The translations under genes and the position numbers were made by a program. A stretch of DNA of 64,000 bases, taken from Nitrospira sp. (GTDB taxonomy: Bacteria; Nitrospirota; Nitrospiria; Nitrospirales; Nitrospiraceae). Shown here piece by piece: positions 1-64,000 of the stretch. Under the pieces are notes generated by a model. The model made no database searches and was not told where the DNA came from. It saw only the letters and a list, made by a program, of their open reading frames with translations. The number at the start of each line of letters is the position of its first letter. Within the stretch, counting starts at the first letter, position 1. The stretch covers positions 3,512,179-3,576,178 of the forward strand of contig CP126121.1 of assembly GCA_030123625.1 (NCBI GenBank). The letters are read 5' to 3'.

Positions 1-266
1 CCCGGAAAGTAGCAGTTTGGAAAAAATGGACAATGGATCAGATAGGCGGTCCAATCGCCCTGTGGATAGAGCCGATACTCCAAAATGATTTGCCGCCCCT
101 CGTCCAGAACGACACGATTCGGTTTGCCCAACTGCTTGAGAACTTGCTCCTTCGGCATCGACACGATCAACCGATCTAATGTTTGGGCATCATACATATA
201 CGGAATAAGGACACCACACCCCCCCAGCCACAGAACCGACAGAAGAGCGGTCACAGTTCGTTTCAT
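1..266 (-). CDS. Small outer-membrane-type lipoprotein, C-terminus cut by window edge
   Basis: An open frame on the minus strand starts at an ATG at 266-264 and runs off the left edge after 88 residues. The N-terminus is a short basic segment, a hydrophobic stretch and a lipobox-like LGGC, so the product is probably a lipoprotein. A segment around residues 38-55 (VSMPKEQVLKQLGKPNRV) resembles the helix-loop of SmpA/BamE-type small lipoproteins, but the fold cannot be confirmed from a fragment. A good ribosome site (GGAGG) sits about 6 nt upstream of the ATG, which fixes the start. The gene is divergent from the next lipoprotein gene at 463. Function unknown. Confidence 0.65.
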   Translation of the reverse strand, partial: MKRTVTALLSVLWLGGCGVLIPYMYDAQTLDRLIVSMPKEQVLKQLGKPNRVVLDEGRQIILEYRLYPQGDWTAYLIHCPFFPNCYFP

Positions 267-462
267 GGCGGTTCCTCCGGTCCGGCACGGCCTTCCCACT
301 CAATGAAGAGTTATTGTACGCCGGACTGTGGAGCTTGAGCTAGCCAGCCTACGGGCTAAAGAAATCAATGCCAGAAGGGTGGCATGATGAGGTGGGGAAG
401 CACCTTTGTTGATCGCGCAGGCGTGCGGTAGCATAATACGGGCTGACGAAAGGCTGGATAGT

Positions 463-798
463 ATGCAGACTGTAACGCTCCTGTTCTTAGCCGGTCTCCT
501 CTTCGCAAGCGGATGCAATCGAGGCCTGGGGGGACCGCTTGATGCTGCCTCACTTGACCCAGGCCAGGACCACGTGAAAATCGCCTCCTTTTATTCCCGA
601 GAGGCGATGCTGTCCCGCCAAAAGGCGGCGGAACATGCCAGTCGCGCCTTGACCTATGAACAGCTCTTCGGACGTGATTCGGATTGGGTGGCCGGTGCCC
701 AGATGCTCACGCGGTTTTATGAGGACGCGGCGAGAGAACAGGACCGACAAGCCAGCCTGCATCTGGAACTGGCCGGCAGACGACCATCGAATCGTTAG
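463..798 (+). CDS. Small hypothetical lipoprotein
   Basis: A 111-residue protein begins at ATG 463 with a classical lipoprotein signal: MQTVTLLFLAG, a hydrophobic core, and the lipobox ASGC. The frame is open further upstream to a TTG at 406, but that would put a charged segment ahead of the signal peptide, so 463 is preferred. The mature part is hydrophilic, rich in Ala, Arg, Asp and Glu, and probably helical (REAMLSRQKAAEHASRAL). It resembles short periplasmic helical lipoproteins that are common in Nitrospira genomes. I do not recognise a family. No strong ribosome site is seen, which lowers confidence in the exact start. Confidence 0.6.
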   Translation: MQTVTLLFLAGLLFASGCNRGLGGPLDAASLDPGQDHVKIASFYSREAMLSRQKAAEHASRALTYEQLFGRDSDWVAGAQMLTRFYEDAAREQDRQASLHLELAGRRPSNR

Positions 799-1262
799 GT
801 TGACCAGGTTGTATGGGTCCTGGGGACCTAGGCATCAGCGCTTGCCATGTGTCCCGCCGCCCGGAGCAACTCCGTCCCGAGTTCTCCGGGCAGTGTCATC
901 TGAAAGATTCTCTGGAAAAACATGGAATAGAAACGATACCGGGCGTCTTTTCTTGCCATTACGTACCGGTTGCTCGAAATTGTCGGCGTGTACGGCGATT
1001 CGTTGCGTGAAATGGCAAATGAGATGTTCGGCGACGGCAGTACAATGAAGAGCGGCGCACAGTGCCATCGGAAATCTGACACCTATGGAGTTCATCAGCC
1101 ACCATCACAACCTGCCCCAGACAGCGCAGGAGTCAACTTCGTTGATCGTGGTGTAACAAATGGGGGAAGTTCAGGATGCGGAGGCACCGACGGCCACATT
1201 TTGCCCTCACGCGCGCATGCAAGGCAGGCGGTCTTGGCGCTCCAGGCGATAGCGCGTCGAAA
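799..1262. other. Intergenic, no convincing gene
   Basis: Several short overlapping frames exist on both strands, but none has a ribosome site, signal sequence or recognisable motif. No hairpin or promoter stands out. Confidence 0.5.
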
Positions 1263-2501
1263 TCACAGCTCACGTCGCATCAACCGCTGTAAGGCTATAG
1301 AGAGAGTCTGTCGTACTCCTCTTTGACCTAAAGAATCAAACACCCGATTAACAATGTTCTTATTCTCGGATGAGGGAAGCGCAATATCATGAGTCATTGC
1401 ATAATCGTAAAGCTCCTTCATAAAATAATCGCGTTCTCTCTTCTGAACAATCATTCTCAGATATGTGTCTCTGTTTTTGAAATATTCATCTAAATCAAAA
1501 CAGGCTCGGTAAAGTTCAAGTTTGCCAACAAAATCTAACCCCAACATAGTCCGAATGCATTTTCCGCACTTTCCGCAATTTGGTTTATGTCGCCAGCATA
1601 CCAATAGCCATTCATAACTCTGCTCAAAGTCGGAGATTAGGCGCTCTTTTTCAATCCGACTCATCGCTTGGTTGGAGCTGTAAAAACTTGTCGTTTCTGT
1701 GGATAACATTGGGAGCAGAACATGCTCGTAATGAGCTGCATCCTTTTTTACATCCACAAAGAACTCATCAAGACAATAGGTTGAAGAATAATAATATCGA
1801 TTAAATAGTTTCTGCAGTTGCAGAACGGTTCCGGCGTTCACATACGAATGAAACTGTTCATAATTATAGAAACCGAACAGACGATCTATTATTTCTGTAA
1901 GGTTGGACTCCATTACGAGAAGCTTGTATCCGTACCGAATGCAGAATGCCTTGGCATGTGATAATTGAGATTGGAAAAGGCCTTCCTGCACTTCTTTGTC
2001 ATATTTCCCAATCTGGCCGTCATGAGCGCCAACCTTCAGGTAGGTGAGATGGGTTAACTTGAATGAATCAAGAGGAACGAGTCTAGTGTATTCATACAGG
2101 GTGGTGAAGGAGTCGACACCGCAAGATATTCCACAGCCGACCCCGCTCGCCTTCGGATACCCGGTTGAAACAAGCGGCGCTTCGATCTTTATCGGAGAAA
2201 TGACTGACTTGTTGCAGCGGTATAACTAGGGAATGAGATGATACGTGAGTTGATAGTACAGCTTTTCGGAAATGGGCAGGGTACTGACTATGTCAGCGCC
2301 GTTCATCAACGAGAAGAACAAAAGGCTGGCAGCTAATCCGTCGCCCCGATCATCGCAAAAATAATCGCTGTATTCTGCATCCAAACGATACCACAGAGTC
2401 TGTGTTTGATTGCCGAAATCTATTTGCGAAGAAAAAATCACCTTGTCCCCGGCAATTTCTTTATAGACTTTTCCTATGGTTAAAACCTTATTCACCGCCA
2501 C
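1263..2501 (-). pseudogene. PP-loop ATPase-like gene interrupted by an in-frame amber codon
   Basis: Reading the minus strand from GTG 2501 to 1263 gives one continuous frame of 412 codons broken only by TAG at 2228-2226 (codon 92). The part before the stop is 91 residues. The part after continues in the same frame and carries a PP-loop motif (GISCGVDSFTTL) about 30 codons past the stop, then a four-cysteine cluster (CWRHKPNCGKCGKC). This combination is typical of N-type ATP pyrophosphatase proteins found in polysaccharide or sugar-modification loci; the substrate cannot be told. The gene is clearly AT-richer than its neighbours, suggesting acquisition by transfer. Downstream of the stop there is no obvious ribosome site that would restart translation ahead of the PP-loop, so it is probably inactive unless TAG is read through. 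A true variant or a base-call error are both possible. Confidence 0.75.
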
Positions 2502-2895
2502 ACCCCCTGGAAATTATCTCGGATTATGATTCACTTGACCTTATTCCGGTCAGACAGCACACCGCAGTCCATCCATCCCCCGCCGTGACTGATCTGGCCC
2601 CCAGCTGTTCGGCCACCATTCAAGTTCGTTCACGCCTGACGTTCTTGTTGGGTAACGGTTCACTTTAGCTGCTAACGGTATGTATATGGGTGTGCATCCC
2701 GATCGTTCTGAGCGTTGAGAGCATCGCGCGACGTTCCTTTCAGGATGGGTCACCAACAACTCGATCATCGTCATCTTTTACCAGCCGACCTTACAGATAT
2801 CCAGATGATAGAAAGGGTGGGGGAAGTCTTTTTGAAGGCAGCTCCAGCGCCTTAAGATGCAGTGCGCGTGATCCCTCTCCGGTAGCCGCCTAGTC
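2502..2895. other. Intergenic between PP-loop pseudogene and IS630 element
   Basis: No frame here has coding character or a ribosome site. No N-terminal SDR sequence that would pair with the fragment on the other side of the insertion sequence was recognised. Confidence 0.45.
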
Positions 2896-4037
2896 TAGTG
2901 TCCCATAAATGGATAGACATTATGGGCTGATGGGGATATACTGCCGGGCTATGAGATCCAAGGCTGTGGTGTTGAGCGAGACGGACCGGGCCACGCTGGG
3001 GCGAATGAGTCGGATGGGAAAGGCCGCGCAACGGGATGTCCTGCGGGCGCGGATCATCCTCCTGACAGCCGCGGGCGGGTCGGATCTGGCGGTGGCTGAG
3101 CAGTTGCGGATCAACAGACACACGGTGCGGTTGTGGCGGCAACGGTTCGCCGAGAAGGGACTGGAGGGGTTAACCGATACACCGGGCCGTGGCCGTAAGC
3201 CAATTCTCACCCACGGCGTGACCGAGTCGATTCTGACAGGGGCCGTGCAACCGCCACCAAATCGCACGCGATGGAGTTGTCGGTCGATGGCCAAGGCCCA
3301 CAAGGTCTCCAAGAGCACGGTCCAACGCCTCTGGTCAAAGAACGACATCAAGCCGCACGTGACGAGAACATTCAAGATCTCCACCGATCCGCGATTCGAA
3401 GAAAAGTTCTGGGATGTGATCGGCTTGTACTTGGATCCTCCTGACAAGGCGCTGGTGCTCTGCTGCGACGAGAAAAGTCAGTGCCAGGCGATCGAGCGCA
3501 CCCAGCCTGGCTTACCACTGGGAGTGGGGCACATCAAGACAGCCACCCATGACTATATCCGGCACGGCACGGTGACTCTGTTTGCCGCGCTCAATTATCT
3601 GGAAGGCAAGATCGTGTCGATGCTCGCAGAGAAACACCGCCATCAGGAATGGCTGAAGTTTCTCAAACGGATCGATCGCGAAACGCCCGCGGGGTTAGAG
3701 CTGCATCTGATTGCCGACAACTACGCTACGCACAAGCATGCGGACGTCCAAAAGTGGTTGGCCAAGCACAAGAGGTTTCATATGCACTTCACGCCGACAT
3801 CGGCGTCGTGGATGAACCTGGTCGAACGCTTTTTCCGAGACCTCACCGTCGACGTCGTGCGAGAGGGGAGCTTTAAGCACGTCAAGGAACTCGGCGACCA
3901 GATTCTGGCGTACCTAGCCGAACGAAATGCACAACCAACGCGCTACGTCTGGAAAGCCAAGGGGGAAGAGATCCTCCGCAAGATTCACCGAGCCAGGCAG
4001 GTGCTGACTGTATAGCTATTTGAGAGACACCACACTA
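2896..4037 (+). mobile_element. IS630-family insertion sequence
   Basis: A transposase gene of the IS630 (DDE, Tc1/mariner-like) type is flanked by short inverted ends: CTAGTGT at 2895-2901 and its complement ACACTAG at 4032-4038. Both ends contain a TA dinucleotide, the target typical of this family. Only these 7 bp match perfectly; the similarity further in is weaker, so exact ends are approximate. A fragment of a short-chain dehydrogenase begins about 40 bp to the right. The insertion is therefore associated with a damaged gene, although the missing N-terminal part was not found on the left. Confidence 0.75.
2951..4015 (+). CDS. IS630-family transposase
   Basis: The protein has an N-terminal helix-turn-helix region (VAEQLRINRHTVRLWRQRF) with the GLEGL.D.PGRGRKP linker characteristic of IS630 transposases. 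A second HTH-like segment follows (KVSKSTVQRLWS). The C-terminal DDE nuclease domain shows CCDEKSQCQA (first Asp), LIADNYATHKH (second Asp) and SWMNLVERFF (the catalytic Glu block). The frame is intact over 354 residues, the usual length for the family. ATG 2951 is chosen because MRSKAVVLSE matches the typical N-terminus; the frame also contains an ATG at 2909, nearer the IS end. The gene looks functional. Confidence 0.9.
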   Translation: MRSKAVVLSETDRATLGRMSRMGKAAQRDVLRARIILLTAAGGSDLAVAEQLRINRHTVRLWRQRFAEKGLEGLTDTPGRGRKPILTHGVTESILTGAVQPPPNRTRWSCRSMAKAHKVSKSTVQRLWSKNDIKPHVTRTFKISTDPRFEEKFWDVIGLYLDPPDKALVLCCDEKSQCQAIERTQPGLPLGVGHIKTATHDYIRHGTVTLFAALNYLEGKIVSMLAEKHRHQEWLKFLKRIDRETPAGLELHLIADNYATHKHADVQKWLAKHKRFHMHFTPTSASWMNLVERFFRDLTVDVVREGSFKHVKELGDQILAYLAERNAQPTRYVWKAKGEEILRKIHRARQVLTV

Positions 4038-4079
4038 GCATGCCGCTGCTCACTTCAATGAACGCAAAAGGAGTGTCCC

Positions 4080-4480
4080 ATGAGTTCAAACCATGATGCA
4101 GGTCGATCTGGCCTCACCGGATCGATCCGAGCGATGTTTCAGTCGGTGGTGAAACTCGACGCCGTAGTTAGTGCGGCAGGACAGGCAAAGTTTGCGAGTC
4201 TCGATGAGTTGACTGATGCAGACTACCAGTTTAGCTTCTCAAATAAACTGATGGGGCAGGTGAATCTGATGCGGATCGGCCGACAATTCATCGCCGGTGG
4301 CGGCTCCTTTACGTTCGCGAGCGGTGTGCTCAGTCATGAGCCGATGAAGGGAAGCGTCTCAATCAGCATGGTAAATGCTGGGCTTGAAGGCTTTGTCCGT
4401 GCTGCCGCTTTGGAGTTGCCGCGTGGGGTCAGAGTCAATGTGGTGAGTCCTCCTTGGGTGACTGAAACACTGATCCGCGA
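4080..4480 (+). pseudogene. Short-chain dehydrogenase fragment (5'- and 3'-truncated, frameshifted)
   Basis: The sequence encodes the middle of an SDR of the small NAD(P)-dependent type: LDAVVSAAGQAKF, LMGQVNLMRIG, SFTFASGVLSHEP, then ALELPRGVRVNVVSPPWVTETLI. The Rossmann glycine motif that should precede it is absent. The segment before the core (VDLASP then SIRAMF) is in two frames, so one base is missing near 4120-4125. After TETLI the family resemblance ends. The active-site Tyr-x-x-x-Lys is not obvious, consistent with the subfamily in which Ser/Met occupies it. The remnant begins about 40 bp after the IS630 right end, so the insertion or an associated deletion probably removed the 5' part. 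Confidence 0.75.
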
Positions 4481-4650
4481 ATGTTCGTGGGCAGATAAAT
4501 TCTCTCAATCAGCTTACGGAAGGATTGAAATGCACTCGCCATACCTGCCAGACTGCTTAAGCTATGATGCCTGCTGTCCCTCCATTTTACCAGTGAGCAG
4601 GCGACACTGTTAACACGATTCCTCTCTTCACCGCAGCGGTCAAAGATACC

Positions 4651-5322
4651 TTGACCTATCCTCAATTGGCCGGCTTTCTGTTCGGCCTGGCGAATGGGCC
4701 GGAGTTGATCCCGCCCTCGGAATGGATTCCGCTTGTCTTCAACGATCAGGAGGCCGGGTATGAAACACAAGATGAAGCGAACCAGGTGCTTCAGGCCATG
4801 ATGGCGCTCTACAGCGACTGTGTTGGAGAACGGCCCGGAGGAACCGTGTCTCTCCCGCCAGGGTGTGAGATGAGGCCTCAGCCGATGGACAACTTGACTA
4901 CCGATGCGCCGCTGAGCCAATGGGCGCAAGGATTTGGGATGGGCTATGATTATCTGGCGGAGGTATGGAACGCGTTTACGCCTGACGAACTTGATGAGGA
5001 ACTCGGAGCGGTGCTGATGACGCTCACGTTCTTTGCATCTCTGAAACTCGCCAAGGCATTTCATCAAGAGACAAATGGGAAGAGCAATCTGGAACAGCTT
5101 GCCCAATCAATGATGGAGATCTTCTCCGAGGCGATGGGTGAGTACGCTCATCTAGGACGATCAATCTACCACGCGCGGCTTGAAGTGGGTGATCTCGATC
5201 AAGAACCCTTGCGCCATACCAAAATCGGACGCAATGATCCTTGTCCTTGTGGCAGTGGGAAGAAGTTCAAGAAGTGCTGCGGCACCACGAAAGGAACGAG
5301 TACGGGCCCGGTCTTTCACTGA
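4651..5322 (+). CDS. UPF0149/YecA-type protein with C-terminal SEC-C zinc motif
   Basis: The N-terminal two thirds matches the YecA/YgfB (UPF0149) family, with the block [23 protein letters not shown] near the start. The last 30 residues hold a SEC-C metal-binding motif ([19 protein letters not shown]), the zinc finger also found at the end of SecA. Such proteins are soluble and their role is poorly known. The start is uncertain: TTG at 4651 gives 223 residues, but the frame stays open upstream to a stop at 4594 and the extra residues look coding-like. The true 5' end may therefore have been lost during the rearrangement that damaged the neighbouring SDR gene. Confidence 0.8.
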
Positions 5323-5376
5323 CAGAATGCACGTGAGCCCGACAGAGATAGCGAACTTCGTTTATACTGTCTTTCT

Positions 5377-5592
5377 ATGTCCATCGCTTCAACCTCTCGG
5401 TTTCCTTTTCAGCCGAAGCCCGCCGTATATTTAGAAGGCCATCGGTCGCTGGCCCTGTTCATGATCTGATTGTATTTACAGGGCCATTTGCGGGACTCTA
5501 GGTGGCCGGACTGCTCGGCGTAGTGATCGAGGTGCTGGTCTCGGCCACGGCCTATGTGCTCACACCTTGTCTGGAAGTGGATCGGCGGCTGA
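5377..5592 (+). pseudogene. Dead copy of the small membrane-protein gene at 9664
   Basis: This stretch aligns base by base with the intact 74-codon gene at 9664-9888: shared segments include GAAGGCCATCGGTC, the GGCCGGACT-type core and GGAAGTGGATCGGCGGCTGA at the end. The copy starts with ATG but meets TGA after EGHRSLALFMI. One base is missing around 5470, and the tyrosine codon of the intact copy is TAG at 5499-5501. It therefore cannot make the two-helix membrane protein. The similarity continues a few bases past the stop codon, so the duplication included flanking DNA. Confidence 0.85.
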
Positions 5593-5730
5593 GCTGCTGT
5601 GAGTCAGATAAGCCCCAAACACGGGCATGCCGATGTACATCGGCTCCCAGCCGCCATGGTGTTCGGCGGGGTCGGTTTCAACGGACGGAAGGTGCCATCA
5701 CGCTTCTTTCCAGCAAAGCGCCGAGAATCC

Positions 5731-6525
5731 ATGCTGGTCATCATCAAAGACTCCTATGCCGCGATCAGTCAAGCCGCCGCCCGCATGCTTGCCCGAACTG
5801 TGCGGAACAAGCCGCATGCGACACTCGGGTTGGCGACGGGCAGCACGCCGCTGGGAATGTATCAAGAGCTGATCCGGCTCCATCGTGAAGAGGGATTGGA
5901 TTTCTCACGGATAGTCACGTTCAATCTGGATGAATACGTGGGCCTTTCACCCGATCATCCGCAAAGCTATCACGCAGCCATGAAGGATCAGTTCTTTGAT
6001 CACGTCAATATCAATCCCCGCAACGTTCACATTCCGGACGGGACCGTCCAAACCGACGTCGAACGGCATTGTGCTTCCTATGAAGAGGAGATTCGCAAAG
6101 CGGGCGGCATCGATGTGCAGATCCTCGGTATCGGAACGGCGGGCCACATCGGCTTCAATGAGGCTTCCTCGAGCCTCAACTCGCGGACTCGTCTCGTGAC
6201 GTTGGCGGAGCAGACATTGGAGGATAATCGCCGGTTCTTCTCGCCTGGTGAGCCGATTCCGCAATGTGCGATTACCATGGGATTAGGAACGATCCTCGAA
6301 GCGAAGGAGATCATACTGCTCGCGTCGGGGACGAACAAAGCTCAGGCAGTGGCCGCGGCCGTTGAAGGACCGCTGACCGCTTCCGTCACCGCTTCCGTCC
6401 TGCAATTGCATCCAGCCGTGACGGTGCTGGTTGATCGGGATGGAGCGGAGCAATTGGTCAATAAAGCCTATTATGCTCGTGCGGTCGCGATGGCAGTCCG
6501 ATGCACTCCGGACAAGTTCGGCTGA
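5731..6525 (+). CDS. nagB: Glucosamine-6-phosphate deaminase
   Basis: This cytosolic enzyme converts glucosamine 6-phosphate to fructose 6-phosphate and ammonia, linking amino-sugar catabolism with glycolysis. The 264 residues starting at ATG 5731 match the usual length (about 260). Diagnostic motifs are present in order: GLATGSTPLGMY (phosphate loop), FNLDEYVGL (catalytic Asp region), and GIGTAGHIGFNEASSS (active-site His and Glu). The frame is open upstream to about 5599, but the upstream peptide has no family resemblance and overlaps the dead gene at 5377, so 5731 is preferred. No strong ribosome site is visible. Its neighbours (a glycosyltransferase and a DMFase-like protein) are on the opposite strand and converge on it. 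Confidence 0.95.
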   Translation: MLVIIKDSYAAISQAAARMLARTVRNKPHATLGLATGSTPLGMYQELIRLHREEGLDFSRIVTFNLDEYVGLSPDHPQSYHAAMKDQFFDHVNINPRNVHIPDGTVQTDVERHCASYEEEIRKAGGIDVQILGIGTAGHIGFNEASSSLNSRTRLVTLAEQTLEDNRRFFSPGEPIPQCAITMGLGTILEAKEIILLASGTNKAQAVAAAVEGPLTASVTASVLQLHPAVTVLVDRDGAEQLVNKAYYARAVAMAVRCTPDKFG

Positions 6526-6535
6526 CGTGCGGCCG

Positions 6536-7606
6536 TCACGCGGCCGACCGCTTCGTGATTTCCGGCACCCGTCTATTATCATGATCGTGTTCAAGAATGA
6601 CGTGCCGGTATGCCTTGAGATAGTCTTGCACCATGCGGTCCGCTGTGAATCGTTCATCAAATACGCGACGGCATTGTCTCCGATCGATCCGATGGAGCTG
6701 CCTGATGGCTTCAATCATGTCGCTTTGCGTCCGGCAGAGAAATCCGGTGACACCGTGCGTGATAATCTCCGGAAAAGAGCCATGGGCATAGGTGATCACA
6801 GGAGTCCCGCAAGCCAACGCTTCAATGAGAACCAGCCCGAAGGATTCAGGCCAATAGGGGCAGATGCGCGCGGCGGCCTTGCCCAGGAATTCATCCTTTT
6901 CTTCGTCCGTCACTTCGCCCAAAAATTCCACGTGCGGAGGGTCAAGCAGCGGCTCGATAGTGCTATGGAAGTAATCCCGATCGACCGGATCGATTTTTGC
7001 GGCGATCCGTATGGGGAATCCCACCTGTTTGGCGATGTGGATGGCTGCTTCCGGCCCTTTTTCAGGAGAGATCCGGCCGAGAAACGCAAGATATTGTCCG
7101 GGCGCGTGATGGAGTCGATACAGCTGTGTGGGGAGGCCGTGATAGACGTTGGAGATCCAGTTCGCCTGCGGACACGGATGGCGTTGAGCATAGGAAATCG
7201 ACACGAGCGGCACCTCGGGATAATATCCATAGATTGCTTGCAATTCCGGCAAGTTGAGTTTCCCGTGGACCGTCGTGACGGTCGGTGTGCGGCTGCGGCG
7301 GATAAGGGGAAACGCCAAGAAATCCAAATGAGAATGGATGACATCGAACTCGCCCGATGAGCCGAATGCGCGCTCCATCAATAATTCGACGACGGCTTCT
7401 CTGATACACACGTCGGCATTTCGCATGGTCTGCGGCCAGACGGAACGCAATTCCGCGCTGGTGACCGAATCCCCGCTGGCGAAGAGCGTGACCGCATGTC
7501 CTAAGCGCACTAATTCTTCGGTCAGATAGGACACGATTCGCTCGCTTCCGCCGTATTGCTTCGGAGGGACGCTTTCCGACACATGAGCGATCTGCGCGAT
7601 ACGCAT
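6536..7606 (-). CDS. GT-B (family 4-type) glycosyltransferase
   Basis: A 356-residue retaining glycosyltransferase. The N-terminal domain has the acceptor-side glycine pattern (PPKQYGGSERIVSYLTEEL) and FDVIHSH. The C-terminal nucleotide-sugar domain has FLGRISPEKGPE and the E-x7-E motif (PESFGLVLIEALACGTPVI). Acceptor and donor cannot be told. The ATG at 7606 lies 8 nt after the stop of the upstream secreted-protein gene, and the ribosome site TAGGAGAA overlaps that TAG stop, so the two genes are translationally linked. Its 3' end is 10 nt from the end of convergent nagB. Confidence 0.9.
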   Translation of the reverse strand: MRIAQIAHVSESVPPKQYGGSERIVSYLTEELVRLGHAVTLFASGDSVTSAELRSVWPQTMRNADVCIREAVVELLMERAFGSSGEFDVIHSHLDFLAFPLIRRSRTPTVTTVHGKLNLPELQAIYGYYPEVPLVSISYAQRHPCPQANWISNVYHGLPTQLYRLHHAPGQYLAFLGRISPEKGPEAAIHIAKQVGFPIRIAAKIDPVDRDYFHSTIEPLLDPPHVEFLGEVTDEEKDEFLGKAAARICPYWPESFGLVLIEALACGTPVITYAHGSFPEIITHGVTGFLCRTQSDMIEAIRQLHRIDRRQCRRVFDERFTADRMVQDYLKAYRHVILEHDHDNRRVPEITKRSAA

Positions 7607-7614
7607 ATATTCTC

Positions 7615-9399
7615 CTAGTTCGGTACGCCTTCCTTGGGGCCGGCATGCGACGGCGGCGATCCGACGGATATGGTCGTAACTGCGCGATTCGCTGCGCCGC
7701 GGTCATCGATAACCGTGAGCGAGATCCGATAGTGGCCTTCCCACGTATAGCTATGCGTGGGAGAGACTCCTGTCCCGCCGGTACCGTCGCCGAAGTCCCA
7801 GTTATAACCTCGAATGGTTCCATCGGCATCCGATGAGGCCCGGCCATCGAAGAAGACCGGTATGCCCGCCACGCCGCGATAAGGTCCACCGGCATCGGCG
7901 GTCGGAAATTCCTCTCCGATCAAACGGGCGAGCACGTTTCGGGTTATCTGTTCGGCGGCCGGGTGGCGGCGCGAAGGACGCAAGGCCGGCGCATTAAAAT
8001 CATCCAAGCCCCAGCTCCATTGCATGGTGCCGGTTGCAAAGACGATGGAGCCGCTCGACCATGTATAGGTTACCGTGTCCGCATAGTGCGTCGTCCCGTC
8101 ATGGACGTACGGCGAGTGCGCGATAATCGTGACATGCGACGGCGCAACACCGAACCTTCGATCCACTTCGTAACCGAGAAGACCGGATAGGCGGCCGTCT
8201 TCCGGCAGATCGACACCCGAGACGATCCAATGAGACCGATCGGTGACGATCACGTCGCCTTCTACGGGATTCGTTTCGTACATGACGCCGATCAGCGATT
8301 CTTCCGGACGGTTGAGAGGCGGCTCCCGCCATCGACCGGTGATGAGATGGTCGTTGGTAGGGTCATCATCCAAGGCATATGGATCCTCCGTCAGGGCTTG
8401 ATCCTTATAAGCGACGATCGTGCGATTCGCCTCGCCGGTCAACGGACTGGCTTCGAGCCGAATCTGCCAATAGCAGGTATTGGCGGAAAAGAACCCGAGT
8501 CCGATGCGTCGCTCTCGGGCCTGCTCGACCTGAGTGCGCATTTCCCAGGACCAATATTCATCGTGTCCGACCGAGAGCCACGCTTTATGGGACGCCAATA
8601 AGGCGGAATCGGCATGCGTGTCGATATTGGTGCTGTAAGTCACATCGTATCCTTCCCGTTCGAGCCACCGGACCATGTTGTACTCCCATCCTGCCGGGGA
8701 CGGCGGATCGCTCGGTGGAACCGAATTATTGGTCAAGAATTCACCGGCCCCCATTCCGAAGGCGGCCGATGGATTTTCGCTCATGAGATAGGGTCGGTTA
8801 AAGGAAACCTTGCGGGCCGGACGGCCGACACTGTTAAATCCATACAGCGATCGGCCGCCCCAATTATTGTAGGCTTGATAGGTCGTCACGCTCGATTGAA
8901 AAAGATAGTCGGAACGGCGGTTGTCCTCACGCACGACAAACATAATGTAGTTTTGCTTGCCCCCGGTCAGGCCTGTCAGTTTGACCAAATAGACACCACT
9001 GAGCCATGCGGTATCGTCATGCGGATTGTCTGTCGTCAGAACGTAAGGATCGACCCACCCACATTCAATGAGCCCGCTTTCCTGGTCCGCCTCCGGCAGC
9101 GTTTGTCGAATTCCGCTCCGGACAATGCCGCCTTTCATGAGTCGGCCTCCGGCCCCGCCGTACCATCCCATCCGATACACATCCATTTGATAAGACTCAT
9201 CTTGAGTATTGACGTAGAGACTGATGGCGTTCCCCCTCTGCACGCTGGTCAGTGACGCATACCCTTCAATTTCTTGGAGTTCTGCCGGATTCGTCAGTTG
9301 CCAATCTGTAGTCCCCGCGCGGGCGTTCTCGCGTTCGACGGGAGTGCTTGCATGGATGGGCCCGATTGGGAGAACGACGAAAACGCACCACACCATCAC
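7615..9399 (-). CDS. Secreted DMFase-large-subunit-like protein with C-terminal PKD domain
   Basis: After a hydrophobic N-terminus with an IHAS-type signal-cleavage region, about 450 residues resemble the large-subunit domain of N,N-dimethylformamidase (YRMGWYGGAGGR, VTTYQAYNNWGGRSLY, GHDEYWSWEMR, GFFSANTCYWQIR). Such domains occur in many secreted proteins, so amidase activity is not implied. Residues from about 500 to 585 form a PKD domain (NWDFGDGTGG, HSYTWEGHYRISLTV), an extracellular beta-sandwich. The start is uncertain: GTG 9399 or ATG 9396, and the frame remains open upstream. It forms a two-gene operon with the downstream glycosyltransferase, suggesting a joint role at the cell surface; that link is inference. 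Confidence 0.8.
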   Translation of the reverse strand: MMVWCVFVVLPIGPIHASTPVERENARAGTTDWQLTNPAELQEIEGYASLTSVQRGNAISLYVNTQDESYQMDVYRMGWYGGAGGRLMKGGIVRSGIRQTLPEADQESGLIECGWVDPYVLTTDNPHDDTAWLSGVYLVKLTGLTGGKQNYIMFVVREDNRRSDYLFQSSVTTYQAYNNWGGRSLYGFNSVGRPARKVSFNRPYLMSENPSAAFGMGAGEFLTNNSVPPSDPPSPAGWEYNMVRWLEREGYDVTYSTNIDTHADSALLASHKAWLSVGHDEYWSWEMRTQVEQARERRIGLGFFSANTCYWQIRLEASPLTGEANRTIVAYKDQALTEDPYALDDDPTNDHLITGRWREPPLNRPEESLIGVMYETNPVEGDVIVTDRSHWIVSGVDLPEDGRLSGLLGYEVDRRFGVAPSHVTIIAHSPYVHDGTTHYADTVTYTWSSGSIVFATGTMQWSWGLDDFNAPALRPSRRHPAAEQITRNVLARLIGEEFPTADAGGPYRGVAGIPVFFDGRASSDADGTIRGYNWDFGDGTGGTGVSPTHSYTWEGHYRISLTVIDDRGAANRAVTTISVGSPPSHAGPKEGVPN

Positions 9400-9663
9400 A
9401 CGGACTGTAGAGAGAAAGTTTGCCGATGGTCTCAGTGGAAGTGCAATAATAGTTCCGCCTGGTTAGTGAATGAATAGTAGAATAGGGTTCTATTCTAACA
9501 AACTATCAAAAATGACGATTCGAGTGATTAGGAGAACGGCTTACGTTATTGGAACATCCAATCTTAATGTGGCGGGTTCGCACATCAACAGATGTTCGTC
9601 AGCGCACTAAGCCGCAGGCCTTCGCTGGCCTCAACATGGCCCCATTCGGGTTATATTACAAGG

Positions 9664-9888
9664 ATGACTCATCGATCCAATTCTTCTGCTGCGTCATTTT
9701 CCGCTGAAACCCGTCGGACGTTTTATGAAGGCCATCGGTCATTGGCGCTGTTCATGCTCTTAATTGTATTTGCAGCACCGTTTGCCGGACTCTACGTAGC
9801 GGGGCTTTTCGGTGTGGTGGTCGGGGTGCTGGCGTCGGCTGTAGCCTACGTGCTTACGCCTTGCCTCTGGAAGTGGATCGGCGGCTGA
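9664..9888 (+). CDS. Small two-helix membrane protein
   Basis: The 74-residue product has a polar N-terminus ending in ETRRTFYEGHRS, then one long or two short membrane segments rich in Val, Ala, Gly and Leu (LFMLLIVFAAPFAGLYVAGL and VVVGVLASAVAYVLTP), ending KWIGG. Start ATG 9664 is supported by conservation with the dead copy at 5377, which begins at the same place. No strong ribosome site is seen. Function unknown. The two copies lie on either side of the nagB/glycosyltransferase/DMFase-like block in the same orientation. Confidence 0.7.
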   Translation: MTHRSNSSAASFSAETRRTFYEGHRSLALFMLLIVFAAPFAGLYVAGLFGVVVGVLASAVAYVLTPCLWKWIGG

Positions 9889-9955
9889 GCCGTTGTGAAT
9901 CGGTGGACCGGCAACCCGAGCTGAAGTCTCGTCCCTGAACGCTTGATGACTATGA

Positions 9956-10972
9956 TCAGTTCATGGTGAGCACCACGCGGAATCTCGCTTTTCCGCTTAA
10001 CATACGCTCATAGCCGGTCGCAGCTTGTTCGAGCGGGACTGTTTCGACCATAGGTCGAATCCCCGTAAGCGCGCAAAAGTTCAGCGTGTCTTCAGAATCT
10101 CGGGCGGTCCCTGATGGCCACCCTGTAATGGACCGGCGGCTCATAATCAGCTGAACGGGCGTCACACTGAGGGGATCGGCCGAGGCCCCGACCACCAGCA
10201 GCCGCCCTCCAACCCCAAGCCCGTCGATGAGCGCCGACATGGCCTTGCTGTCCGGGGCCGTCGCAAGAATGACCGAAGCGCCCCCAAGGTTTGCAAGTTC
10301 CTTTGCGACATCGGCAGCCTCTGTGTCCAGATATTGGGCGGCTCCAAGCTTCATCGCGAGGGGTTCTTTGTCTTTGCCTCGTCCGATTGCGACGGTCCGA
10401 AATCCCATCTTGCTCGCAAACTGAATCCCAAGATGCCCAAGGCCGCCGAGGCCTTGCACGGCCACGAGCTCTCCTGCCGTCGCCCCACTATGGCGCAAGC
10501 TATTGAACGTCGTCACGCCGGCACAGAGAATCGGCGCTGCTTCGGCAGGAGAAATCGAATCCGGAATGGCGGCCAGGGCTTCAGTTCGGGCGATCATATA
10601 CTGAGCATATCCTCCGTCATCATGAAATCCTGTGACACGGAAATTTCGGCATCCCATGAAGTCGCCGCGCCGACAAGGATCGCATTGACCGCAATGTCCT
10701 CCATGCCAACCCACACCCACTCGTTGGCCTCGCTTCCATGTTGTCACGCCTGCTCCAATCTCGTCGACAATACCGGCAACCTCGTGACCTGTGATTCGTG
10801 GGTATAGCAGATCGGGCCAATGGCCCTCCTTCACAAACAGGTCACTGTGACACACTCCGCAGGCTTGTACTTGAATACGGACTTGGTTCGGTCCTGGTGT
10901 CGGGATGTCCCGCTTGACGACTTCGAACGGCGCGCCGGGGGAGCGCAGTTGAACAGCGGTCATGTGTGGCAT
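9956..10972 (-). CDS. Zinc-dependent alcohol dehydrogenase (MDR family)
   Basis: The 338 residues carry all the signatures of a medium-chain zinc alcohol dehydrogenase: catalytic zinc ligands in CGVCHSD and GHEVAG, the structural four-cysteine zinc lobe (HCGQCDPCRRGDFMGC), and the NAD(P)-binding glycine motif GLGGLGHLGIQFA. Its closest look-alikes are AdhA/AdhP-type primary alcohol and aldehyde reductases. Start ATG 10972 gives the standard N-terminus (MTAVQLRSPGAPFEVV two codons later). It stands alone, transcribed toward the small membrane protein. Confidence 0.92.
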   Translation of the reverse strand: MPHMTAVQLRSPGAPFEVVKRDIPTPGPNQVRIQVQACGVCHSDLFVKEGHWPDLLYPRITGHEVAGIVDEIGAGVTTWKRGQRVGVGWHGGHCGQCDPCRRGDFMGCRNFRVTGFHDDGGYAQYMIARTEALAAIPDSISPAEAAPILCAGVTTFNSLRHSGATAGELVAVQGLGGLGHLGIQFASKMGFRTVAIGRGKDKEPLAMKLGAAQYLDTEAADVAKELANLGGASVILATAPDSKAMSALIDGLGVGGRLLVVGASADPLSVTPVQLIMSRRSITGWPSGTARDSEDTLNFCALTGIRPMVETVPLEQAATGYERMLSGKARFRVVLTMN

Positions 10973-11262
10973 GTCGATCTCCTTCCCGTCTTGGAATCAG
11001 CATCGTCTACCAGCTTGTCAAGCATCATGAACCAAACTCGGCATACGCTTCAAATAGAAGTTTCGCCGGCATAACGACGTCCGAACCATTGAATATCTGT
11101 TGTTGTCTTGACCGATACTGTGAGGTTTTTGCGAGATATCGAGAGGTATCTAAATGTGTGACGGTTGGAATGACTTCCACCAAGTTAAGTCAAACGAAGA
11201 ATGGATGTCACCAGGAAGAAATCGACTGAGACGACGTGTATTGGCTCAAACAAAGCAGGTCG
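10973..11262. other. Intergenic, no gene seen
   Basis: The region between the alcohol dehydrogenase start and the terminator hairpin of the Tim44-like gene has no coding frame of note. It should hold the dehydrogenase promoter, but no confident -35/-10 pair was identified. Confidence 0.4.
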
Positions 11263-11297
11263 GAGTCGCGGCTGACTCACAGAATCAGCCGCGACTC
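11263..11297 (-). terminator. Probable intrinsic terminator of the Tim44-like gene
   Basis: A perfect 13-bp inverted repeat (GAGTCGCGGCTGA at 11263-11275 and its complement at 11285-11297, loop of 9) lies 8 nt past the stop codon at 11305. On the minus strand it is followed by CGACCTGCTTTGTTTG, a weak T-rich tail. Confidence 0.65.
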
Positions 11298-11304
11298 TCG
11301 CGGA

Positions 11305-12321
11305 TTATTGCTGGATGGCCGACAGGAGCCAGCGTCCATCCCGCACGCGCATGAAGGTCCAGACTTCGTGAGATTCCGTCGCGGTTTCTTCGCTGCCTTC
11401 GATCAGATAGCCTGGTTCTCCATGTGGGATCGTCGTAGAGACAGTGTAGTCGCAGGCGCTCCAGTGTAAGTCCACGGTCGCGTAGTCTGTCTCGCCTTCG
11501 GACCAGGCCTCACGTACATCTCCCTTGAGCAACTCTACTCTCTCCACGCGATTCTGAACGCCTCGACTGTTGTCCTCAGCCAAGGCGGTGCTGAAATAGC
11601 TCAACATTTCCGGCGTCAAAAAGCGTCGCAAGGCCGGCACATCTTGAGCGCTCCAGGCTGATTGAATGTCGCTCAACAGTTGCTGAAAGGCTGCCTTATC
11701 TTCGGTAGTCACAGTATAGGCATTATCAGTGGTGGACCTGTCGGTGGAGTCGGATGAAACGTCGAGCAGGCTTCCCCTCGCGGTGGTGCTACGCGAGAGT
11801 CCGGTGAATACCGGAGCGGGGTTCTGACGGACTTTTTTGAAATAGTAGAGCGCGCCTGCTCCTATCAACATCAATAGGAGGATCAGTCCGAAAGAGTTGG
11901 ATGCGGAGTTGGATGTCGCACTCGGCTCAGCCTCCGTAGTCTTGGCGCTGCTCTCCGTCGCGCCAAAGAGCATATGACCGATCCAGGTTCCGGCGAGACC
12001 GCCGGCGATCCCGGCGAGTAGGGGATTGCGCTGCCACCAGGATGACGGCGTGGCTGGGGCCGGTTGCATGGGCGGAGCACCCGCTGCATTTGATGGAGGC
12101 GTCGCCGACGGTTTCGGGGTGGTGGACTGTTCAATCGGCTTGGCACCGTTGTCTTGATAGGTACGGGATCCACGGCTGCCGATGCCCATTGAAGACTGTC
12201 CGCCGCGAGCCCCGCTTGAAAACCCTCCACCTGATCCTCGTGCTTTGGCGAATGAGAGGGTCGGTGCGCCGATGAGCGAGGCGATGAGCAAGACCGCGAT
12301 GAGGTGTGAACGTATCACCAT
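11305..12321 (-). CDS. Tim44-like-domain membrane protein
   Basis: Starting at ATG 12321 (AAAGGAAA about 9 nt upstream), the protein has a signal peptide ending at LSFAKA, a Gly/Ser-rich segment (residues about 27-60), a Pro/Thr/Ala-rich linker, a second hydrophobic stretch (FGLILLLMLIGAGALYYF near 145-165) and a C-terminal Tim44/MRPL45-like domain (EDKAAFQQLLSDIQSAWSAQ, FLTPEMLSYF, EVWTFMRVRDGRWLLSAIQQ). Bacterial members of this family are inner-membrane proteins of unclear function. The frame extends 34 codons upstream, but the added residues would bury the signal peptide. A strong hairpin follows the gene. Confidence 0.85.
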   Translation of the reverse strand: MVIRSHLIAVLLIASLIGAPTLSFAKARGSGGGFSSGARGGQSSMGIGSRGSRTYQDNGAKPIEQSTTPKPSATPPSNAAGAPPMQPAPATPSSWWQRNPLLAGIAGGLAGTWIGHMLFGATESSAKTTEAEPSATSNSASNSFGLILLLMLIGAGALYYFKKVRQNPAPVFTGLSRSTTARGSLLDVSSDSTDRSTTDNAYTVTTEDKAAFQQLLSDIQSAWSAQDVPALRRFLTPEMLSYFSTALAEDNSRGVQNRVERVELLKGDVREAWSEGETDYATVDLHWSACDYTVSTTIPHGEPGYLIEGSEETATESHEVWTFMRVRDGRWLLSAIQQ

Positions 12322-12489
12322 GATGACGTTTCCTTTCACAAGAAGGATGGGACTTTTGATAGGCATAGGCTCCATCCTAACAGGATTGTGGGAAAAAAAC
12401 CTGACAATCATTGGGGAATTCACACAGCGAGCGCTGAATGATCTGCATCACTTCTTTCCAAGATGTGTTGGGCAGAGATCCGAGCCAGG

Positions 12490-12975
12490 TCAGCACGTCG
12501 CCAAGGGGGATCGGTGGAATTCGGCCACGACGGGAAATACCAGCGCGGCAAAATCCCAGTATCGCATGCGGATCGCTTCGGAATGAGTACCCCCTTCAAA
12601 GACGATCTCTTCATCACCGGTGAGCGACCGATCAACATACACCGGAAGTCCATAGAGTGTGCCGAGGGGCGGCATGGCGCCCAATTCGCAGTCCGGGAAG
12701 AGTTGCATGATTTCCTTTTCAGTCGCAAGACGGACGCGGTGGGTCCCGAAAATCTTCCGCAGGCATGGCACATCCACGTTCCGGGTGGCCGGCAGCACCG
12801 TCGTGACGAATCGTTCCTTGACTTTCACGATCACCACCTTCGCCATTTCCTGTTCCGGTACATGGAGTGTCTGCGCCACGTCAACGGCTCGGAACATTTG
12901 TGAGTGGGGCAACACATCGTAATGAACATGTTCACGATCAAGACGACTTTTCAGCGTGTGGGGAATAGACATCAT
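12490..12975 (-). CDS. YbaK/ProX-type aminoacyl-tRNA deacylase domain protein
   Basis: The 161-residue protein from ATG 12975 matches the YbaK/ProX trans-editing fold: VHYDVLPHSQ near the start, AKVVIVKVKERFV with the conserved Lys, a central HRVRLATEKEIMQLFPDCELGAMPPLG block and a C-terminal HSEAIRMRYWDFAAL. Such proteins hydrolyse mischarged Cys- or Ala-tRNA(Pro); the specificity here is not known. A clear ribosome site (GGAGG) precedes two adjacent ATGs, at 12975 and 12972; the second has the more usual spacing. A longer frame to 13035 lacks support. Confidence 0.88.
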   Translation of the reverse strand: MMSIPHTLKSRLDREHVHYDVLPHSQMFRAVDVAQTLHVPEQEMAKVVIVKVKERFVTTVLPATRNVDVPCLRKIFGTHRVRLATEKEIMQLFPDCELGAMPPLGTLYGLPVYVDRSLTGDEEIVFEGGTHSEAIRMRYWDFAALVFPVVAEFHRSPLATC

Positions 12976-13219
12976 GGCACCTCCTGTGGTGGGCGATCTC
13001 CAGACGAAGATCGTTGGTGGGTGATACGACTGCAAGGAGACGAGTGGACGATGATCGGGATGGCGCTCATGACTACGACTCCACGTAGGTCATGATGATC
13101 GGCGGTATCGTTTGCTTATATGCTTTTTTGTGCGTTCGTGCAAGACGTATTGTGTCGATGCCATAAACTTTCCGCTGATGGACAAAGCATACGGTGGTGT
13201 GAAGCAGTTTTGGGTTGAC

Positions 13220-14623
13220 TCAACGTGACGGAGGATGATGGTGCAGCCGATTCAGGCCGTCGAGCGCCGCGGTGCGGTAGCATTCGGCCATCGTGGGGTA
13301 GTTAAAGACGTTGTGGATGAAGTATTCCACCGTTCCTCCATAGGTCAGGACCGATTGGCCGATATGGATCAATTCGGTAGCCCCTGGTCCGATGATATGG
13401 ACGCCCAGGAGGGTATGTGTCTCACGGTGAAACATGACTTTTAAGAGACCATGGAGGTCGCCGCTGATGTGGCCACGCGCCATTTCTCGGAAAAACGCCC
13501 GACCGGTGGCGTGCGGGATAGCGGTGGCCGCAAGTTCCTCCTCGGTTTTGCCCACCATCGAGACCTCGGGAATGCTGTAGATGCCGTATGGAATCACCTT
13601 GATGTCGTGCCCCTCGGAGACGTGAAACGCATGACAGGCGGCGAGGCGGCCTTGTTCCATCGCCGTCGCGGCGAGCGCGGGAAAGCCGATGACATCGCCC
13701 GTCGCGTAAATGTGGGGAACGGCGGTCTGGTACCGGGCGTTGACCGCGAGTTGCCCCTGTTGATCGGTGGTCAGGCCAATGGCGGGGAGATTCAACGCCT
13801 CTGTGTTGCCGACTCGACCCATTGTGTAGAGCACCATGTCGGCTGTCACGACGTCGCCATCTTGAAGCTGGACCAGGGGATGTCCGGCCTCATTCAGGGA
13901 GATGTCCACTTGGTCCTGCCCGAGCCGCATCACGACCCCATTTTGTTGCATCTGGGAGTCGAGGGCTTGCGCGATTTCCTGATCCAAAAACCGCAACAGC
14001 TGAGTCCGCCGATCGATGAGGGTGACTCTGATCCCGAAGGCGGCTAACATCGAGGCATATTCTGTCCCGATGATACCTCCACCGATGACGATGATGCTGG
14101 CAGGGTTCTTGGTCGTGCGGAGAAACGAGTCCGAGTCACAAATAATCAGATCGTCAAAGGGGATCTCCGCGGGACGGCGCGGTCGTGACCCTGTGGCTAG
14201 GACTATGGTCGAGGCATGGATATGATCGATTTGCCCATTCAATCTCGCCACGCGCAAGGTATGTGGATCGACAAAGCCGGCTGTGCCTTGAATGACCTCG
14301 ATGCCGTTGCGCTGCAACTGATCGGTGATCACGGCAACTTCGGTCTTGATGACCAGGTCTTTACGTGTCATCAAGTCGGGAAGCGTCAGCTGGCTGGTGA
14401 GTTCGGTGCCCAGCTGGTGCCATCCTCGCCGTCCCAATCCATGAATGTACTCGATCGTGTCTTTCAAGGTTTTGCTGGGTAAGGTCCCGGTATTGAGAGA
14501 TGCCCCGCCCAACTGCGTTGCCTTCTCAATGATGGCCACGCGCTTGGACAGTTTCGCCGCTTGGACGGCCGCTTTCTGACCGGCTGGTCCACTGCCGACC
14601 ACGACCATGTCATAGGATCGCAT
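13220..14623 (-). CDS. sthA: Soluble pyridine nucleotide transhydrogenase (Si-specific NAD(P)+ transhydrogenase)
   Basis: This cytosolic flavoprotein passes reducing equivalents between NADPH and NAD. The 467 residues show the FAD-binding GSGPAGQKAAVQAAK, the second dinucleotide fold GGGIIGTEYASMLA and the FAD-proximal YATGDVIGFPALAATAMEQGR. At the position of the redox cysteines in related lipoamide dehydrogenases the sequence reads LGGASLNTGTLPSKTL, without the CxxxxC pair, which is the mark of Sth rather than dihydrolipoamide dehydrogenase. ATG 14623 is chosen because MRSYDMVVVGSG is the family N-terminus; the frame extends upstream to 14692 without support. Confidence 0.9.
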   Translation of the reverse strand: MRSYDMVVVGSGPAGQKAAVQAAKLSKRVAIIEKATQLGGASLNTGTLPSKTLKDTIEYIHGLGRRGWHQLGTELTSQLTLPDLMTRKDLVIKTEVAVITDQLQRNGIEVIQGTAGFVDPHTLRVARLNGQIDHIHASTIVLATGSRPRRPAEIPFDDLIICDSDSFLRTTKNPASIIVIGGGIIGTEYASMLAAFGIRVTLIDRRTQLLRFLDQEIAQALDSQMQQNGVVMRLGQDQVDISLNEAGHPLVQLQDGDVVTADMVLYTMGRVGNTEALNLPAIGLTTDQQGQLAVNARYQTAVPHIYATGDVIGFPALAATAMEQGRLAACHAFHVSEGHDIKVIPYGIYSIPEVSMVGKTEEELAATAIPHATGRAFFREMARGHISGDLHGLLKVMFHRETHTLLGVHIIGPGATELIHIGQSVLTYGGTVEYFIHNVFNYPTMAECYRTAALDGLNRLHHHPPSR

Positions 14624-14831
14624 AGAGGGCCTCGATGATGTGTCTCGTCGATGCGTAGCGCCTACCATATCGTGGCGAGCCTCACCCACCAAGGAAATAG
14701 CTGAAGTCTGAATACACGAGTCTGACGAAGGAGCCCATCGGATTCACGTCGGTCAACGCCTTGTGAGGCGGACGCCTCGACCCGGCATCGCCGCTTGAAT
14801 AGGGGGCGGATCGGTTGTTATGGTGAGCGGG

Positions 14832-15275
14832 ATGTCTCACACTCGTATTATCAAATGGTCGGTGGGAATCAGCCTTGCGATGAGCGTGAGTGTGTGCTGG
14901 TCGCTCTCCTATGCAGGCACGACCAGAGACGGACATTCTCCGGTTGGGCAGACAATGCCTCATATGATGACTTCTTCGACTTTCACCGGGACAGAAGTTG
15001 CAGTAAAGCCGATACCGTCTGCAGCCGTGCCTGCGGAGAACGGGTTCGTGCTGCGAAACATTCCGACTGTATCGAAACCAATTTCAGTGGGAGGGACGAT
15101 TCTCGTGCCCTACATTGGAGCGGGGTTTGGTGGCGGCTATGCGACGGAACTTGATCGTTCTCTCAATACGGCCCAATCTGCTTCTTCCGGATCCCTCAAT
15201 GCCGGGCTGAAGAATTTATTCGGGCCACAGCTGATCCCAAATGAAGTCCAGTTGGGTGTCCGTTTCCCTTTCTAA
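14832..15275 (+). CDS. Secreted hypothetical protein
   Basis: The 147-residue product begins with a clear Sec signal peptide (basic start, SVGISLAMSVSVCWSLSYAG). The mature part is rich in Gly, Ser, Thr and Pro and ends LGVRFPF, an aromatic-terminated end reminiscent of outer-membrane-linked proteins, though it is too short for a barrel. ATG 14832 follows GAGCGGG. I do not recognise a family. It is divergent from sthA. Confidence 0.6.
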   Translation: MSHTRIIKWSVGISLAMSVSVCWSLSYAGTTRDGHSPVGQTMPHMMTSSTFTGTEVAVKPIPSAAVPAENGFVLRNIPTVSKPISVGGTILVPYIGAGFGGGYATELDRSLNTAQSASSGSLNAGLKNLFGPQLIPNEVQLGVRFPF

Positions 15276-15350
15276 CAGATCTCCTTTACCTGCCTACATA
15301 GCAACCCTGGTGAAACTGCAGAGATTTCTACATATGTTGCAAACCCCCTC

Positions 15351-15539
15351 ATGTTCGTGTACCTGGCTTCTGAACTACGGGGAAATCTTGTGAAAGCGGG
15401 TTATCGCCTCCTGCTGGTCGATAAAGACGGCGTGCTGGTCAGTGAATTTCAATTGACGGAGAACGCCCTGTCTCAGCCGGAGGCCTTTGTGGCGGCGCTG
15501 CAAGAGTCGATCGAGTCGGTCGAAGAAGAAGAGCCTTGA
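15351..15539 (+). CDS. Small hypothetical protein, 62 aa
   Basis: A short frame with coding-like composition: AGYRLLLVDKDGVLVSEFQL, then a helical, acidic C-terminus (ESIESVEEEEP). There is no convincing ribosome site upstream of ATG 15351, so start and existence are both uncertain. No membrane segment or known motif. Confidence 0.4.
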   Translation: MFVYLASELRGNLVKAGYRLLLVDKDGVLVSEFQLTENALSQPEAFVAALQESIESVEEEEP

Positions 15540-15612
15540 GAATGATTGGGGTACGTGCCGGCCAACGACGTGGGTGGGGAAGTCCCCCTTACCCACATCG
15601 TCTCGCTCACAG

Positions 15613-16029
15613 TCAGTTGCCTACTTTCAGCAACCAACCATCGGTCTTGTCACAGTCATTGGCCCCTTTGGCAAAAATATCGAGCCGGATGTAGCTGCCT
15701 TTGACGCTGGGGGGCAGTTTCCCTTTGACCAGGAAGCCGTTATTGATCGTGGTTACCGTGATCGGGACTTTTTCCTCCTTGATCTTCACGGTGATGCTTG
15801 GGAAAAGAGCCGTCTTGGAGGCCAGGAAGGAAAATTCTGAGTTCGGGGCCACCGCTACATTATTTTTATCCACGGAAAAGGGAGGAGGCGTGAAGGCAGA
15901 AAAGATTACGTTGGCACAAGCGTCCACGCCACTGCTGATATTAGGACTCGCGTCATACGCCCAGACTTGGCCGACGGTACCGCACACACTCGCTGCAACA
16001 ACAAGCCGGAGAAGATTTTGCAGACTCAC
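15613..16029 (-). CDS. Secreted hypothetical protein, 138 aa
   Basis: Begins at GTG 16029 with GAGAGG 8 nt upstream. A signal peptide ends at GQVWAYDA. The mature part has two Cys (DACANVIF and NDCDKTD) that could form a disulfide and a beta-rich composition (ITVKIKEEKVPITVTTINNGFLVKG, YIRLDIFAKG). It resembles small periplasmic beta-sandwich proteins. Family not recognised. It is convergent with the short gene at 15351. Confidence 0.7.
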   Translation of the reverse strand: MSLQNLLRLVVAASVCGTVGQVWAYDASPNISSGVDACANVIFSAFTPPPFSVDKNNVAVAPNSEFSFLASKTALFPSITVKIKEEKVPITVTTINNGFLVKGKLPPSVKGSYIRLDIFAKGANDCDKTDGWLLKVGN

Positions 16030-16458
16030 GATTATGCCTCTCTATAGTGAGGGTGGATGATTGGATCAGCCTGAATAACGCGGCGGTATTTTGTACGCCT
16101 CACATAAAAAAAACAACCCCTCAAGTGTTGTGCAGCTACATCCGCTGGTGCTCTGATGATGTGAGGCGCTGACAAAAGAGATTGATCGTTTTCTGGAACA
16201 AAAAGCGCGGTGTCCTGCGGAGCATTGAGATCATTTCCCCTCGACCATCCCCCTCTTTCGGCTAATTACAACCCATACGCACTTTCATGCAGATTCCATC
16301 CGGCCGGCTCGGGATGCGCCTGGGCGACGGAATTCTTGACAGCCAACTGATGGCCTCTTAGACTCACGACGTTCTTGTTAGGAACACAATGCATCTGTTT
16401 GTTCTTGTGCTGTCGTCATCCTCAAGGTTGTTCATCCACTGCTAAGGAGTGTAGGCCC
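16030..16458. other. Intergenic, regulatory DNA likely
   Basis: AT-rich patches occur (a run of eight A at about 16106-16113). The region lies between divergent genes, so it should hold two promoters, but no confident -35/-10 pair was fixed. No gene seen. Confidence 0.4.
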
Positions 16459-16782
16459 ATGAGCGAAGCCAAAGACACCACCATTGCGCTGAACGTCCGG
16501 TTGAAACCTTCCGAGCCCTCCGCGCACCCGCGCGCGGCGAACTATACGAATGTTGGTATTGCACAGGGCATCGCCTATCTCGATTTAGGCTTCATCGAAC
16601 CCGCTGTGCTTGCTGCTATTGCAAAAACGGCGAAGGACGGTCAAGCAGCACCGAAAGGCCTGGACGGCCACTTCATCACCCGCGTCGCGATGGACGTCAG
16701 TGCGTTGGCAAGGTTGCAACAGCAGATTCAGCAGGTGTTGGTGGGGTTGCGCACAGCGCAGAAACAGAAGCCGAAAGACTGA
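16459..16782 (+). CDS. Hypothetical protein, 107 aa
   Basis: ATG 16459 with TAAGGAG about 10 nt upstream. The sequence is soluble, with an extended middle (ANYTNVGIAQGIAYLDLGFIEP) and a helical Gln/Lys-rich C-terminus (LARLQQQIQQVLVGLRTAQKQKPKD). It lies 44 nt ahead of the secreted protein at 16827 and 1.07 kb ahead of the giant RTX gene, in the same direction, so it may be the first gene of that operon. No family recognised. Confidence 0.65.
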   Translation: MSEAKDTTIALNVRLKPSEPSAHPRAANYTNVGIAQGIAYLDLGFIEPAVLAAIAKTAKDGQAAPKGLDGHFITRVAMDVSALARLQQQIQQVLVGLRTAQKQKPKD

Positions 16783-16826
16783 GCAGAGGGCGAGACCAAC
16801 GAGCAGGTGACCTGAGAGGTTCGATC

Positions 16827-17846
16827 ATGCAGCGATTATGGTTGGTGCTGGTATGTCTCGTGATGCTTGTGTGCCCGCAACTGGCGACTTCGGCGGATAG
16901 ACCGCTTTTCATTCTCAAGGATTCAGGGTTCCAGGCAAGTAGCCAGCACCGACTCTACTGGTTGGATAATGACCGCGTAATCTTTACAGGGTATGAAATC
17001 AACCTTGAAAAAATAGACAAGGAAGGTCGCTATGGACGTGAGCAGAATATCTATATCTGGGATACGCGAGAGAATCGGCGAACGATCTATGTGAAGAACG
17101 CCAGTCTTGGCTGCTATTTTCGCGGCTACATTCGCTATTCCATTCTCAATGGACCATCCAAGAAGGGACCGATGGGCCAAGAACGCACATACCTCGATAT
17201 GTATTACTCGAAGGAGACCTGGGAGGGAGAACCGCCGGAGTGGGGAGAAAGAGTGAGAATGCATCCAATTACATGCCAAGCGTATCAATCCCGAGGGCTA
17301 TTGCGCGATTTTGTTGAATTGCTACCCATCCATGGCTATTTGGATTTTCGCCGGCCACCTGATGTTCCTCCTAGTCAACCCAGCCCAATCCTCTTGTATC
17401 GGTCAGGATCTTATGGTCCGACAAGGCTTAGCATAAATGATAGCCAAGTCTGGCCTCCCTCGGTCCGTTATGTAGAATTTTTAGATGCTTATGTTCTCCA
17501 TGCAGGGGTTAACCGCCATTCATTCTGGATACTGAATCCAAATGGAACCCTAACAGAACATGGAGTGCCAGAAGTTCGGGGGGGCTGGCATCATTTCCTT
17601 CCATTGCGTTCTGGAGTTCTTGCTATAGGTGGAACTATTAATGTTGAGAAATTGGGAGACATCGGAAGTCGTGGCGTTTATTGGCTTGAAGGTGATCGGA
17701 TTCAGAAAATAGCAGCTGGATTCATTAATACAGCAGCGATCTCGCCGGATGGCTGTAAGGTTGTATTTGTACAAGAGACGCATGGCAGCCCATTAACTGA
17801 GAATCTCACCACATTGCATCTAGTCGATACCTGCAAAGGAGCCTAG
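16827..17846 (+). CDS. Secreted beta-propeller-like hypothetical protein
   Basis: The 339-residue protein has a signal peptide (LWLVLVCLVMLVCPQLATSA) and a mature part with repeated strand patterns of the WD/Kelch kind (RLYWLDNDRVIFTGYE, NIYIWDTRENRRTIYV, FWILNPNGTLTEHG, GVYWLEGDRIQKIAAG, AAISPDGCKVVFVQ). This suggests a propeller, but no named family was identified. A ribosome site (GAGAGG) precedes ATG 16827. The next gene starts 2 nt after this stop, with its ribosome site inside the last codons here, so the two proteins are probably made together and may work together at or outside the cell surface. Confidence 0.75.
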   Translation: MQRLWLVLVCLVMLVCPQLATSADRPLFILKDSGFQASSQHRLYWLDNDRVIFTGYEINLEKIDKEGRYGREQNIYIWDTRENRRTIYVKNASLGCYFRGYIRYSILNGPSKKGPMGQERTYLDMYYSKETWEGEPPEWGERVRMHPITCQAYQSRGLLRDFVELLPIHGYLDFRRPPDVPPSQPSPILLYRSGSYGPTRLSINDSQVWPPSVRYVEFLDAYVLHAGVNRHSFWILNPNGTLTEHGVPEVRGGWHHFLPLRSGVLAIGGTINVEKLGDIGSRGVYWLEGDRIQKIAAGFINTAAISPDGCKVVFVQETHGSPLTENLTTLHLVDTCKGA

Positions 17847-17848
17847 CC

Positions 17849-20800
17849 GTGTTTGTTACACAACCATTAAATGAACTTGCCAAGTTGGCCCTTATTGCCA
17901 GCGATGCCGCATATTTTACTTCAAGTACTATCGTTCCTCTTGGCGGTGCTCTGGCACCACTTCGAGACACTCCGACCTATGACATCCTTCCGCTTTACGA
18001 AATAGCGCCAGGTTTCGTGAAAGATTCAAATGATGCTCAATCTGTAAATGTCTCCAATGGGTTCAAGTTCACCGCCTATCGAAATTCATCAACAAACGAA
18101 GTCATTATCGCGTTTGGGGGAAGTGACGGAATTGATCCTGTCGATTGGACCAGCAATACGCAATTAGGATGGAACCAGTGGGAAGATAGCCGGGAACTTG
18201 TCTTCACATATCTCCGGCAGTTCGATTCGGATACAAAAATCCATTTCACCGGTCAAAGTCTCGGTGGAGCATTGGCGCAGTATGCGGCCTACGAATGGGT
18301 GAAAAAGCAGTCTACCGTGGGCGATCAGGATTTCAACGCGGATTTCGATAAGACAAATATTTCACTTACTACGTTCAATGGACTCGGCGGATTGAAAGGG
18401 CTGACCGATCATGTCAGCTATGACCCTACAGTGCTGCAAGGCCTTGGCCTCTCCGGCCACTTCTATGTCACCAATGACATGGTCTCCCGTTTCGGAGACG
18501 GCCACGTAGGCGGTGATACTTTCTTGCTCGATTTCAGGTCTGACAGGACCAATGATCTTGGTTATCAGTATGCCTATGGGTTGGTCGATGCTCATCGCAT
18601 TGAAACCGGTTTTTACGCCAATCTGCGACCCGGGGCGCTGCTGGAGTTTCAAGTATCACCGGGTGCCAGCCCGATTGCGTATCTCAATGTGGATTCAGTA
18701 CAAGAGTACGCCGCCTTGCTTGGCAACCTCCTCAACAATAAGGACCTTGGACTCGTTGAATCTCGATTCCGGCTTGTCGCGGCCGTCACGGCGGGGTTGA
18801 CCATCGGCTCTCCAAATAGTGTGAATACTTTAACTCAGGCGCTGCTAACCAGTCTTCATGATTCCGGCGACCTTAGTGATAGTTGGTTCCAGAAATTTGG
18901 AGGAGTCAACTGGGGCGCAATCTTCATCCCCACCCGGCCTGTGACGGGAGCTATTTCCATTCTCAGCACACTAGGCGCTGTGTTCACGGATGCGGTGCAA
19001 GGGGCGGCGAGCGGTGTTTCCACCATCTTCCAAGCGATCGGTGAATATGTCAGTGCGGGGTCACGACCGGATGTTACAGTCCCACCACCAGCATCACTAG
19101 ATGCGTCTTCACGATCTCTTCAACTCCAGTTTGAGATCTTGATGGCAAGCATAGGAGGTACCCCGCATCTTGCAGAACTCACTGCGAGTCTCCCTTCTGG
19201 ACTTGATCCTGAAGTCCTGGCCGCAGAGATGTTGAATGGAGGTGCGGATTGGCTATCGAGCACGTTGGCCTTTATGCGGGACCATGCCAATTCAACAGGG
19301 CACACTCCAACACAGCTGGCGGAAACGACTACAGAGCTTGTGACCGCGCTGAATCATCGGATCGATGCACTGCAAGAGGTGTCACCGGAAGAAAAAAACC
19401 AACTTGTCGCCCAATTGAATGCCTTTACACAAGAGACAGCCTCGGGTTTCGCCAATGCCCTCCCGGATTTTACTCAGAAGATAGCCGATGTGGCATTCAA
19501 TCTTGGCAAGACTATCAGCGACTTTGCCGACGTTCAGTTGATCGACCAGGCCTATGCCGCTGAGTTGAATGATCCGCGCCTGTCTTCTTCCGCGCGAGCC
19601 GCAATTGAAGACGCGCGAGAGACCTTTCAGCAGGCAGCTCAGACAGTGGTGATTCAAAAAGGCATAGGGCCCAATCCATTTCATGCGCCTGACTATGTGC
19701 CCGGTGGGGCGTCGAATGCCACGGTGGAAGAACGGCTGGGCGAGGTGTTCCGGCTCTCATTGCCGTTTGCGGCTGGAACCGGCGGGCAACGCGTCTCGCT
19801 TCAGCTTCAAGGTTCACAGGCAAATCACCTGAGTGTCTCGACCAGCAACGGCGTCCAGACGCTCGGTGCCAATGGTGCTTTCGAGCTGACTGTTGCGGAA
19901 GGGGATGATCAACTCTACTTTTCACTGATTGCCAACGACGAAGTCTCTGATGACTCAACAGTGGCGTTGTCTGCCATGCTGGTGGATGCGGATGGCCACG
20001 CCACCCATACCTCGCAGATTGAAAGCACCATCAGTGTGAAGGCATTTGTGGGGACTGGAAATGATGGTTATGAACCATGGGTTGAAGATTATTCTGATGT
20101 CACTGATCCGACCGCAAGTCTTCTGCTGGGAGTGGGAGGCTTCTACCACCAGACGCTTCGAGGGGGAGCTGGGCCGGATAGCCTGAATCTCTCGGCAGGG
20201 TATGGTGATGACACGCTCTATGGCAATGGTGGCGATGATTGGATTTTAGGTGGGTATAGCCATGATCGCCTGTACGGTGGAGATGGCAATGATCGGCTTC
20301 TGGCGGATCCGTACGACTATCATCCTGATCCCGTCGCACATCCGAAGGATTTGCCACCGCCTACGTTGGACGGGAAAGATTATGTCGATGGCGGGGAGGG
20401 AAACGATCGCATCGGCGGCGGAGGAAATGATGATCGGTTGATTGGTGGAGCTGGGGACGATGAGATGTGGGGTGACACGCTGACTCGCGGAACATCCATC
20501 GATAATCCTGATGGGAGTCAAACCTTTGTGTCGCTGACCGGTGTATTGGTTCCAGGCGACGATGTGTTGGAGGGAGGAGACGGTAATGATTATCTCAGCG
20601 GTGATGGGGGAGACGATTTTCTCGATGGCGGACAGGGGAACGATCTGCTGATCGGCGATACGCAACAGGGGGTGGGGTTGCTGACGCCTATGGCTCCTGG
20701 GGATGACTATCTCGTAGGCGGCGATGGCAATGACGAGCTCCAAGGGAATGCCGGACACGATGTGTTGCTGGGGGGGACCGGGAATGACCGTTTGTTTGGT

Positions 20801-23800
20801 GACGACACCGCTGTAGATCCTTCGCAGGAAGGTGATGATTGGCTCGAAGGAGGAGACGGCAACGATTTCCTTACAGCACTAGGTGGAGACGATACGTTAG
20901 TTGGTGATGATGGTGAGGACACTCTGCTCGCCGGCGCTGGCGATGATACGCTGCTTGGCGGGGAAGGTGATGACATAGGATTCGGTGGCGAGGGTAACGA
21001 TGACATCAGTGCCGGAGCAGGAGCCGATCAATTCAATGGAGAAGCCGGCAATGACGTGATGTTCGGCGATGCGGGAGATGATCTCCTCATCGGAGGTGAC
21101 GGTCTGGATCAACTCGACGGAGGTGCTGATAACGATCTTCTGATAGGTGGCGCGGACGACGATACGCTGTTCGGCCGTGATGGAAACGATGAACTCCAAG
21201 GAAACGAAGGAAACGATTTGCTCGTGGGTGATGCGGGCGATGACCGAATCTTTGGACAAGAAGGCAACGATGAACTGTTCGGTAGGGAAGGTGATGATGC
21301 GTTGCGTGGAGATGCGGGCGATGATTTGATCGATGGCGGTGGCGGGGACGATATTCTTGTCGGGGATGCGGATGGACAGATCGGAGGAAGCGGAGGAAAC
21401 GATACTCTTGCTGGGGGTAGTGGAAACGATACGCTGGTAGGAGGCGGTGGGCAAGATACGTATCTCTATGAGCTAGGAGATGGGTTCGACATCATTGTCG
21501 AAGGTGTCGGTGAAGAAAATCGACTCGTCTTCGGAGCAGGGATTAACGCGAACACCATCGTGGCTGCAGTGGGACCGAACGACTCCCTCGTGCTTCGCAC
21601 GGGGAACGGAGACAATGCAGTTCAGATCCAAAGCTTTGGATTGAGTAACCTGAATGGGTCTCATCCCATCGACACATTCGAGTTTTCCGATGGCGCCGTC
21701 CTTACCTATGAGCAGCTTGCCCAAACCGGCTTGGCGGTCTCCGGAGGGTTGGGCAATGACCAGCTCAGCGGCACCACACAAGGAGAACGAATTTTTGGCG
21801 GAGGTGGGAACGATTCCATCAACGCTGGGGCGGGTAATGATGTCCTGTTTGGTGGCGCTGGCGATGATTCACTCGTTGGTGGGTCAGGGCAGGATACCTA
21901 TATGTTCTCGTTGGGCGGGGGGATCGACCAGATTCAGGATGCGCCGGGAGAGAGCAACCGGTTAGTCTTCGGCTCAGGGATTTCGCAAACCAATCTGAGC
22001 CTCGGCTTCAAGCAAGTCACGATTCCAGGTGAAGGGGGAGAAGAGGATCCCGGCACCGTTCTGAATTACCTCGTCGTGCGCACCGGGGCGACCGGCGATG
22101 AGATTGAAATTGGGGGATTCGATCCATCCAATCAATCGGCACCCGTCGGAATTGATCAGTTCGTGTTTGCGGACGGGACTGTGTTGACGTCTTCTCAGTT
22201 GCTCGCTCTGGGGTTGGAATTAGTAGGAACAGTCGGGTTCGACGCACTAGATGGTCAAGAAATTTATCGGACGATTCGAGGGCTCGCCGGGAACGATGTT
22301 CTGATCGGTGGAGCGATTGACAATGTCCTTGCAGGTGATGAGGGACGTGATGTGCTTCTCGGCCACGGAGGAATCGATCAACTGTCCGGCGGAATAGGCG
22401 ATGACGTCCTGCGGGGTGGCGACGATAACGATGTGCTGAACGGCGGGACGGGGAATGATTCGCTCGAAGGAGAGGCAGGCGATGACGTACTAGTCGGAGG
22501 CACTGGGGACGATCAATTGCTCGGCGGGGACGGGAGCGATCTTTACCGGTTCAATATAGGGGATGGGCTTGATTCTCTGTTTGATTCCGGTCCCGGCACT
22601 GATACTGATACGGTCCAGTTCGGGAGCGGCATCACGTCCAATTCTATCTCACTCTCCTCGCAGTTTGGACAGATCGTGATTAAAGTGGGAGCCGGTTCAG
22701 AAGGAATTCAGTCGGGCTCGGTCTTCGATGTGTTTGGCTCCCAAACCATCGAGCAGTTTCAATTTGAGGATGGGACCTCTCTCACTTACGCGGAGCTCGT
22801 TGCGCGTGGATTGACGATCGAAGGAACGGCGTTGGACGATATTCTCACCGGAACGAACCTCGCTGATCGATTGCAGGGTGGGCAAGGCAATGACTGGCTC
22901 GAAGGTGGAGAAAGCGACGATTCCTATTTCTTCAATGTGGGCGATGGTATCGACACGATTATTGATAGCGCATTAGTTGGCGCGGGCAACGAGGTCGTGT
23001 TCGGAACAGGCATCACGTCAACTGACCTCCGTCTCGATCTTGCTTCCGATCAATCCGATTCCAAGCAGAGCGATTTGCTGATTCGTATCGGCACGGACGG
23101 CGATGCGATTCAGTTTGATACGTTCGATCGCGACAATGCATTGGGCCCCCGCACAGTGGAGTCGTTCCGCTTTAGCGACGGAAGTGCTTTGACGTATGAA
23201 CAATTGCTCGCTAAAGGATTCGATTTAACGGGAACAGACAACGATGACCAAATCATCGGCACAAGTACGGTGGATCGGATTATTAGCGGCGACGGAGCCG
23301 ACGTGCTTCGGAGCGGACTGGGCAATGACACACTCGATGGGGGGATGGGTGCTGACCGGTTGATCGGCGGGCAGGGCGACGACACGTATCTCTTCGGCTC
23401 AGGGGCCGGTCAAGACACGATTGTAGAATTTCAGGGCGGCCTGGATGCGATTCGCATGGTACCCGGTGTGGCTCCCTCAGATGTTGCCGTTGCCCGGAGC
23501 AATAATGACCTTGTCCTGAGCCTCAGTGGTGGTGCTGATCGGTTGACCGTGTCCCTCTACTTCCTCGCCCCTCCGCTTCAGATTGAACTGGTGCAATTTG
23601 CCGACGGAACGGTTTGGAATCAGGCCTTCATTGAGAATCTCACAAAGCCGGTCATAACCGGGACGGAGGGACCGGATTCCCTCATTGGCACGAGTGGTGC
23701 CAATCGTTTGGTTGGTCTCGCCGGCGACGATCAACTGACCGGGTTGGCCGGAAACGATTTACTTGATGGGGGGACCGGGGCCGATGAACTCACGGGCGGG

Positions 23801-26800
23801 TTTGGTAATGACGAATATATCGTGGATGATTCAGGAGATGCGGTTACGGAACTAACGGATGAGGGAATCGATACGGTCCAGAGCAGTGTCACACGTACAC
23901 TGGAAGCCGATGTCGAGAATCTTACATTGACGGGGAGTGCGGCGATTAATGGCACCGGCAATGCACTCGACAATGTGTTGATCGGCAATAGCGGCGCCAA
24001 CGTCCTAACAGGTAGAGCGGGGAACGATACTTATGTGGTCGGCGCAGACGATACGGTGGTTGAACTGACTGGAGGAGGCACGGACACAATACAGACCGGC
24101 GTCAGCGCAACGCTTGGAGCCAATGTGGAGAACCTAACGTTGACCAGCAGTGCTTCATTGATCGGAGTGGGAAATGAACTGGACAACGTGCTGAAAGCCG
24201 ATGGGTCGATCAGCGTGCTGGCCGGTGGTGATGGCAACGACACTTATATCATCGGACCGAACGGTGATGACGACATCCTTATTGAAACCGCCACAGGCGG
24301 CATCGATACGGTGATCGTCGGCCACGACTATCGCCTGCCGGCGAACATCGAAAATTTAACTCTCCTTGATCCGCGAGCACCTGACTTCGCCAGTTTTTCT
24401 CTCATCCCGTATGGTTCCTCCGAACAATCCGTGGCGGGATATGGGAACGATTTGGCGAATACCCTGATCGGCGGCCGAGCGAATAATGTGCTGGACGGCG
24501 GACTCGGCGCCGACACGTTGATCGGTGGTGACGGCAATGACACCTATGTCGTGGACAATGTCGGCGACATTATCATTGAGAAGACAAATGAAGGCGTAGA
24601 TGGTGTGCGGAGCACGGTAAGCTACAATCTCAGCGCGAATGTCGAGAATCTCACCCTCATAGGCATAGCGCCGATCAATGGAACCGGTAACGCGCTGAAC
24701 AACGATGTGAGAGGCAACGACGCGTCCAACGTGCTCGATGGAGGGTCTGGAAATGACGCACTGTTTGGACTCGGTGGGTCCGACACCTATCTCTTCGGCC
24801 GGGGTTCCGGCCTTGATACGTTGTTCGACTCAGAGGCAGCCGGTGAAGTCGATACGATTCAGTTCGATTCGACGGTGACTGCAGAGGATGTCGAGGTCTA
24901 CCGCAATGGATTCAACCTCGAGCTGGCCATCAGCGGGACCACGGATGAGCTGACTCTCCTATCGTTTTTTGATTCGCCCGAATACGGCCAGAAGCAGGCT
25001 CGATTTTCCGATGGCACCGTATGGAGCAGTGCTGAGCTGAATGCACGGGCGTTGATCGGTAACACCATCACAGGATCATCAGATAGTGAAGTTCTTTCAG
25101 GGGGCGCCGGTCATGATCTATTGACCGGATCAGCAGGCAACGACGTATTAATGGGAGGGGCTGGCAAGGACGTTCTGTACGGAGATCTCACGTTCCAACC
25201 GCTGTCTGGGCCGCAGGTCATTGGTGACGATACGCTGATAGGAGGGGGCGGTAACGACAATCTCATCGATTTCAGAGGAAATAATCTTTTTGATGGAGGG
25301 GCAGGAGACGATACGCTGAGTCTTGGGACAGGTGTCGATCGGGTTCTCTTCTATCGAGGATCCGGCGTTGATTATGTGACGCTCGACAATAACAGGAATG
25401 ATATCGATCTCATCGAGATGGCTGCCGAGATCACTCCCGCTGAGGTTGTGATGACATGGCGCTCTCCTTCCAGTGCCGACATTCTTATTTTGGACAGTGG
25501 GGATAGACTGACTGTGCAGCTTTCAACGGATTGGTTTGCGGTGGGACCGGAAACCACGCAAGCAATCGTGCGATTCGCCGATGGCACTCAGTGGAACTTG
25601 GCTTGGTCAGCTTCGAACGTCGGTATTCCCATGGCTACTTCATCCAATGATGTGCTTGAAGCGTCTTTCCCAGCCTCTCTAGTCGGGTTGGATGGAGACG
25701 ATATCTATCTGTTGGGGAGCTCGGGCGTCCCCGGAAATTATGCGGTAGTCGAGGCTCCGGGTGAAGGGATCGATACCGTCCAGAGTCTCTTCGATTATGT
25801 GTTGGATTCTGATGTGGAAAATCTCATTCTTGCGGAGAGTCGCAGCTCAGTACTGCGAAACCCAGAGCGCGGGATCGGTAATGGACTGGACAATCTCATC
25901 ATTGGAAATAGCGGTGACAATATTCTTGACGGCGGCGCTGGCAATGATGTGTTGGTTGGAGGATTCTTCAGGTCTGCCGAGGAATTTGTCGTGTTCGAAA
26001 CGGGGAGCGATATTCTTATTGGCGGAGAGGGTGATGATGTGCTGATGGCCGATGGAGGGAATATTGTCTTCCCAGTGGATGGTTCAGATAGTGAATGGCT
26101 GTTTCTCGGTGGAGGGTCAGAGTTCCGAAGCAACGTGCCGCGCTTAGCCGACGATCTTTTGATCGGAGGGGTCGGCAACGACACCTACATCGTCCATAGT
26201 CAAGAGCAAACGGTGGCTGAGTCGGAGAACGAAGGAACCGACACAGTGAAGAGTACGGTGTCCTATATACTGGGAGCGTATCTCGAAAATTTGGAGCTCA
26301 TTTCACCGCCGGCGATTTTCGACGAGGAGGATCATCTCATCCCTCCGCCACCACTCAATGGAACGGGTAACGAGCTGGACAATGTCTTGATCGGCTCCGA
26401 AGATGCCAATGTCCTATCCGGCCTTACCGGTCGCGATACTCTCGTCGGTCGGCTCGGTAGCGACCGGCTCCTGGGCGGCGCCGGCTATGATACGTATCTT
26501 TTCAATCTCGGCGACGGCATCGATGCGATCGAGGATGTCGCAACTGCCGGCGAGGGGAATCGAATCCAATTCGGCGCAGGGATTGGCCGGAATGACCTCA
26601 CAGTGATGCATGATGAAATCGCTCGAACGCTCACCATTCAAGTCGGCACGAGCGGGACGGACCGGCTGGTACTGAACAATTTCGATCTCACAGGAGCAGA
26701 CGGTTCGCTGGTGGTGGAAACCTTGGCCTTTGCCGATGGCAGCACGGCGAGTATCACTAGTTTCTTCGGACCGACCATCACCGAAGGGAACGACACGATC

Positions 26801-29413
26801 ACGACCGCCGCCGGAGATGATGTAATTGACGCCCTCGGTGGCAACGATCTCGTGGATGCCGGTGCCGGCAACGACATTATTGCCGGGGGAACCGGGAACG
26901 ATACCCTCATGGGCGGTCCTGGCGACGACACCTATGTCTATGATATTGGTGACGGTGTCGATACGATCAATGATGCGAGCTTACCTAGCGGCACGAATAC
27001 TCTCGAGTTTGGTGCGGGTATCAATCCCTCTGATCTCAGCCTGGATGTAGGCTCGCTGCTGATCCATATTGGGACCAGCGGCGATGCTCTTCATCTGTCC
27101 AGTTTCGATCCGAACAATGTGTTAGGCCCGCGCACGATTGAAACCTTCCGATTTGCCGATGGCACCGCTCTGTCCTATGAGGAGCTTGTCCAACGCGGGT
27201 TTGATCTGACAGGGACCGACGGCAATGATTCCATCACCGGCACGAATGTCGTGGATCGGATCACGGCTCTCGCAGGGGACGATATGTTGGCGGGGGGTCG
27301 AGGTAACGATTTACTAACTGGCGGTATCGGCAACGACACCTACATCTTCAACATCGGAGATGGGAGCGACACGATTGATGATACGGTGCTGCTCGGGGCA
27401 GGGAATCGAATTCAATTCGGGCCCGGCATCAGTCAGAATGATTTGATCTTCACGCAGGACGAGGCCGCGCACACCCTGACAATTCGCATCGGCACCGATG
27501 GGATCGACCGACTCGTGCTTTCCGATTTTGATCCCCGTGGCACGAACGGTTCTCTGGTGGTATCTGCACTGGAATTTGCCGACGGGAACGTGGTGAATCT
27601 GATTGACCTCTATCCTCCGAATCATGCCCCGACAGTGGCTGTTCCAACGGCGGACCAGACCGCCGCCGAAGACTCATTCTTTACTTTTACGATTCCCGCT
27701 ACAACTTTCACCGATGCCGATGTGAGTCATGGCGATGCTTTGGTATATATTGCAGCACTTGCCGATGGCAGCCCCCTACCGGCATGGCTAGGTTTCGATC
27801 CGCTCACCCGCACGTTCAGCGGTACGCCGGGTGTCGGCGACGCTGGTGTGCTGCAGCTCGCCGTCACCGCCACAGACCAAGGCCATCTCAGCGCGACCGA
27901 TTTCTTCACGCTCTCCATCTCTGGCCCCCTGCCACAAACACTCGTCGGCACGCTGGAAAACGATGTGCTGACCGGCGGCCGAGGCGACGATACGTTGCGC
28001 GGGTTGGCTGGGAATGATCAGCTCAGTGGCGCGGAGGGCCACGATCTGCTCGATGGCGGATCCAGCACAGACACGATGGAGGGAGGTGCCGGCGATGATA
28101 TCTATATCGTGGATGTCGCCGGCGATATCGTGACCGAATTGGTTGACGAGGGGGCAGATACGGTTCAGACCTCGCTCCTCACCTACACGTTAGGTGTGAA
28201 TGTTGAGAACCTAATTCTGACAGGGACGGGACCAAGCACGGGTATCGGCAATGCTTTGAGTAATCAATTGGCCGGCAACAGCGGGGCGAATTTGTTGGAC
28301 GGCAAGACAGGGACCGATATGATGGCCGGTGGTATGGGGAATGACGTGTATGTGGTGGATCAGACCGGCGACGTCGTGATTGAAGCGGCAAACGAAGGTT
28401 CCGACACGGTCTTTAGCTCCGTAACCTATGGTCTCGGTGTGAACGTGGAACATCTGGTCTTGACAGGCTCCGCGGCTATCAACGGAACTGGAAACGATCT
28501 CAACAACACGCTCACGGGCAATAATGCGGCCAATGTGCTGATGGGGTTATCGGGCAACGACATGTATGTGATTAGTGCCGGAGATACAGTCGTTGAATCT
28601 GCGAACGACGGCACGGACACGGTTGTCAGCAGCCTTACCTACATTCTCGCAGCCAACGTGGAAAATCTCACTCTGGTCGGCTTCAACGCGATCAGTGGAA
28701 CAGGCAACGGCCTGGACAATGTGCTCAACGGGTTGCTTAACTTTGCGGGCAATACTTTATCCGGAGGAGCCGGCAACGATACCTACATTATGGGTGCGGG
28801 CGATACGGTGGTGGAGATTGCCGGTGGAGGAATAGATACGATTCAGACCAGCATGTCCTATACCCTCGGTGCCAATGTGGAAAATCTCACCTTGACTGGA
28901 ATCGGTGCCGTCAATGGAACAGGCAATGGGCTCAATAATACGCTCACCGGCAACAGCACCAACAATGTCTTGAGTGGGGCAGGCGGCAACGATATGTTTC
29001 GCGGTAGTATGGGCAACGACACGCTCATCGGCGGCAGTGGAAATGATACCTATCTTTTCGATCGAGGCGACGGACAAGATTTCGTACGAGACAATAGTGG
29101 CACGGCAGACAAGCTGCTCTATGACTCAGGGATCGATCCCCTAGATCTCGTGATCAGTCGCCAAGCGAACGACCTGCGATTGGCCATCCACGGCTCGGTC
29201 GATTCGGTCACGATTCAGAACTGGTATACCAGTTCGTTGAATCGGACGGAAATGATCGAGGCGGGTAATGGGCAAACGCTGCTTAACACGCAAGTCGATC
29301 AGTTGATCCAAGCGATGGCGGCTTTTACGCAACAGACCGGCCTTACCTGGGATCAAGCGATCGATCAACGGCCGCAGGATGTGCAGACCGTGTTAGCGGC
29401 CAGCTGGCAATGA
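17849..29413 (+). CDS. Giant RTX protein with N-terminal lipase-like domain (3854 aa)
   Basis: One uninterrupted frame from GTG 17849 (AAGGAG 8 nt upstream) to 29413. Residues about 1-400 look like a class-3 lipase/Mbeg1-like hydrolase: the nucleophile motif GQSLGGALAQ is at about 135-144. From about 770 onward come many nonapeptide Ca-binding RTX repeats (GGxGxDxLx), interspersed with repeated FxDGTxLTYEQL blocks and, toward the end, VENLTLTGxxxINGTGN modules. A cadherin-like/He-PIG domain lies at about 3259-3365 (FTDADVSHGDAL, FSGTPGVGDAG). The last 50 residues (QAMAAFTQQTGLTWDQAI, ending VLAASWQ) look like an uncleaved type I secretion signal. The protein should be exported by an ABC/MFP/TolC system and fold in calcium outside the cell; no dedicated ABC exporter is adjacent. 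Role (adhesion, lipolysis, biofilm) is not determined. Confidence 0.93.
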   Translation: MFVTQPLNELAKLALIASDAAYFTSSTIVPLGGALAPLRDTPTYDILPLYEIAPGFVKDSNDAQSVNVSNGFKFTAYRNSSTNEVIIAFGGSDGIDPVDWTSNTQLGWNQWEDSRELVFTYLRQFDSDTKIHFTGQSLGGALAQYAAYEWVKKQSTVGDQDFNADFDKTNISLTTFNGLGGLKGLTDHVSYDPTVLQGLGLSGHFYVTNDMVSRFGDGHVGGDTFLLDFRSDRTNDLGYQYAYGLVDAHRIETGFYANLRPGALLEFQVSPGASPIAYLNVDSVQEYAALLGNLLNNKDLGLVESRFRLVAAVTAGLTIGSPNSVNTLTQALLTSLHDSGDLSDSWFQKFGGVNWGAIFIPTRPVTGAISILSTLGAVFTDAVQGAASGVSTIFQAIGEYVSAGSRPDVTVPPPASLDASSRSLQLQFEILMASIGGTPHLAELTASLPSGLDPEVLAAEMLNGGADWLSSTLAFMRDHANSTGHTPTQLAETTTELVTALNHRIDALQEVSPEEKNQLVAQLNAFTQETASGFANALPDFTQKIADVAFNLGKTISDFADVQLIDQAYAAELNDPRLSSSARAAIEDARETFQQAAQTVVIQKGIGPNPFHAPDYVPGGASNATVEERLGEVFRLSLPFAAGTGGQRVSLQLQGSQANHLSVSTSNGVQTLGANGAFELTVAEGDDQLYFSLIANDEVSDDSTVALSAMLVDADGHATHTSQIESTISVKAFVGTGNDGYEPWVEDYSDVTDPTASLLLGVGGFYHQTLRGGAGPDSLNLSAGYGDDTLYGNGGDDWILGGYSHDRLYGGDGNDRLLADPYDYHPDPVAHPKDLPPPTLDGKDYVDGGEGNDRIGGGGNDDRLIGGAGDDEMWGDTLTRGTSIDNPDGSQTFVSLTGVLVPGDDVLEGGDGNDYLSGDGGDDFLDGGQGNDLLIGDTQQGVGLLTPMAPGDDYLVGGDGNDELQGNAGHDVLLGGTGNDRLFGDDTAVDPSQEGDDWLEGGDGNDFLTALGGDDTLVGDDGEDTLLAGAGDDTLLGGEGDDIGFGGEGNDDISAGAGADQFNGEAGNDVMFGDAGDDLLIGGDGLDQLDGGADNDLLIGGADDDTLFGRDGNDELQGNEGNDLLVGDAGDDRIFGQEGNDELFGREGDDALRGDAGDDLIDGGGGDDILVGDADGQIGGSGGNDTLAGGSGNDTLVGGGGQDTYLYELGDGFDIIVEGVGEENRLVFGAGINANTIVAAVGPNDSLVLRTGNGDNAVQIQSFGLSNLNGSHPIDTFEFSDGAVLTYEQLAQTGLAVSGGLGNDQLSGTTQGERIFGGGGNDSINAGAGNDVLFGGAGDDSLVGGSGQDTYMFSLGGGIDQIQDAPGESNRLVFGSGISQTNLSLGFKQVTIPGEGGEEDPGTVLNYLVVRTGATGDEIEIGGFDPSNQSAPVGIDQFVFADGTVLTSSQLLALGLELVGTVGFDALDGQEIYRTIRGLAGNDVLIGGAIDNVLAGDEGRDVLLGHGGIDQLSGGIGDDVLRGGDDNDVLNGGTGNDSLEGEAGDDVLVGGTGDDQLLGGDGSDLYRFNIGDGLDSLFDSGPGTDTDTVQFGSGITSNSISLSSQFGQIVIKVGAGSEGIQSGSVFDVFGSQTIEQFQFEDGTSLTYAELVARGLTIEGTALDDILTGTNLADRLQGGQGNDWLEGGESDDSYFFNVGDGIDTIIDSALVGAGNEVVFGTGITSTDLRLDLASDQSDSKQSDLLIRIGTDGDAIQFDTFDRDNALGPRTVESFRFSDGSALTYEQLLAKGFDLTGTDNDDQIIGTSTVDRIISGDGADVLRSGLGNDTLDGGMGADRLIGGQGDDTYLFGSGAGQDTIVEFQGGLDAIRMVPGVAPSDVAVARSNNDLVLSLSGGADRLTVSLYFLAPPLQIELVQFADGTVWNQAFIENLTKPVITGTEGPDSLIGTSGANRLVGLAGDDQLTGLAGNDLLDGGTGADELTGGFGNDEYIVDDSGDAVTELTDEGIDTVQSSVTRTLEADVENLTLTGSAAINGTGNALDNVLIGNSGANVLTGRAGNDTYVVGADDTVVELTGGGTDTIQTGVSATLGANVENLTLTSSASLIGVGNELDNVLKADGSISVLAGGDGNDTYIIGPNGDDDILIETATGGIDTVIVGHDYRLPANIENLTLLDPRAPDFASFSLIPYGSSEQSVAGYGNDLANTLIGGRANNVLDGGLGADTLIGGDGNDTYVVDNVGDIIIEKTNEGVDGVRSTVSYNLSANVENLTLIGIAPINGTGNALNNDVRGNDASNVLDGGSGNDALFGLGGSDTYLFGRGSGLDTLFDSEAAGEVDTIQFDSTVTAEDVEVYRNGFNLELAISGTTDELTLLSFFDSPEYGQKQARFSDGTVWSSAELNARALIGNTITGSSDSEVLSGGAGHDLLTGSAGNDVLMGGAGKDVLYGDLTFQPLSGPQVIGDDTLIGGGGNDNLIDFRGNNLFDGGAGDDTLSLGTGVDRVLFYRGSGVDYVTLDNNRNDIDLIEMAAEITPAEVVMTWRSPSSADILILDSGDRLTVQLSTDWFAVGPETTQAIVRFADGTQWNLAWSASNVGIPMATSSNDVLEASFPASLVGLDGDDIYLLGSSGVPGNYAVVEAPGEGIDTVQSLFDYVLDSDVENLILAESRSSVLRNPERGIGNGLDNLIIGNSGDNILDGGAGNDVLVGGFFRSAEEFVVFETGSDILIGGEGDDVLMADGGNIVFPVDGSDSEWLFLGGGSEFRSNVPRLADDLLIGGVGNDTYIVHSQEQTVAESENEGTDTVKSTVSYILGAYLENLELISPPAIFDEEDHLIPPPPLNGTGNELDNVLIGSEDANVLSGLTGRDTLVGRLGSDRLLGGAGYDTYLFNLGDGIDAIEDVATAGEGNRIQFGAGIGRNDLTVMHDEIARTLTIQVGTSGTDRLVLNNFDLTGADGSLVVETLAFADGSTASITSFFGPTITEGNDTITTAAGDDVIDALGGNDLVDAGAGNDIIAGGTGNDTLMGGPGDDTYVYDIGDGVDTINDASLPSGTNTLEFGAGINPSDLSLDVGSLLIHIGTSGDALHLSSFDPNNVLGPRTIETFRFADGTALSYEELVQRGFDLTGTDGNDSITGTNVVDRITALAGDDMLAGGRGNDLLTGGIGNDTYIFNIGDGSDTIDDTVLLGAGNRIQFGPGISQNDLIFTQDEAAHTLTIRIGTDGIDRLVLSDFDPRGTNGSLVVSALEFADGNVVNLIDLYPPNHAPTVAVPTADQTAAEDSFFTFTIPATTFTDADVSHGDALVYIAALADGSPLPAWLGFDPLTRTFSGTPGVGDAGVLQLAVTATDQGHLSATDFFTLSISGPLPQTLVGTLENDVLTGGRGDDTLRGLAGNDQLSGAEGHDLLDGGSSTDTMEGGAGDDIYIVDVAGDIVTELVDEGADTVQTSLLTYTLGVNVENLILTGTGPSTGIGNALSNQLAGNSGANLLDGKTGTDMMAGGMGNDVYVVDQTGDVVIEAANEGSDTVFSSVTYGLGVNVEHLVLTGSAAINGTGNDLNNTLTGNNAANVLMGLSGNDMYVISAGDTVVESANDGTDTVVSSLTYILAANVENLTLVGFNAISGTGNGLDNVLNGLLNFAGNTLSGGAGNDTYIMGAGDTVVEIAGGGIDTIQTSMSYTLGANVENLTLTGIGAVNGTGNGLNNTLTGNSTNNVLSGAGGNDMFRGSMGNDTLIGGSGNDTYLFDRGDGQDFVRDNSGTADKLLYDSGIDPLDLVISRQANDLRLAIHGSVDSVTIQNWYTSSLNRTEMIEAGNGQTLLNTQVDQLIQAMAAFTQQTGLTWDQAIDQRPQDVQTVLAASWQ

Positions 29414-29456
29414 TGATGAGTTGGTTCCGAATTCAAACGGCTGTTTTTAGCTGTTT

Positions 29457-29918
29457 TTAGTCGCTCGGTGGTTCGAAATGTCCCGAGGGGCGTTGTTGCC
29501 AGGGCACGATCGCTCGACGGGATTGCTTGACCAAACTGCGCAGGCTCATTTCGGCGGCGCGCAAGAGTTTTGGATCACCGGCTTGTATGAGCGTCGTTAA
29601 AAGGACATAGAGGGATCGATTGGCGTGAGATCCGGCCAAGATGCGATTCGTCACCGGATCAAGCTCAGATCTGTCCGGTTCCTCATTCTCTGCTGTGTCT
29701 GTGAAGAGATATTCAAAGGATCGGGGATTGTCGAACAGCCAAGAGGGGGGTACGCCAAGCGCGGACGCAAGCGCTTCAATCATAGCGGTTGTGGGGTCCG
29801 TCTGATCCGCCTCAATCTGTTCTAGGAGCGCAGTGGAAATGCTTGTCGCGTCTGACAACGATTCAATGGACTGGTTTTTGTAGACTCTCCAGCCCTGGAT
29901 GAATAGCCCTATCGACAT
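29457..29918 (-). CDS. Cro/C1-type helix-turn-helix regulator
   Basis: The 153-residue protein from ATG 29918 has an XRE helix-turn-helix (SIESLSDATSISTALLEQIEA, IEALASALGVPPSWLF) followed by a hydrophilic tail with a helical segment (LLRAAEMSLRSLVKQSRRA) that may dimerise. It lies tail-to-tail with the giant RTX gene, 43 bp away, and is divergent from the coiled-coil gene at 30079. The inverted repeat at 30019-30046 between the divergent starts is a candidate site for it. A 12-codon upstream extension (to 29954) is possible but unsupported. Confidence 0.8.
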   Translation of the reverse strand: MSIGLFIQGWRVYKNQSIESLSDATSISTALLEQIEADQTDPTTAMIEALASALGVPPSWLFDNPRSFEYLFTDTAENEEPDRSELDPVTNRILAGSHANRSLYVLLTTLIQAGDPKLLRAAEMSLRSLVKQSRRAIVPWQQRPSGHFEPPSD

Positions 29919-30018
29919 CCACTCTATGATACATAATGAAGAAGTAAGCTTCAATCAAACCCACTCGTTAAAAATCTATTTTTATTATAAAATCAAATAT
30001 TTATCTGACCTTTAAAGA

Positions 30019-30046
30019 TCAGGCATGAAATCGGTATAATGCCTGA
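30019..30046 (+). promoter_or_regulatory. Candidate operator overlapping a -10 box
   Basis: The inverted repeat TCAGGCAT (30019-30026) / ATGCCTGA (30039-30046) flanks a TATAAT at 30035-30040. It sits in an AT-rich gap between the XRE regulator (minus) and the gene at 30079 (plus), so a bound protein would block the plus-strand promoter. Confidence 0.55.
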
Positions 30047-30078
30047 GCGAGTTTTATTGATGAAGGAGGTGGGGATTT

Positions 30079-30420
30079 ATGTTGGGAACCGATATTCGTG
30101 GCATCATGGCGGAGGAAGAAGAGGTCCAGCGCCGTCAGGAGGCCCTCAAATCTCTTATGACGATGAGGACCAGGCAACTTCGAGAATCTTTAGAAGATCG
30201 AATTAAGCGTGCCAGGAGCAGTGGAGATTGGACACAGCTTTCTAAGGCGGAATGCGCCAATCTGCATAAACAAGAAAAAGCCCACTTGAAATCGCAGCTT
30301 GAACAACTGCAGTTTGAGCAAACTCGGACTCGGGGAAAGCTGACTGCACTGAAGCGAGCCAAGGCGAGGGCGCAGCGTATCCGTGCTGCAGAAGCGGCCT
30401 CCGAACGAAGGCGCCGGTGA
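30079..30420 (+). CDS. Small charged coiled-coil protein
   Basis: The 113-residue protein is almost entirely helical and charged (EEEEVQRRQEALKSL, KAHLKSQLEQLQFEQTRTRGKL, Arg-rich end ASERRRR), with heptad-like spacing that suggests a coiled coil. An excellent ribosome site (AAGGAGGTGGGG) precedes ATG 30079. No membrane or signal segment. It is followed after 65 nt by the RNA methyltransferase, possibly in one transcript. Function unknown. Confidence 0.7.
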   Translation: MLGTDIRGIMAEEEEVQRRQEALKSLMTMRTRQLRESLEDRIKRARSSGDWTQLSKAECANLHKQEKAHLKSQLEQLQFEQTRTRGKLTALKRAKARAQRIRAAEAASERRRR

Positions 30421-30485
30421 TCGACTGCCGTGACTAGGGTGAGTCGGATGTTCTTCAGTGCGATGATGGAGGGTTTAGGGGTATA

Positions 30486-31331
30486 GTGGGTGCAGAGCAG
30501 CATCTACCGGCTCTCACTCGTGCGCAGGCCTCGCAGATCCGGCAACTGCTTCGCGATAAGAGAACCAGATCCAGAGAAAAAGCCTTTGTTCTTGAAGGGG
30601 CCAAGTCCTGTCTTGATCTGATTCATCGGCACCCACAGGCTATCCTCAGTCTAATCGTCTCGCCGCGTTTTCTCTGTGCCGAAGTCGAGGCAGACCGAAG
30701 GGCGCGCATGACATTGCCTGCGCGCCAGTTCGTTTGCTCAGACGCCGGCTTTAACAAGTTGACCGATGTGGAGATGCCGCAAGGGATTCTGGCCGTCGTC
30801 CGGCAACCTCGGTGGGATGTAGCGCAGGTATTCGGACGAACGAGTGTGTTGGGCATCTATGGGGATCGGGTGCAAGATCCGGCGAATGTCGGCGCGATCA
30901 TTCGGACCGCTGCGGCTTTGAACCTGTCCGGAGTTTGGTTCAGCGTCGATTCTGCCGATCCTTTCAGCCCCAAGGTGGTTCGTGCCACAGCCGGCACCAT
31001 CCTGAGCCTTCCGGTCTTTCATACTCGGGACTTTCGTGCCTTCTCCTCGTATGGATGTGAAATCTATTCGACGGTCCTGGCTTCGGCTGATATGGTTCCC
31101 ATCAGGAGTATTCGAACAATACCCAGCCGCCTTGTAATTGCTGTGGGAAATGAAGGAGCGGGATTGGCTCCGGACATCGTGAAGGCGTCCAGCGTCAGAT
31201 TCTTTATTCCATTGGCCGAGGGGGTGGAGTCGTTGAATGTCGCCGCGGCAGCGGCGGTTTCGGCATTCTACTTCAGCGGATTGCGACTTGATTCCGAAGT
31301 TGGATCGATGAGATCGCGCCGTTCGGCGTAG
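30486..31331 (+). CDS. TrmH/SpoU-family RNA 2'-O-methyltransferase
   Basis: The protein has the N-terminal substrate-binding region common in 23S rRNA methylases of this family (IRQLLRDKRTRSREKAFVLEG) and a C-terminal SPOUT knot with the three SpoU motifs: NVGAIIRTAAAL, IAVGNEGAGLAPDIV and IPLAEGVESLNVAAAAAV. It should methylate ribose 2'-OH in rRNA or tRNA using S-adenosylmethionine; the exact site is not known. The 281-residue length is normal. GTG 30486 follows GGAGGG at a somewhat long spacing. Confidence 0.9.
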   Translation: MGAEQHLPALTRAQASQIRQLLRDKRTRSREKAFVLEGAKSCLDLIHRHPQAILSLIVSPRFLCAEVEADRRARMTLPARQFVCSDAGFNKLTDVEMPQGILAVVRQPRWDVAQVFGRTSVLGIYGDRVQDPANVGAIIRTAAALNLSGVWFSVDSADPFSPKVVRATAGTILSLPVFHTRDFRAFSSYGCEIYSTVLASADMVPIRSIRTIPSRLVIAVGNEGAGLAPDIVKASSVRFFIPLAEGVESLNVAAAAAVSAFYFSGLRLDSEVGSMRSRRSA

Positions 31332-31365
31332 AGGTTTGAAATATGGAATACATTCGGCCTACTAT

Positions 31366-32700
31366 ATGCGGCTCATGATGTTCAGGCAGAAAACGAGAAT
31401 TGGAGTAGGGCTCGCGCTGGTGTGTGCGATCGGCATCGGACTCGGCACGGACACGGCCTCTGCCCAATCCAGGCTCGGCACGGACACGGCCTCTGTCCAA
31501 TCCGATACGCAGCCGTACAGCCTCGACATGATCATTGCTCTCGCGCTGGCGAAAAATCCTGTCGTCGGCTTGGCTGAAGGGAATATCGAACAGCAGAAGG
31601 GGCAGCAGACAGCAGCCGGTGCCTACCCCAATCCCACCGTGACTGGTGCCACAGGGCACGGCGCCCTTCGCGATGTAGGCCGAGCGGGCATCGGGATAAT
31701 TAGTGGCGATCTTCAGTCGTACACCGAATCGAACTATACGGTCAATCAACCGATCGAATGGCCGGCCATGCGTGCCGCTCGGCAACGAGCGGCGGACCTT
31801 GGATTGGCGACGGCTAACGTCGGCATGTTGGAGACCCAATTGAATTTGGCGTCGCAGGTCAAAGTCGGCTTCTATGATCTGCTGCTGGCTCAGCAGGGCG
31901 CCGACCTCGCGCGCCAGAATCTTGATATTGTCGAGGGTGTGGCTCGGATCGTGAAGGCAAGGGTCAAATCGGGCGAAGCCCCGCAATTTGAATCCATCAA
32001 GGCGGAAGTGGAAGTCCTGAAGGCTCGGCAACAACTCGTACGGGCGGATAATCTGGTTCGCATCAACCGCGTTGCCGTTGACACCTTGACCGGTGGTGCG
32101 CTCGGGCCATTCTATATGATCTATGGTGAATTCAGAATCCTTCCTCGTGATCTGCACATTGAAGGTTTGATGGCCCGTATGGTGGAGCAGCATCCGACTA
32201 TCCAGCGTTTGCTGAAGTCCGTCGAGCAATCGGATTGGAAGATTGAATTTGAACGGCAGGCGCGGGTGCCGAACATCACCCTCAACGCCGGTTATTGGCG
32301 TGAGATCGGGCGAGAAGCGTATCAAGGAGGACTTTCTGTCCCCGTGCCGCTCTGGTACCGGCGTCAGGGAGAAATTGCTTCGTCGTTAGGCGCGAAGCGC
32401 CGTGAGGAAGCCGAGCTGCTTCGGATGCGTAATGAACTGGGGCGAGCCGTCCATCAACATTATCAGGATGTCCGCACCACGGCGGAATTGATCGATGTGT
32501 TCGATAAAGGGTTGCTGAAGCAGGCCCAGGAGGCGCTGCGGCTTGCGCAGTTTAGTTTCCAGCAGGGAGCGTCCAGTTTGCTCGAAGTCTTCGATGCCCA
32601 ACGTGTGCAACGGCAGATTTTAGTGGATTATGCTCAAGCGCGGCATGACCTCTCTGTCTCGCTGGCTCGGCTTGAACAGGCGGTAGGGGGAACATTGTGA
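31366..32700 (+). CDS. TolC-family outer-membrane component of a heavy-metal efflux pump
   Basis: The protein has a signal peptide ending near TASAQS and a TolC/CzcC-type helical barrel pattern: LDMIIALALAKNPVVGLAEGNIEQQKGQQ early, LLLAQQGADLARQNLDIVEGVA in the first half and ALRLAQFSFQQGASSLLEVFDAQRV in the second. As the outer channel it would complete a tripartite efflux system with the next two genes. The start is uncertain: ATG 31366, 31375 or 31378 all precede the signal peptide. The signal region carries an 11-residue tandem duplication. The next gene begins inside this stop codon (GTGA), indicating translational coupling. Confidence 0.88.
   Translation: MRLMMFRQKTRIGVGLALVCAIGIGLGTDTASAQSRLGTDTASVQSDTQPYSLDMIIALALAKNPVVGLAEGNIEQQKGQQTAAGAYPNPTVTGATGHGALRDVGRAGIGIISGDLQSYTESNYTVNQPIEWPAMRAARQRAADLGLATANVGMLETQLNLASQVKVGFYDLLLAQQGADLARQNLDIVEGVARIVKARVKSGEAPQFESIKAEVEVLKARQQLVRADNLVRINRVAVDTLTGGALGPFYMIYGEFRILPRDLHIEGLMARMVEQHPTIQRLLKSVEQSDWKIEFERQARVPNITLNAGYWREIGREAYQGGLSVPVPLWYRRQGEIASSLGAKRREEAELLRMRNELGRAVHQHYQDVRTTAELIDVFDKGLLKQAQEALRLAQFSFQQGASSLLEVFDAQRVQRQILVDYAQARHDLSVSLARLEQAVGGTL
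31441..31506 (+). repeat. 33-bp tandem duplication in a signal-peptide region
   Basis: CTCGGCACGGACACGGCCTC begins at 31441 and again at 31474; the two 33-bp units differ at only a few bases at the ends. The unit encodes LGTDTASxQS twice and keeps the frame. Confidence 0.9.
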
Positions 32701-33911
32701 TTGGCCTATTCGGCTCAATGGGAGGTCCGTCATTATCTATCGGTCGAGGCATGGGTCGTCTTCTGTTCGGCTTGATGGTGATGGAATCAGGCTGTGATAA
32801 GACGCCGAGTGATGTGGTGGCCAGTAAGCCGCCCGCCGTAATCTCATCTCCGGGTTTCATTACGCTGTCGGCGGAGGAGTCCTCACGAGTGGGGCTTGTG
32901 GTGCAGCCGGTGGCGCGCAGCGACTTTCGAACGTACCGAGACTTTCCCGCTAGCGTTCAGCCCAATCAACTCAACATGGCGGAGATTACGACTTTGGTTC
33001 GAGGTCGAGTTGTGGAGGTCTATGCAGACCTCGGACAACAAGTGAAAGCCAATGCCCCCTTGGCCATCCTCTACAGCAGCGAGCTCGGGCTGGCTCAATC
33101 CGCATACCTCAAGGCCAAGGCCAAGCTCCACGTCGCTGAGCAGGCGTATAGTCGGGCTCAATTTCTTCTGCGGGAGCAGGTCATCGGCGAAGCAGAAGCC
33201 CAACGTCGACAGGCGGAGTTGCTGAGCATCCAAGCGGAGGCCAATGAGTCGCGTGATCGCCTGAAGTTGCTTGGTATGGACAAGGAAGAGTTCGTCCGTC
33301 TCGACCGCAGTCGACAGATTCGATCCGTCGTGCCGATTGTGGCGCCCTTCGCCGGCCGCATCATCGGGCGCAAGTTGACACGAGGTGAGGTCGTCGAGAC
33401 GACCGAGAATTTATTTGTGATCGCCGATCTTTCGGAAGTCTGGGTTCAAGCCAATATCCCGGAGAAGGACATTCCGTTCGTCCATGCGATCCATGCGTCT
33501 GGCGGCAGGCAGGTGGAGGTGCGGATCAACGCTTATCCGAAAGAAGTGTTCAAAGGCACCATCACCTACGTCGGCGATGTATTGGATCCAGTCACACGCA
33601 CTATGCAGCTCAGAATTGAATTGCCGAATCGAGATGGGCGGCTTAAACCGGAAATGTTCGCCACGATTCGACTCTTTTCCGAAGCACAACCCGATCGATT
33701 GGCAGTGCCGGAGGCTGCATTGCAACGCGATCAGGGGCGCACCTTCGTCTTCGTGCAACGCAACACGAATGAGTACGAGTTGCGAGAGGTTCACATCGGC
33801 GAATCGAATGGGACGGTCACGGCGATCCTCGGTGGCTTGAACGAGGGAGAGTCGGTCGTGACACACGGCGCGTTTGTCTTGAAGTCCGAGTTGCTGAAGA
33901 AACCCGTCTGA
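32697..33911 (+). CDS. Periplasmic adaptor (HlyD/CusB family) of a heavy-metal efflux pump
   Basis: The 404-residue membrane-fusion protein starts at GTG 32697, overlapping the previous stop by 4 nt. A hydrophobic start with an ESGC lipobox suggests a lipid anchor. The body shows the barrel-sandwich halves (RGRVVEVYADLGQQVKANAPLAILYS and IVAPFAGRIIGRKLTRGEVVETTENLFVIADLSEVWV) around a helical hairpin, then the beta-barrel (VTRTMQLRIELPNRDGRLKPEMFATI). It bridges the RND pump and the outer channel. The stop overlaps the ATG of the RND gene by one base. Confidence 0.92.
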   Translation: MIGLFGSMGGPSLSIGRGMGRLLFGLMVMESGCDKTPSDVVASKPPAVISSPGFITLSAEESSRVGLVVQPVARSDFRTYRDFPASVQPNQLNMAEITTLVRGRVVEVYADLGQQVKANAPLAILYSSELGLAQSAYLKAKAKLHVAEQAYSRAQFLLREQVIGEAEAQRRQAELLSIQAEANESRDRLKLLGMDKEEFVRLDRSRQIRSVVPIVAPFAGRIIGRKLTRGEVVETTENLFVIADLSEVWVQANIPEKDIPFVHAIHASGGRQVEVRINAYPKEVFKGTITYVGDVLDPVTRTMQLRIELPNRDGRLKPEMFATIRLFSEAQPDRLAVPEAALQRDQGRTFVFVQRNTNEYELREVHIGESNGTVTAILGGLNEGESVVTHGAFVLKSELLKKPV

Positions 33912-36900
33912 TGGTCTCCCGCCTCCTCGACATTTCCTTGCGTCAACGGATGCTTGTCATTATCTGCGCGCTCATGATCGGAGCCGGGGGTGTCTATGCC
34001 TTTCGGACCATTCCAATCGATGCCTTTCCCGATGTGACCAGCGTTTTGGTACAGGTCGTGACGAAAGCCCCGGGACTCTCGCCTGCCGAAGTCGAACGGT
34101 TGGTAACTTATCCCATCGAGCTGCAGCTCACCGGTGTGCCGTCTCTTACGGAAATGCGTTCCCTCACGAAAGTCGGTCTCTCGCTTATCACGATTGTGTT
34201 TGATGACTCAATGGACATCAACCTCGCCCGTCAACTGGTGCTCGAGCGATTGCTCGAAGTCGAGGAACAGCTTCCCCCGGGAGCCGAGCCGATGCTGGTG
34301 CCGAACAGTACGGGACTGGGAGAGGTGTATCAATACTATCTGGAGAGCCCTCCGGTCTCCGCTGCCGCTGCCGACGCGGAACATCAAAGTTTGATCCAAC
34401 AACGCACGATTCAAGATTGGGTGATTCGGCCTCTCTTGAAAAGCACACCGGAGGTCATCGACGTCAATTCGATGGGTGGGTATGTCAAGCAGTATCAAGT
34501 ATTGATCGAGCCTGGCATGCTGCGCAAATACAGCCTGACCCTTCGCGACGTGTTCGATGCGGTGGCGAGAAATAATGCCAATGCCGGGGGGAATATTCTG
34601 GAAAAACATGCTGAGAAGTACATTGTGCGCGGGATAGGGCTGATCCGCTCGCTTCAGGACATCGAACGTATCGTAGTCAAGGAAACCGGGGGGACTCCGG
34701 TCTATGTCTCCGATGTGGCGCAAGTCGTGATCGACCATGCCGTCAGACATGGGGCGACGGTCCTGAACGGGGATCGCGAGGTCGTCAGCGGGATCGTCCT
34801 CATGTTGCGGGGAGGCAATGCCCGGGATGTCGTTGAGGGGATCAAGGCTCGCATTGATGAAATCCATGCCAAGCGCCTGCTGCCGGACGGATTGCGCATT
34901 GTGCCGTTTTACGACCGCATCGAACTGATCACTGAGGCATTGAATACGGTCTACAAATCATTGGCCGAAGGAGTGGTGCTCGTGATCGTCGTGTTGTTTC
35001 TTTTTCTTGGGAACATTCGCAGCGCGCTGATCGTCGTCGGCACGCTGGTATTGGCGCCGCTTGCCACATTTATCGTCATGGAGCAAATCGGGCTGACCGC
35101 TAATCTGATGTCATTGGGAGGACTGGCGATCGCGATCGGTATGATTGTCGATGGGTCGGTCGTCGTGGTGGAGAACGTGTACCGACATCTGTCTCATCAG
35201 CCTTCCCTGCCACGGTTACAGTTGGTGACGGCGGCCGTGAAAGAAGTCGGGCAGCCGGTGGTGTTCGGTATTCTCATCATTATTCTTGTCTTTCTGCCTC
35301 TTCTGTCTCTGCACGGCATGGAAGGCAAGATGTTCAAGCCGCTGGCCTATACCATCATGATCGCTCTGATGGTGTCGCTTGTATTGTCGCTCACCCTGTC
35401 TCCGGTACTCTGTTTGTTAGCGTTGAAGCAGGGGAGTGAAGAAGATCCGTGGGTTGTCAGACAAGCCAAGCGTCTTTATGCTCCGGCGCTTCGATGGGCC
35501 CTCGGATATCGAACCGCCGTTTTGATATTGGCTGTCAGTGCATTGGTCGGCGCTCTTGCGTTGGTGCCCTCATTGGGCACCGAGTTTATTCCTATTCTCA
35601 ATGAGGGATCAGTCGCTCCTCAAACCATTCGATTGCCGAGCGTATCGCTTCCCGCTTCCATCGAGATTGAAAAGCGCATGCAACAGGCGATCATGGAATT
35701 TCCCGAAGTCGAAATGGTTGTTTCCAAGATCGGCCGAACCGAGTTGGGGAATGATCCGCAGGAGCCGAATGAGAGCGACCCGGTTGTTCGGCTGCGCCCA
35801 TTAGACCAATGGACCACGGCAAAGACCATGCCAGAATTGATGCAAAAGTTCCGTGAGCGTTTGGCGAGCGTTTCTGGAGCCACGTTTCTTATCAGCCAAC
35901 CCATCCAACAACGAGTCGATGAATTGATTTCCGGTGTCCGCACAGAAGCGACCGTGAAGTTGTTCGGCGACGACTTGGAGATGTTGCGGAACAAGGCTCA
36001 GGAAATCGCCGAGGTCTTAGGGAGCGTGCAAGGGGTTAAAGATATCAAGGTTGAGCAATTATTTGGACAGCCCTATCTTACCATCGATATCGATCGCGGG
36101 AAAATCGCCCGTCATGGCATCAACGTCTCCGACGTGCGGGAGATCATCACCACCGCCATCGGGGGACACGCGGCAACACGCGTCTATGAAGGACATCAAC
36201 GATTCGATTTGTTCGTGCGGTTTCCGGAACAGTACCGGGACAGTGTCGAAACCATCAGTAACATTCTACTCAGCGATCAGACCGGCGCACTGATTCCTCT
36301 GGCGGACCTCGGAACCGTTCAGTTGGAGGAAGGCCCGGGTCGGATCAGCCGGGATCAGCTTCAACGGTATGTGTCGATCGGCTTCAATACGATGGGGCGA
36401 GACATCGGGAGTCTTGTCACAGAAGCACAACACAAGATTACCGAACGAGTCGTGCTTCCTCCCGGCTATCGGATTACCTGGGGCGGATCATTTGAGAATA
36501 TGGAACGGGCAATGGCAAAGCTGCAGGTCATTGTTCCGATCACCATCGGGCTGATCTTCTTCTTGCTGTATTCAACCTTCAATTCACTTCGTCAGGCAAC
36601 CCTGATTATCTTGAACCTGCCCTTTGCGTTAATCGGCGGCGTGGTCGCGCTTTGGTTGACAGGGGAGTATCTCAGCGTGCCGGCGTCAGTCGGTTTCATC
36701 AATCTCTTCGGTGTGGCGGTGTTGAATGGGATTGTGCTCGTCTCCTATATGAATAAACTTCGAGAGGACGGCCATAGTTTGGACGAAGCGGTTATCTCAG
36801 GCGCGCTGCTTCGGCTACGCCCCGTCTTAATGACGGCGTTGGTTGCACTCTTGGGGTTGGTCCCCTTGGCGTTTAGCAATGGGATCGGATCGGAGGTGCA

Positions 36901-37132
36901 GCGTCCGTTAGCAATCGTCGTTATCGGCGGCCTCGTGAGTTCGACGTTGCTGACCTTGATCATGCTGCCGGTTCTCTATCGATGGCTCGAAGGCCGCTCG
37001 AAGGACCCGATGCATCGTGTGGAACCACGAACCGAATCGATATGTGATGGACACCAAACAGTAGGCGAAGCTCCTCATGGTAACGGCGAGCCGCGCTTCT
37101 CTCGCCGCCCCGGCGAGATCCCATCGATGTGA
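33911..37132 (+). CDS. Heavy-metal efflux RND transporter (CzcA/CusA family)
   Basis: The 1073-residue inner-membrane pump has the expected 12-segment layout. It starts SLRQRMLVIICALMIGAGGVYAFRTIPIDAFPDV, typical of the heavy-metal RND branch, and has two large periplasmic loops. The fourth membrane segment reads AIAIGMIVDGSVVVVEN: the first acidic residue found in CzcA-type pumps (DFGxxVDG) is Ile-Gly here, as in Cu/Ag-type members, while the second Asp and the Glu remain. The metal cannot be assigned from this alone. It is encoded in an overlapping channel-adaptor-pump operon followed by a cytochrome c. Confidence 0.93.
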   Translation: MVSRLLDISLRQRMLVIICALMIGAGGVYAFRTIPIDAFPDVTSVLVQVVTKAPGLSPAEVERLVTYPIELQLTGVPSLTEMRSLTKVGLSLITIVFDDSMDINLARQLVLERLLEVEEQLPPGAEPMLVPNSTGLGEVYQYYLESPPVSAAAADAEHQSLIQQRTIQDWVIRPLLKSTPEVIDVNSMGGYVKQYQVLIEPGMLRKYSLTLRDVFDAVARNNANAGGNILEKHAEKYIVRGIGLIRSLQDIERIVVKETGGTPVYVSDVAQVVIDHAVRHGATVLNGDREVVSGIVLMLRGGNARDVVEGIKARIDEIHAKRLLPDGLRIVPFYDRIELITEALNTVYKSLAEGVVLVIVVLFLFLGNIRSALIVVGTLVLAPLATFIVMEQIGLTANLMSLGGLAIAIGMIVDGSVVVVENVYRHLSHQPSLPRLQLVTAAVKEVGQPVVFGILIIILVFLPLLSLHGMEGKMFKPLAYTIMIALMVSLVLSLTLSPVLCLLALKQGSEEDPWVVRQAKRLYAPALRWALGYRTAVLILAVSALVGALALVPSLGTEFIPILNEGSVAPQTIRLPSVSLPASIEIEKRMQQAIMEFPEVEMVVSKIGRTELGNDPQEPNESDPVVRLRPLDQWTTAKTMPELMQKFRERLASVSGATFLISQPIQQRVDELISGVRTEATVKLFGDDLEMLRNKAQEIAEVLGSVQGVKDIKVEQLFGQPYLTIDIDRGKIARHGINVSDVREIITTAIGGHAATRVYEGHQRFDLFVRFPEQYRDSVETISNILLSDQTGALIPLADLGTVQLEEGPGRISRDQLQRYVSIGFNTMGRDIGSLVTEAQHKITERVVLPPGYRITWGGSFENMERAMAKLQVIVPITIGLIFFLLYSTFNSLRQATLIILNLPFALIGGVVALWLTGEYLSVPASVGFINLFGVAVLNGIVLVSYMNKLREDGHSLDEAVISGALLRLRPVLMTALVALLGLVPLAFSNGIGSEVQRPLAIVVIGGLVSSTLLTLIMLPVLYRWLEGRSKDPMHRVEPRTESICDGHQTVGEAPHGNGEPRFSRRPGEIPSM

Positions 37133-37521
37133 TGGATGAATCGGCTGAGAAGAGACGGCCTGGTATGGGCAAGATATTCATCAAGATAGTCATGGGGCTA
37201 GCAGCGATCGCAGTGGGAAGTCAGTTCGCAATCGCTGCGCCGAAAGAGACCGATTCACCGAGTGCCGACTATGCCGATGGCAAAAGGATTTTTACTCGAT
37301 ATTGTGCGGGCTGCCATGGACCAGAAGGAAAAGGGGATGGGTACCTACTGCTTGGCCCTGAACCGGGCAATCTTGCAGGGCTGGCGACGAAAACAAAGTC
37401 GGATATGGCCCTCCTGCAAATCATCCACGAAGGAAAGCCCAACATGCCTTCCTGGAAAGTCCGCTTGTCGGAAAATGAGAGCCGCGCTGTACTAACCTAT
37501 ATCCGGACGTTGGCAAAGTAG
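37129..37521 (+). CDS. Periplasmic mono-haem cytochrome c
   Basis: A small class I cytochrome: signal peptide (IFIKIVMGLAAIAVGSQFAIAA), one CxxCH haem site (YCAGCHGPEGKGDG) and a distal Met (KPNMPSW), ending AVLTYIRTLAK. It would carry electrons in the periplasm. The frame opens with GTG 37129 and ATG 37132, overlapping the RND stop; ATG 37165 directly before the signal peptide is an equally good start. Coupling to a metal pump is unusual but seen in nitrite-oxidising lineages; the functional link is inference. Confidence 0.85.
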   Translation: MMDESAEKRRPGMGKIFIKIVMGLAAIAVGSQFAIAAPKETDSPSADYADGKRIFTRYCAGCHGPEGKGDGYLLLGPEPGNLAGLATKTKSDMALLQIIHEGKPNMPSWKVRLSENESRAVLTYIRTLAK

Positions 37522-37802
37522 AGAGAGCCGTCCGAATCCCTACTTGAACCACGTGTCAGCTTCTCGTCAAAACACGCACGCACGCATCCCATGGCAACTA
37601 TTTTGCGGAAATTGAGCCGAGTGGACGTGGCCGGTATTGCTGAAGTCATCAGTACAACTGGAGAGCTAAGCTAGAAATGGTGCCGAGGGACAAAATCGAA
37701 CTGTCGACACCAGCCTTTTCAGGACAAGAAGAAAGTAAGCAAGATCAAATAGATAAGCTCAAAACACAGTGCAAACAGTGACATTTCATGTCATGAAAAA
37801 TC
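37522..37802. other. Intergenic boundary between core and accessory DNA
   Basis: No coding frame of note. A short ACGC repeat tract lies near 37573-37586. From here rightward the gene content switches from housekeeping to toxin-antitoxin, mobilization and defence genes. Confidence 0.4.
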
Positions 37803-37848
37803 AATGAGTTACAGGAGTAGGTGCCACTGGTGGCACCTTAATGAGTTA
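37803..37848. repeat. Palindrome flanked by 9-bp direct repeats
   Basis: A perfect palindrome (AGGTGCCAC, TG, GTGGCACCT; 37819-37838) lies between two copies of AATGAGTTA (37803-37811 and 37840-37848). It could be an operator, a small hairpin or the scar of a short insertion; it is just upstream of the higBA promoter. Confidence 0.6.
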
Positions 37849-37890
37849 TACGCAAAAGTTCGCTAGGATATAATTTTACAGGTTACGTAA
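37846..37890 (+). promoter_or_regulatory. Probable promoter/operator of the decayed higBA module
   Basis: TATAAT at 37869-37874 with TTATAC 17 nt upstream, followed by the palindrome TTACGTAA at 37883-37890, which lies where an antitoxin would bind to autoregulate. The toxin start is at 37919. Confidence 0.5.
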
Positions 37891-37918
37891 ATCGTAAACA
37901 TGTGATGGTATTCTGGTC

Positions 37919-38168
37919 GTGATAAGAGGCTTTCGGGACAAAAAGACGGAAAGTTTCTTTTCAGGAGAAACGGGAAAAGAGTTTTCTAGTTTTAGACGAG
38001 TCGCGGAACGGAAACTGACGATGCTCGACAACGCATCCGACCTCAAGGACCTGTTGTCACCGGCAGGTAATCGGCTGGGCAAGCTGAAAGGAGATCGTGC
38101 GGGACAGCACAGCATCAGGATCGATGTCTGATGGCCCCCATGATGTCGAGATCACCGATTATCACTGA
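37919..38168 (+). pseudogene. higB: HigB-type toxin gene with internal deletion
   Basis: The frame opens as a RelE-fold HigB toxin (GFRDKKTESFF, NRLGKLKGDRAGQHSIRID) but then stops at TGA after 70 residues. The final piece of the same family (DGPHDVEITDYH, ending at the TGA 38166-38168) follows in another frame. The usual block between them, which has an NDQWRICFRW-type sequence, is missing, so about 30-45 bases have been deleted. That block carries strands and basic residues needed for mRNA cleavage, so the toxin should be inactive. The antitoxin gene follows after 13 nt. Confidence 0.85.
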
Positions 38169-38181
38169 GAGAGGTAACACC

Positions 38182-38501
38182 ATGATCAAAAATGGCATGC
38201 GGCCGGTTCATCCCGGGAGATTCTGTTAGAGGAGTTCATGAAGCCGGCAGTCCCTCTGATCAATGCCAATATGCTCGCAAAGGCCCTCGCTGTGCCGGCG
38301 AATCGGATTACAGCAATTCTCAAAGGACAGCGAGGCATTACGGGCGATACTGCCGTTCGTCTAGCGGCATTCTTCGACACCACCGCTGAATTTTGGATGA
38401 ACCTGCAGAAGACCTACGAGCTGCGCCTTGCAGAAGAAGCCATGTCGAGCAAGGTGAGGAAACACATTGAGCAAAGCAGGGAATCACGTGTATCGGCCTA
38501 A
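38182..38501 (+). pseudogene. higA: HigA-type antitoxin gene with a 5' frameshift
   Basis: ATG 38182 (GAGAGG upstream) begins the standard HigA N-terminus (KNGMRPVHPG) but a base is missing at the CCCGGG of 38212-38217 and the frame hits TAG. The rest of the protein is intact in another frame from ATG 38238: LAKALAVPANRITAILKGQRGITGD (helix-turn-helix), FWMNLQKTYELRLAEE. A shortened 87-residue protein that retains the DNA-binding domain could still be made from 38238. It may therefore survive as a repressor, although its toxin partner is broken. Confidence 0.85.
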
Positions 38502-38578
38502 GGTCCATGTAAGAGAAGAGTAGCGTGCTTAACCGCGTTGCTCGACGTAACCGACCGACTTCAACAGGAGATACGAAG

Positions 38579-38887
38579 ATGCGGACCAGGTCAGTGCGTA
38601 GTGAAACATTGGACCTTCGATTAAGTTCTGCAGATAAACGGATACTAGAAGCTGCTGCCTCTGTATCTAATCGTTCCGTGAGTGAGTTTGCCCGGGACAG
38701 TGCCTTGTCTCGTGCTCATGAAATGCTGGCTGATCGTCGCATGTTCCTATTGAGTCGGGCCAAGTAGGCTGAGTTTCAAGCCGCTCTGGATGCTCCAACT
38801 CGCCACATCCCTCGTATGCAGCGTCTCTTGACCGTGCTGGGATTTTTTGACGCTGATACTTCTTCCGCACCGGCAGAGAAGCGTTGA
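38579..38887 (+). pseudogene. DUF1778 (TacA-like) antitoxin gene with a Trp-to-amber change
   Basis: ATG 38579 (AGGAG 8 nt upstream) begins a DUF1778 antitoxin: ribbon-helix-helix part ETLDLRLSSADKRILEAAA, then SVSEFARDSALSRAHEMLADRR. TAG at 38765-38767 stands where the family normally has Trp before the toxin-wrapping tail. After it the same frame continues with AEFQAALDAP and ends at TGA 38885-38887, overlapping the toxin start. The 62-residue product keeps DNA binding but lacks the tail that would neutralise the toxin. Confidence 0.85.
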
Positions 38888-39378
38888 CCCGGACTATCGA
38901 AAAACTTCGGCGGCATCAAGCCGTTGAGGCGTTCGATTGTGGCCGGGACGAACTCAATCGCTTTCTCAAACAGCACGCACTCCAGAACCCGTAGAGTGGA
39001 CGCGCGCATACCTCATGGCTCTGGAGGATCATACCGTCGTGGGGTACTACAGCGCTTGCTGTTGGATCGGTGGAACAGGAACAGGTTCCGGAGCGAGTGG
39101 GGAAAGGATTGGCCAGACATTCGAGTCCCATCATGCTGTTGGTGAGGCTGGCAGTCGATCAAAATTGGCAGACTCAGGGAATTGGCGCTGCGCTGCTAAA
39201 GGACGCGGTGCTTCGAACGCTCCAGGCGGCGGATATTGCAGGAATTCGTGCTCTCGTGGTCCATGCCAAAGACGAGGCGACGAGAAGCTTTTACGCGCAT
39301 TTGGATTTCCTTCCTTCGCCAAGCGACCCGTTGCATTTCTTCATGCTTCTGAAAGACGCTCATAGGATTGTCTCCTGA
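38884..39378 (+). pseudogene. GNAT-type (TacT-like) toxin gene with two compensating frameshifts
   Basis: A TTG at 38884, overlapping the antitoxin stop, opens a TacT-like acetyltransferase toxin (AVEAFDCGRDELNRFLKQHALQN). The frame then meets TAG at 38992-38994. The next family block (ALEDHTVVGYYS) is in a second frame, and the remainder (VEQEQVPERVGKGLARH, DQNWQTQGIGAALLKDAVLRT, FYAHLDFLPSP) returns to the first frame. The GNAT acetyl-CoA loop (QGIGAALL) is preserved, but no full-length protein can be made. Such toxins acetylate aminoacyl-tRNAs. Confidence 0.85.
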
Positions 39379-39429
39379 ACCTCTTGCCTTCGTCTTGAAC
39401 GAGCGCTCTTGGTGAGTGCGAAATCTGGC

Positions 39430-39771
39430 TTACGCCAGAACCACTTCCTGGAGCGGTTCATTTTTCCGGCGTCGTGAGACTTGCACCGTCACTTTGCGGT
39501 CCAGCTTGTTCAAGAAGGCCATCAACCGGGCTTCGGAAAACCGGTGATACCGCGCATTCATCAGGTGGGAGACTTCCGTCTGCCCAATATCCAGCACGTC
39601 CTGCACGTCTTTTTGCTTTTTGAGCCCTCGGCCTTTAAGGATTTTGAGGATTTGATGGCCCAGTTCAGCCCGCATGAACAGGCTCTCGGAGTCCTTCAAG
39701 CCTAAATCCGCAAAGACATTCCCGGAACTGACTTCATAGTTGATGGTGTTCTTTTTCTTCATGACGGCCAC
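39430..39771 (-). CDS. XRE-family antitoxin (HigA-2-like) of an intact TA pair
   Basis: A 113-residue helix-turn-helix protein (KKQKDVQDVLDIGQTEVSHLMNARYHRFSEARLMAFLNKL) of the kind paired with Gp49/RelE-like toxins. Its start overlaps the end of the toxin gene by 13 nt, the usual toxin-first order for this family. The C-terminus is basic. It should neutralise the toxin and repress the operon. The frame is intact, unlike the neighbouring TA modules. Confidence 0.88.
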   Translation of the reverse strand: MAVMKKKNTINYEVSSGNVFADLGLKDSESLFMRAELGHQILKILKGRGLKKQKDVQDVLDIGQTEVSHLMNARYHRFSEARLMAFLNKLDRKVTVQVSRRRKNEPLQEVVLA

Positions 39772-40124
39772 TCCTTTTCCATGGCGACTGCTTCCTTATA
39801 TCGCCGCGTAATCAACTCCACGTCTCTCGGAGGTGTCGCGATGCCCTTTTTGCTTTTCTTCTGAAACGCATGCAGCACATAGAGCCGCTTGCCGATCTGG
39901 ACAGCATACACCAGCCGATACGTGTTGCTGTCAAAATCGTCCCTGATTTCAAAAATGCCGCTGCCGAGTCCCTTTAACATTTTGCTGTGCGGCGGGTCTT
40001 CGCCTCGCTGAGCCAGATACAGCTCGCCGCCCATCTGTTTTTGTACGTCCTCCGGCATCTTCTTCAATTGCTTCTTGCTATCGCCCATCCAGACCACAGG
40101 TCGGAGTGCACTATCTTTCGACAC
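39759..40124 (-). CDS. RelE-fold (phage Gp49-like, HigB-2-type) toxin
   Basis: A 121-residue toxin: WMGDSKKQLKKMPEDVQKQMG, then MLKGLGSGIFEIRDDFDSNTYRLVYAVQIGKRLYVLHAFQKKSKKG, the signature of Gp49-like mRNA interferases. GTG 40124 is preceded by AAGGAGAAACAGAC, a strong ribosome site. Upstream on this strand, TTGAAA with TATCGT 17 nt downstream may be its promoter. The whole pair is oriented opposite to the other modules nearby, so it was probably a separate acquisition. Confidence 0.88.
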   Translation of the reverse strand: MSKDSALRPVVWMGDSKKQLKKMPEDVQKQMGGELYLAQRGEDPPHSKMLKGLGSGIFEIRDDFDSNTYRLVYAVQIGKRLYVLHAFQKKSKKGIATPPRDVELITRRYKEAVAMEKEWPS

Positions 40125-40919
40125 GTCTGTTTCTCCTTAACCGGTATCTATCAACGATATGACAAGATTGTAATAATTTCAAGAATCATGTCTTCTGAGG
40201 TGGAATCACGCTGCTGGTGTAAAAGGAGACCACCAAACGCACGGTAGGCTAAGGCAGATTGCAACCGAGAGGTATATCCTGTTTTATTCCTATAGACCCA
40301 CAACCCGCCCCTTTCCTCTTCAAGTTCCAACGGCACGGGATGTTCAGCGAAGAGGTCTGCTCTGCATGCTTTCCTATTCACGCTGTAGGAATTACACGGC
40401 AGGCCTCTCTGGGCGGAGACTTTGCCAATCAGGCCTCTGAGGCACCGCGTCCGGAGACGCCGTGCCATCTGGAGTCAGCACCGTCGTGTCGCGCGACGCG
40501 ACTCGACCGTGCCGAGAGAACATCCGTGGCACATCAAGGCGTGTGGCACGCCCGTGGCAACCGCGCCACCGCGGACGGTGTCACGCTTGCAGCCGTTCGT
40601 GGCCACAGACTGGGAGATTCTGTTTCGCCCCCGCGTGGGTGAGGGGCGCAACACGATGTTGAGAAGAGGTCAGGGGGCGAGTCCAGTGTCTGAGTCCGTT
40701 CATGATCGGTTCGGCTCTTCCGCGGAAGATCGAAGAGGATAATGGAAGCGATCTCATAGGCCTCTATGGTGCTGGACACATCGTTACACGTGAAGGTGTT
40801 TGATCCGGTGTGTTCCGTGTGGGCAGTCACGTGACATCTGGAGATATCGCCTGCTGCAGTGACTGGTCTCTTCATACCTGATAGCATTATGGACATTCTC
40901 AGTGAGCCGGGGAGGGACC
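40125..40919. other. 800-bp gap between TA modules, no convincing gene
   Basis: Frames exist on both strands (for example 40151-40468 minus and 40534-41181 minus), but they have no ribosome sites or recognisable motifs and several overlap each other. The sequence is GC-rich and Arg-codon-rich in all frames, as expected for non-coding or decayed DNA. Possible remnant of a lost gene. Confidence 0.45.
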
Positions 40920-41120
40920 ATGAGACACCGCGCCTCGAAACGGCACAAGCATCTCCAACTCGAGCAAGCGAAGCTGACGCGCGCGAAGACCGTGCTTGGT
41001 GCCAAGACAGAGACAGAAGCCATCGAACGCGCCCTCGCGTTCGTGGTAGAGGAACACTCGCTCGACAAACCGTTGAGGTGGGCAAAGGGACGCCTGCGGC
41101 TGCGAACAGTCTTTCGCTGA
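40920..41120 (+). CDS. VapB-type antitoxin
   Basis: A 66-residue protein (LEQAKLTRAKTVLGAKTETEAIERALAFVVEE) of the VapB group that pairs with PIN toxins; the middle is a ribbon-helix-helix-like DNA-binding region. ATG 40920 has GGGAGG just upstream. The toxin gene begins one base after this stop. The antitoxin looks intact, but its partner is truncated, so it may be an orphan. Confidence 0.75.
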   Translation: MRHRASKRHKHLQLEQAKLTRAKTVLGAKTETEAIERALAFVVEEHSLDKPLRWAKGRLRLRTVFR

Positions 41121-41121
41121 G

Positions 41122-41346
41122 ATGCGGCGTCTCATTCTTGACACCACCCTCTACATCGATTGGTTTAACACGGGTGCGCACGTGCCGCTCCTGTTTCAGC
41201 CCGACGCGGTCAACATGATGAGTGCCGTGGTCATGATGGAGCTGTTAGCCGGTGCCCATGCTGTCCGAGATCGGACTCGTCTGCACGATCTGTTCAGTGC
41301 CATGGGCTTGCCGTCGTATATCCAAACGGGTATAATCACTTCGTGA
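41122..41346 (+). pseudogene. VapC (PIN-domain) toxin, C-terminal half missing
   Basis: The first two thirds of the frame is a typical PIN toxin start (RRLILDTTLYIDWFNTG with the first catalytic Asp, then SAVVMMELLAGA with the Glu). After about residue 60 the family resemblance ends and the frame stops at codon 75. The usual 130-residue protein has two further acidic residues in its second half. Those are gone, so the nuclease should be dead. The break falls at the promoter of the next TA pair, suggesting that pair inserted or recombined here. Confidence 0.8.
41308..41336 (+). promoter_or_regulatory. Promoter of the 41343 TA pair, probably giving a leaderless mRNA
   Basis: TTGCCG (41308-41313), a 17-nt spacer and a perfect TATAAT (41331-41336). 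The GTG start codon at 41343 lies only 6 nt after the -10 box, which is where transcription should begin, so the message would have no 5' leader. Confidence 0.65.
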
Positions 41347-41672
41347 AACCACTGCGCTTTCTCGGGAACTCACTGGAATGCCTCCGAGAGTTTCCGGAGG
41401 ATGTGCGACATGATGCAGGGTATCAGCTGGAACAAGTCCAGCGTGGCAAGCCCGCGAGGGACTTCAAACCGATGCCGTCGGTGGGAACGGGAGTGGAAGA
41501 ACTCCGGGTGTCGGATGATTCCGGCACGTATCGTGTAATTTACCTCGCACGGTTCGCTGAAGCGGTCTACGTGCTCCATGTGTTTCAGAAGAAAACTCGC
41601 GCGACGAGCGCGCGCGACCTCGAGCTGGCGAGGATACGGTACGCCGCACTCAAGCGAGGGAGACATGGGTAA
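41343..41672 (+). CDS. RelE-fold (Gp49-like) toxin
   Basis: A 109-residue mRNA-interferase-like toxin: LECLREFPEDVRHDAGYQLEQVQRG, then SGTYRVIYLARFAEAVYVLHVFQKKTR, the conserved core of the family. GTG 41343 has no ribosome site, consistent with the leaderless promoter immediately upstream. Its stop codon overlaps the antitoxin ATG by one base. This module is intact and separate from the 39.8-kb pair, with which it shares family but little sequence. Confidence 0.88.
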   Translation: MKPLRFLGNSLECLREFPEDVRHDAGYQLEQVQRGKPARDFKPMPSVGTGVEELRVSDDSGTYRVIYLARFAEAVYVLHVFQKKTRATSARDLELARIRYAALKRGRHG

Positions 41673-41992
41673 TGGGTAAGATGGTGCACAGCTTCAAGAG
41701 TGTGTGGGATGCGTTGGCTGATACGCCCGAAGAGGCCGCGAATTTGCGCGCACGCGCTGGCCTCATGCGGCAGATCACCGAGGTCATTGAGGCGAATGGG
41801 TGGACTCAGATGGAAGCGGGCGTTCAATGTGGGGTCACGCAGCCGCGCATCAATGATCTCCTCCGTGGACGGATCTCACGCTTTTCCTTAGATGCGCTGG
41901 TGAACATGGCCGCGGCGCTGGGGCGACCAGTCCGAGTGGAATTACAGCGTCCCAAACACAAGCCGCTGACTCGGGTGCGTCGTTCGGCCTAA
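41672..41992 (+). CDS. XRE-family antitoxin
   Basis: A 106-residue helix-turn-helix protein (LMRQITEVIEANGWTQMEAGVQCGVTQPRINDLLRGRISRFSLDALVNMAAALG), the standard partner of Gp49-like toxins. ATG 41672 overlaps the toxin stop (TAATG). The C-terminus is basic (KHKPLTRVRRSA). Frame intact. Confidence 0.88.
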   Translation: MGKMVHSFKSVWDALADTPEEAANLRARAGLMRQITEVIEANGWTQMEAGVQCGVTQPRINDLLRGRISRFSLDALVNMAAALGRPVRVELQRPKHKPLTRVRRSA

Positions 41993-42129
41993 GCCCTCTC
42001 TCGCCGCCGTGAGGACGACGTCTTCGACGTGGCCCGCGTTCATCATGAGGGCCACAATCCCACTCGTCATCTTTCCGCGGGCTCACGCACTTGAACGCCT
42101 GACGCACAGGTGTGCTATATCAGACCTGT

Positions 42130-43197
42130 ATGGAGCACCAATGGCTGGCCGGAACTGGGAATGAGAGTCATCCGCGACCTGCTGCGCTCGACCCAGCGCT
42201 TCGCCAGGCGCTCATGCGGGTGAACCCGGACTACTTCGGCTGGTCCCTGGAGGCGCAGGAACGCTACCGGGTCAGCATGCCTGAACAGGACGCGTTCCGT
42301 CTACGTCAGGAGTTGGTCAAGGCGCTGTTTGGTCTCCACGCTAAAACAGACGAAGACCTTTCAGAAATCAGCGACCAGTTCGGCGATGAGGAACATCTGG
42401 TGTTCAACCGAGCGCTGTTGCCTGCCGCTGGAGTGGGCGAGGATTTCTTCTTCCTGAATGAATACCTGGACGAGGGTAAGACCCTGCTCGATTTTGACAC
42501 GCTCTACGAGTACGACTACGACGACCACTGTTTTCAAGAACAGGCGCGCAAGGATGAGACACCGGATTACGTAATGAAACACTACCGAGGCGCGCTCTAC
42601 TACAGGTGGGCCCGCCTCTTCATTGATGGCGTCTTTCACTACGCCTCGCTCTGCATGGCGGCCGGCTACATCTACAGCCGCCTTGACGAGTTTGGTCAGG
42701 AGAAGGTGTCCACGCTCATTCCACACCGCTATGTGAACGCCAAGGATCACGGCAAGCGTGAGGGCAAGGGGACGATCCTCAGCCAGCGGATCGATGCGGA
42801 TGGTAAGGAACCGCAAGCCGAGGAATTGCAATGCCGATTCTGGAGCTACTTGTCACAACGTTACGACGCTCTCCACACCGAGTTCGACGGCCAGGCCCGT
42901 AAGGCTGTCTACATGGAAGACCTCAGCCGTGAGCACGATCCGCATATGACATTCATCTTTAGCGACAAGACGGCCTTACAAGCCGTGCGTTTCCGGCACT
43001 TCATGCGCGACTGCCGTTCTCTCGTCGCCGATCGTGCAGAACTCGATGCGGTCATCAACCGTGAACACCAGGCGCTCGACGCCTACCTAGAGTCTACCTG
43101 CCGGGATATTCTTGCCAATTTCGATCCCAAGGTCGCCCCGTTTCGCAAGAAGCACAAGGTCATCATCGCTGACGGCGCCCTCAACGATCTGTTGTGA
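42130..43197 (+). CDS. Unrecognised 355-aa acidic protein
   Basis: An intact frame with good coding character but no family I recognise. It is soluble and has acidic and aromatic patches (DFDTLYEYDYDDHCF), a possible helical core (YYRWARLFIDGVFHYASLCMAAGYIYSRL) and repeated charged helices toward the end (LDAVINREHQALDAYLEST). ATG 42130 is chosen; GTG 42112 is possible. There is no ribosome site, and TATATC lies 8 nt before the ATG, so the message may be leaderless. It stands alone between TA modules, a setting where uncharacterised defence or stress genes are common, but no function is claimed. Confidence 0.75.
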   Translation: MEHQWLAGTGNESHPRPAALDPALRQALMRVNPDYFGWSLEAQERYRVSMPEQDAFRLRQELVKALFGLHAKTDEDLSEISDQFGDEEHLVFNRALLPAAGVGEDFFFLNEYLDEGKTLLDFDTLYEYDYDDHCFQEQARKDETPDYVMKHYRGALYYRWARLFIDGVFHYASLCMAAGYIYSRLDEFGQEKVSTLIPHRYVNAKDHGKREGKGTILSQRIDADGKEPQAEELQCRFWSYLSQRYDALHTEFDGQARKAVYMEDLSREHDPHMTFIFSDKTALQAVRFRHFMRDCRSLVADRAELDAVINREHQALDAYLESTCRDILANFDPKVAPFRKKHKVIIADGALNDLL

Positions 43198-43337
43198 TCC
43201 GTCCACGTCTTGTTCACTCGAACAAATGGAATTCTGGTTGTTGCGGTACGATGGGGGACGTTCGTCGAGCCAACTGGCCGGCTGGCATTGAACGGCACGC
43301 CTCCCACGCGAATGCTGAGATAGCGTGGGCACGTGGG

Positions 43338-43580
43338 TTACGAGGTCTGTTTCATGCTCTCGATCCCCCGGAGAATGAAGACGCGCATGAGGGCCTGATA
43401 GGAAATGCTTTGCTGGTCTGCCAGCGCCGTCAGTTCTTGAAGGGTGCGCTCGTCGAGGGCCACACTCGCCGGTTTCTTCCTCGCCGTCTTGTATCGTCGC
43501 ATGGTGGCGAGCACATGCTCGGGCGCGAGATCAAACGGGCCTTGATAGATTGGGGAAGACTTCACGTACCATCGTGTCAT
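43338..43580 (-). CDS. CopG-type ribbon-helix-helix antitoxin, possibly orphan
   Basis: An 80-residue protein. The N-terminus is variable (MTRWYVKSSPIYQGPF), and the C-terminal half (KKPASVALDERTLQELTALADQQSISYQALMRVFILRGIE) is a ribbon-helix-helix of the CopG/BrnA antitoxin kind. ATG 43580 has GAGAG upstream. It lies 51 nt downstream of the damaged brnA gene on the same strand and no toxin of its own is visible, so it may be a leftover antitoxin or a free regulator. Confidence 0.7.
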   Translation of the reverse strand: MTRWYVKSSPIYQGPFDLAPEHVLATMRRYKTARKKPASVALDERTLQELTALADQQSISYQALMRVFILRGIESMKQTS

Positions 43581-43631
43581 TATGGCTTCGCTCTCGTTGA
43601 TACGCTGGACAGGCACTGATCACGCGGATCT

Positions 43632-43946
43632 TCATGACGCCGCATGGGGGCGCCGACGCGATCGTGTACGACTCTTCGGCATGCGGGGCTGGCGCGGAGC
43701 CTGGTGCTCCATGGCTGCGCGCAGGATGCGGTTCAGCCGCGTCTGATAGCCCTTCCCATGCAGTTTGAGCTAGTCGAGTACATCGACGTCGAGACGCACC
43801 GTGACTTGTTGCTTCGCCGGAGGCCAGACTTCGGTCGCCTTCTTGAAAAACGAGGGATCCAGCGGTGGGATATCCGAATAGTCGATGTCACGATCCTTCA
43901 GCCGGTCAAGTCTTGCCACGTCGCTTTTGATAGATTTTCTCCTCAC
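43632..43946 (-). pseudogene. brnA: BrnA antitoxin gene with a Trp-to-amber change
   Basis: From GTG 43946 the minus strand encodes a BrnA antitoxin (VARLDRLKDRDIDYSDIPPL, then KQQVTVRLDVDVLD). At codon 59 (43772-43770) TAG stands where the family has Trp, and the same frame continues with LKLHGKGYQTRLNRILRAAM to a natural stop at 43632. The cut falls inside the ribbon-helix-helix, so the 58-residue product should not dimerise or bind DNA. The start overlaps the tail of the brnT remnant, the normal arrangement of the module. Confidence 0.85.
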
Positions 43947-44025
43947 GTCGGTTCGCCTTTCTCATGGAGATGATGCGTGTCGTGCCCACGCGAGGCGTGA
44001 GCCATCACCATAATCCGCTTATCAC
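43906..44025 (-). pseudogene. brnT: 3' remnant of a BrnT toxin gene
   Basis: The last codons of a BrnT ribonuclease are readable on the minus strand (RIISMRKANRREEKIYQKR, stop at 43908-43906), overlapping brnA as in intact modules. Just upstream a plausible earlier piece (RDKRIMVMAHASR) is in another frame. Nothing resembling the BrnT N-terminal half was found further upstream. The toxin is therefore truncated and frameshifted. Confidence 0.7.
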
Positions 44026-44669
44026 GCACGTTCGACTGTAGCTCCGTTTGTCGTGCTACGCAAGTCAACCATGCGAGCGCTTGCGGCGACTGCGGTAGGG
44101 ACGGAGCACCGGTCATGCTCGGTCGAGAGGGATCGCGTGCGACGACATGTGCTCGTAGCCTCCAGAGTTCCCGCTTGATCACGGAACATTTCGCCTTTCG
44201 CCTACTCAGGCCGTTCAGCATTCCACTATGTTCAGCGACCATCTGACGCATAGTCGGTCGCCTGCTGGCCGACAACTGCAACAAGCTCAAGACCGTCCGA
44301 AGCCGACTCGTTGACTATCTTCCGCTGTGGCGAATGGGCTTGGTCGCTTCGGTCTATCTGAACAGGACCTTCTCGCCTCGTCCGTTGAAGCTGCTCTGCC
44401 ATGCCGTGCTGTTGGTGAGCGGGGACCCGCTTGTGGTTTCAGGTCCGGTGCCTGTGCGCATCCGGCCTCCGCCCGGCTTTCCGCCATCAGGCTGCGTCGA
44501 TCATGCCCGGCGCCGCCTCTGAAGCGGCTTCCTTTCGCGGGCATTCCTCCGCTTCGCGCCCGCCGGCCCGCCAGGTGGCGGCGGCCTCTCTGTCTCCTTT
44601 GTCGTCGCTGTGTGGCCTCCACGCCTGGTGAGAGGCCAACACATCAACTCTAACTAAAGGAGACACAAC
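44026..44669. other. GC-rich gap before the mobilization module
   Basis: No gene supported. Long Arg/Pro/Ala-rich frames on both strands (for example 44327-44653 plus and 44287-44622 minus) are what GC-rich non-coding DNA gives. No strong terminator or promoter identified. Confidence 0.45.
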
Positions 44670-44912
44670 ATGGCACCTCAAGACAAGAAACCCAAGCCGG
44701 TCACCACGCTTCGATGCAGTGGCATCAAGGCGAGCATCTGGAAGAACGAGGGCATGAACGGTCCGTTCTACAACGTGACCGTGGCTCGCTCGTACAAGGG
44801 CCAGGATGGAGTCTGGAAGAATTCCGAGTCCTTCGGCCTGGCGGACCTTGAAGCACTCTTAGTCGTCGCCCAGCAGGCGAAACTCTGGGTCACCGAGCGT
44901 TCGGGTCGTTGA
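44670..44912 (+). CDS. Small conserved plasmid/ICE-type protein, 80 aa
   Basis: ATG 44670 follows a good ribosome site (AAAGGAGACACAAC). The protein has a single compact domain: LRCSGIKASIWKNEGMNGPFYNVTVARSYKGQDGVWKNSESF is the core, with paired aromatic and basic residues. Proteins of this kind occur next to mobilization genes on plasmids and integrated elements; function is not known to me. A decayed second copy lies at 63711-63898, in the same direction, on the far side of the defence operon. Confidence 0.75.
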   Translation: MAPQDKKPKPVTTLRCSGIKASIWKNEGMNGPFYNVTVARSYKGQDGVWKNSESFGLADLEALLVVAQQAKLWVTERSGR

Positions 44913-44972
44913 TCGCAGTGTGGGAGCCTCCGGCCCTCGCGCCGGGGGCTTCCTTCACCTGAAGAAAGGAAG

Positions 44973-45404
44973 ATGATGATGACAATGTATCAAACATTTG
45001 CGACTGATCTGAATCAATTGCTCAGCCGTGCACGCGCGGTGCGTATCACCGTGCCTGGCTACATGCCACTCTCGGTAGAGGAGATTGGATCCAGTGGAGA
45101 CGGATACCGGCTTGTGTCATTGTGCCATTACGGGCAACAGAACGGCGACCTGATGCGAGATCCCGACATCGTGTTTCTGTTTCACAATTTACCCGGTGGC
45201 GCGGCAGCCGAACCGGTGTCTTTCCGGAACGACTACCTGGGGATCGTTCAGGAGGTCTATCGGTACGACGAGACGGGCAGACGTACGCACGTCGTGCCCG
45301 CGCTGAAGCAGGACTTGAAGGAGTTTGCCCGGGCCTGGCTTGCCACGCTCCGAGATCAGGGCTTCTTTGCCCCCACTGCGGTTCGAGAGATCTTGTCTCC
45401 GTAG
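44973..45404 (+). CDS. DUF6908-like plasmid-type hypothetical protein
   Basis: A 143-residue soluble protein with the pattern DPDIVFLFHN ... PVSFRNDYLGIVQEVY, seen in small proteins of mobile elements; the family name is a tentative recognition. AAAGGAAG precedes a run of ATG codons at 44973. The gene lies 60 nt downstream of the 80-aa gene, in the same direction, and the two probably form an operon. Confidence 0.7.
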   Translation: MMMTMYQTFATDLNQLLSRARAVRITVPGYMPLSVEEIGSSGDGYRLVSLCHYGQQNGDLMRDPDIVFLFHNLPGGAAAEPVSFRNDYLGIVQEVYRYDETGRRTHVVPALKQDLKEFARAWLATLRDQGFFAPTAVREILSP

Positions 45405-45493
45405 TCTCCTCGATCCATTCAGAGGGCATGATGTGTTGCGATCATGCTTCTCGTCAAAAAGGAAACTCTTACAGAACATGGAACCGATGAGGC

Positions 45494-46312
45494 TTACCGC
45501 TTCGTGCCGAGAAAGAGATAACTGGTGGTCCTGGCATGGTTGAGGGTGGCACTGTAGAGCCGGTGTGTGGCGGCATCGTATAAAGCCACCCCCGTGAGCG
45601 TCTCGGCTCCGTGGCGACAGGCGCCACCTTCCAATCTCATCGAGGTATGAAACACATTGCCCTTCGCACGAAGAGACAAGGTCCCCGCAACGGTGCATCC
45701 ATCGGATGCATGACCTGAGAGCGTCCCGGCTGCATCCACGGTCACCGTGACCGTGTGATGGGTGATGGTCGGGATGGAGACCAGCATAGGTTCCGGCCAC
45801 AAGAGTCAGATTCGGAGCTAACTCATAGTCCGGATCGTACGCAGTGGTGAAGCTCTCTGTGTCGCTAGTGAAGTACGCGATCGTCCCGTTCAGGCTCTTT
45901 TTCGTCACATAGGCTCCACTCATCGTCGCCATGCGAATGCCCGCACCTTCCAAATTAAAATCTCTGGTGTTCGAGGAACCGAAGGAGCCGGAGTGCGACG
46001 TGCCAGTACCCTGAACCAGTCCTGCCAGGATGTTGGGATTGTCTCTTACGGTATAGAACAACCAATACGAGTCGTCCTCGAGGACCAGTCCAGTAAAGGA
46101 GCGACCTGTGATAGTTGTGCCCGTCCAGCGACCTTCCGCCGAGATGGCCGTGGGGGCGGAGAAGAAATGTCGCTCTCGACATACCCGCTGCCACAGGCGG
46201 CGGGAGCGAACCCACTATTGAAGCAGTTGGCGAAGCTGCTACAGGCCACCAGCCCACTCATCAAGCCGAGTGCCAGAAGGCATCGAAGACTATTCGTCCC
46301 GGTCATACGCAT
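45494..46312 (-). pseudogene. Lipoprotein gene broken by two frameshifts
   Basis: ATG 46312 begins a lipoprotein signal (SLRCLLALGLMSGLVACSS). The frame continues to CGSGYVESDI and then shifts at a C-rich run near 46165-46172. The next part (TGTTITGRSFTGLVLEDDSYW through SDTESFTTAYDPDYELAPNL) is in a second frame. Around 45790 it shifts again to a third (TITHHTVTVTVDAAGTLSGHASDGCTVAGTLSL ... ARTTSYLFLGTKR). Together they give about 270 residues of a coherent, beta-rich secreted lipoprotein. It is inactive as written; sequencing indels are an alternative explanation. Confidence 0.8.
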
Positions 46313-46531
46313 GGTTGTGACCTCAACAACGCACATGGTGTTCCCTGTCACGGGATAACAGGAAGAGAACCCTCAAATCGGGACCCCCGAATTGCTAGAA
46401 ACCCGACTAGCCAACGGACGATGCAGGCATGCCCGGCTTGCCGGAGGCCCCCACCGACCGGCCGATTCGGGCCCATTTCTGGCGTCCTGTGTGCAGCGTG
46501 ATCGGTAGATATGGGGCTTAGATCTGTTTCG

Positions 46532-46659
46532 GCATGGGCACAATGTAAGACCGATTTTAAGAGGTTGTTAAGAGGTTGTAAGAGGTTGGGGGGGGCAGGA
46601 TATGGCTTTCGCCCGTAGTTGTCTTACATTATGGGTTTATTGTATCGTTGTGCCCATGC
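46532..46659. other. Candidate origin of transfer (oriT)
   Basis: A left arm GCATGGGCACAATGTAAGAC (46532-46551) is answered on the right by GTCTTACATT (46621-46630) and TTGTGCCCATGC (46648-46659), so two blocks of 10 and 12 bp are perfectly inverted with a 17-bp insertion in the right arm. Between the arms are three direct copies of AAGAGGTTG (46559, 46570, 46580) and a run of G. It lies 110 bp upstream of the mobC-like and relaxase genes, where oriT usually is. No nic site can be named. Confidence 0.65.
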
Positions 46660-46768
46660 TTCTTGACCATCCAATCACCGCCCACGGATTCTCCTCCGAT
46701 GACCAGACTCAGACACCGGTCGGTGAGGGGCGCGGGGCGTCTCGATTGGGGGTGGTGCTGGTGAACTA

Positions 46769-47320
46769 ATGGGCAAGACGGCGAAACGGATCACCACGGT
46801 CACGGTGGACTTGGGGGAGCTGAAAGCGCCCTGGCAGACCTGGTGTCAGGACCATGGCATCACGCCGAGCCATGCCCTGCGGCAGGCCCTTCGGCTAACC
46901 ATGGACCGGAGAGCAACGCGGACACCGGCGCCTCGGAGTCGCGTTAGCCCGAGGCGAGAACGAGCGACCGCTCGCATGGAAGTGCATCTCACGGCATCTG
47001 AATTAGCGGCCCTGAAACGGATGGCCGGTCACGAAGGCTACATGCCGACGAAATGGGTAGTGGCGATGGTGCGCACCAAATTGACCGGGCAGCCGCAGGT
47101 CGGACAGCCGGAATTGGAGACATTGGCCCGGTCGAATCAGCAGTTGCTTGCCTTGGGGAGGAACCTGAACCAGATTGCGAAAGTCCTGAATACCGCGCCT
47201 CAGAACAAAGCAGTCTTTCGGGTCGAGGTCATCACCGAACTCTCTCGCGTGATCCAAGCCCATACGAAGAAGGTGTCCGATGTCTTACGCGGGACCGTGG
47301 AGCGCTGGCAGCTCCAATGA
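46769..47320 (+). CDS. mobC: MobC-like relaxosome accessory protein
   Basis: The 183-residue protein has a basic, Arg-rich middle and a C-terminal MobC-type block (LARSNQQLLALGRNLNQIAKVLN). N-terminal and central segments (ITTVTVDLGELKAPWQ; MEVHLTASELAALKRMAGHEGY) look like ribbon-helix-helix elements that bind oriT DNA and help open it for the relaxase. Its stop overlaps the relaxase ATG (ATGA), showing coupled translation. ATG 46769 is the first in the frame; a candidate oriT lies upstream. Confidence 0.85.
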   Translation: MGKTAKRITTVTVDLGELKAPWQTWCQDHGITPSHALRQALRLTMDRRATRTPAPRSRVSPRRERATARMEVHLTASELAALKRMAGHEGYMPTKWVVAMVRTKLTGQPQVGQPELETLARSNQQLLALGRNLNQIAKVLNTAPQNKAVFRVEVITELSRVIQAHTKKVSDVLRGTVERWQLQ

Positions 47321-48300
47321 CCGCGCCACCCGACCAAATCGATCAGAAGTTGGATGAGTGGGGGAGTCGGCTCTTCAATGTCTCAACGGAGACTCTCCCT
47401 CGACCGCGTCGCAGTGCGCGTATTTCTATTGGCTCAGCCAAGCCTATGAATACCGGCGGACGGCTCAGCACGTCACAGGCTCGTGCGACCTATGTACGGC
47501 AGAAACTGCAGGCGATGGTTCGTCGCTCGCCACAAGTGGTGGTTAAACTCGTCAGGGCGCCGAAAGGGATGAAAGGCATCTCGAACAACCTCACCTACAT
47601 TTCGCGTGATGGTCTCCTGGAGATCGAGGATCAAGACGGCCAGGTGATTCTCGGGAAGGAGGCCGTGGCCGATCTGAAAGCTGAGTGGCGCGACGGCGGC
47701 ATGCCGATCGCGGCGGACTCCACTATGCGCGATGCCTTTCATCTTGTCCTCTCCATGCCGACACGCACCGATCCGCTTTCGGTCCAACGCGCGGCTCGTG
47801 ACTTTGCGGCGCGAGAGTTTTCCGGGTTTCAGTACGCGATGGTCCTCCACACGTTCGAGACCGATCCAGATCCACATCCATCTCCGCATCCGCATGTGCA
47901 TCTCACGGTGAAAGCCGCGAGCCTCGATGGGTTTCGCTTGAATCCGAGGAAGGCCGATCTGCAACGGTGGCGCGAGGGGTTTGCGGAGGCGTTACGGGAG
48001 CATGGCATTGAGGCTACGACCACGAGCCGGATTCATCGGACGACGCATGAACGATGGACGGTGCGGCACCTGCATGAGGTGAGTAGGAAAGGAGAGACGC
48101 TGGAGCGGTTGAAACGCACAACGCGCCGACATGGACGAGCCCAGGAAGTTATGCGGAATTATGAGCACGTGATGCGGGCGTTAGCCCGGTCAGATCGTGG
48201 GGAGGATCGGCAACTGGCTGCAGACCTGGTTCGTTACTTGAGTGAACGGTCGCGGGATGTCTCGAAGACTCGTTCGCCGGAGCGAGACCGGTCTTCTTAA
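47317..48300 (+). CDS. Relaxase (mobilization nuclease, MobP-like)
   Basis: The 327-residue protein from ATG 47317 contains the expected parts of a HUH relaxase: a probable catalytic Tyr in NNLTYISRDG (residue about 94), an intermediate SMPTRTDP block and the metal-binding histidines in LHTFETD ... HPHVHLTVKA (about 178 and 191-195). The C-terminus is basic and probably DNA-binding; there is no helicase or primase domain. Such proteins nick oriT and lead single-stranded transfer using another element's secretion system. No type IV secretion genes are present, so the element would be mobilizable, not self-transmissible. Confidence 0.88.
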   Translation: MTAPPDQIDQKLDEWGSRLFNVSTETLPRPRRSARISIGSAKPMNTGGRLSTSQARATYVRQKLQAMVRRSPQVVVKLVRAPKGMKGISNNLTYISRDGLLEIEDQDGQVILGKEAVADLKAEWRDGGMPIAADSTMRDAFHLVLSMPTRTDPLSVQRAARDFAAREFSGFQYAMVLHTFETDPDPHPSPHPHVHLTVKAASLDGFRLNPRKADLQRWREGFAEALREHGIEATTTSRIHRTTHERWTVRHLHEVSRKGETLERLKRTTRRHGRAQEVMRNYEHVMRALARSDRGEDRQLAADLVRYLSERSRDVSKTRSPERDRSS

Positions 48301-48301
48301 C

Positions 48302-48553
48302 TTACTGCACATTCCGTTTCTTGATCCTTAATTTATTGTTGCACCTTTGATTAAGCAGGCTCGTCGCCGGCTCACGCCGCTGGGCGCACTGCGACGTCTG
48401 TTGCTTCGGGGTATCGATGGTCTGGAGCATCTGGTGCCCCTTCCGTTGAATCACCGCTAGCACTTGGTCCAGGTCGAAGCGGATAGATAGCACACTGAGT
48501 TTCAACACGGCGACGAATTCCGAGGCCACCAAGTCGTCTCCATAGAATTCCAT
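48302..48553 (-). CDS. Doubtful 83-aa hypothetical protein
   Basis: ATG 48553 follows directly on a TGA and has AGCAGGGG upstream. The product (FYGDDLVASEFVAVLKLSV, then Gln/Lys/Arg-rich) has no known motif. It converges on the relaxase, ending 2 nt from it. It could be real, but nothing beyond an open frame supports it. The rest of 48554-48741 holds nothing I can call. Confidence 0.3.
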   Translation of the reverse strand: MEFYGDDLVASEFVAVLKLSVLSIRFDLDQVLAVIQRKGHQMLQTIDTPKQQTSQCAQRREPATSLLNQRCNNKLRIKKRNVQ

Positions 48554-48741
48554 TCATGACCCCTGCTCATTTGCCATCCCTATTTGATTCAGCATGCCGG
48601 GGGAAGTAAGCCTGTTCAACTCTTCAGTGCTCAGGAATGATGAGCTGAGTGCAGGAGTTGCGATGCAGACGGTGATGATGGTGAGAAAACTATGCTCGCT
48701 CCTTCCTCCTACATCGTTCGGAGAAAGAACTAACAATAACT

Positions 48742-50142
48742 GGTTCAATGCAGATTCGTGTGGGTACATTCTGCTCATTTCTTCGGCAAGAAGGCCGTGA
48801 GAATTTTGAGACGCATGTACTCCTCATCCCGGTAGCCGTAGGCGCGCCGTTGAATCACGTGAATCTTGTTATTCAATCCTTCGACAAAGCCCAGCTTGAC
48901 CTTGTTGCGGGGCGTGCAGTACGCCACGATCCCGTCCCAATGCCGTTCGATCAAGGCGGCAAACTGTTCAAAGGGGCGGAGCCGTTGCCACTTGAGTTGC
49001 TCCCGCCAGCGGGTGAAGAACTGGCGCGTCCACCCCTCCCGGCGATAGGCCCAGAGTTGGCCGAATTCTTCTTTGAGCAGGTAGGCCGTGGCCAGGCGCT
49101 TGTTGGCGCGCAGCAGCTTCTGCAGGGATCGGCGCCCAGCCAATGTGAGATTGGCGCGGTGGGAAAGGAGCGTGTACCGCTGGCCCTTGATGAAGGTCCG
49201 GTCCTTCGCCGCGACGCGGTGATACTCGGCACGGCGGACTTGATCCATCGCGTCAGCCAGATGACGCAGAATGTGGAACTTGTCAAAGAGGATCTGGGCC
49301 TGCGGTGCGTGCGTCTGGACCGAGTTGCGGAACGCCTTCCACATGTCCATCACGGCCAGCCGAATACGGGCCGTCTTCGTGGGGCCCAGGTCGAGAAAGA
49401 ACCGGTCCAGGTCGGCTTCAGTCCGGCCCTGCCCTCCGATCCAGATCGGGCAGCCGCGTTCCAGGTCGCTCACGACGATGCGATACGTGTGGCCCTGCTT
49501 GATCGACAACTCATCCACGCCGATGACCTGCGGCGCCGCCGCCGGCATCTTGGCCAGCCACGCCTGCATGTACCGTATGTCCAGGTCTTTGACCGTGTGC
49601 TCATGCAGGTGCAGCAACTGCGCCACCGCCTTGTTCGACATGTCCCGACACAAGGTGCCGACGTGGTGAGCAAACCGCTGCGTATAGCGGGGATTTTGCG
49701 CCAGCCAGTCCAGCCGCTCCACCTTCACCCCTCGACAGCGCACGCAGGCCACCCGCCGCTGCTCAAACGCCAGGTAGATACGCCAGCCCGCCGCATCGGT
49801 ATCCCGCACCCGGCGGGTTGTGCGGTCATAGCAGGTGCGGTGCCGTGCCCCACAGCCCGAGCAAATGGCGGTTTTTTTCGCCGGACCAGGGTGACGAGCC
49901 GGGCGTGGGGATCACCAAAGATCCCTTGCAGCTGGCTGCGGGCGCGGAATCCTGGGAAGGAGAATAAGGCGGAGAGGGTCTGGACACGCTTCATGCGTCC
50001 TCCTGGCCAAAGGCGGCTCGGAGTCTGCCACTGAGCTTGGACAAGATTCGAGTATCGGACGATCACGCCACACCGCAGGCTGGCTGCGGAGTTGGAGAAC
50101 AAGAGACTCTCTCATTTACCCACTCCAATCTGCGGAGAGCCC
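48742..50142 (-). mobile_element. ISL3-family insertion sequence with perfect 8-bp target duplication
   Basis: Ends are imperfect inverted repeats: GGTTCAATGCAGATTCGTGT at 48742 and GGCTCTCCGCAGATTGGAGT reading inward from 50142, both continuing GGGTA. CAATAACT stands immediately outside both ends (48734-48741 and 50143-50150), the 8-bp duplication typical of ISL3. The element is 1401 bp. The perfect duplication says it arrived as a unit and has not since recombined. It lies between the mobilization module and the 3' end of the defence operon. Confidence 0.92.
48775..49994 (-). CDS. ISL3-family transposase, expressed across a -1 frameshift at A7
   Basis: ATG 49994 (AGGAGG 4 nt upstream) opens a short frame (KRVQTLSALFSFPGFRARSQL) whose continuation, a zinc finger (ICSGCGARHRTCYDR) and the DDE domain (VIGVDELSIKQGHTYRIVV, LAVMDMWKAFRNSV, FVEGLNNKIHVIQRRAYGYRDEEY), is in the -1 frame. 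The switch is at seven A on the coding strand (49878-49872), read A AAA AAA in the first frame, which is exactly a slippery heptamer. The fusion is about 406 residues, a normal ISL3 length. Either programmed -1 frameshifting makes the transposase, or one A has been gained or lost. The C-terminus LTAFLPKK is complete. Confidence 0.85.
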
Positions 50143-50382
50143 AATAACTAGTAGCTTACCGCTAGACGGAAGAATGCGTGCTCCATGACTCGAATATATT
50201 TCAGAACTGAACCGCAGCGACAACAAGGAGTCGAGAGGAAACGGCATAAACGAACACGATGCTTGTGATGCGAGGCCAAATGAGCACGTGGAGGCGGAGG
50301 TTACTGCACCGGGTTCGCACAGATGTTTTATTCTATACTTTCGAATTTAGAGGTTAGTCTAATTGCCATACATGAAACCCCC
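50143..50382. other. Gap between ISL3 element and vsr
   Basis: No gene seen. Contains the right copy of the target duplication and a small hairpin (ACATGA/TCATGT near 50369-50387) at the end of the vsr gene. Confidence 0.4.
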
Positions 50383-50862
50383 TCATGTAGTACTGGTATT
50401 AAGACTGCTTTGTACTGTGCTGTGTCCTTCTTTCATACGAATTATGGCAGCGATTTTCATTGCTGCCAGATCAGGGTCTTCGTGTTCCCATATTCTGACT
50501 GCGTGCCATCCCACTAGATGGAGTCGCAGTATCGTGTCACGGTCTCGTCGGCGATTGGCATCAATCTTTTCGGACCACCATCTCCGGTTTGCTTTCGGAA
50601 CAGTTCCGTGAACAGAACAGCCATGCCAAAAGCATCCATCGACAAACACCGCAACTTTGGCGCGCCTAAAAATAATGTCAGCTGTTCGGTTCAGTTCTTT
50701 GATTACTCGCTGATGAACTCGGTATCGCAAACCCAGGCGATAGAGGCTAGAGCGAAGCCTCATTTCTATAGGCGTGTCTCTTTGAGGTGTAGCGCGCATT
50801 CTTGCCGTGGCGGTTCGCGAAGATGAAAGGGGCAGGGTACAAGGACCATTTTTAGTGCTCAA
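50383..50862 (-). CDS. vsr: Vsr-type very-short-patch mismatch endonuclease
   Basis: The protein has the complete Vsr core: RMRATPQRDTPIEMRLRSSLYRLGLRYRVH, ADIIFRRAKVAVFVDGCFWHGC (with the metal-binding Asp and the His), HGTVPKANRRWWSEKI, and NRRRDRDTILRLHLVGWHAVRIWEHE. Vsr nicks next to T in T:G mismatches that arise when 5-methylcytosine deaminates, so it normally protects a cytosine methyltransferase site. It overlaps the methyltransferase gene by 11 nt; the TTG at 50862 is the furthest start, and the protein may start slightly later. This links it to the same operon. Confidence 0.92.
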   Translation of the reverse strand: MSTKNGPCTLPLSSSRTATARMRATPQRDTPIEMRLRSSLYRLGLRYRVHQRVIKELNRTADIIFRRAKVAVFVDGCFWHGCSVHGTVPKANRRWWSEKIDANRRRDRDTILRLHLVGWHAVRIWEHEDPDLAAMKIAAIIRMKEGHSTVQSSLNTSTT

Positions 50863-52015
50863 GGGATTTTGCTTTCATACGCTTGAGATGATAGGCAACA
50901 CTTCCTAGAAATCCTGGATGGAAATGCAATTTGCTCGCTCTCGCTCGAGTCAGGAAACCTTCCGTTGCGCGGGCTGAGAGGTCCTTTGTTGGAAATTTGA
51001 GAAACTGCTCAAGTAAAGGGGCCATTTTTCGCATTGGCCACTCACTTAAATCTAATTTATAGCGCTTCCCCTTATGCCCCCATCCCGCCTTTGCCCAATC
51101 GTTTGGATCTTGGACTTCCAGCTCTTTCAGGTACCGTCCAGGATTTAAGAGTCGTTGTCCAACCCACTTTGCAACCGGCACGCTCAGCGCATTACCGACG
51201 AGCTGCCATCGTAATCTGTGGGGAAAAGCCGCACCACAAATATCAGGGTCCGTCCACCCGTGGGGAAGTCCTTGCAATCGCTCTGCATCCCTGATGTTTG
51301 GCACTACAATGGACCGAGATCGCGGGAACCAGATCGCTGGAGGAGAGGGAATGGAAAGCTTAGAGCCCTTCTTTAGCGCAGGGATAGCATTCACTGCCCA
51401 TCCTAGGCCCTTGTTTCCTTCTGTCCAATAAAAACCGCATGCAACATTGCTACTGTGACTGTCATTCTCACTGTTATCACAATAGTTTGCCTCATCGCTC
51501 AGGAGTACAGGGCGAGGATCATCGGCGTTCGAGGCTAATATGAGTACTCTTTTCCGACGCTGCGGCAACCCAAAGGCTCTTGAATCAACCACTCGATAAG
51601 CCCAAGTGTAACCTAGATCTTCAAGCCTCCTCGTGATGTACCTCATCGCCCGCCCTCGATGGAGCTCGATCATGAAAGGCACATTTTCGAGAAGAATCCA
51701 GCGCGGCGCGTTCCCAGGTAAAGCAGCAATACGGAACACTTCCCGTATCAATTTTGATTCGCCAGCATGGATTCCCTTGGTCCGACCTGCCTGACTCAAG
51801 TCCTGACATGGAAAACCTGCGCACAGTAAGTTGACTTTGGGAATGCGACGAAGATGACAAATGTCTTTTGTTAATGGAGTGTCAGGAAATCTATGCCGCA
51901 ACACACTTGCGGCGGCTGGTTCAATTTCACACAGCAATTCCGGGAAGAAACCTGCCTGGCTCAAGCCTCGTTCAAATCCTCCTATTCCAGCGAAGAGTCC
52001 AACCGTAGTATTCAT
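50852..52015 (-). CDS. druM: DNA (cytosine-5-)-methyltransferase, DruM-like
   Basis: The 387-residue enzyme has the C5-methyltransferase motifs in order: FAGIGGFERGL (SAM binding), GFPCQDLSQAG (catalytic Pro-Cys), LLENVPF (Glu-Asn-Val), PQRRKRVLIL, then a target-recognition region and the RLQGLPHGW ... QLVGNALSVPVAKW end. It would methylate cytosine at an unknown site and so mark self DNA. ATG 52015 has AGGAAA upstream. It lies 73 nt after the helicase gene and overlaps vsr, the layout of a cytosine-methylase-bearing type II Druantia operon. The symbol is given by context. Confidence 0.85.
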   Translation of the reverse strand: MNTTVGLFAGIGGFERGLSQAGFFPELLCEIEPAAASVLRHRFPDTPLTKDICHLRRIPKVNLLCAGFPCQDLSQAGRTKGIHAGESKLIREVFRIAALPGNAPRWILLENVPFMIELHRGRAMRYITRRLEDLGYTWAYRVVDSRAFGLPQRRKRVLILASNADDPRPVLLSDEANYCDNSENDSHSSNVACGFYWTEGNKGLGWAVNAIPALKKGSKLSIPSPPAIWFPRSRSIVVPNIRDAERLQGLPHGWTDPDICGAAFPHRLRWQLVGNALSVPVAKWVGQRLLNPGRYLKELEVQDPNDWAKAGWGHKGKRYKLDLSEWPMRKMAPLLEQFLKFPTKDLSARATEGFLTRARASKLHFHPGFLGSVAYHLKRMKAKSLEH

Positions 52016-52088
52016 GGCTTTTCCTAGAGGCTCTGATTGAGTGGTGGAGGCGATTCTATCTCATTTGTCCTTGAAACTCGAGACATAG

Positions 52089-55000
52089 CTATACTCGAGA
52101 AAAGTTTCGGCGAAGTCTTTCCCGTTCGGTAACCTGCCGCCTCGATAACTCGAATGTATCGCTGAATTCGACACGGCCACCCAACTCCCGAATCGCTTCA
52201 GCCAGAATCCCTGTGGGATTGCCAATGTTCCACAGGGGATGGACCACCATCACCCATTGAGAACGTGTCCGTTCGAAACGAAATGCGGTTAGTTGCCCTA
52301 CTTTTACGACCTCCCCACCGGTTCCATAGTTTGCAATGAGGTCATTCGCATACTGTTCTGCTAATTGTGGCCAGTCGGATAACGAGTGACTTGTCTGAAA
52401 GGCTCCGTCGAGACCGCAGTTGAACTGATCGTTTTCCATGCCTTCTAAAAAGCTGAGACCTAGTCGCCAGTCTAATAAACCATGATAAGGTTGGTTGCCA
52501 TATCGCTGAAGACAAAAATAGCAGGATTGGTCACATTGCTCTGCATGGTTCAAACCTTCCTTGGTACTTCTGTATTCGCTTAAAGGAAACGCCGAGGGAT
52601 CTTTCACGATTGACCTGGTCAAATTGACGACCATAGGATCGCCATTATCTATTGTGGCCAGGCGCTCGCAGAAACCGGAGCCGTTGACTAGATGATCAGT
52701 GATTTGGAGTACCGGAATCATGCCCTCTGTAGAAATCTGTATTCTGGGGTCTACGATATCGAATTCCTCTGGATCGATATCCAGATCAAGAGCTGCACGA
52801 TGAACGAGTATGAAAGTCGCTGATAGAGCCGCAGCTCGCACAGATGTAACATGATTCGCTCCACTAACCCGTTCAAGCTGAAGGCTCCTTGGCACCTTTC
52901 GTACCGAGATAAGTAAAGAATCGGTCGTTTTCGGAGCTGCTAGCCAGAAATTTCGTCGAGAAATACCGTTTGGGTCTGGCTGGTACCCATTTTGAGGAAC
53001 CAAATCGGCAGCGACATATTGATTAGTTAGACGAGTATGCCGGAGTCCCGGAATTTGGTGGTTATAAACATCCGCATTGAACCCTCCTGCCACAGCGGGG
53101 GTTGAAGTGTTACGATTCAAACGATACGTTCTTGCTTGCCGTAAGAAGTCAAAACTGAGATTAGAGGTCGTGTACTTGAGCCGCAATTCACGGTATTCCG
53201 CAGTAATGGAACGATGTTTTGAGCCAACCCTTACGTTGTCATCGATGGGACCAGGTTGTAAATCAGTTCTAAATCCGGCTGGTGTACTACATTCGCCAAT
53301 CAAGTCGGTTGGCATAGAGAAAGCACATGTGCTGCAAGTTGGAGCAACTGGCATGGCCTCAAACCTATGCCAACTACCGCAGTTGCTGCATTGGAGCAAC
53401 CAAAAGGCATCTCCCAATGCTGGACACCACGGAGTGATATCTCTTGATGCGTTCCAAGAACCTGGTCTGAAAGATTCTTCAAGAGTTCCAGTGAAACCTA
53501 TTGAGAGATGTTGCATTTTGTCTTTGATAATCGTGGCACCGGGGGCAAATTCAAAAATCGCCAAGTCCAAATCTCTATCGATCGTACTCCATTGACGTTG
53601 GTTTTCTTCACCTTGGCGCGTGGCGACATAAAGATTCCGGACGCGAGTTGGCATTCCAAACATAGGGAGCAAACCTGCCTCTGCTAGCGTATGTGCAAGA
53701 CCCTCTCGTACATCGTTTGCGAGAAAATCGCGCGCATGTCGGATTTCCTCAATGACATCATCTGGACTCAAGTCTTGGACTAGTTCACTTGTTTGCAGCT
53801 CCAAATCAGCAGTAAGGACCTCGGAAAACCTATTTCTATCATTAATAGTTGCATTAAGCTCATGCCTCAGGCGCGATTCCCAATTTTGGACAGTGTCGAG
53901 ATAATCCTGTGTTGGGATAAATTCACCATGAATGTCAGGGGCGGCATCATCGCCAGGGTAAGGAGAGCCGGTGCTGCGACACTGGGTCCGGATGTTCTCA
54001 AACGCTCGCGCCAACCAAGCCTTACGCAAGAGCCGACGCGCAATTATTGCTTGGCGTTTTGTCAAAAACGGCGCTGGAGGTGGGTCGCCTGTAATTCGAG
54101 CTGGATTTCTAAAGTAGTAAAGATCATGACTCTTGCTACGACAAATAGTGCTAACAAAAGAATAGGATTGGCCACGGCGGCCCGCTCGACCAACGCGTTG
54201 CTGGTAATTGAATCGCTGAGGTGGCATGTTTGCTTGAAAGACTGCCTGGAGCGGACCTATATCTATTCCAACTTCCATAGTCGTCGTCACGGCTAATAGA
54301 TCGATGAGCCTAGCCTCCTCTTCTATTGTGGATTCAGCAGAAAACAGTATTCCTTTAAATCGTCGCTGACGTTCTGCAGGATCATCCGTTTGTCCTGTCA
54401 GTTCTTCGCATCTAACCCTGAAGACCGGTTCTTTTCTCGTCACTCTCTTGCCCAAGAAATTGGTTCGCCGGATTTCACTCACTGATCCCACTGGTGTACC
54501 GAGTGGCCCCCAACATCGAGTACAAACACTGGCACCATCATGTAAATGGACACGGCCACATCGGGGACATCGCCAATAAGGATCATTCTGGTCAGGAATC
54601 CTTAGGCTCAGGCAGCCGGTGTGTAATATTCCGCCTGCATGTCTTTGAGAGTTTAGAATTGACAGCACCCGATCTAACTCAGCTCTAGCAGCTTCATCAC
54701 TGCCCAGTGCAGCCAATGCAAATTTGTATACGCGCTCCGTAGGTCCTATTTCTTGTGGACCAGACCAATCCTTTGGTAGCTCATCATAAGGACTCTCATT
54801 GATCCGATATGAATCCCCTAGGACGCGAACATAGGCCGCGATGACGTTTTGGTCAACAATGTCGTGAACGGCAGATAACGGAACTGTCGGGTACCCCAAC
54901 CCCGTTTCCTCCAAAGAGAAATATGTCTTATTGAAGACGGTTTGTGCGATTGTCTCCATGGACTGCCTAACGATTTCTCGGCGCACATCATCGACGTCGG

Positions 55001-58000
55001 TTCGATGATTTGGCATATCTTTCCAGTCGATTCCTGAAGGACTTGTTCGAAAAAACTTATACCAGTCATAGCGTACGTCACCGATACGAAACTTTCTCAT
55101 TCCGGTTTCATCCACTGGATGCACACCAAGCTGGACGAAGCGACGCAGGTACGGCTTCAGTACTGACCTGTCTGGTAGCAGCCCCTGAAACTCGGGGTTG
55201 TCTGGAGTTTCTACTATCTGCGAGATAGGAATCGTGGGGGTCATCGGCTGCTTTGAGGAGCGCCCGTAGCCGTTTGCCCTCCGCCTGTAAGTCATCTAAC
55301 CTTGGATCATCGTTTTCCGTCGCCTTGATTGTTTCTGCCTTGTTCTTCTCATATGCTGAGCGCAATTCCTCCCGGCCTGGTCTACTCCTAATAGTTTCAT
55401 TAATCGTATCGATTAGGATCTGCCTTGCTAAATCCTCGTGATGCCTACGTTCTATGTCGAGGGCTGCTTTTGCAGCGTCCTGACGGCTATCCGAGAATGA
55501 TACCAATTTGGGATTGTTCGTAACCTTGTGAAGGAGTTCGAAAATCTCCGTTACGAATAGTTGAGTTGTTTTGGAAAAACCAGTTCGAAAGTTTCGAATG
55601 GGAGATAATCGGTAGCCTTTTTTTCTAAACTCGTAGCTGATTCCGCAAGAGGGGCATGCATATGGGACGCAGGAACCGGGATCAGTGGATGTCCGTCGAT
55701 GCCTATCTCGGACTTCACGTCGTTCATAAAAATAACCGTGCATCTGAGTTTCATCTTGCCAGGGGTCCATCCTATTGTTCGCCAGTCTCACCATTCCGGT
55801 TATGGGATCGAGTGAGGCGCGGCGCCAATCCCCCACATTTTGACCCGCAGGCATAGGCTGCACATCACTTTTTGGCCAAAACACTCCAAAAGTCTCAGCA
55901 GTAAGATCTTCGAATAGTTGAGAAGATGCTGAATCGGGAAGTCCATCAAGATCGGGATCGACGGGCAATAACTCTAAGAGTGAGGAGCCAATCCTTCCAC
56001 CCTTCATTCCTGCAAAGAATAGTTCACCACAGCACTCACAATAAATGAGCTCAAGTAATCGCTGCTGCCTTCCACCAACATTCGAGAATCTCAGTCCTCG
56101 CTCAACCGTGAGAGGACCTATTATTTGATTGCCCCTCTTAGAAGTGTCTCCAAGGAGAGCCGGAGCGAAAAGCCCTTCGATACTTCTGAAGAAGAAATGG
56201 ATCCTAAACGATGTAGCCTCTATGATCGGGGCGCCTGGGAACCATGTTCTGTACAAGTCACCAAGTCCCCTCAGAAGGAGAATGCCTCGCAAGGCACGGG
56301 ATTCCAATTCCGATTGTTTGCCAAACAGTCGATCGCAAACAACGTCGGTGGGCGTTGCTGAGCGATCGCCGGTTTTGTGATGAAGACACGCCTTTTCGAG
56401 ATGTAAGCTCGCTACCTCAATACAAGCCTTCACGACGTTCGCAAGACTTGCATGCGCTAATTTAGGCGCCAGGTGGGTGCATAGATTTCGCCATGGTGTT
56501 TCGCTTGCCGTAGGATCTACGGGATAAGCGAGCGAGTCCCCCGGTCGTTGGTGTGCTGCAAGAAAATCTGCAAAGTACTCTGGCTTCAGAATACCGTCTG
56601 GTAACGCCAAGCGGACCGCCTTGCCTGGAAGGATACAATTTCGCCAATCTTCTTTTGACCTTTTCGCCGTTTGGTTTGGCTCATTCCAGGTTCCGTTCGA
56701 ACCAAAAAAATCCCAGAGATATTGCAGACTAATCTCTCCTGCCTGACCTTCCAAGGGCAGAGAGGCACTAGATGCCAGTATCCGAAGTTTGTGTCTATGT
56801 CGAGGATCGTCAAGGCCTAATCGCTCGATGAGTAGACGTAGCAAAAAGCTCACTTCTGTACCGGCGGAACCTCGTTGCAGGTGAAGCTCATCTAGTATCA
56901 GGAAGAAATACGAGTCTTCCCTGGACCGCAACCACTCTCGAGTTTTTCGAAAAATTGGTGAATCTACTTCTCTGGCCAACATGGCATTCAGCATGCTGGT
57001 ATTTGTGATCAAAACATCCGGTGGATGTTCTTGCATATCCCACCGACTCGTCATTTCGTTGCCATCAACGGAAGGGAACAAGAAAGTGGCTTCAGGATCG
57101 TCGTGATCGCGCGCAGCATCCTGGGTTCGCTGCATCTGGCAAACGGCTTTGAAAAGTTTCTTTAACTTCCTTTCACGACGTTTGTGCTCATCATCTCTTG
57201 GAGCTGGATCGTAGTGGTATCCTGTAGTTGGCGTAGCGGACGTGTACTTGCCTAAAAATATTCTGTTTCCTCTGAAAAACCTGTCCATGCATGAACGCGC
57301 CTGATCGGAATCTAGGGCATGTCGAAGCCTCGCCAATTGATCTTCGACGAGTGCATTCATAGGATAGAGGACAAGAGCTCGTACGGCTGCTGGGCGTCGT
57401 TCACCTTTCCGCTGAGCTGCGAATGGAGATCCTGTCGGATTACTTGCCAGGGGGCGATTCGGAAGTGCAGTGTAGCTTGGGAGTGGTTGTCCGTTACTAT
57501 CCTGCCACCATCGTTCTGATAGGAAGTTTTGATCTGGCGGCTCCCAGTTTATCCCTTCGCTAGCCAGCTTGGCGAAGACCGGCAAAAGAAAGGCTTCCGT
57601 TTTTCCTGATCCGGTCCCTGACGTAACAACTGACGGATTGCCAGCAGATATGCCTCTTTTGAGCATTTCAGCCTGATGCGTGTGCATTCCGTACTTCGCT
57701 TGAGGCAGTCCTTCCGCTTCTTTGGTGGGTTCGGCATCGAATAGACCGGACAACACCAAGTGAACGAACGCCTTGCGCTGACGTGAGTCTAGTCCCGGGA
57801 GGCGATCATCGGAGCCCTCGTGTACTAACTCATGTAGCTTGAAACCAACTGATTCATATCGGCTCAACGGCTCAATTATCGGTTCGGTAGCGAGTGATCC
57901 TGGAGATTCCAGCAATCTACGACGCTCACTTGCTACTCCAGGATCCCGAATGTAGAAGGCTGTCTCCAAATAACTGATGTAGAAATCCCTAATCCTGTTA

Positions 58001-58023
58001 AACGAGCCTAATGGGTCATACAT
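52089..58023 (-). CDS. druE: DruE-like giant helicase, reading frame broken once at C5
   Basis: Two frames together encode one superfamily 2 helicase of about 1980 residues. The first (ATG 58023, AGAGG upstream, 15 nt after the previous gene) has motif I GTGSGKT at 136-142, LVLYPMNALVEDQL, Walker B ILDELHL at about 376-382, a CECC/CPSC zinc pair and FSDSRQDAA, the start of the second RecA domain. The second has two Cys pairs (CPRCG, CTRCW), VGIDIGPLQ, the motif VI QQRVGRAGRRG and a C-terminal Cys cluster (CDQSCYFCLQRYGN) of the DUF1998/MZB kind. The switch is at a run of five C (coding strand; 55240-55236); removing one C joins DDP to TIPISQ and restores one frame. The interruption splits the helicase core, so either it is a mutation, an assembly error or recoding. 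DruE symbol is by size, motifs and context. Confidence 0.82.
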
Positions 58024-58038
58024 GCTGTCTTTTTCCTC

Positions 58039-60168
58039 TTAGTCTTCAGTAGAAGAAATACCCCACTTTTCGAAGAGACACATTGCTCTGTTCACGCTCT
58101 TGTCTTCAGAGATATCGATTGGCATGTTTCTAAGCATGGTGTTCGGATCGAGGCCGCGCGAGAGCAGACTTGGAATTAGGGCTATTTCTGCAAGGAGTTG
58201 TGCTTTCAGCTGCTCACTGGAAATAACATCGATCTTGTCTATGGCACTCGCCAGTTGCCGTACCATCCGACGTGATAGACCTGTCAGATCGAGATCCTTA
58301 GCCATATGAGTGGCCAACAGCATCGCATCCGAAGGACCCCCTTCTACTGAGCAGACCCAGTTGGCCCATAAATCGCGGGGCACCGCTGACACTGCTGATA
58401 TGTCTCCCTGACCAGTAGCGTTCATCTTTATGGAGGAGTTGGTTTTGCTTACGTCGATAAAAGTCGCATGTGTCCACATTTCACGCGACATCGGCAGGGC
58501 AAGTGGACTATCAATGATGATACCGGCTAGCAAGATGTTCCAAGGCAGTGAGCCAGATGAACACGCGTAAGAAACCGACTTCCTCGATGATAGCAGTTGT
58601 CCTTGGATAGCGGCGTAACTTCGTAGTAGTGGAAGTAGGACACTATCTAGTTGGCATAGATTGATGTGGTCGAGGACAAGAAGGAAAAGTCCCTTAGATT
58701 CCTTGGCCACATAAGCGACGTCTTCGATAGTGCCCGTGCCCAGTGAAGAAACTATAGGCAATTTCATGAGATCCAACGGAGATACCAATGAGGGGCCCAG
58801 CGTCCCCCAGCATAATCTTCCGCCGAAAAGGCAACCACTAAAAGCTTCTACGGCTTCCCTTGATCTTTCGCCATACATTATGGGAGCGAATCCTGCCGCC
58901 CATGATGCGAGCAACGCGGTAGCCAATTTTGGCGCAAGTCCAACTTGTTCAAGAGCTCTGTACATCGAGGGTATGATTTCTGTTGGACCTAAAGTTGTAG
59001 TATCAGGAGAATCTGTAATAGTGCGGGATGTTTCACTTGAGTGAATTTCTTTTACAGGCTTGCCTAGTGCAGCTCTTAGAACTGCAATGTCTGCCAAAAA
59101 TGAAGATGCGTCACGCGTTATATCCTGAAATTTCTGCTGTAACCGCTGATCGAAGCTTCCCAATGTCTCCTTCACGTGGCTTTCTGCAGAACTGATCTCT
59201 CTGCGCACTTCTTCTAGTCGGCTTTCTAGAGAAACTATTTGTTTTGCTTTTACATGGCGACTAGCTTCCAATTCATCGAGGACTGACCGATGTTTCTTTA
59301 TTGCACTTTGCGCCGCTTCTTCACCTGCCTTGGCAAGTTCCTCCTTCACCATCGGTAGCGATCGAAGGTCAGAAATGGCGTCTTCCGCCAAAGAAATGCT
59401 GGATAATGATTCTTGAGACAGTTTATTCAATCGCTTCAGTCGCTGTTTCTGAAGAAAGGTGAGAGTGGTTTTTTCTATGGCAGAACAGTAAGAGCTTATC
59501 AGTTTGTCGGTTAGTCTAGCTTTCTCAAAAATGGAAGGATCGAGGTCTTTTAGATCACGAATTACGCGCTTCAGAAATGTCATAACGGGAGAAAAATCTA
59601 CTTCGCCTACTTTTTTCTGCCATCCTTTCAATGGTAAGAATTGGTGGTGTTCCAAAGTTACCAAACACAGGTCCTTATCAGGACGATGGACTGTGAGAGG
59701 AGCTTCCAAGTGTTTTTCGTCTATAAAGAAACGATCATCACGAATGGTGAGGTCGAGTGGGCCGATCAATGATCCCGAACGGTCGCGAAATACTATTTTT
59801 TTGCTCAGAGCTGAACGAACCGGTAATCCTTCCTCAAGTAAATAAGCGCGGGCTTCTTCCAGGTCCTTGGCCTGAGGAATATCAATCAACTCAAGCGCCT
59901 GTGAGGGCGAGCCTTTTACTCGGTAATAGTCGTGATGTTCTTTCTCAGGAGAGAAGGTTGGTGAAGGTTCGATGTGAAAATACCATGCTGTATTGGTAGA
60001 TGCTTCGTGAGGCTGCCACCAACTAACGAGCCCGCAATTCAGGAATTCTTCACTTAACGGAAGCCATCGCGCCTTGTCGCTAGAAGCTTGGAATGATGGG
60101 CGAAGCCGTGCAGGACGCCCAGCCCTCTCACCTAACCGGTCGACCACCCCCAGATATGTCGATGCCAC
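58039..60168 (-). CDS. 709-aa ATPase-like Druantia component (DruG-like)
   Basis: Starts at GTG 60168 immediately after the previous TAA, with AAAGGAGGG as ribosome site inside the preceding codons. The N-terminal 200 residues form a domain of unknown fold (WWQPHEAS, LVTLEHHQFLPL). Residues about 255-375 are strongly helical and coiled-coil-like (SVLDELEASRHVKAKQIVSLE). The last 300 look like an ATPase fold: a Walker-B-like LFLLVLDHINLCQLDSVLLPLLR is clear, but no GxxxxGKS/T loop is present where it would be expected. It may be a degenerate ATPase or one acting with a partner. Assigned to DruF/DruG of type II Druantia from position; which of the two names applies is uncertain. Confidence 0.7.
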   Translation of the reverse strand: MASTYLGVVDRLGERAGRPARLRPSFQASSDKARWLPLSEEFLNCGLVSWWQPHEASTNTAWYFHIEPSPTFSPEKEHHDYYRVKGSPSQALELIDIPQAKDLEEARAYLLEEGLPVRSALSKKIVFRDRSGSLIGPLDLTIRDDRFFIDEKHLEAPLTVHRPDKDLCLVTLEHHQFLPLKGWQKKVGEVDFSPVMTFLKRVIRDLKDLDPSIFEKARLTDKLISSYCSAIEKTTLTFLQKQRLKRLNKLSQESLSSISLAEDAISDLRSLPMVKEELAKAGEEAAQSAIKKHRSVLDELEASRHVKAKQIVSLESRLEEVRREISSAESHVKETLGSFDQRLQQKFQDITRDASSFLADIAVLRAALGKPVKEIHSSETSRTITDSPDTTTLGPTEIIPSMYRALEQVGLAPKLATALLASWAAGFAPIMYGERSREAVEAFSGCLFGGRLCWGTLGPSLVSPLDLMKLPIVSSLGTGTIEDVAYVAKESKGLFLLVLDHINLCQLDSVLLPLLRSYAAIQGQLLSSRKSVSYACSSGSLPWNILLAGIIIDSPLALPMSREMWTHATFIDVSKTNSSIKMNATGQGDISAVSAVPRDLWANWVCSVEGGPSDAMLLATHMAKDLDLTGLSRRMVRQLASAIDKIDVISSEQLKAQLLAEIALIPSLLSRGLDPNTMLRNMPIDISEDKSVNRAMCLFEKWGISSTED

Positions 60169-63111
60169 TTAGCGACCCTCCTTTGTTACGGAATTAAGGT
60201 GCGCATACAGTGCGGGCAGTACGGATGCAGGCACAAGTTTCGATCCAAGGATGGGATAGTTTCCTGCTACGGCACGAAGTGCCCGTCGGAGAGCTAGCGG
60301 GATAGGGACCACAGGACCGGTACCTATTTTCATTAATGCGGCTAGGTGTCGCGAAGTAAAGGTATTTATTCGATGGTGCTCAGGCCAAAGTATATCGAGC
60401 GTTGAATTTCTGACCTTATCGTCTGGAAAGGTATAGCGGTACTTTCCATTGCCATTCGAAGATCGAACAGGACCAGGTGCTTGTCTGCTTAATACGGCGA
60501 TAATCCGGGCAATGGGAAGCGGCAAATACAAACTGTCTCCCCAACTCTCGAGTACTCCCTTCGGACGCTTTTCAAAGACCGGCACTTCTGCAGCCGTAAA
60601 TGCAGCGAGCATAGCCCAGGACCTTGAGCGAGTCCACCAAAGTAGTGATCCCTCCCGATAGATCTTGTAGCAATCTGGTCCATCATCCCGACGGCACCAC
60701 TCAACGGAGACGCTCCTGTTGGTAAGCTGAACTGGATGATGGGCAAAGCCCCGTCTATTCCAATCCCATTTCCGATATGTGGGCCAGTTTTTCGGCTCAG
60801 CTGCTTTCTGCTTCATAACCGAGCGTACCGACATGCCGAGTGCATTCGGGCTGCGTAAAAAACTAGGTCCGGCGATATTGAGCTCTTGAGCAAAGGAGGT
60901 GAGGGTATCAATGCTCGTAGACCGACAACGCGGTAGCGTCGGCACAATAGGACAGCATGAAGTCGATTCAATGTTTATAACGTTCCAAGCTGATGACAAA
61001 CGGTTAAAGCGATCAAGAAGAAATGGAGGAACAAGTCCGGTCAACACTGCCTCATAGAAATGTCCATGGCGGAAAACCACGAGCTTCGGAAGGCACGCAA
61101 AATACATCCGGCTTCGCCAGCGGAAGTCACCCATCACATCCAGAATCCCCGCATCAACAAAGGCTCGAAGGACCGACCATACTTCGGGGAATTCTATTCC
61201 AAAGTTTTGAGACAGAAGCGAGGCCAGTGAAGATTCTGTAATGCCTCGTCTTTCAGACAACTCACAGCTCAAAATTGTTGCAAGTGCGCGAGGTAGTCTG
61301 TTTTTAGATTTGAGGACGGGAGGCGTATCCACCTCATTCGTCGGCAATCGCAACCTGACCATCTCCGATTCTTGCTGTGTCGTGACGGCGAGAGCTTGCT
61401 CAGTTAAAGCAACGATGTCGCAAAGTGAACCATCCACAAACCAACGTGAATTATCTGAGGGCCGTTTGAATTCATAGTTACAAAGCCCCTCTATGAAGGT
61501 AATTGTCTTTTCCGCTATGGGAAAATAGTTCGTGAATGCAACAACACGGTGACTTCGTAGCAGATGGTAAGGATCAATTTGTGTGCTGAAACTCCAATTG
61601 TTTGCACTACCTGTAATTCTATCAAGGGAGCTCCATTGATTCGGCTGGATCTCGATACTGACCTTGTCTGCATCTACCACCTCGATAAACGGCAATGCCT
61701 GCGATATTGCCACGAAACTTTCGCCCACGCGCAAACCACCATGAATTATAATTTCAGGAGGTGGCAATGTGTGTTTGAGGCATCGGATGCCGAGCAACGA
61801 CGGATAATGCGAACAATCTAATCTGTACAAACTTTCTATCGTTACGCCTCTCAACTCAAACCAACCTTCATGACTGGACCTGGAAACCTCTAGGATGTTC
61901 CCACTATCTTGAGACGCAGCACGGAAGGAGGGCAACAAGCTTTCTGAAACAAGCGCGCGAAGATTTCCCATCGCTGGAAAATTATCGCAAAGCACATAAA
62001 CACCATCCTCTGATTCTTTGAAGAGAAGGAACCCGCTTGAAACAGCGTTTCGTACAGCACCGAATGATTTTTCAAGCTGCTTGTCTAATTTATGGAATGA
62101 TAATAATTTACTTGTTAGCCCGTGAGCTTCTTGCTCTGCAACGAGGACGAAACGAAATGGCGAACGCCTCGGCGTAAGTAATTGGACCGATTTTATTCCC
62201 GGTATGGCGATTTCCTTATCACTCGTAATTGAAATCCAAAATTGTCCATCGTCGTCTTCCAGTTCGAGTCTGGCCTTGCCATGGTTTTCAGTTTGATGAT
62301 CTGGTACAGAGCTGAGTGCTACTTCGCGTATCGCAGACCAGAATATAGTATGAGAAGCGACGCTCCGGGGCGCACTTCTATAGGTGGAATTGAATTCCTG
62401 AAGCGCCTCCTGGAATTGCACGGTAAATTTACCGATATTTTGACTGATTACACGGTGAACCTCATTAATTTCCGGCTCGTGGCCAACCAACTTGTGCCTA
62501 CGCAGCAAAATTCCCAATGCCTTTAAATCATGCCGGGATGGCACTGCTAGGCGAATGGAATACCCGATTATTGAATGAAATCCAGACTTCGGTATTCTAG
62601 GTAGTATGAGCCGTCTGCAGTTAGGGTCTTCTAGGTTGCGCCGCGTGGACCATTTTTCAAACTCTTCCCACAATTTTCTTAAGCGATTAAGACAATGGGA
62701 CCTCCTTCCGAGTAAAATTGAAAGACGGCTCCTGAAATCACCTATTGATTTGAAATCGCCACCTATGTCATTGGCAACCATGCAAGTTAGCATTAGATGA
62801 GAAAGAAAGGGTGGCGGGTCTGATCCCTCTTTGTTCCAATGCCTATACCGCCTATAGGCGTCAGAGCCTAGAGAACGTGCGCCGATGGCCTGTCGAACAG
62901 AGTCAATGAAGGCGGGTCGAACAGTACGGGAACGAACATTGGCGGCCGCACACAGTTCATCGGTCGTGACGTATAAGCGGACGACATGATTTGAATTGGA
63001 CGTTCCCGAATGGTTTGTGAAAAACTGCCGGTATAAGGCAGAAGTCCAATTATCGATGTGCCAATCTGCGAAGGCATCTTGAGAGCTCTGTGCCTTCATG
63101 ACGGCTGCCAT
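60169..63111 (-). CDS. 980-aa Druantia component of unknown fold (DruF-like)
   Basis: First gene of the five-gene defence operon, reading from ATG 63111 (ATG 63099 is also possible; no good ribosome site at either). The sequence is soluble and long, with no nuclease, ATPase or membrane motif I can name. The N-terminal part is helical and basic (FRSRLSILLGRRSHCLNRLRKLWEEFEKW). The middle contains beta-rich stretches, and the last 200 residues resemble a winged-helix or processing domain (LWWTRSRSWAMLAAFTAAEVPVF). Abuts the 709-aa gene with no gap. Context is the only basis for a defence role. Confidence 0.65.
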   Translation of the reverse strand: MAAVMKAQSSQDAFADWHIDNWTSALYRQFFTNHSGTSNSNHVVRLYVTTDELCAAANVRSRTVRPAFIDSVRQAIGARSLGSDAYRRYRHWNKEGSDPPPFLSHLMLTCMVANDIGGDFKSIGDFRSRLSILLGRRSHCLNRLRKLWEEFEKWSTRRNLEDPNCRRLILPRIPKSGFHSIIGYSIRLAVPSRHDLKALGILLRRHKLVGHEPEINEVHRVISQNIGKFTVQFQEALQEFNSTYRSAPRSVASHTIFWSAIREVALSSVPDHQTENHGKARLELEDDDGQFWISITSDKEIAIPGIKSVQLLTPRRSPFRFVLVAEQEAHGLTSKLLSFHKLDKQLEKSFGAVRNAVSSGFLLFKESEDGVYVLCDNFPAMGNLRALVSESLLPSFRAASQDSGNILEVSRSSHEGWFELRGVTIESLYRLDCSHYPSLLGIRCLKHTLPPPEIIIHGGLRVGESFVAISQALPFIEVVDADKVSIEIQPNQWSSLDRITGSANNWSFSTQIDPYHLLRSHRVVAFTNYFPIAEKTITFIEGLCNYEFKRPSDNSRWFVDGSLCDIVALTEQALAVTTQQESEMVRLRLPTNEVDTPPVLKSKNRLPRALATILSCELSERRGITESSLASLLSQNFGIEFPEVWSVLRAFVDAGILDVMGDFRWRSRMYFACLPKLVVFRHGHFYEAVLTGLVPPFLLDRFNRLSSAWNVINIESTSCCPIVPTLPRCRSTSIDTLTSFAQELNIAGPSFLRSPNALGMSVRSVMKQKAAEPKNWPTYRKWDWNRRGFAHHPVQLTNRSVSVEWCRRDDGPDCYKIYREGSLLWWTRSRSWAMLAAFTAAEVPVFEKRPKGVLESWGDSLYLPLPIARIIAVLSRQAPGPVRSSNGNGKYRYTFPDDKVRNSTLDILWPEHHRINTFTSRHLAALMKIGTGPVVPIPLALRRALRAVAGNYPILGSKLVPASVLPALYAHLNSVTKEGR

Positions 63112-63690
63112 GATACATAGGTGTCTTGCATGAGTTCGTCCCGAGTCGTACTCTAAAGATACGGGACAATATCAATTTCGTATGATCGATTCCATCCAAC
63201 TTTGGGTTGTGCCTAATGGAACGCAGGGTTCAGTTTTCTTGTCTGACGTCTAAATTCTTAAAATGTAATGGCTTTCTGTTGAAACAGTGTAAGAACGCCA
63301 GGCACGACACGGACTGAGATCAGTGAGCCCTAAGCCAGCACTTAGGGGCGGGAGACTAGGAAAACATATGGGGGATTCTTGCAATACGACACGCCAGTCA
63401 TTACCGTTCGCAGTTTCAGTGAGTATTTCACGATCTCACCGAAAACTCGAAAGGGCCAGCAATTTTCTCATTTGGTATCGCCTCATCCATCCTTATCTTG
63501 TGCTTGCACGCGTTTGGTCGTTACGGGAGCAGCCGATCGGCAAACACCTGCGGGGTGCACTGCTCGCGCTAGTGCCCCCTGTTACTCTTGTACTCTCGCT
63601 GCGCAATCCTTTGTAGGCCCGCGGCTCCCTCCTGACTCCTCTGTGAACCGTACGGCGCCTCTCATCCTTGCCTGAGAAACTTTTGCTAAG
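63112..63690. other. Upstream region of the defence operon, no gene seen
   Basis: The region is AT-rich near 63150-63290 and should contain the operon promoter on the minus strand. TTGATA and TAGAGT occur, but with poor spacing, so no promoter is called. The frame at 63323-63616 (plus) has no coding character. Confidence 0.4.
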
Positions 63691-63710
63691 TCACACAAGG
63701 AGAAATTACC

Positions 63711-63898
63711 ACGGCAATCGACACTTCGTCCAAACGACCGGCAACGATGCTGCGATGCGGCCATATCCAAGGAGCGATCTGGCGGAATGTCAGCGAGAAG
63801 GGACCGTTCTTCGCTACGACATTTCGTGGCCACTCAAGGATCAGTCCGGTGCCTGGCGCAACGGGGTATCCCTCGGTCTCAATGACCTAGAGAGCTGA
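63711..63898 (+). pseudogene. Decayed second copy of the 80-aa gene at 44670
   Basis: An AAGGAGAAATTACC leader, like AAAGGAGACACAAC at 44670, is followed by ACG where the intact gene has ATG. The first frame reads LRCGHIQGAIWRN ... EKGPFF, matching LRCSGIKASIWKN ... NGPFY. A one-base shift near 63825 leads to DQSGAWRNGVSLGLNDLES, matching GQDGVWKNSESFGLADLEA, and a stop comes earlier than in the intact gene. Start, frame and end are all lost, so it is a pseudogene. Confidence 0.8.
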
Positions 63899-63917
63899 TC
63901 CTGGTGCAGGAGGTCCA

Positions 63918-64000
63918 ATGCCACTGCTTCTGCTCTTACTCGCTCCTCTTTCTTCCGTCGCCAAAGACCTCGGAGAACTGAGCGCGAATCCTTATCAGCA
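63918..64000 (+). CDS. Small secreted protein, C-terminus cut by window edge
   Basis: ATG 63918 with GGAGG 5 nt upstream opens a signal peptide (PLLLLLLAPLSSVAKD) followed by LGELSANPYQ, where the window ends. Short exported proteins with this start are common in Nitrospira; role unknown. Confidence 0.6.
   Translation, partial: MPLLLLLLAPLSSVAKDLGELSANPYQ

Follow-up and report, generated by a model that had tools for sequence, protein, structure and literature searches.

Druantia type II corresponds to the DruM-DruF-DruG-DruE set of PADLOC and is named Type IV CoCoNuT in PMC12458937. Under the PADLOC definition all four proteins, DruM and DruG as well as DruE and DruF, are required, and the 2021 survey placed the type in Proteobacteria only (PMC8565338). 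Vsr is not among the Druantia II components in the PADLOC classes, and open-licence papers that mention Druantia together with Vsr or with "very short patch" treat Vsr, in the passages covered, as domains or under RM; a separate vsr gene as a part of Druantia II was not found described there, which is weak evidence. Druantia type III and ARMADA share with the present locus a YprA-family helicase core, but according to PMC12458937 they carry a nuclease domain on the helicase (PLD in Druantia III, active Vsr in ARMADA), whereas in Druantia II the fused Vsr appears dead and the live Vsr is a separate gene. Two described methyltransferase-Vsr pairs also bear comparison. At the E. coli K-12 dcm-vsr locus a C5 methyltransferase gene overlaps a downstream vsr, as here, but the pair described below belongs to a defence operon that a mobile element carries, and its methyltransferase is not Dcm. 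In Caulobacter, ScmA is a solitary C5 methyltransferase functionally linked to VsrA, although the two genes are unlinked and the accessible part of PMC12907096 mentions no defence operon.

Judged from its sequence, the 64,000-nucleotide stretch of Nitrospira sp. DNA analyzed here (the window) contains a phage-defence operon of Druantia type II that lies on a mobile element and was probably acquired horizontally. The operon (50383-63111, minus strand) consists of druF, a divergent druG, druE and the genes for a C5-cytosine methyltransferase and Vsr. It resembles Druantia type II in having DruF, DruG and DruE in canonical order together with a C5 methyltransferase, in its degenerate AAA+ DruG with a coiled coil, and in the apparently inactive Vsr-like domain that ends DruE. 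It differs in that the methyltransferase lies at the 3' end and has its best match in another model than DruM2, in the free-standing vsr as an extra gene and in a frameshifted DruE; moreover, vsr-bearing loci of this kind also occur outside the Proteobacteria, in contrast to the PADLOC survey (PMC8565338). The features are as follows.

60169..63111, minus strand: druF, 980 aa (PADLOC DruF2, 4e-42; profile-profile comparison with the canonical DruF2 family, 100%, E 1.5e-52)
58039..60168, minus strand: druG, divergent, 709 aa (P0003; hhalign of its family to the DruG2 family of locus L083, 99.7%, E 4e-26; AlphaFold model with Foldseek/VIA)
55108..58023, minus strand: druE N-terminal half, 971 aa (PADLOC DruE2 positions 1-923 of 1928)
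52089..55295, minus strand: druE C-terminal half, 1068 aa (PADLOC DruE2 899-1925; MrfA, Z 12.4; I-Bth0305I, Z 5.9)
55233..55242, minus strand: druE frame-change site, CCCCC run (alignment to intact relatives)
50852..52015, minus strand: C5-cytosine DNA methyltransferase in the DruM role, 387 aa (C5 motifs; PADLOC MTase_II PDLC03324, 425 bits, DruM2, 110 bits)
50383..50862, minus strand: vsr, T:G mismatch endonuclease of very-short-patch repair, 159 aa (TIGR00632, 114 bits; 1cw0, E 3e-16)
37677..37723, plus strand: att repeat, 47 bp, duplicating the 3' end of tRNA-Phe (counterpart in the tRNA gene, G000:C1:3580634-3580680, outside the window)
47053..48300, plus strand: MobA/VirD2-type relaxase of the carrier element (Pfam PF03432, 2.2e-9)

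Components of the operon and its carrier element

The sequence-only reading of this DNA had described five minus-strand genes separated by 0, 15, 73 and -11 nt. The ORFs of 980, 709, 387 and 159 aa and all four gaps were verified, the -11 nt overlap assuming a TTG start of vsr (the alternative is an ATG at Vsr codon 22), but the supposed single helicase gene of about 1980 residues consists of two ORFs in different frames. Assignment of the locus to Druantia type II was borne out: PADLOC profile searches returned DruE2 with E=0 and DruF2 with 4e-42, and DruG was recognized by family alignment, a single-sequence PADLOC search of the 709-aa protein having given no match. The 980-aa protein thus supplies the DruF and the 709-aa protein the DruG of type II, and neither points to a different system. 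The reference locus L083 scores 1080 (DruG2), 1357 (DruF2) and 691 bits (DruM2) for its own genes, profile-profile cross-comparisons of DruG with DruF were negative, and PDB sequence searches with DruF and DruG gave no relevant match. Druantia type IV, in which DruL replaces DruM and DruG, was rejected: the operon has DruG as well as a C5 methyltransferase, and DruL4 reached only 15.6 bits, within the DruF protein.

An AlphaFold model of DruG (pLDDT 81; rows from plasmid records were excluded from the input of this and the other structure model) shows an N-terminal beta domain, a long coiled coil at about residues 238-368 and a C-terminal domain of AAA+ type, which resembles 2r44 (Z 15.1) and McrB of E. 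coli (Z 13.6) and so falls with the MoxR/McrB AAA+ proteins (Foldseek/VIA). The P-loop GxxxxGK[ST] is absent from all 31 rows of the DruG family, so that the earlier description of this protein as ATPase-like holds for the fold only. A P-loop-less DruG agrees with the inactivated CnuB (McrB-like) proteins that PMC12458937 describes for Druantia I and II.

The two druE ORFs, P0001 (55108-58023) and P0002 (52089-55295), lie in different frames with an overlap and cover successive parts of the same profile, DruE2, which is the best PADLOC match of both (997 and 1036 bits). Alignment to the DruE of locus L031 puts the frame change exactly between residue 929 of P0001 and residue 20 of P0002, inside gatgaCCCCCacgatt, and one surplus C in the CCCCC run near 55,237 accounts for the split. 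The N-terminal half carries RecA1 with SGTGSGKT and DELH and is out of frame past residue 929; the C-terminal half, whose homology starts at residue 20, carries RecA2, the DUF1998/MZB Cys cluster and a degenerate Vsr-like domain. In the relatives L031 (71% identity over P0002) and L032 (65%) DruE is full length and in one frame across the site. A programmed frameshift is therefore ruled out, and the split would be either a mutation or an assembly error. The window copy thus does not encode DruE as one intact gene, which bears on function rather than on kinship; its methyltransferase and Vsr are intact, but its restriction arm may consequently be dead. At another locus, L101 (Enterobacteriaceae bacterium B14), DruE is likewise in two ORFs that meet in nearly the same region (profile 973/969), and vsr has an in-frame TGA.

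In a model of the C-terminal 369 residues of DruE (pLDDT 85), residues 2-255 resemble the DUF1998 region of MrfA (Z 12.4) and residues 278-369 the Vsr-like endonuclease domain of I-Bth0305I (Z 5.9, a moderate score). The catalytic Asp is absent from the corresponding stretch, matched by eye, in 22 of 22 sequences. As modeled, DruE ends in a Vsr-like fold without the catalytic aspartate, that is, a dead one, in agreement with the inactivated Vsr domains reported for Druantia I and II in PMC12458937. PDB 9wae and related entries contain a solved 1970-aa helicase that matches the DruE2 profile and offers a ready template for type II DruE.

The methyltransferase (C5 methylase match, 3e-42) is complete, with all the main C5 motifs (FAGIGG, GFPCQ, ENV, QRRKR and GNA); PADLOC scores it at 425 bits with a general type II MTase model against 110 bits with DruM2, and its nearest relatives within the survey set are those of other Druantia II loci. 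Vsr exceeds the curated cut-off of TIGR00632 (114 against 97.85 bits) and matches E. coli Vsr. Its length is 159 aa with the TTG start and 138 aa with the ATG start, and it keeps E25, D51, C66, F67, W68 and H69, with the FW wedge present, and the catalytic residues are conserved in 52 of 52 sequences. A 428-aa ORF at 48748-50034, with no Pfam or PADLOC match, faces vsr.

The carrier is an integrative mobilizable element of about 30.8 kb at tRNA-Phe, bounded by the 47-bp repeat, whose copies lie at window 37677-37723 and, beside the integrase, at G000:C1:3580634-3580680 (L112). It encodes the relaxase and an ArdC anti-restriction protein, and the operon has a GC content of 47-50% against 57-59% in adjoining element genes. 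PADLOC found no further defence genes among eight ORFs of the element that were tried, and promoter and terminator scans returned no more sites than in shuffles. A 3854-aa ORF is present at window 17849-29413.

Linkage and placement of vsr at DruE2 loci

Eighty related DruE2 loci with 10-kb flanks were annotated with HMMs, and distances were taken from whole-genome searches of the survey genomes for PF03852, PF00145 and DruE2; the counts combine a 50-genome set, picked after the vsr results had been seen, with the remaining 30. A vsr gene lies within 15 kb of 51 of 81 DruE2 loci (63%), so that vsr does neighbour type II loci. At DruE2 loci with a C5 methyltransferase the figure is 49/66 (74%), whereas only 23/101 (23%) of the remaining C5 methyltransferases in these genomes have vsr close by (Fisher P 5e-11, uncorrected for relatedness). 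Conversely, 52 of the 75 vsr genes in the survey genomes sit at DruE2 loci. Of the 76 loci whose context is complete, 52 have both genes, 16 the methyltransferase only, 8 neither and none vsr only; at DruE2 loci of complete context vsr is thus shown to occur only with a methyltransferase (0/8 at methyltransferase-free loci). Phylogenetically independent pairs (n=5) bear on the same dependence, about three agreeing and none opposing, which is not significant alone. The 16 complete loci with a methyltransferase but no vsr make vsr dispensable; the expectation that Vsr is a regular, under-described accessory therefore stands as to frequency, although the gene is not obligatory.

The window's family also has DruE-like loci that belong to other types; near the eight examined, neither vsr nor a C5 methyltransferase was found. 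The vsr-bearing loci belong to Pseudomonadota, Acidobacteriota, Gemmatimonadota, Actinomycetota, Myxococcota, Planctomycetota and Binatia. Both the identity of vsr and the regularity of its linkage to Druantia II are well supported. A vsr gene, outside current system definitions, accompanies about two thirds of the 81 related operons.

Several loci depart from the usual content. In L055 (Paraburkholderia sp. C35) the N-terminal half of DruE is missing and the methyltransferase survives as a fragment, with vsr intact. In the window's own genus, L023-L024 have in a row genes for a C5 methyltransferase, for a protein of 725 aa and for a DruE2-like helicase of 2016 aa, with no vsr and no recognizable DruF. 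A megablast search with the E. albertii locus against 5,426 E. coli genomes found no copy.

The position and orientation of vsr fall into eight classes. One common layout is methyltransferase-F-G-E with vsr after druE; another, that of the window, is F-G-E followed by methyltransferase and vsr. On a FastTree tree of 86 DruE sequences at least 39 class changes and at least 20 presence changes of vsr are required, which together with the eight arrangements points to repeated, independent placement. Vsr and methyltransferase lie more than 10 kb apart, at opposite operon ends, in 11 of the 36 loci that have both, so that vsr is not merely riding with the methylase gene; in 15 of 37 loci no more than 500 nt separate it from druE. 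Between Vsr and DruE distances there is a correlation (Mantel, 0.31), and the partial correlation with methyltransferase distances given DruE is 0.01 (p 0.38), in a test of low power in which distant methylases saturate. Co-evolution of Vsr and methyltransferase as a proof of matched specificity was discarded, there being no signal.

Explanations for the linkage

We consider it probable that the operon is a Druantia II system with a C5 methyltransferase-Vsr pair that repairs T:G mismatches at its own methyl marks. The methyltransferase would mark host sites with 5-methylcytosine, and DruE, an SF2 helicase with an MZB/DUF1998 region and a dead Vsr-like domain, would attack DNA together with the pseudo-AAA+ coiled-coil DruG and with DruF, the target presumably being DNA without the mark or with an infection-associated structure. 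5-Methylcytosine deaminates to T. The operon's own marks would thus give rise to T:G mismatches, beside whose T Vsr would nick, and the ensuing short-patch repair would lower the mutational cost of the mark. Repair is the best inference for the function of Vsr, and a fairly good one. It is favoured by the excess of vsr at DruE2 loci with a C5 methyltransferase, by its absence from complete loci that lack one and from the DruE-like loci of other types, by its repeated placement, by its spread over several phyla and by its conserved catalytic residues. Against it count the missing signal between Vsr and methyltransferase distances, the 16 complete loci with a methyltransferase but no vsr, and the small number of independent pairs.

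Alternatively, Vsr could be an effector nuclease that nicks phage DNA opened by DruE and so replaces in trans the activity lost from the degenerate Vsr-like domain. The resemblance of that domain to I-Bth0305I (Z 5.9) with its aspartate missing in 22 of 22 sequences, the closeness of vsr to druE in the 15 loci and the fact that Vsr distances track DruE rather than the methyltransferase would all fit an effector. We nevertheless regard it as unlikely: none of the eight complete methyltransferase-free loci has vsr, 16 loci with a methyltransferase do without it, vsr is often on the opposite strand, and Vsr retains the mismatch-reading aromatics F67, W68 and W86. A broader proposal, that Druantia II shifted Vsr activity from the helicase-fused and now dead domain to an active Vsr encoded by a gene of its own, which would mend deaminated self marks and might also nick for the system, strikes us as rather improbable; if true, Vsr would be a functional fifth component and not housekeeping.

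The confinement of vsr at complete DruE2 loci to those with a methyltransferase would also be expected if vsr stabilized the methyltransferase by turning genotoxic once methylation is lost. Such addiction has been proposed for the unlinked ScmA/VsrA of Caulobacter, where, according to PMC12907096, the DNA damage response without ScmA needs VsrA. By this analogy it may operate here, which we think quite improbable; its benefit may coexist with repair, and the two readings are not exclusive. It is very doubtful, finally, that vsr came along as part of a generic methylase-vsr cassette or through defence-island crowding, with no link to Druantia. To be sure, vsr lies near 23% of unrelated C5 methyltransferases in the survey genomes, and the window methyltransferase falls in a family that PADLOC files under type II RM. 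Against such hitchhiking stand the threefold excess over the same-genome baseline, the many independent vsr placements and the 11 loci with vsr and methylase at opposite operon ends; in the window, moreover, the druE-methyltransferase gap of only 73 nt and the methyltransferase/vsr overlap mean that no restriction endonuclease gene lies between.

These results widen the range of type II Druantia beyond the Proteobacteria and give Druantia II search models an added component, vsr. Druantia II constructs without vsr may be mutagenic or incomplete. Methylation-based defence has a mutational cost, which becomes testable with an operon that repeatedly gains an enzyme of its own for T:G repair.
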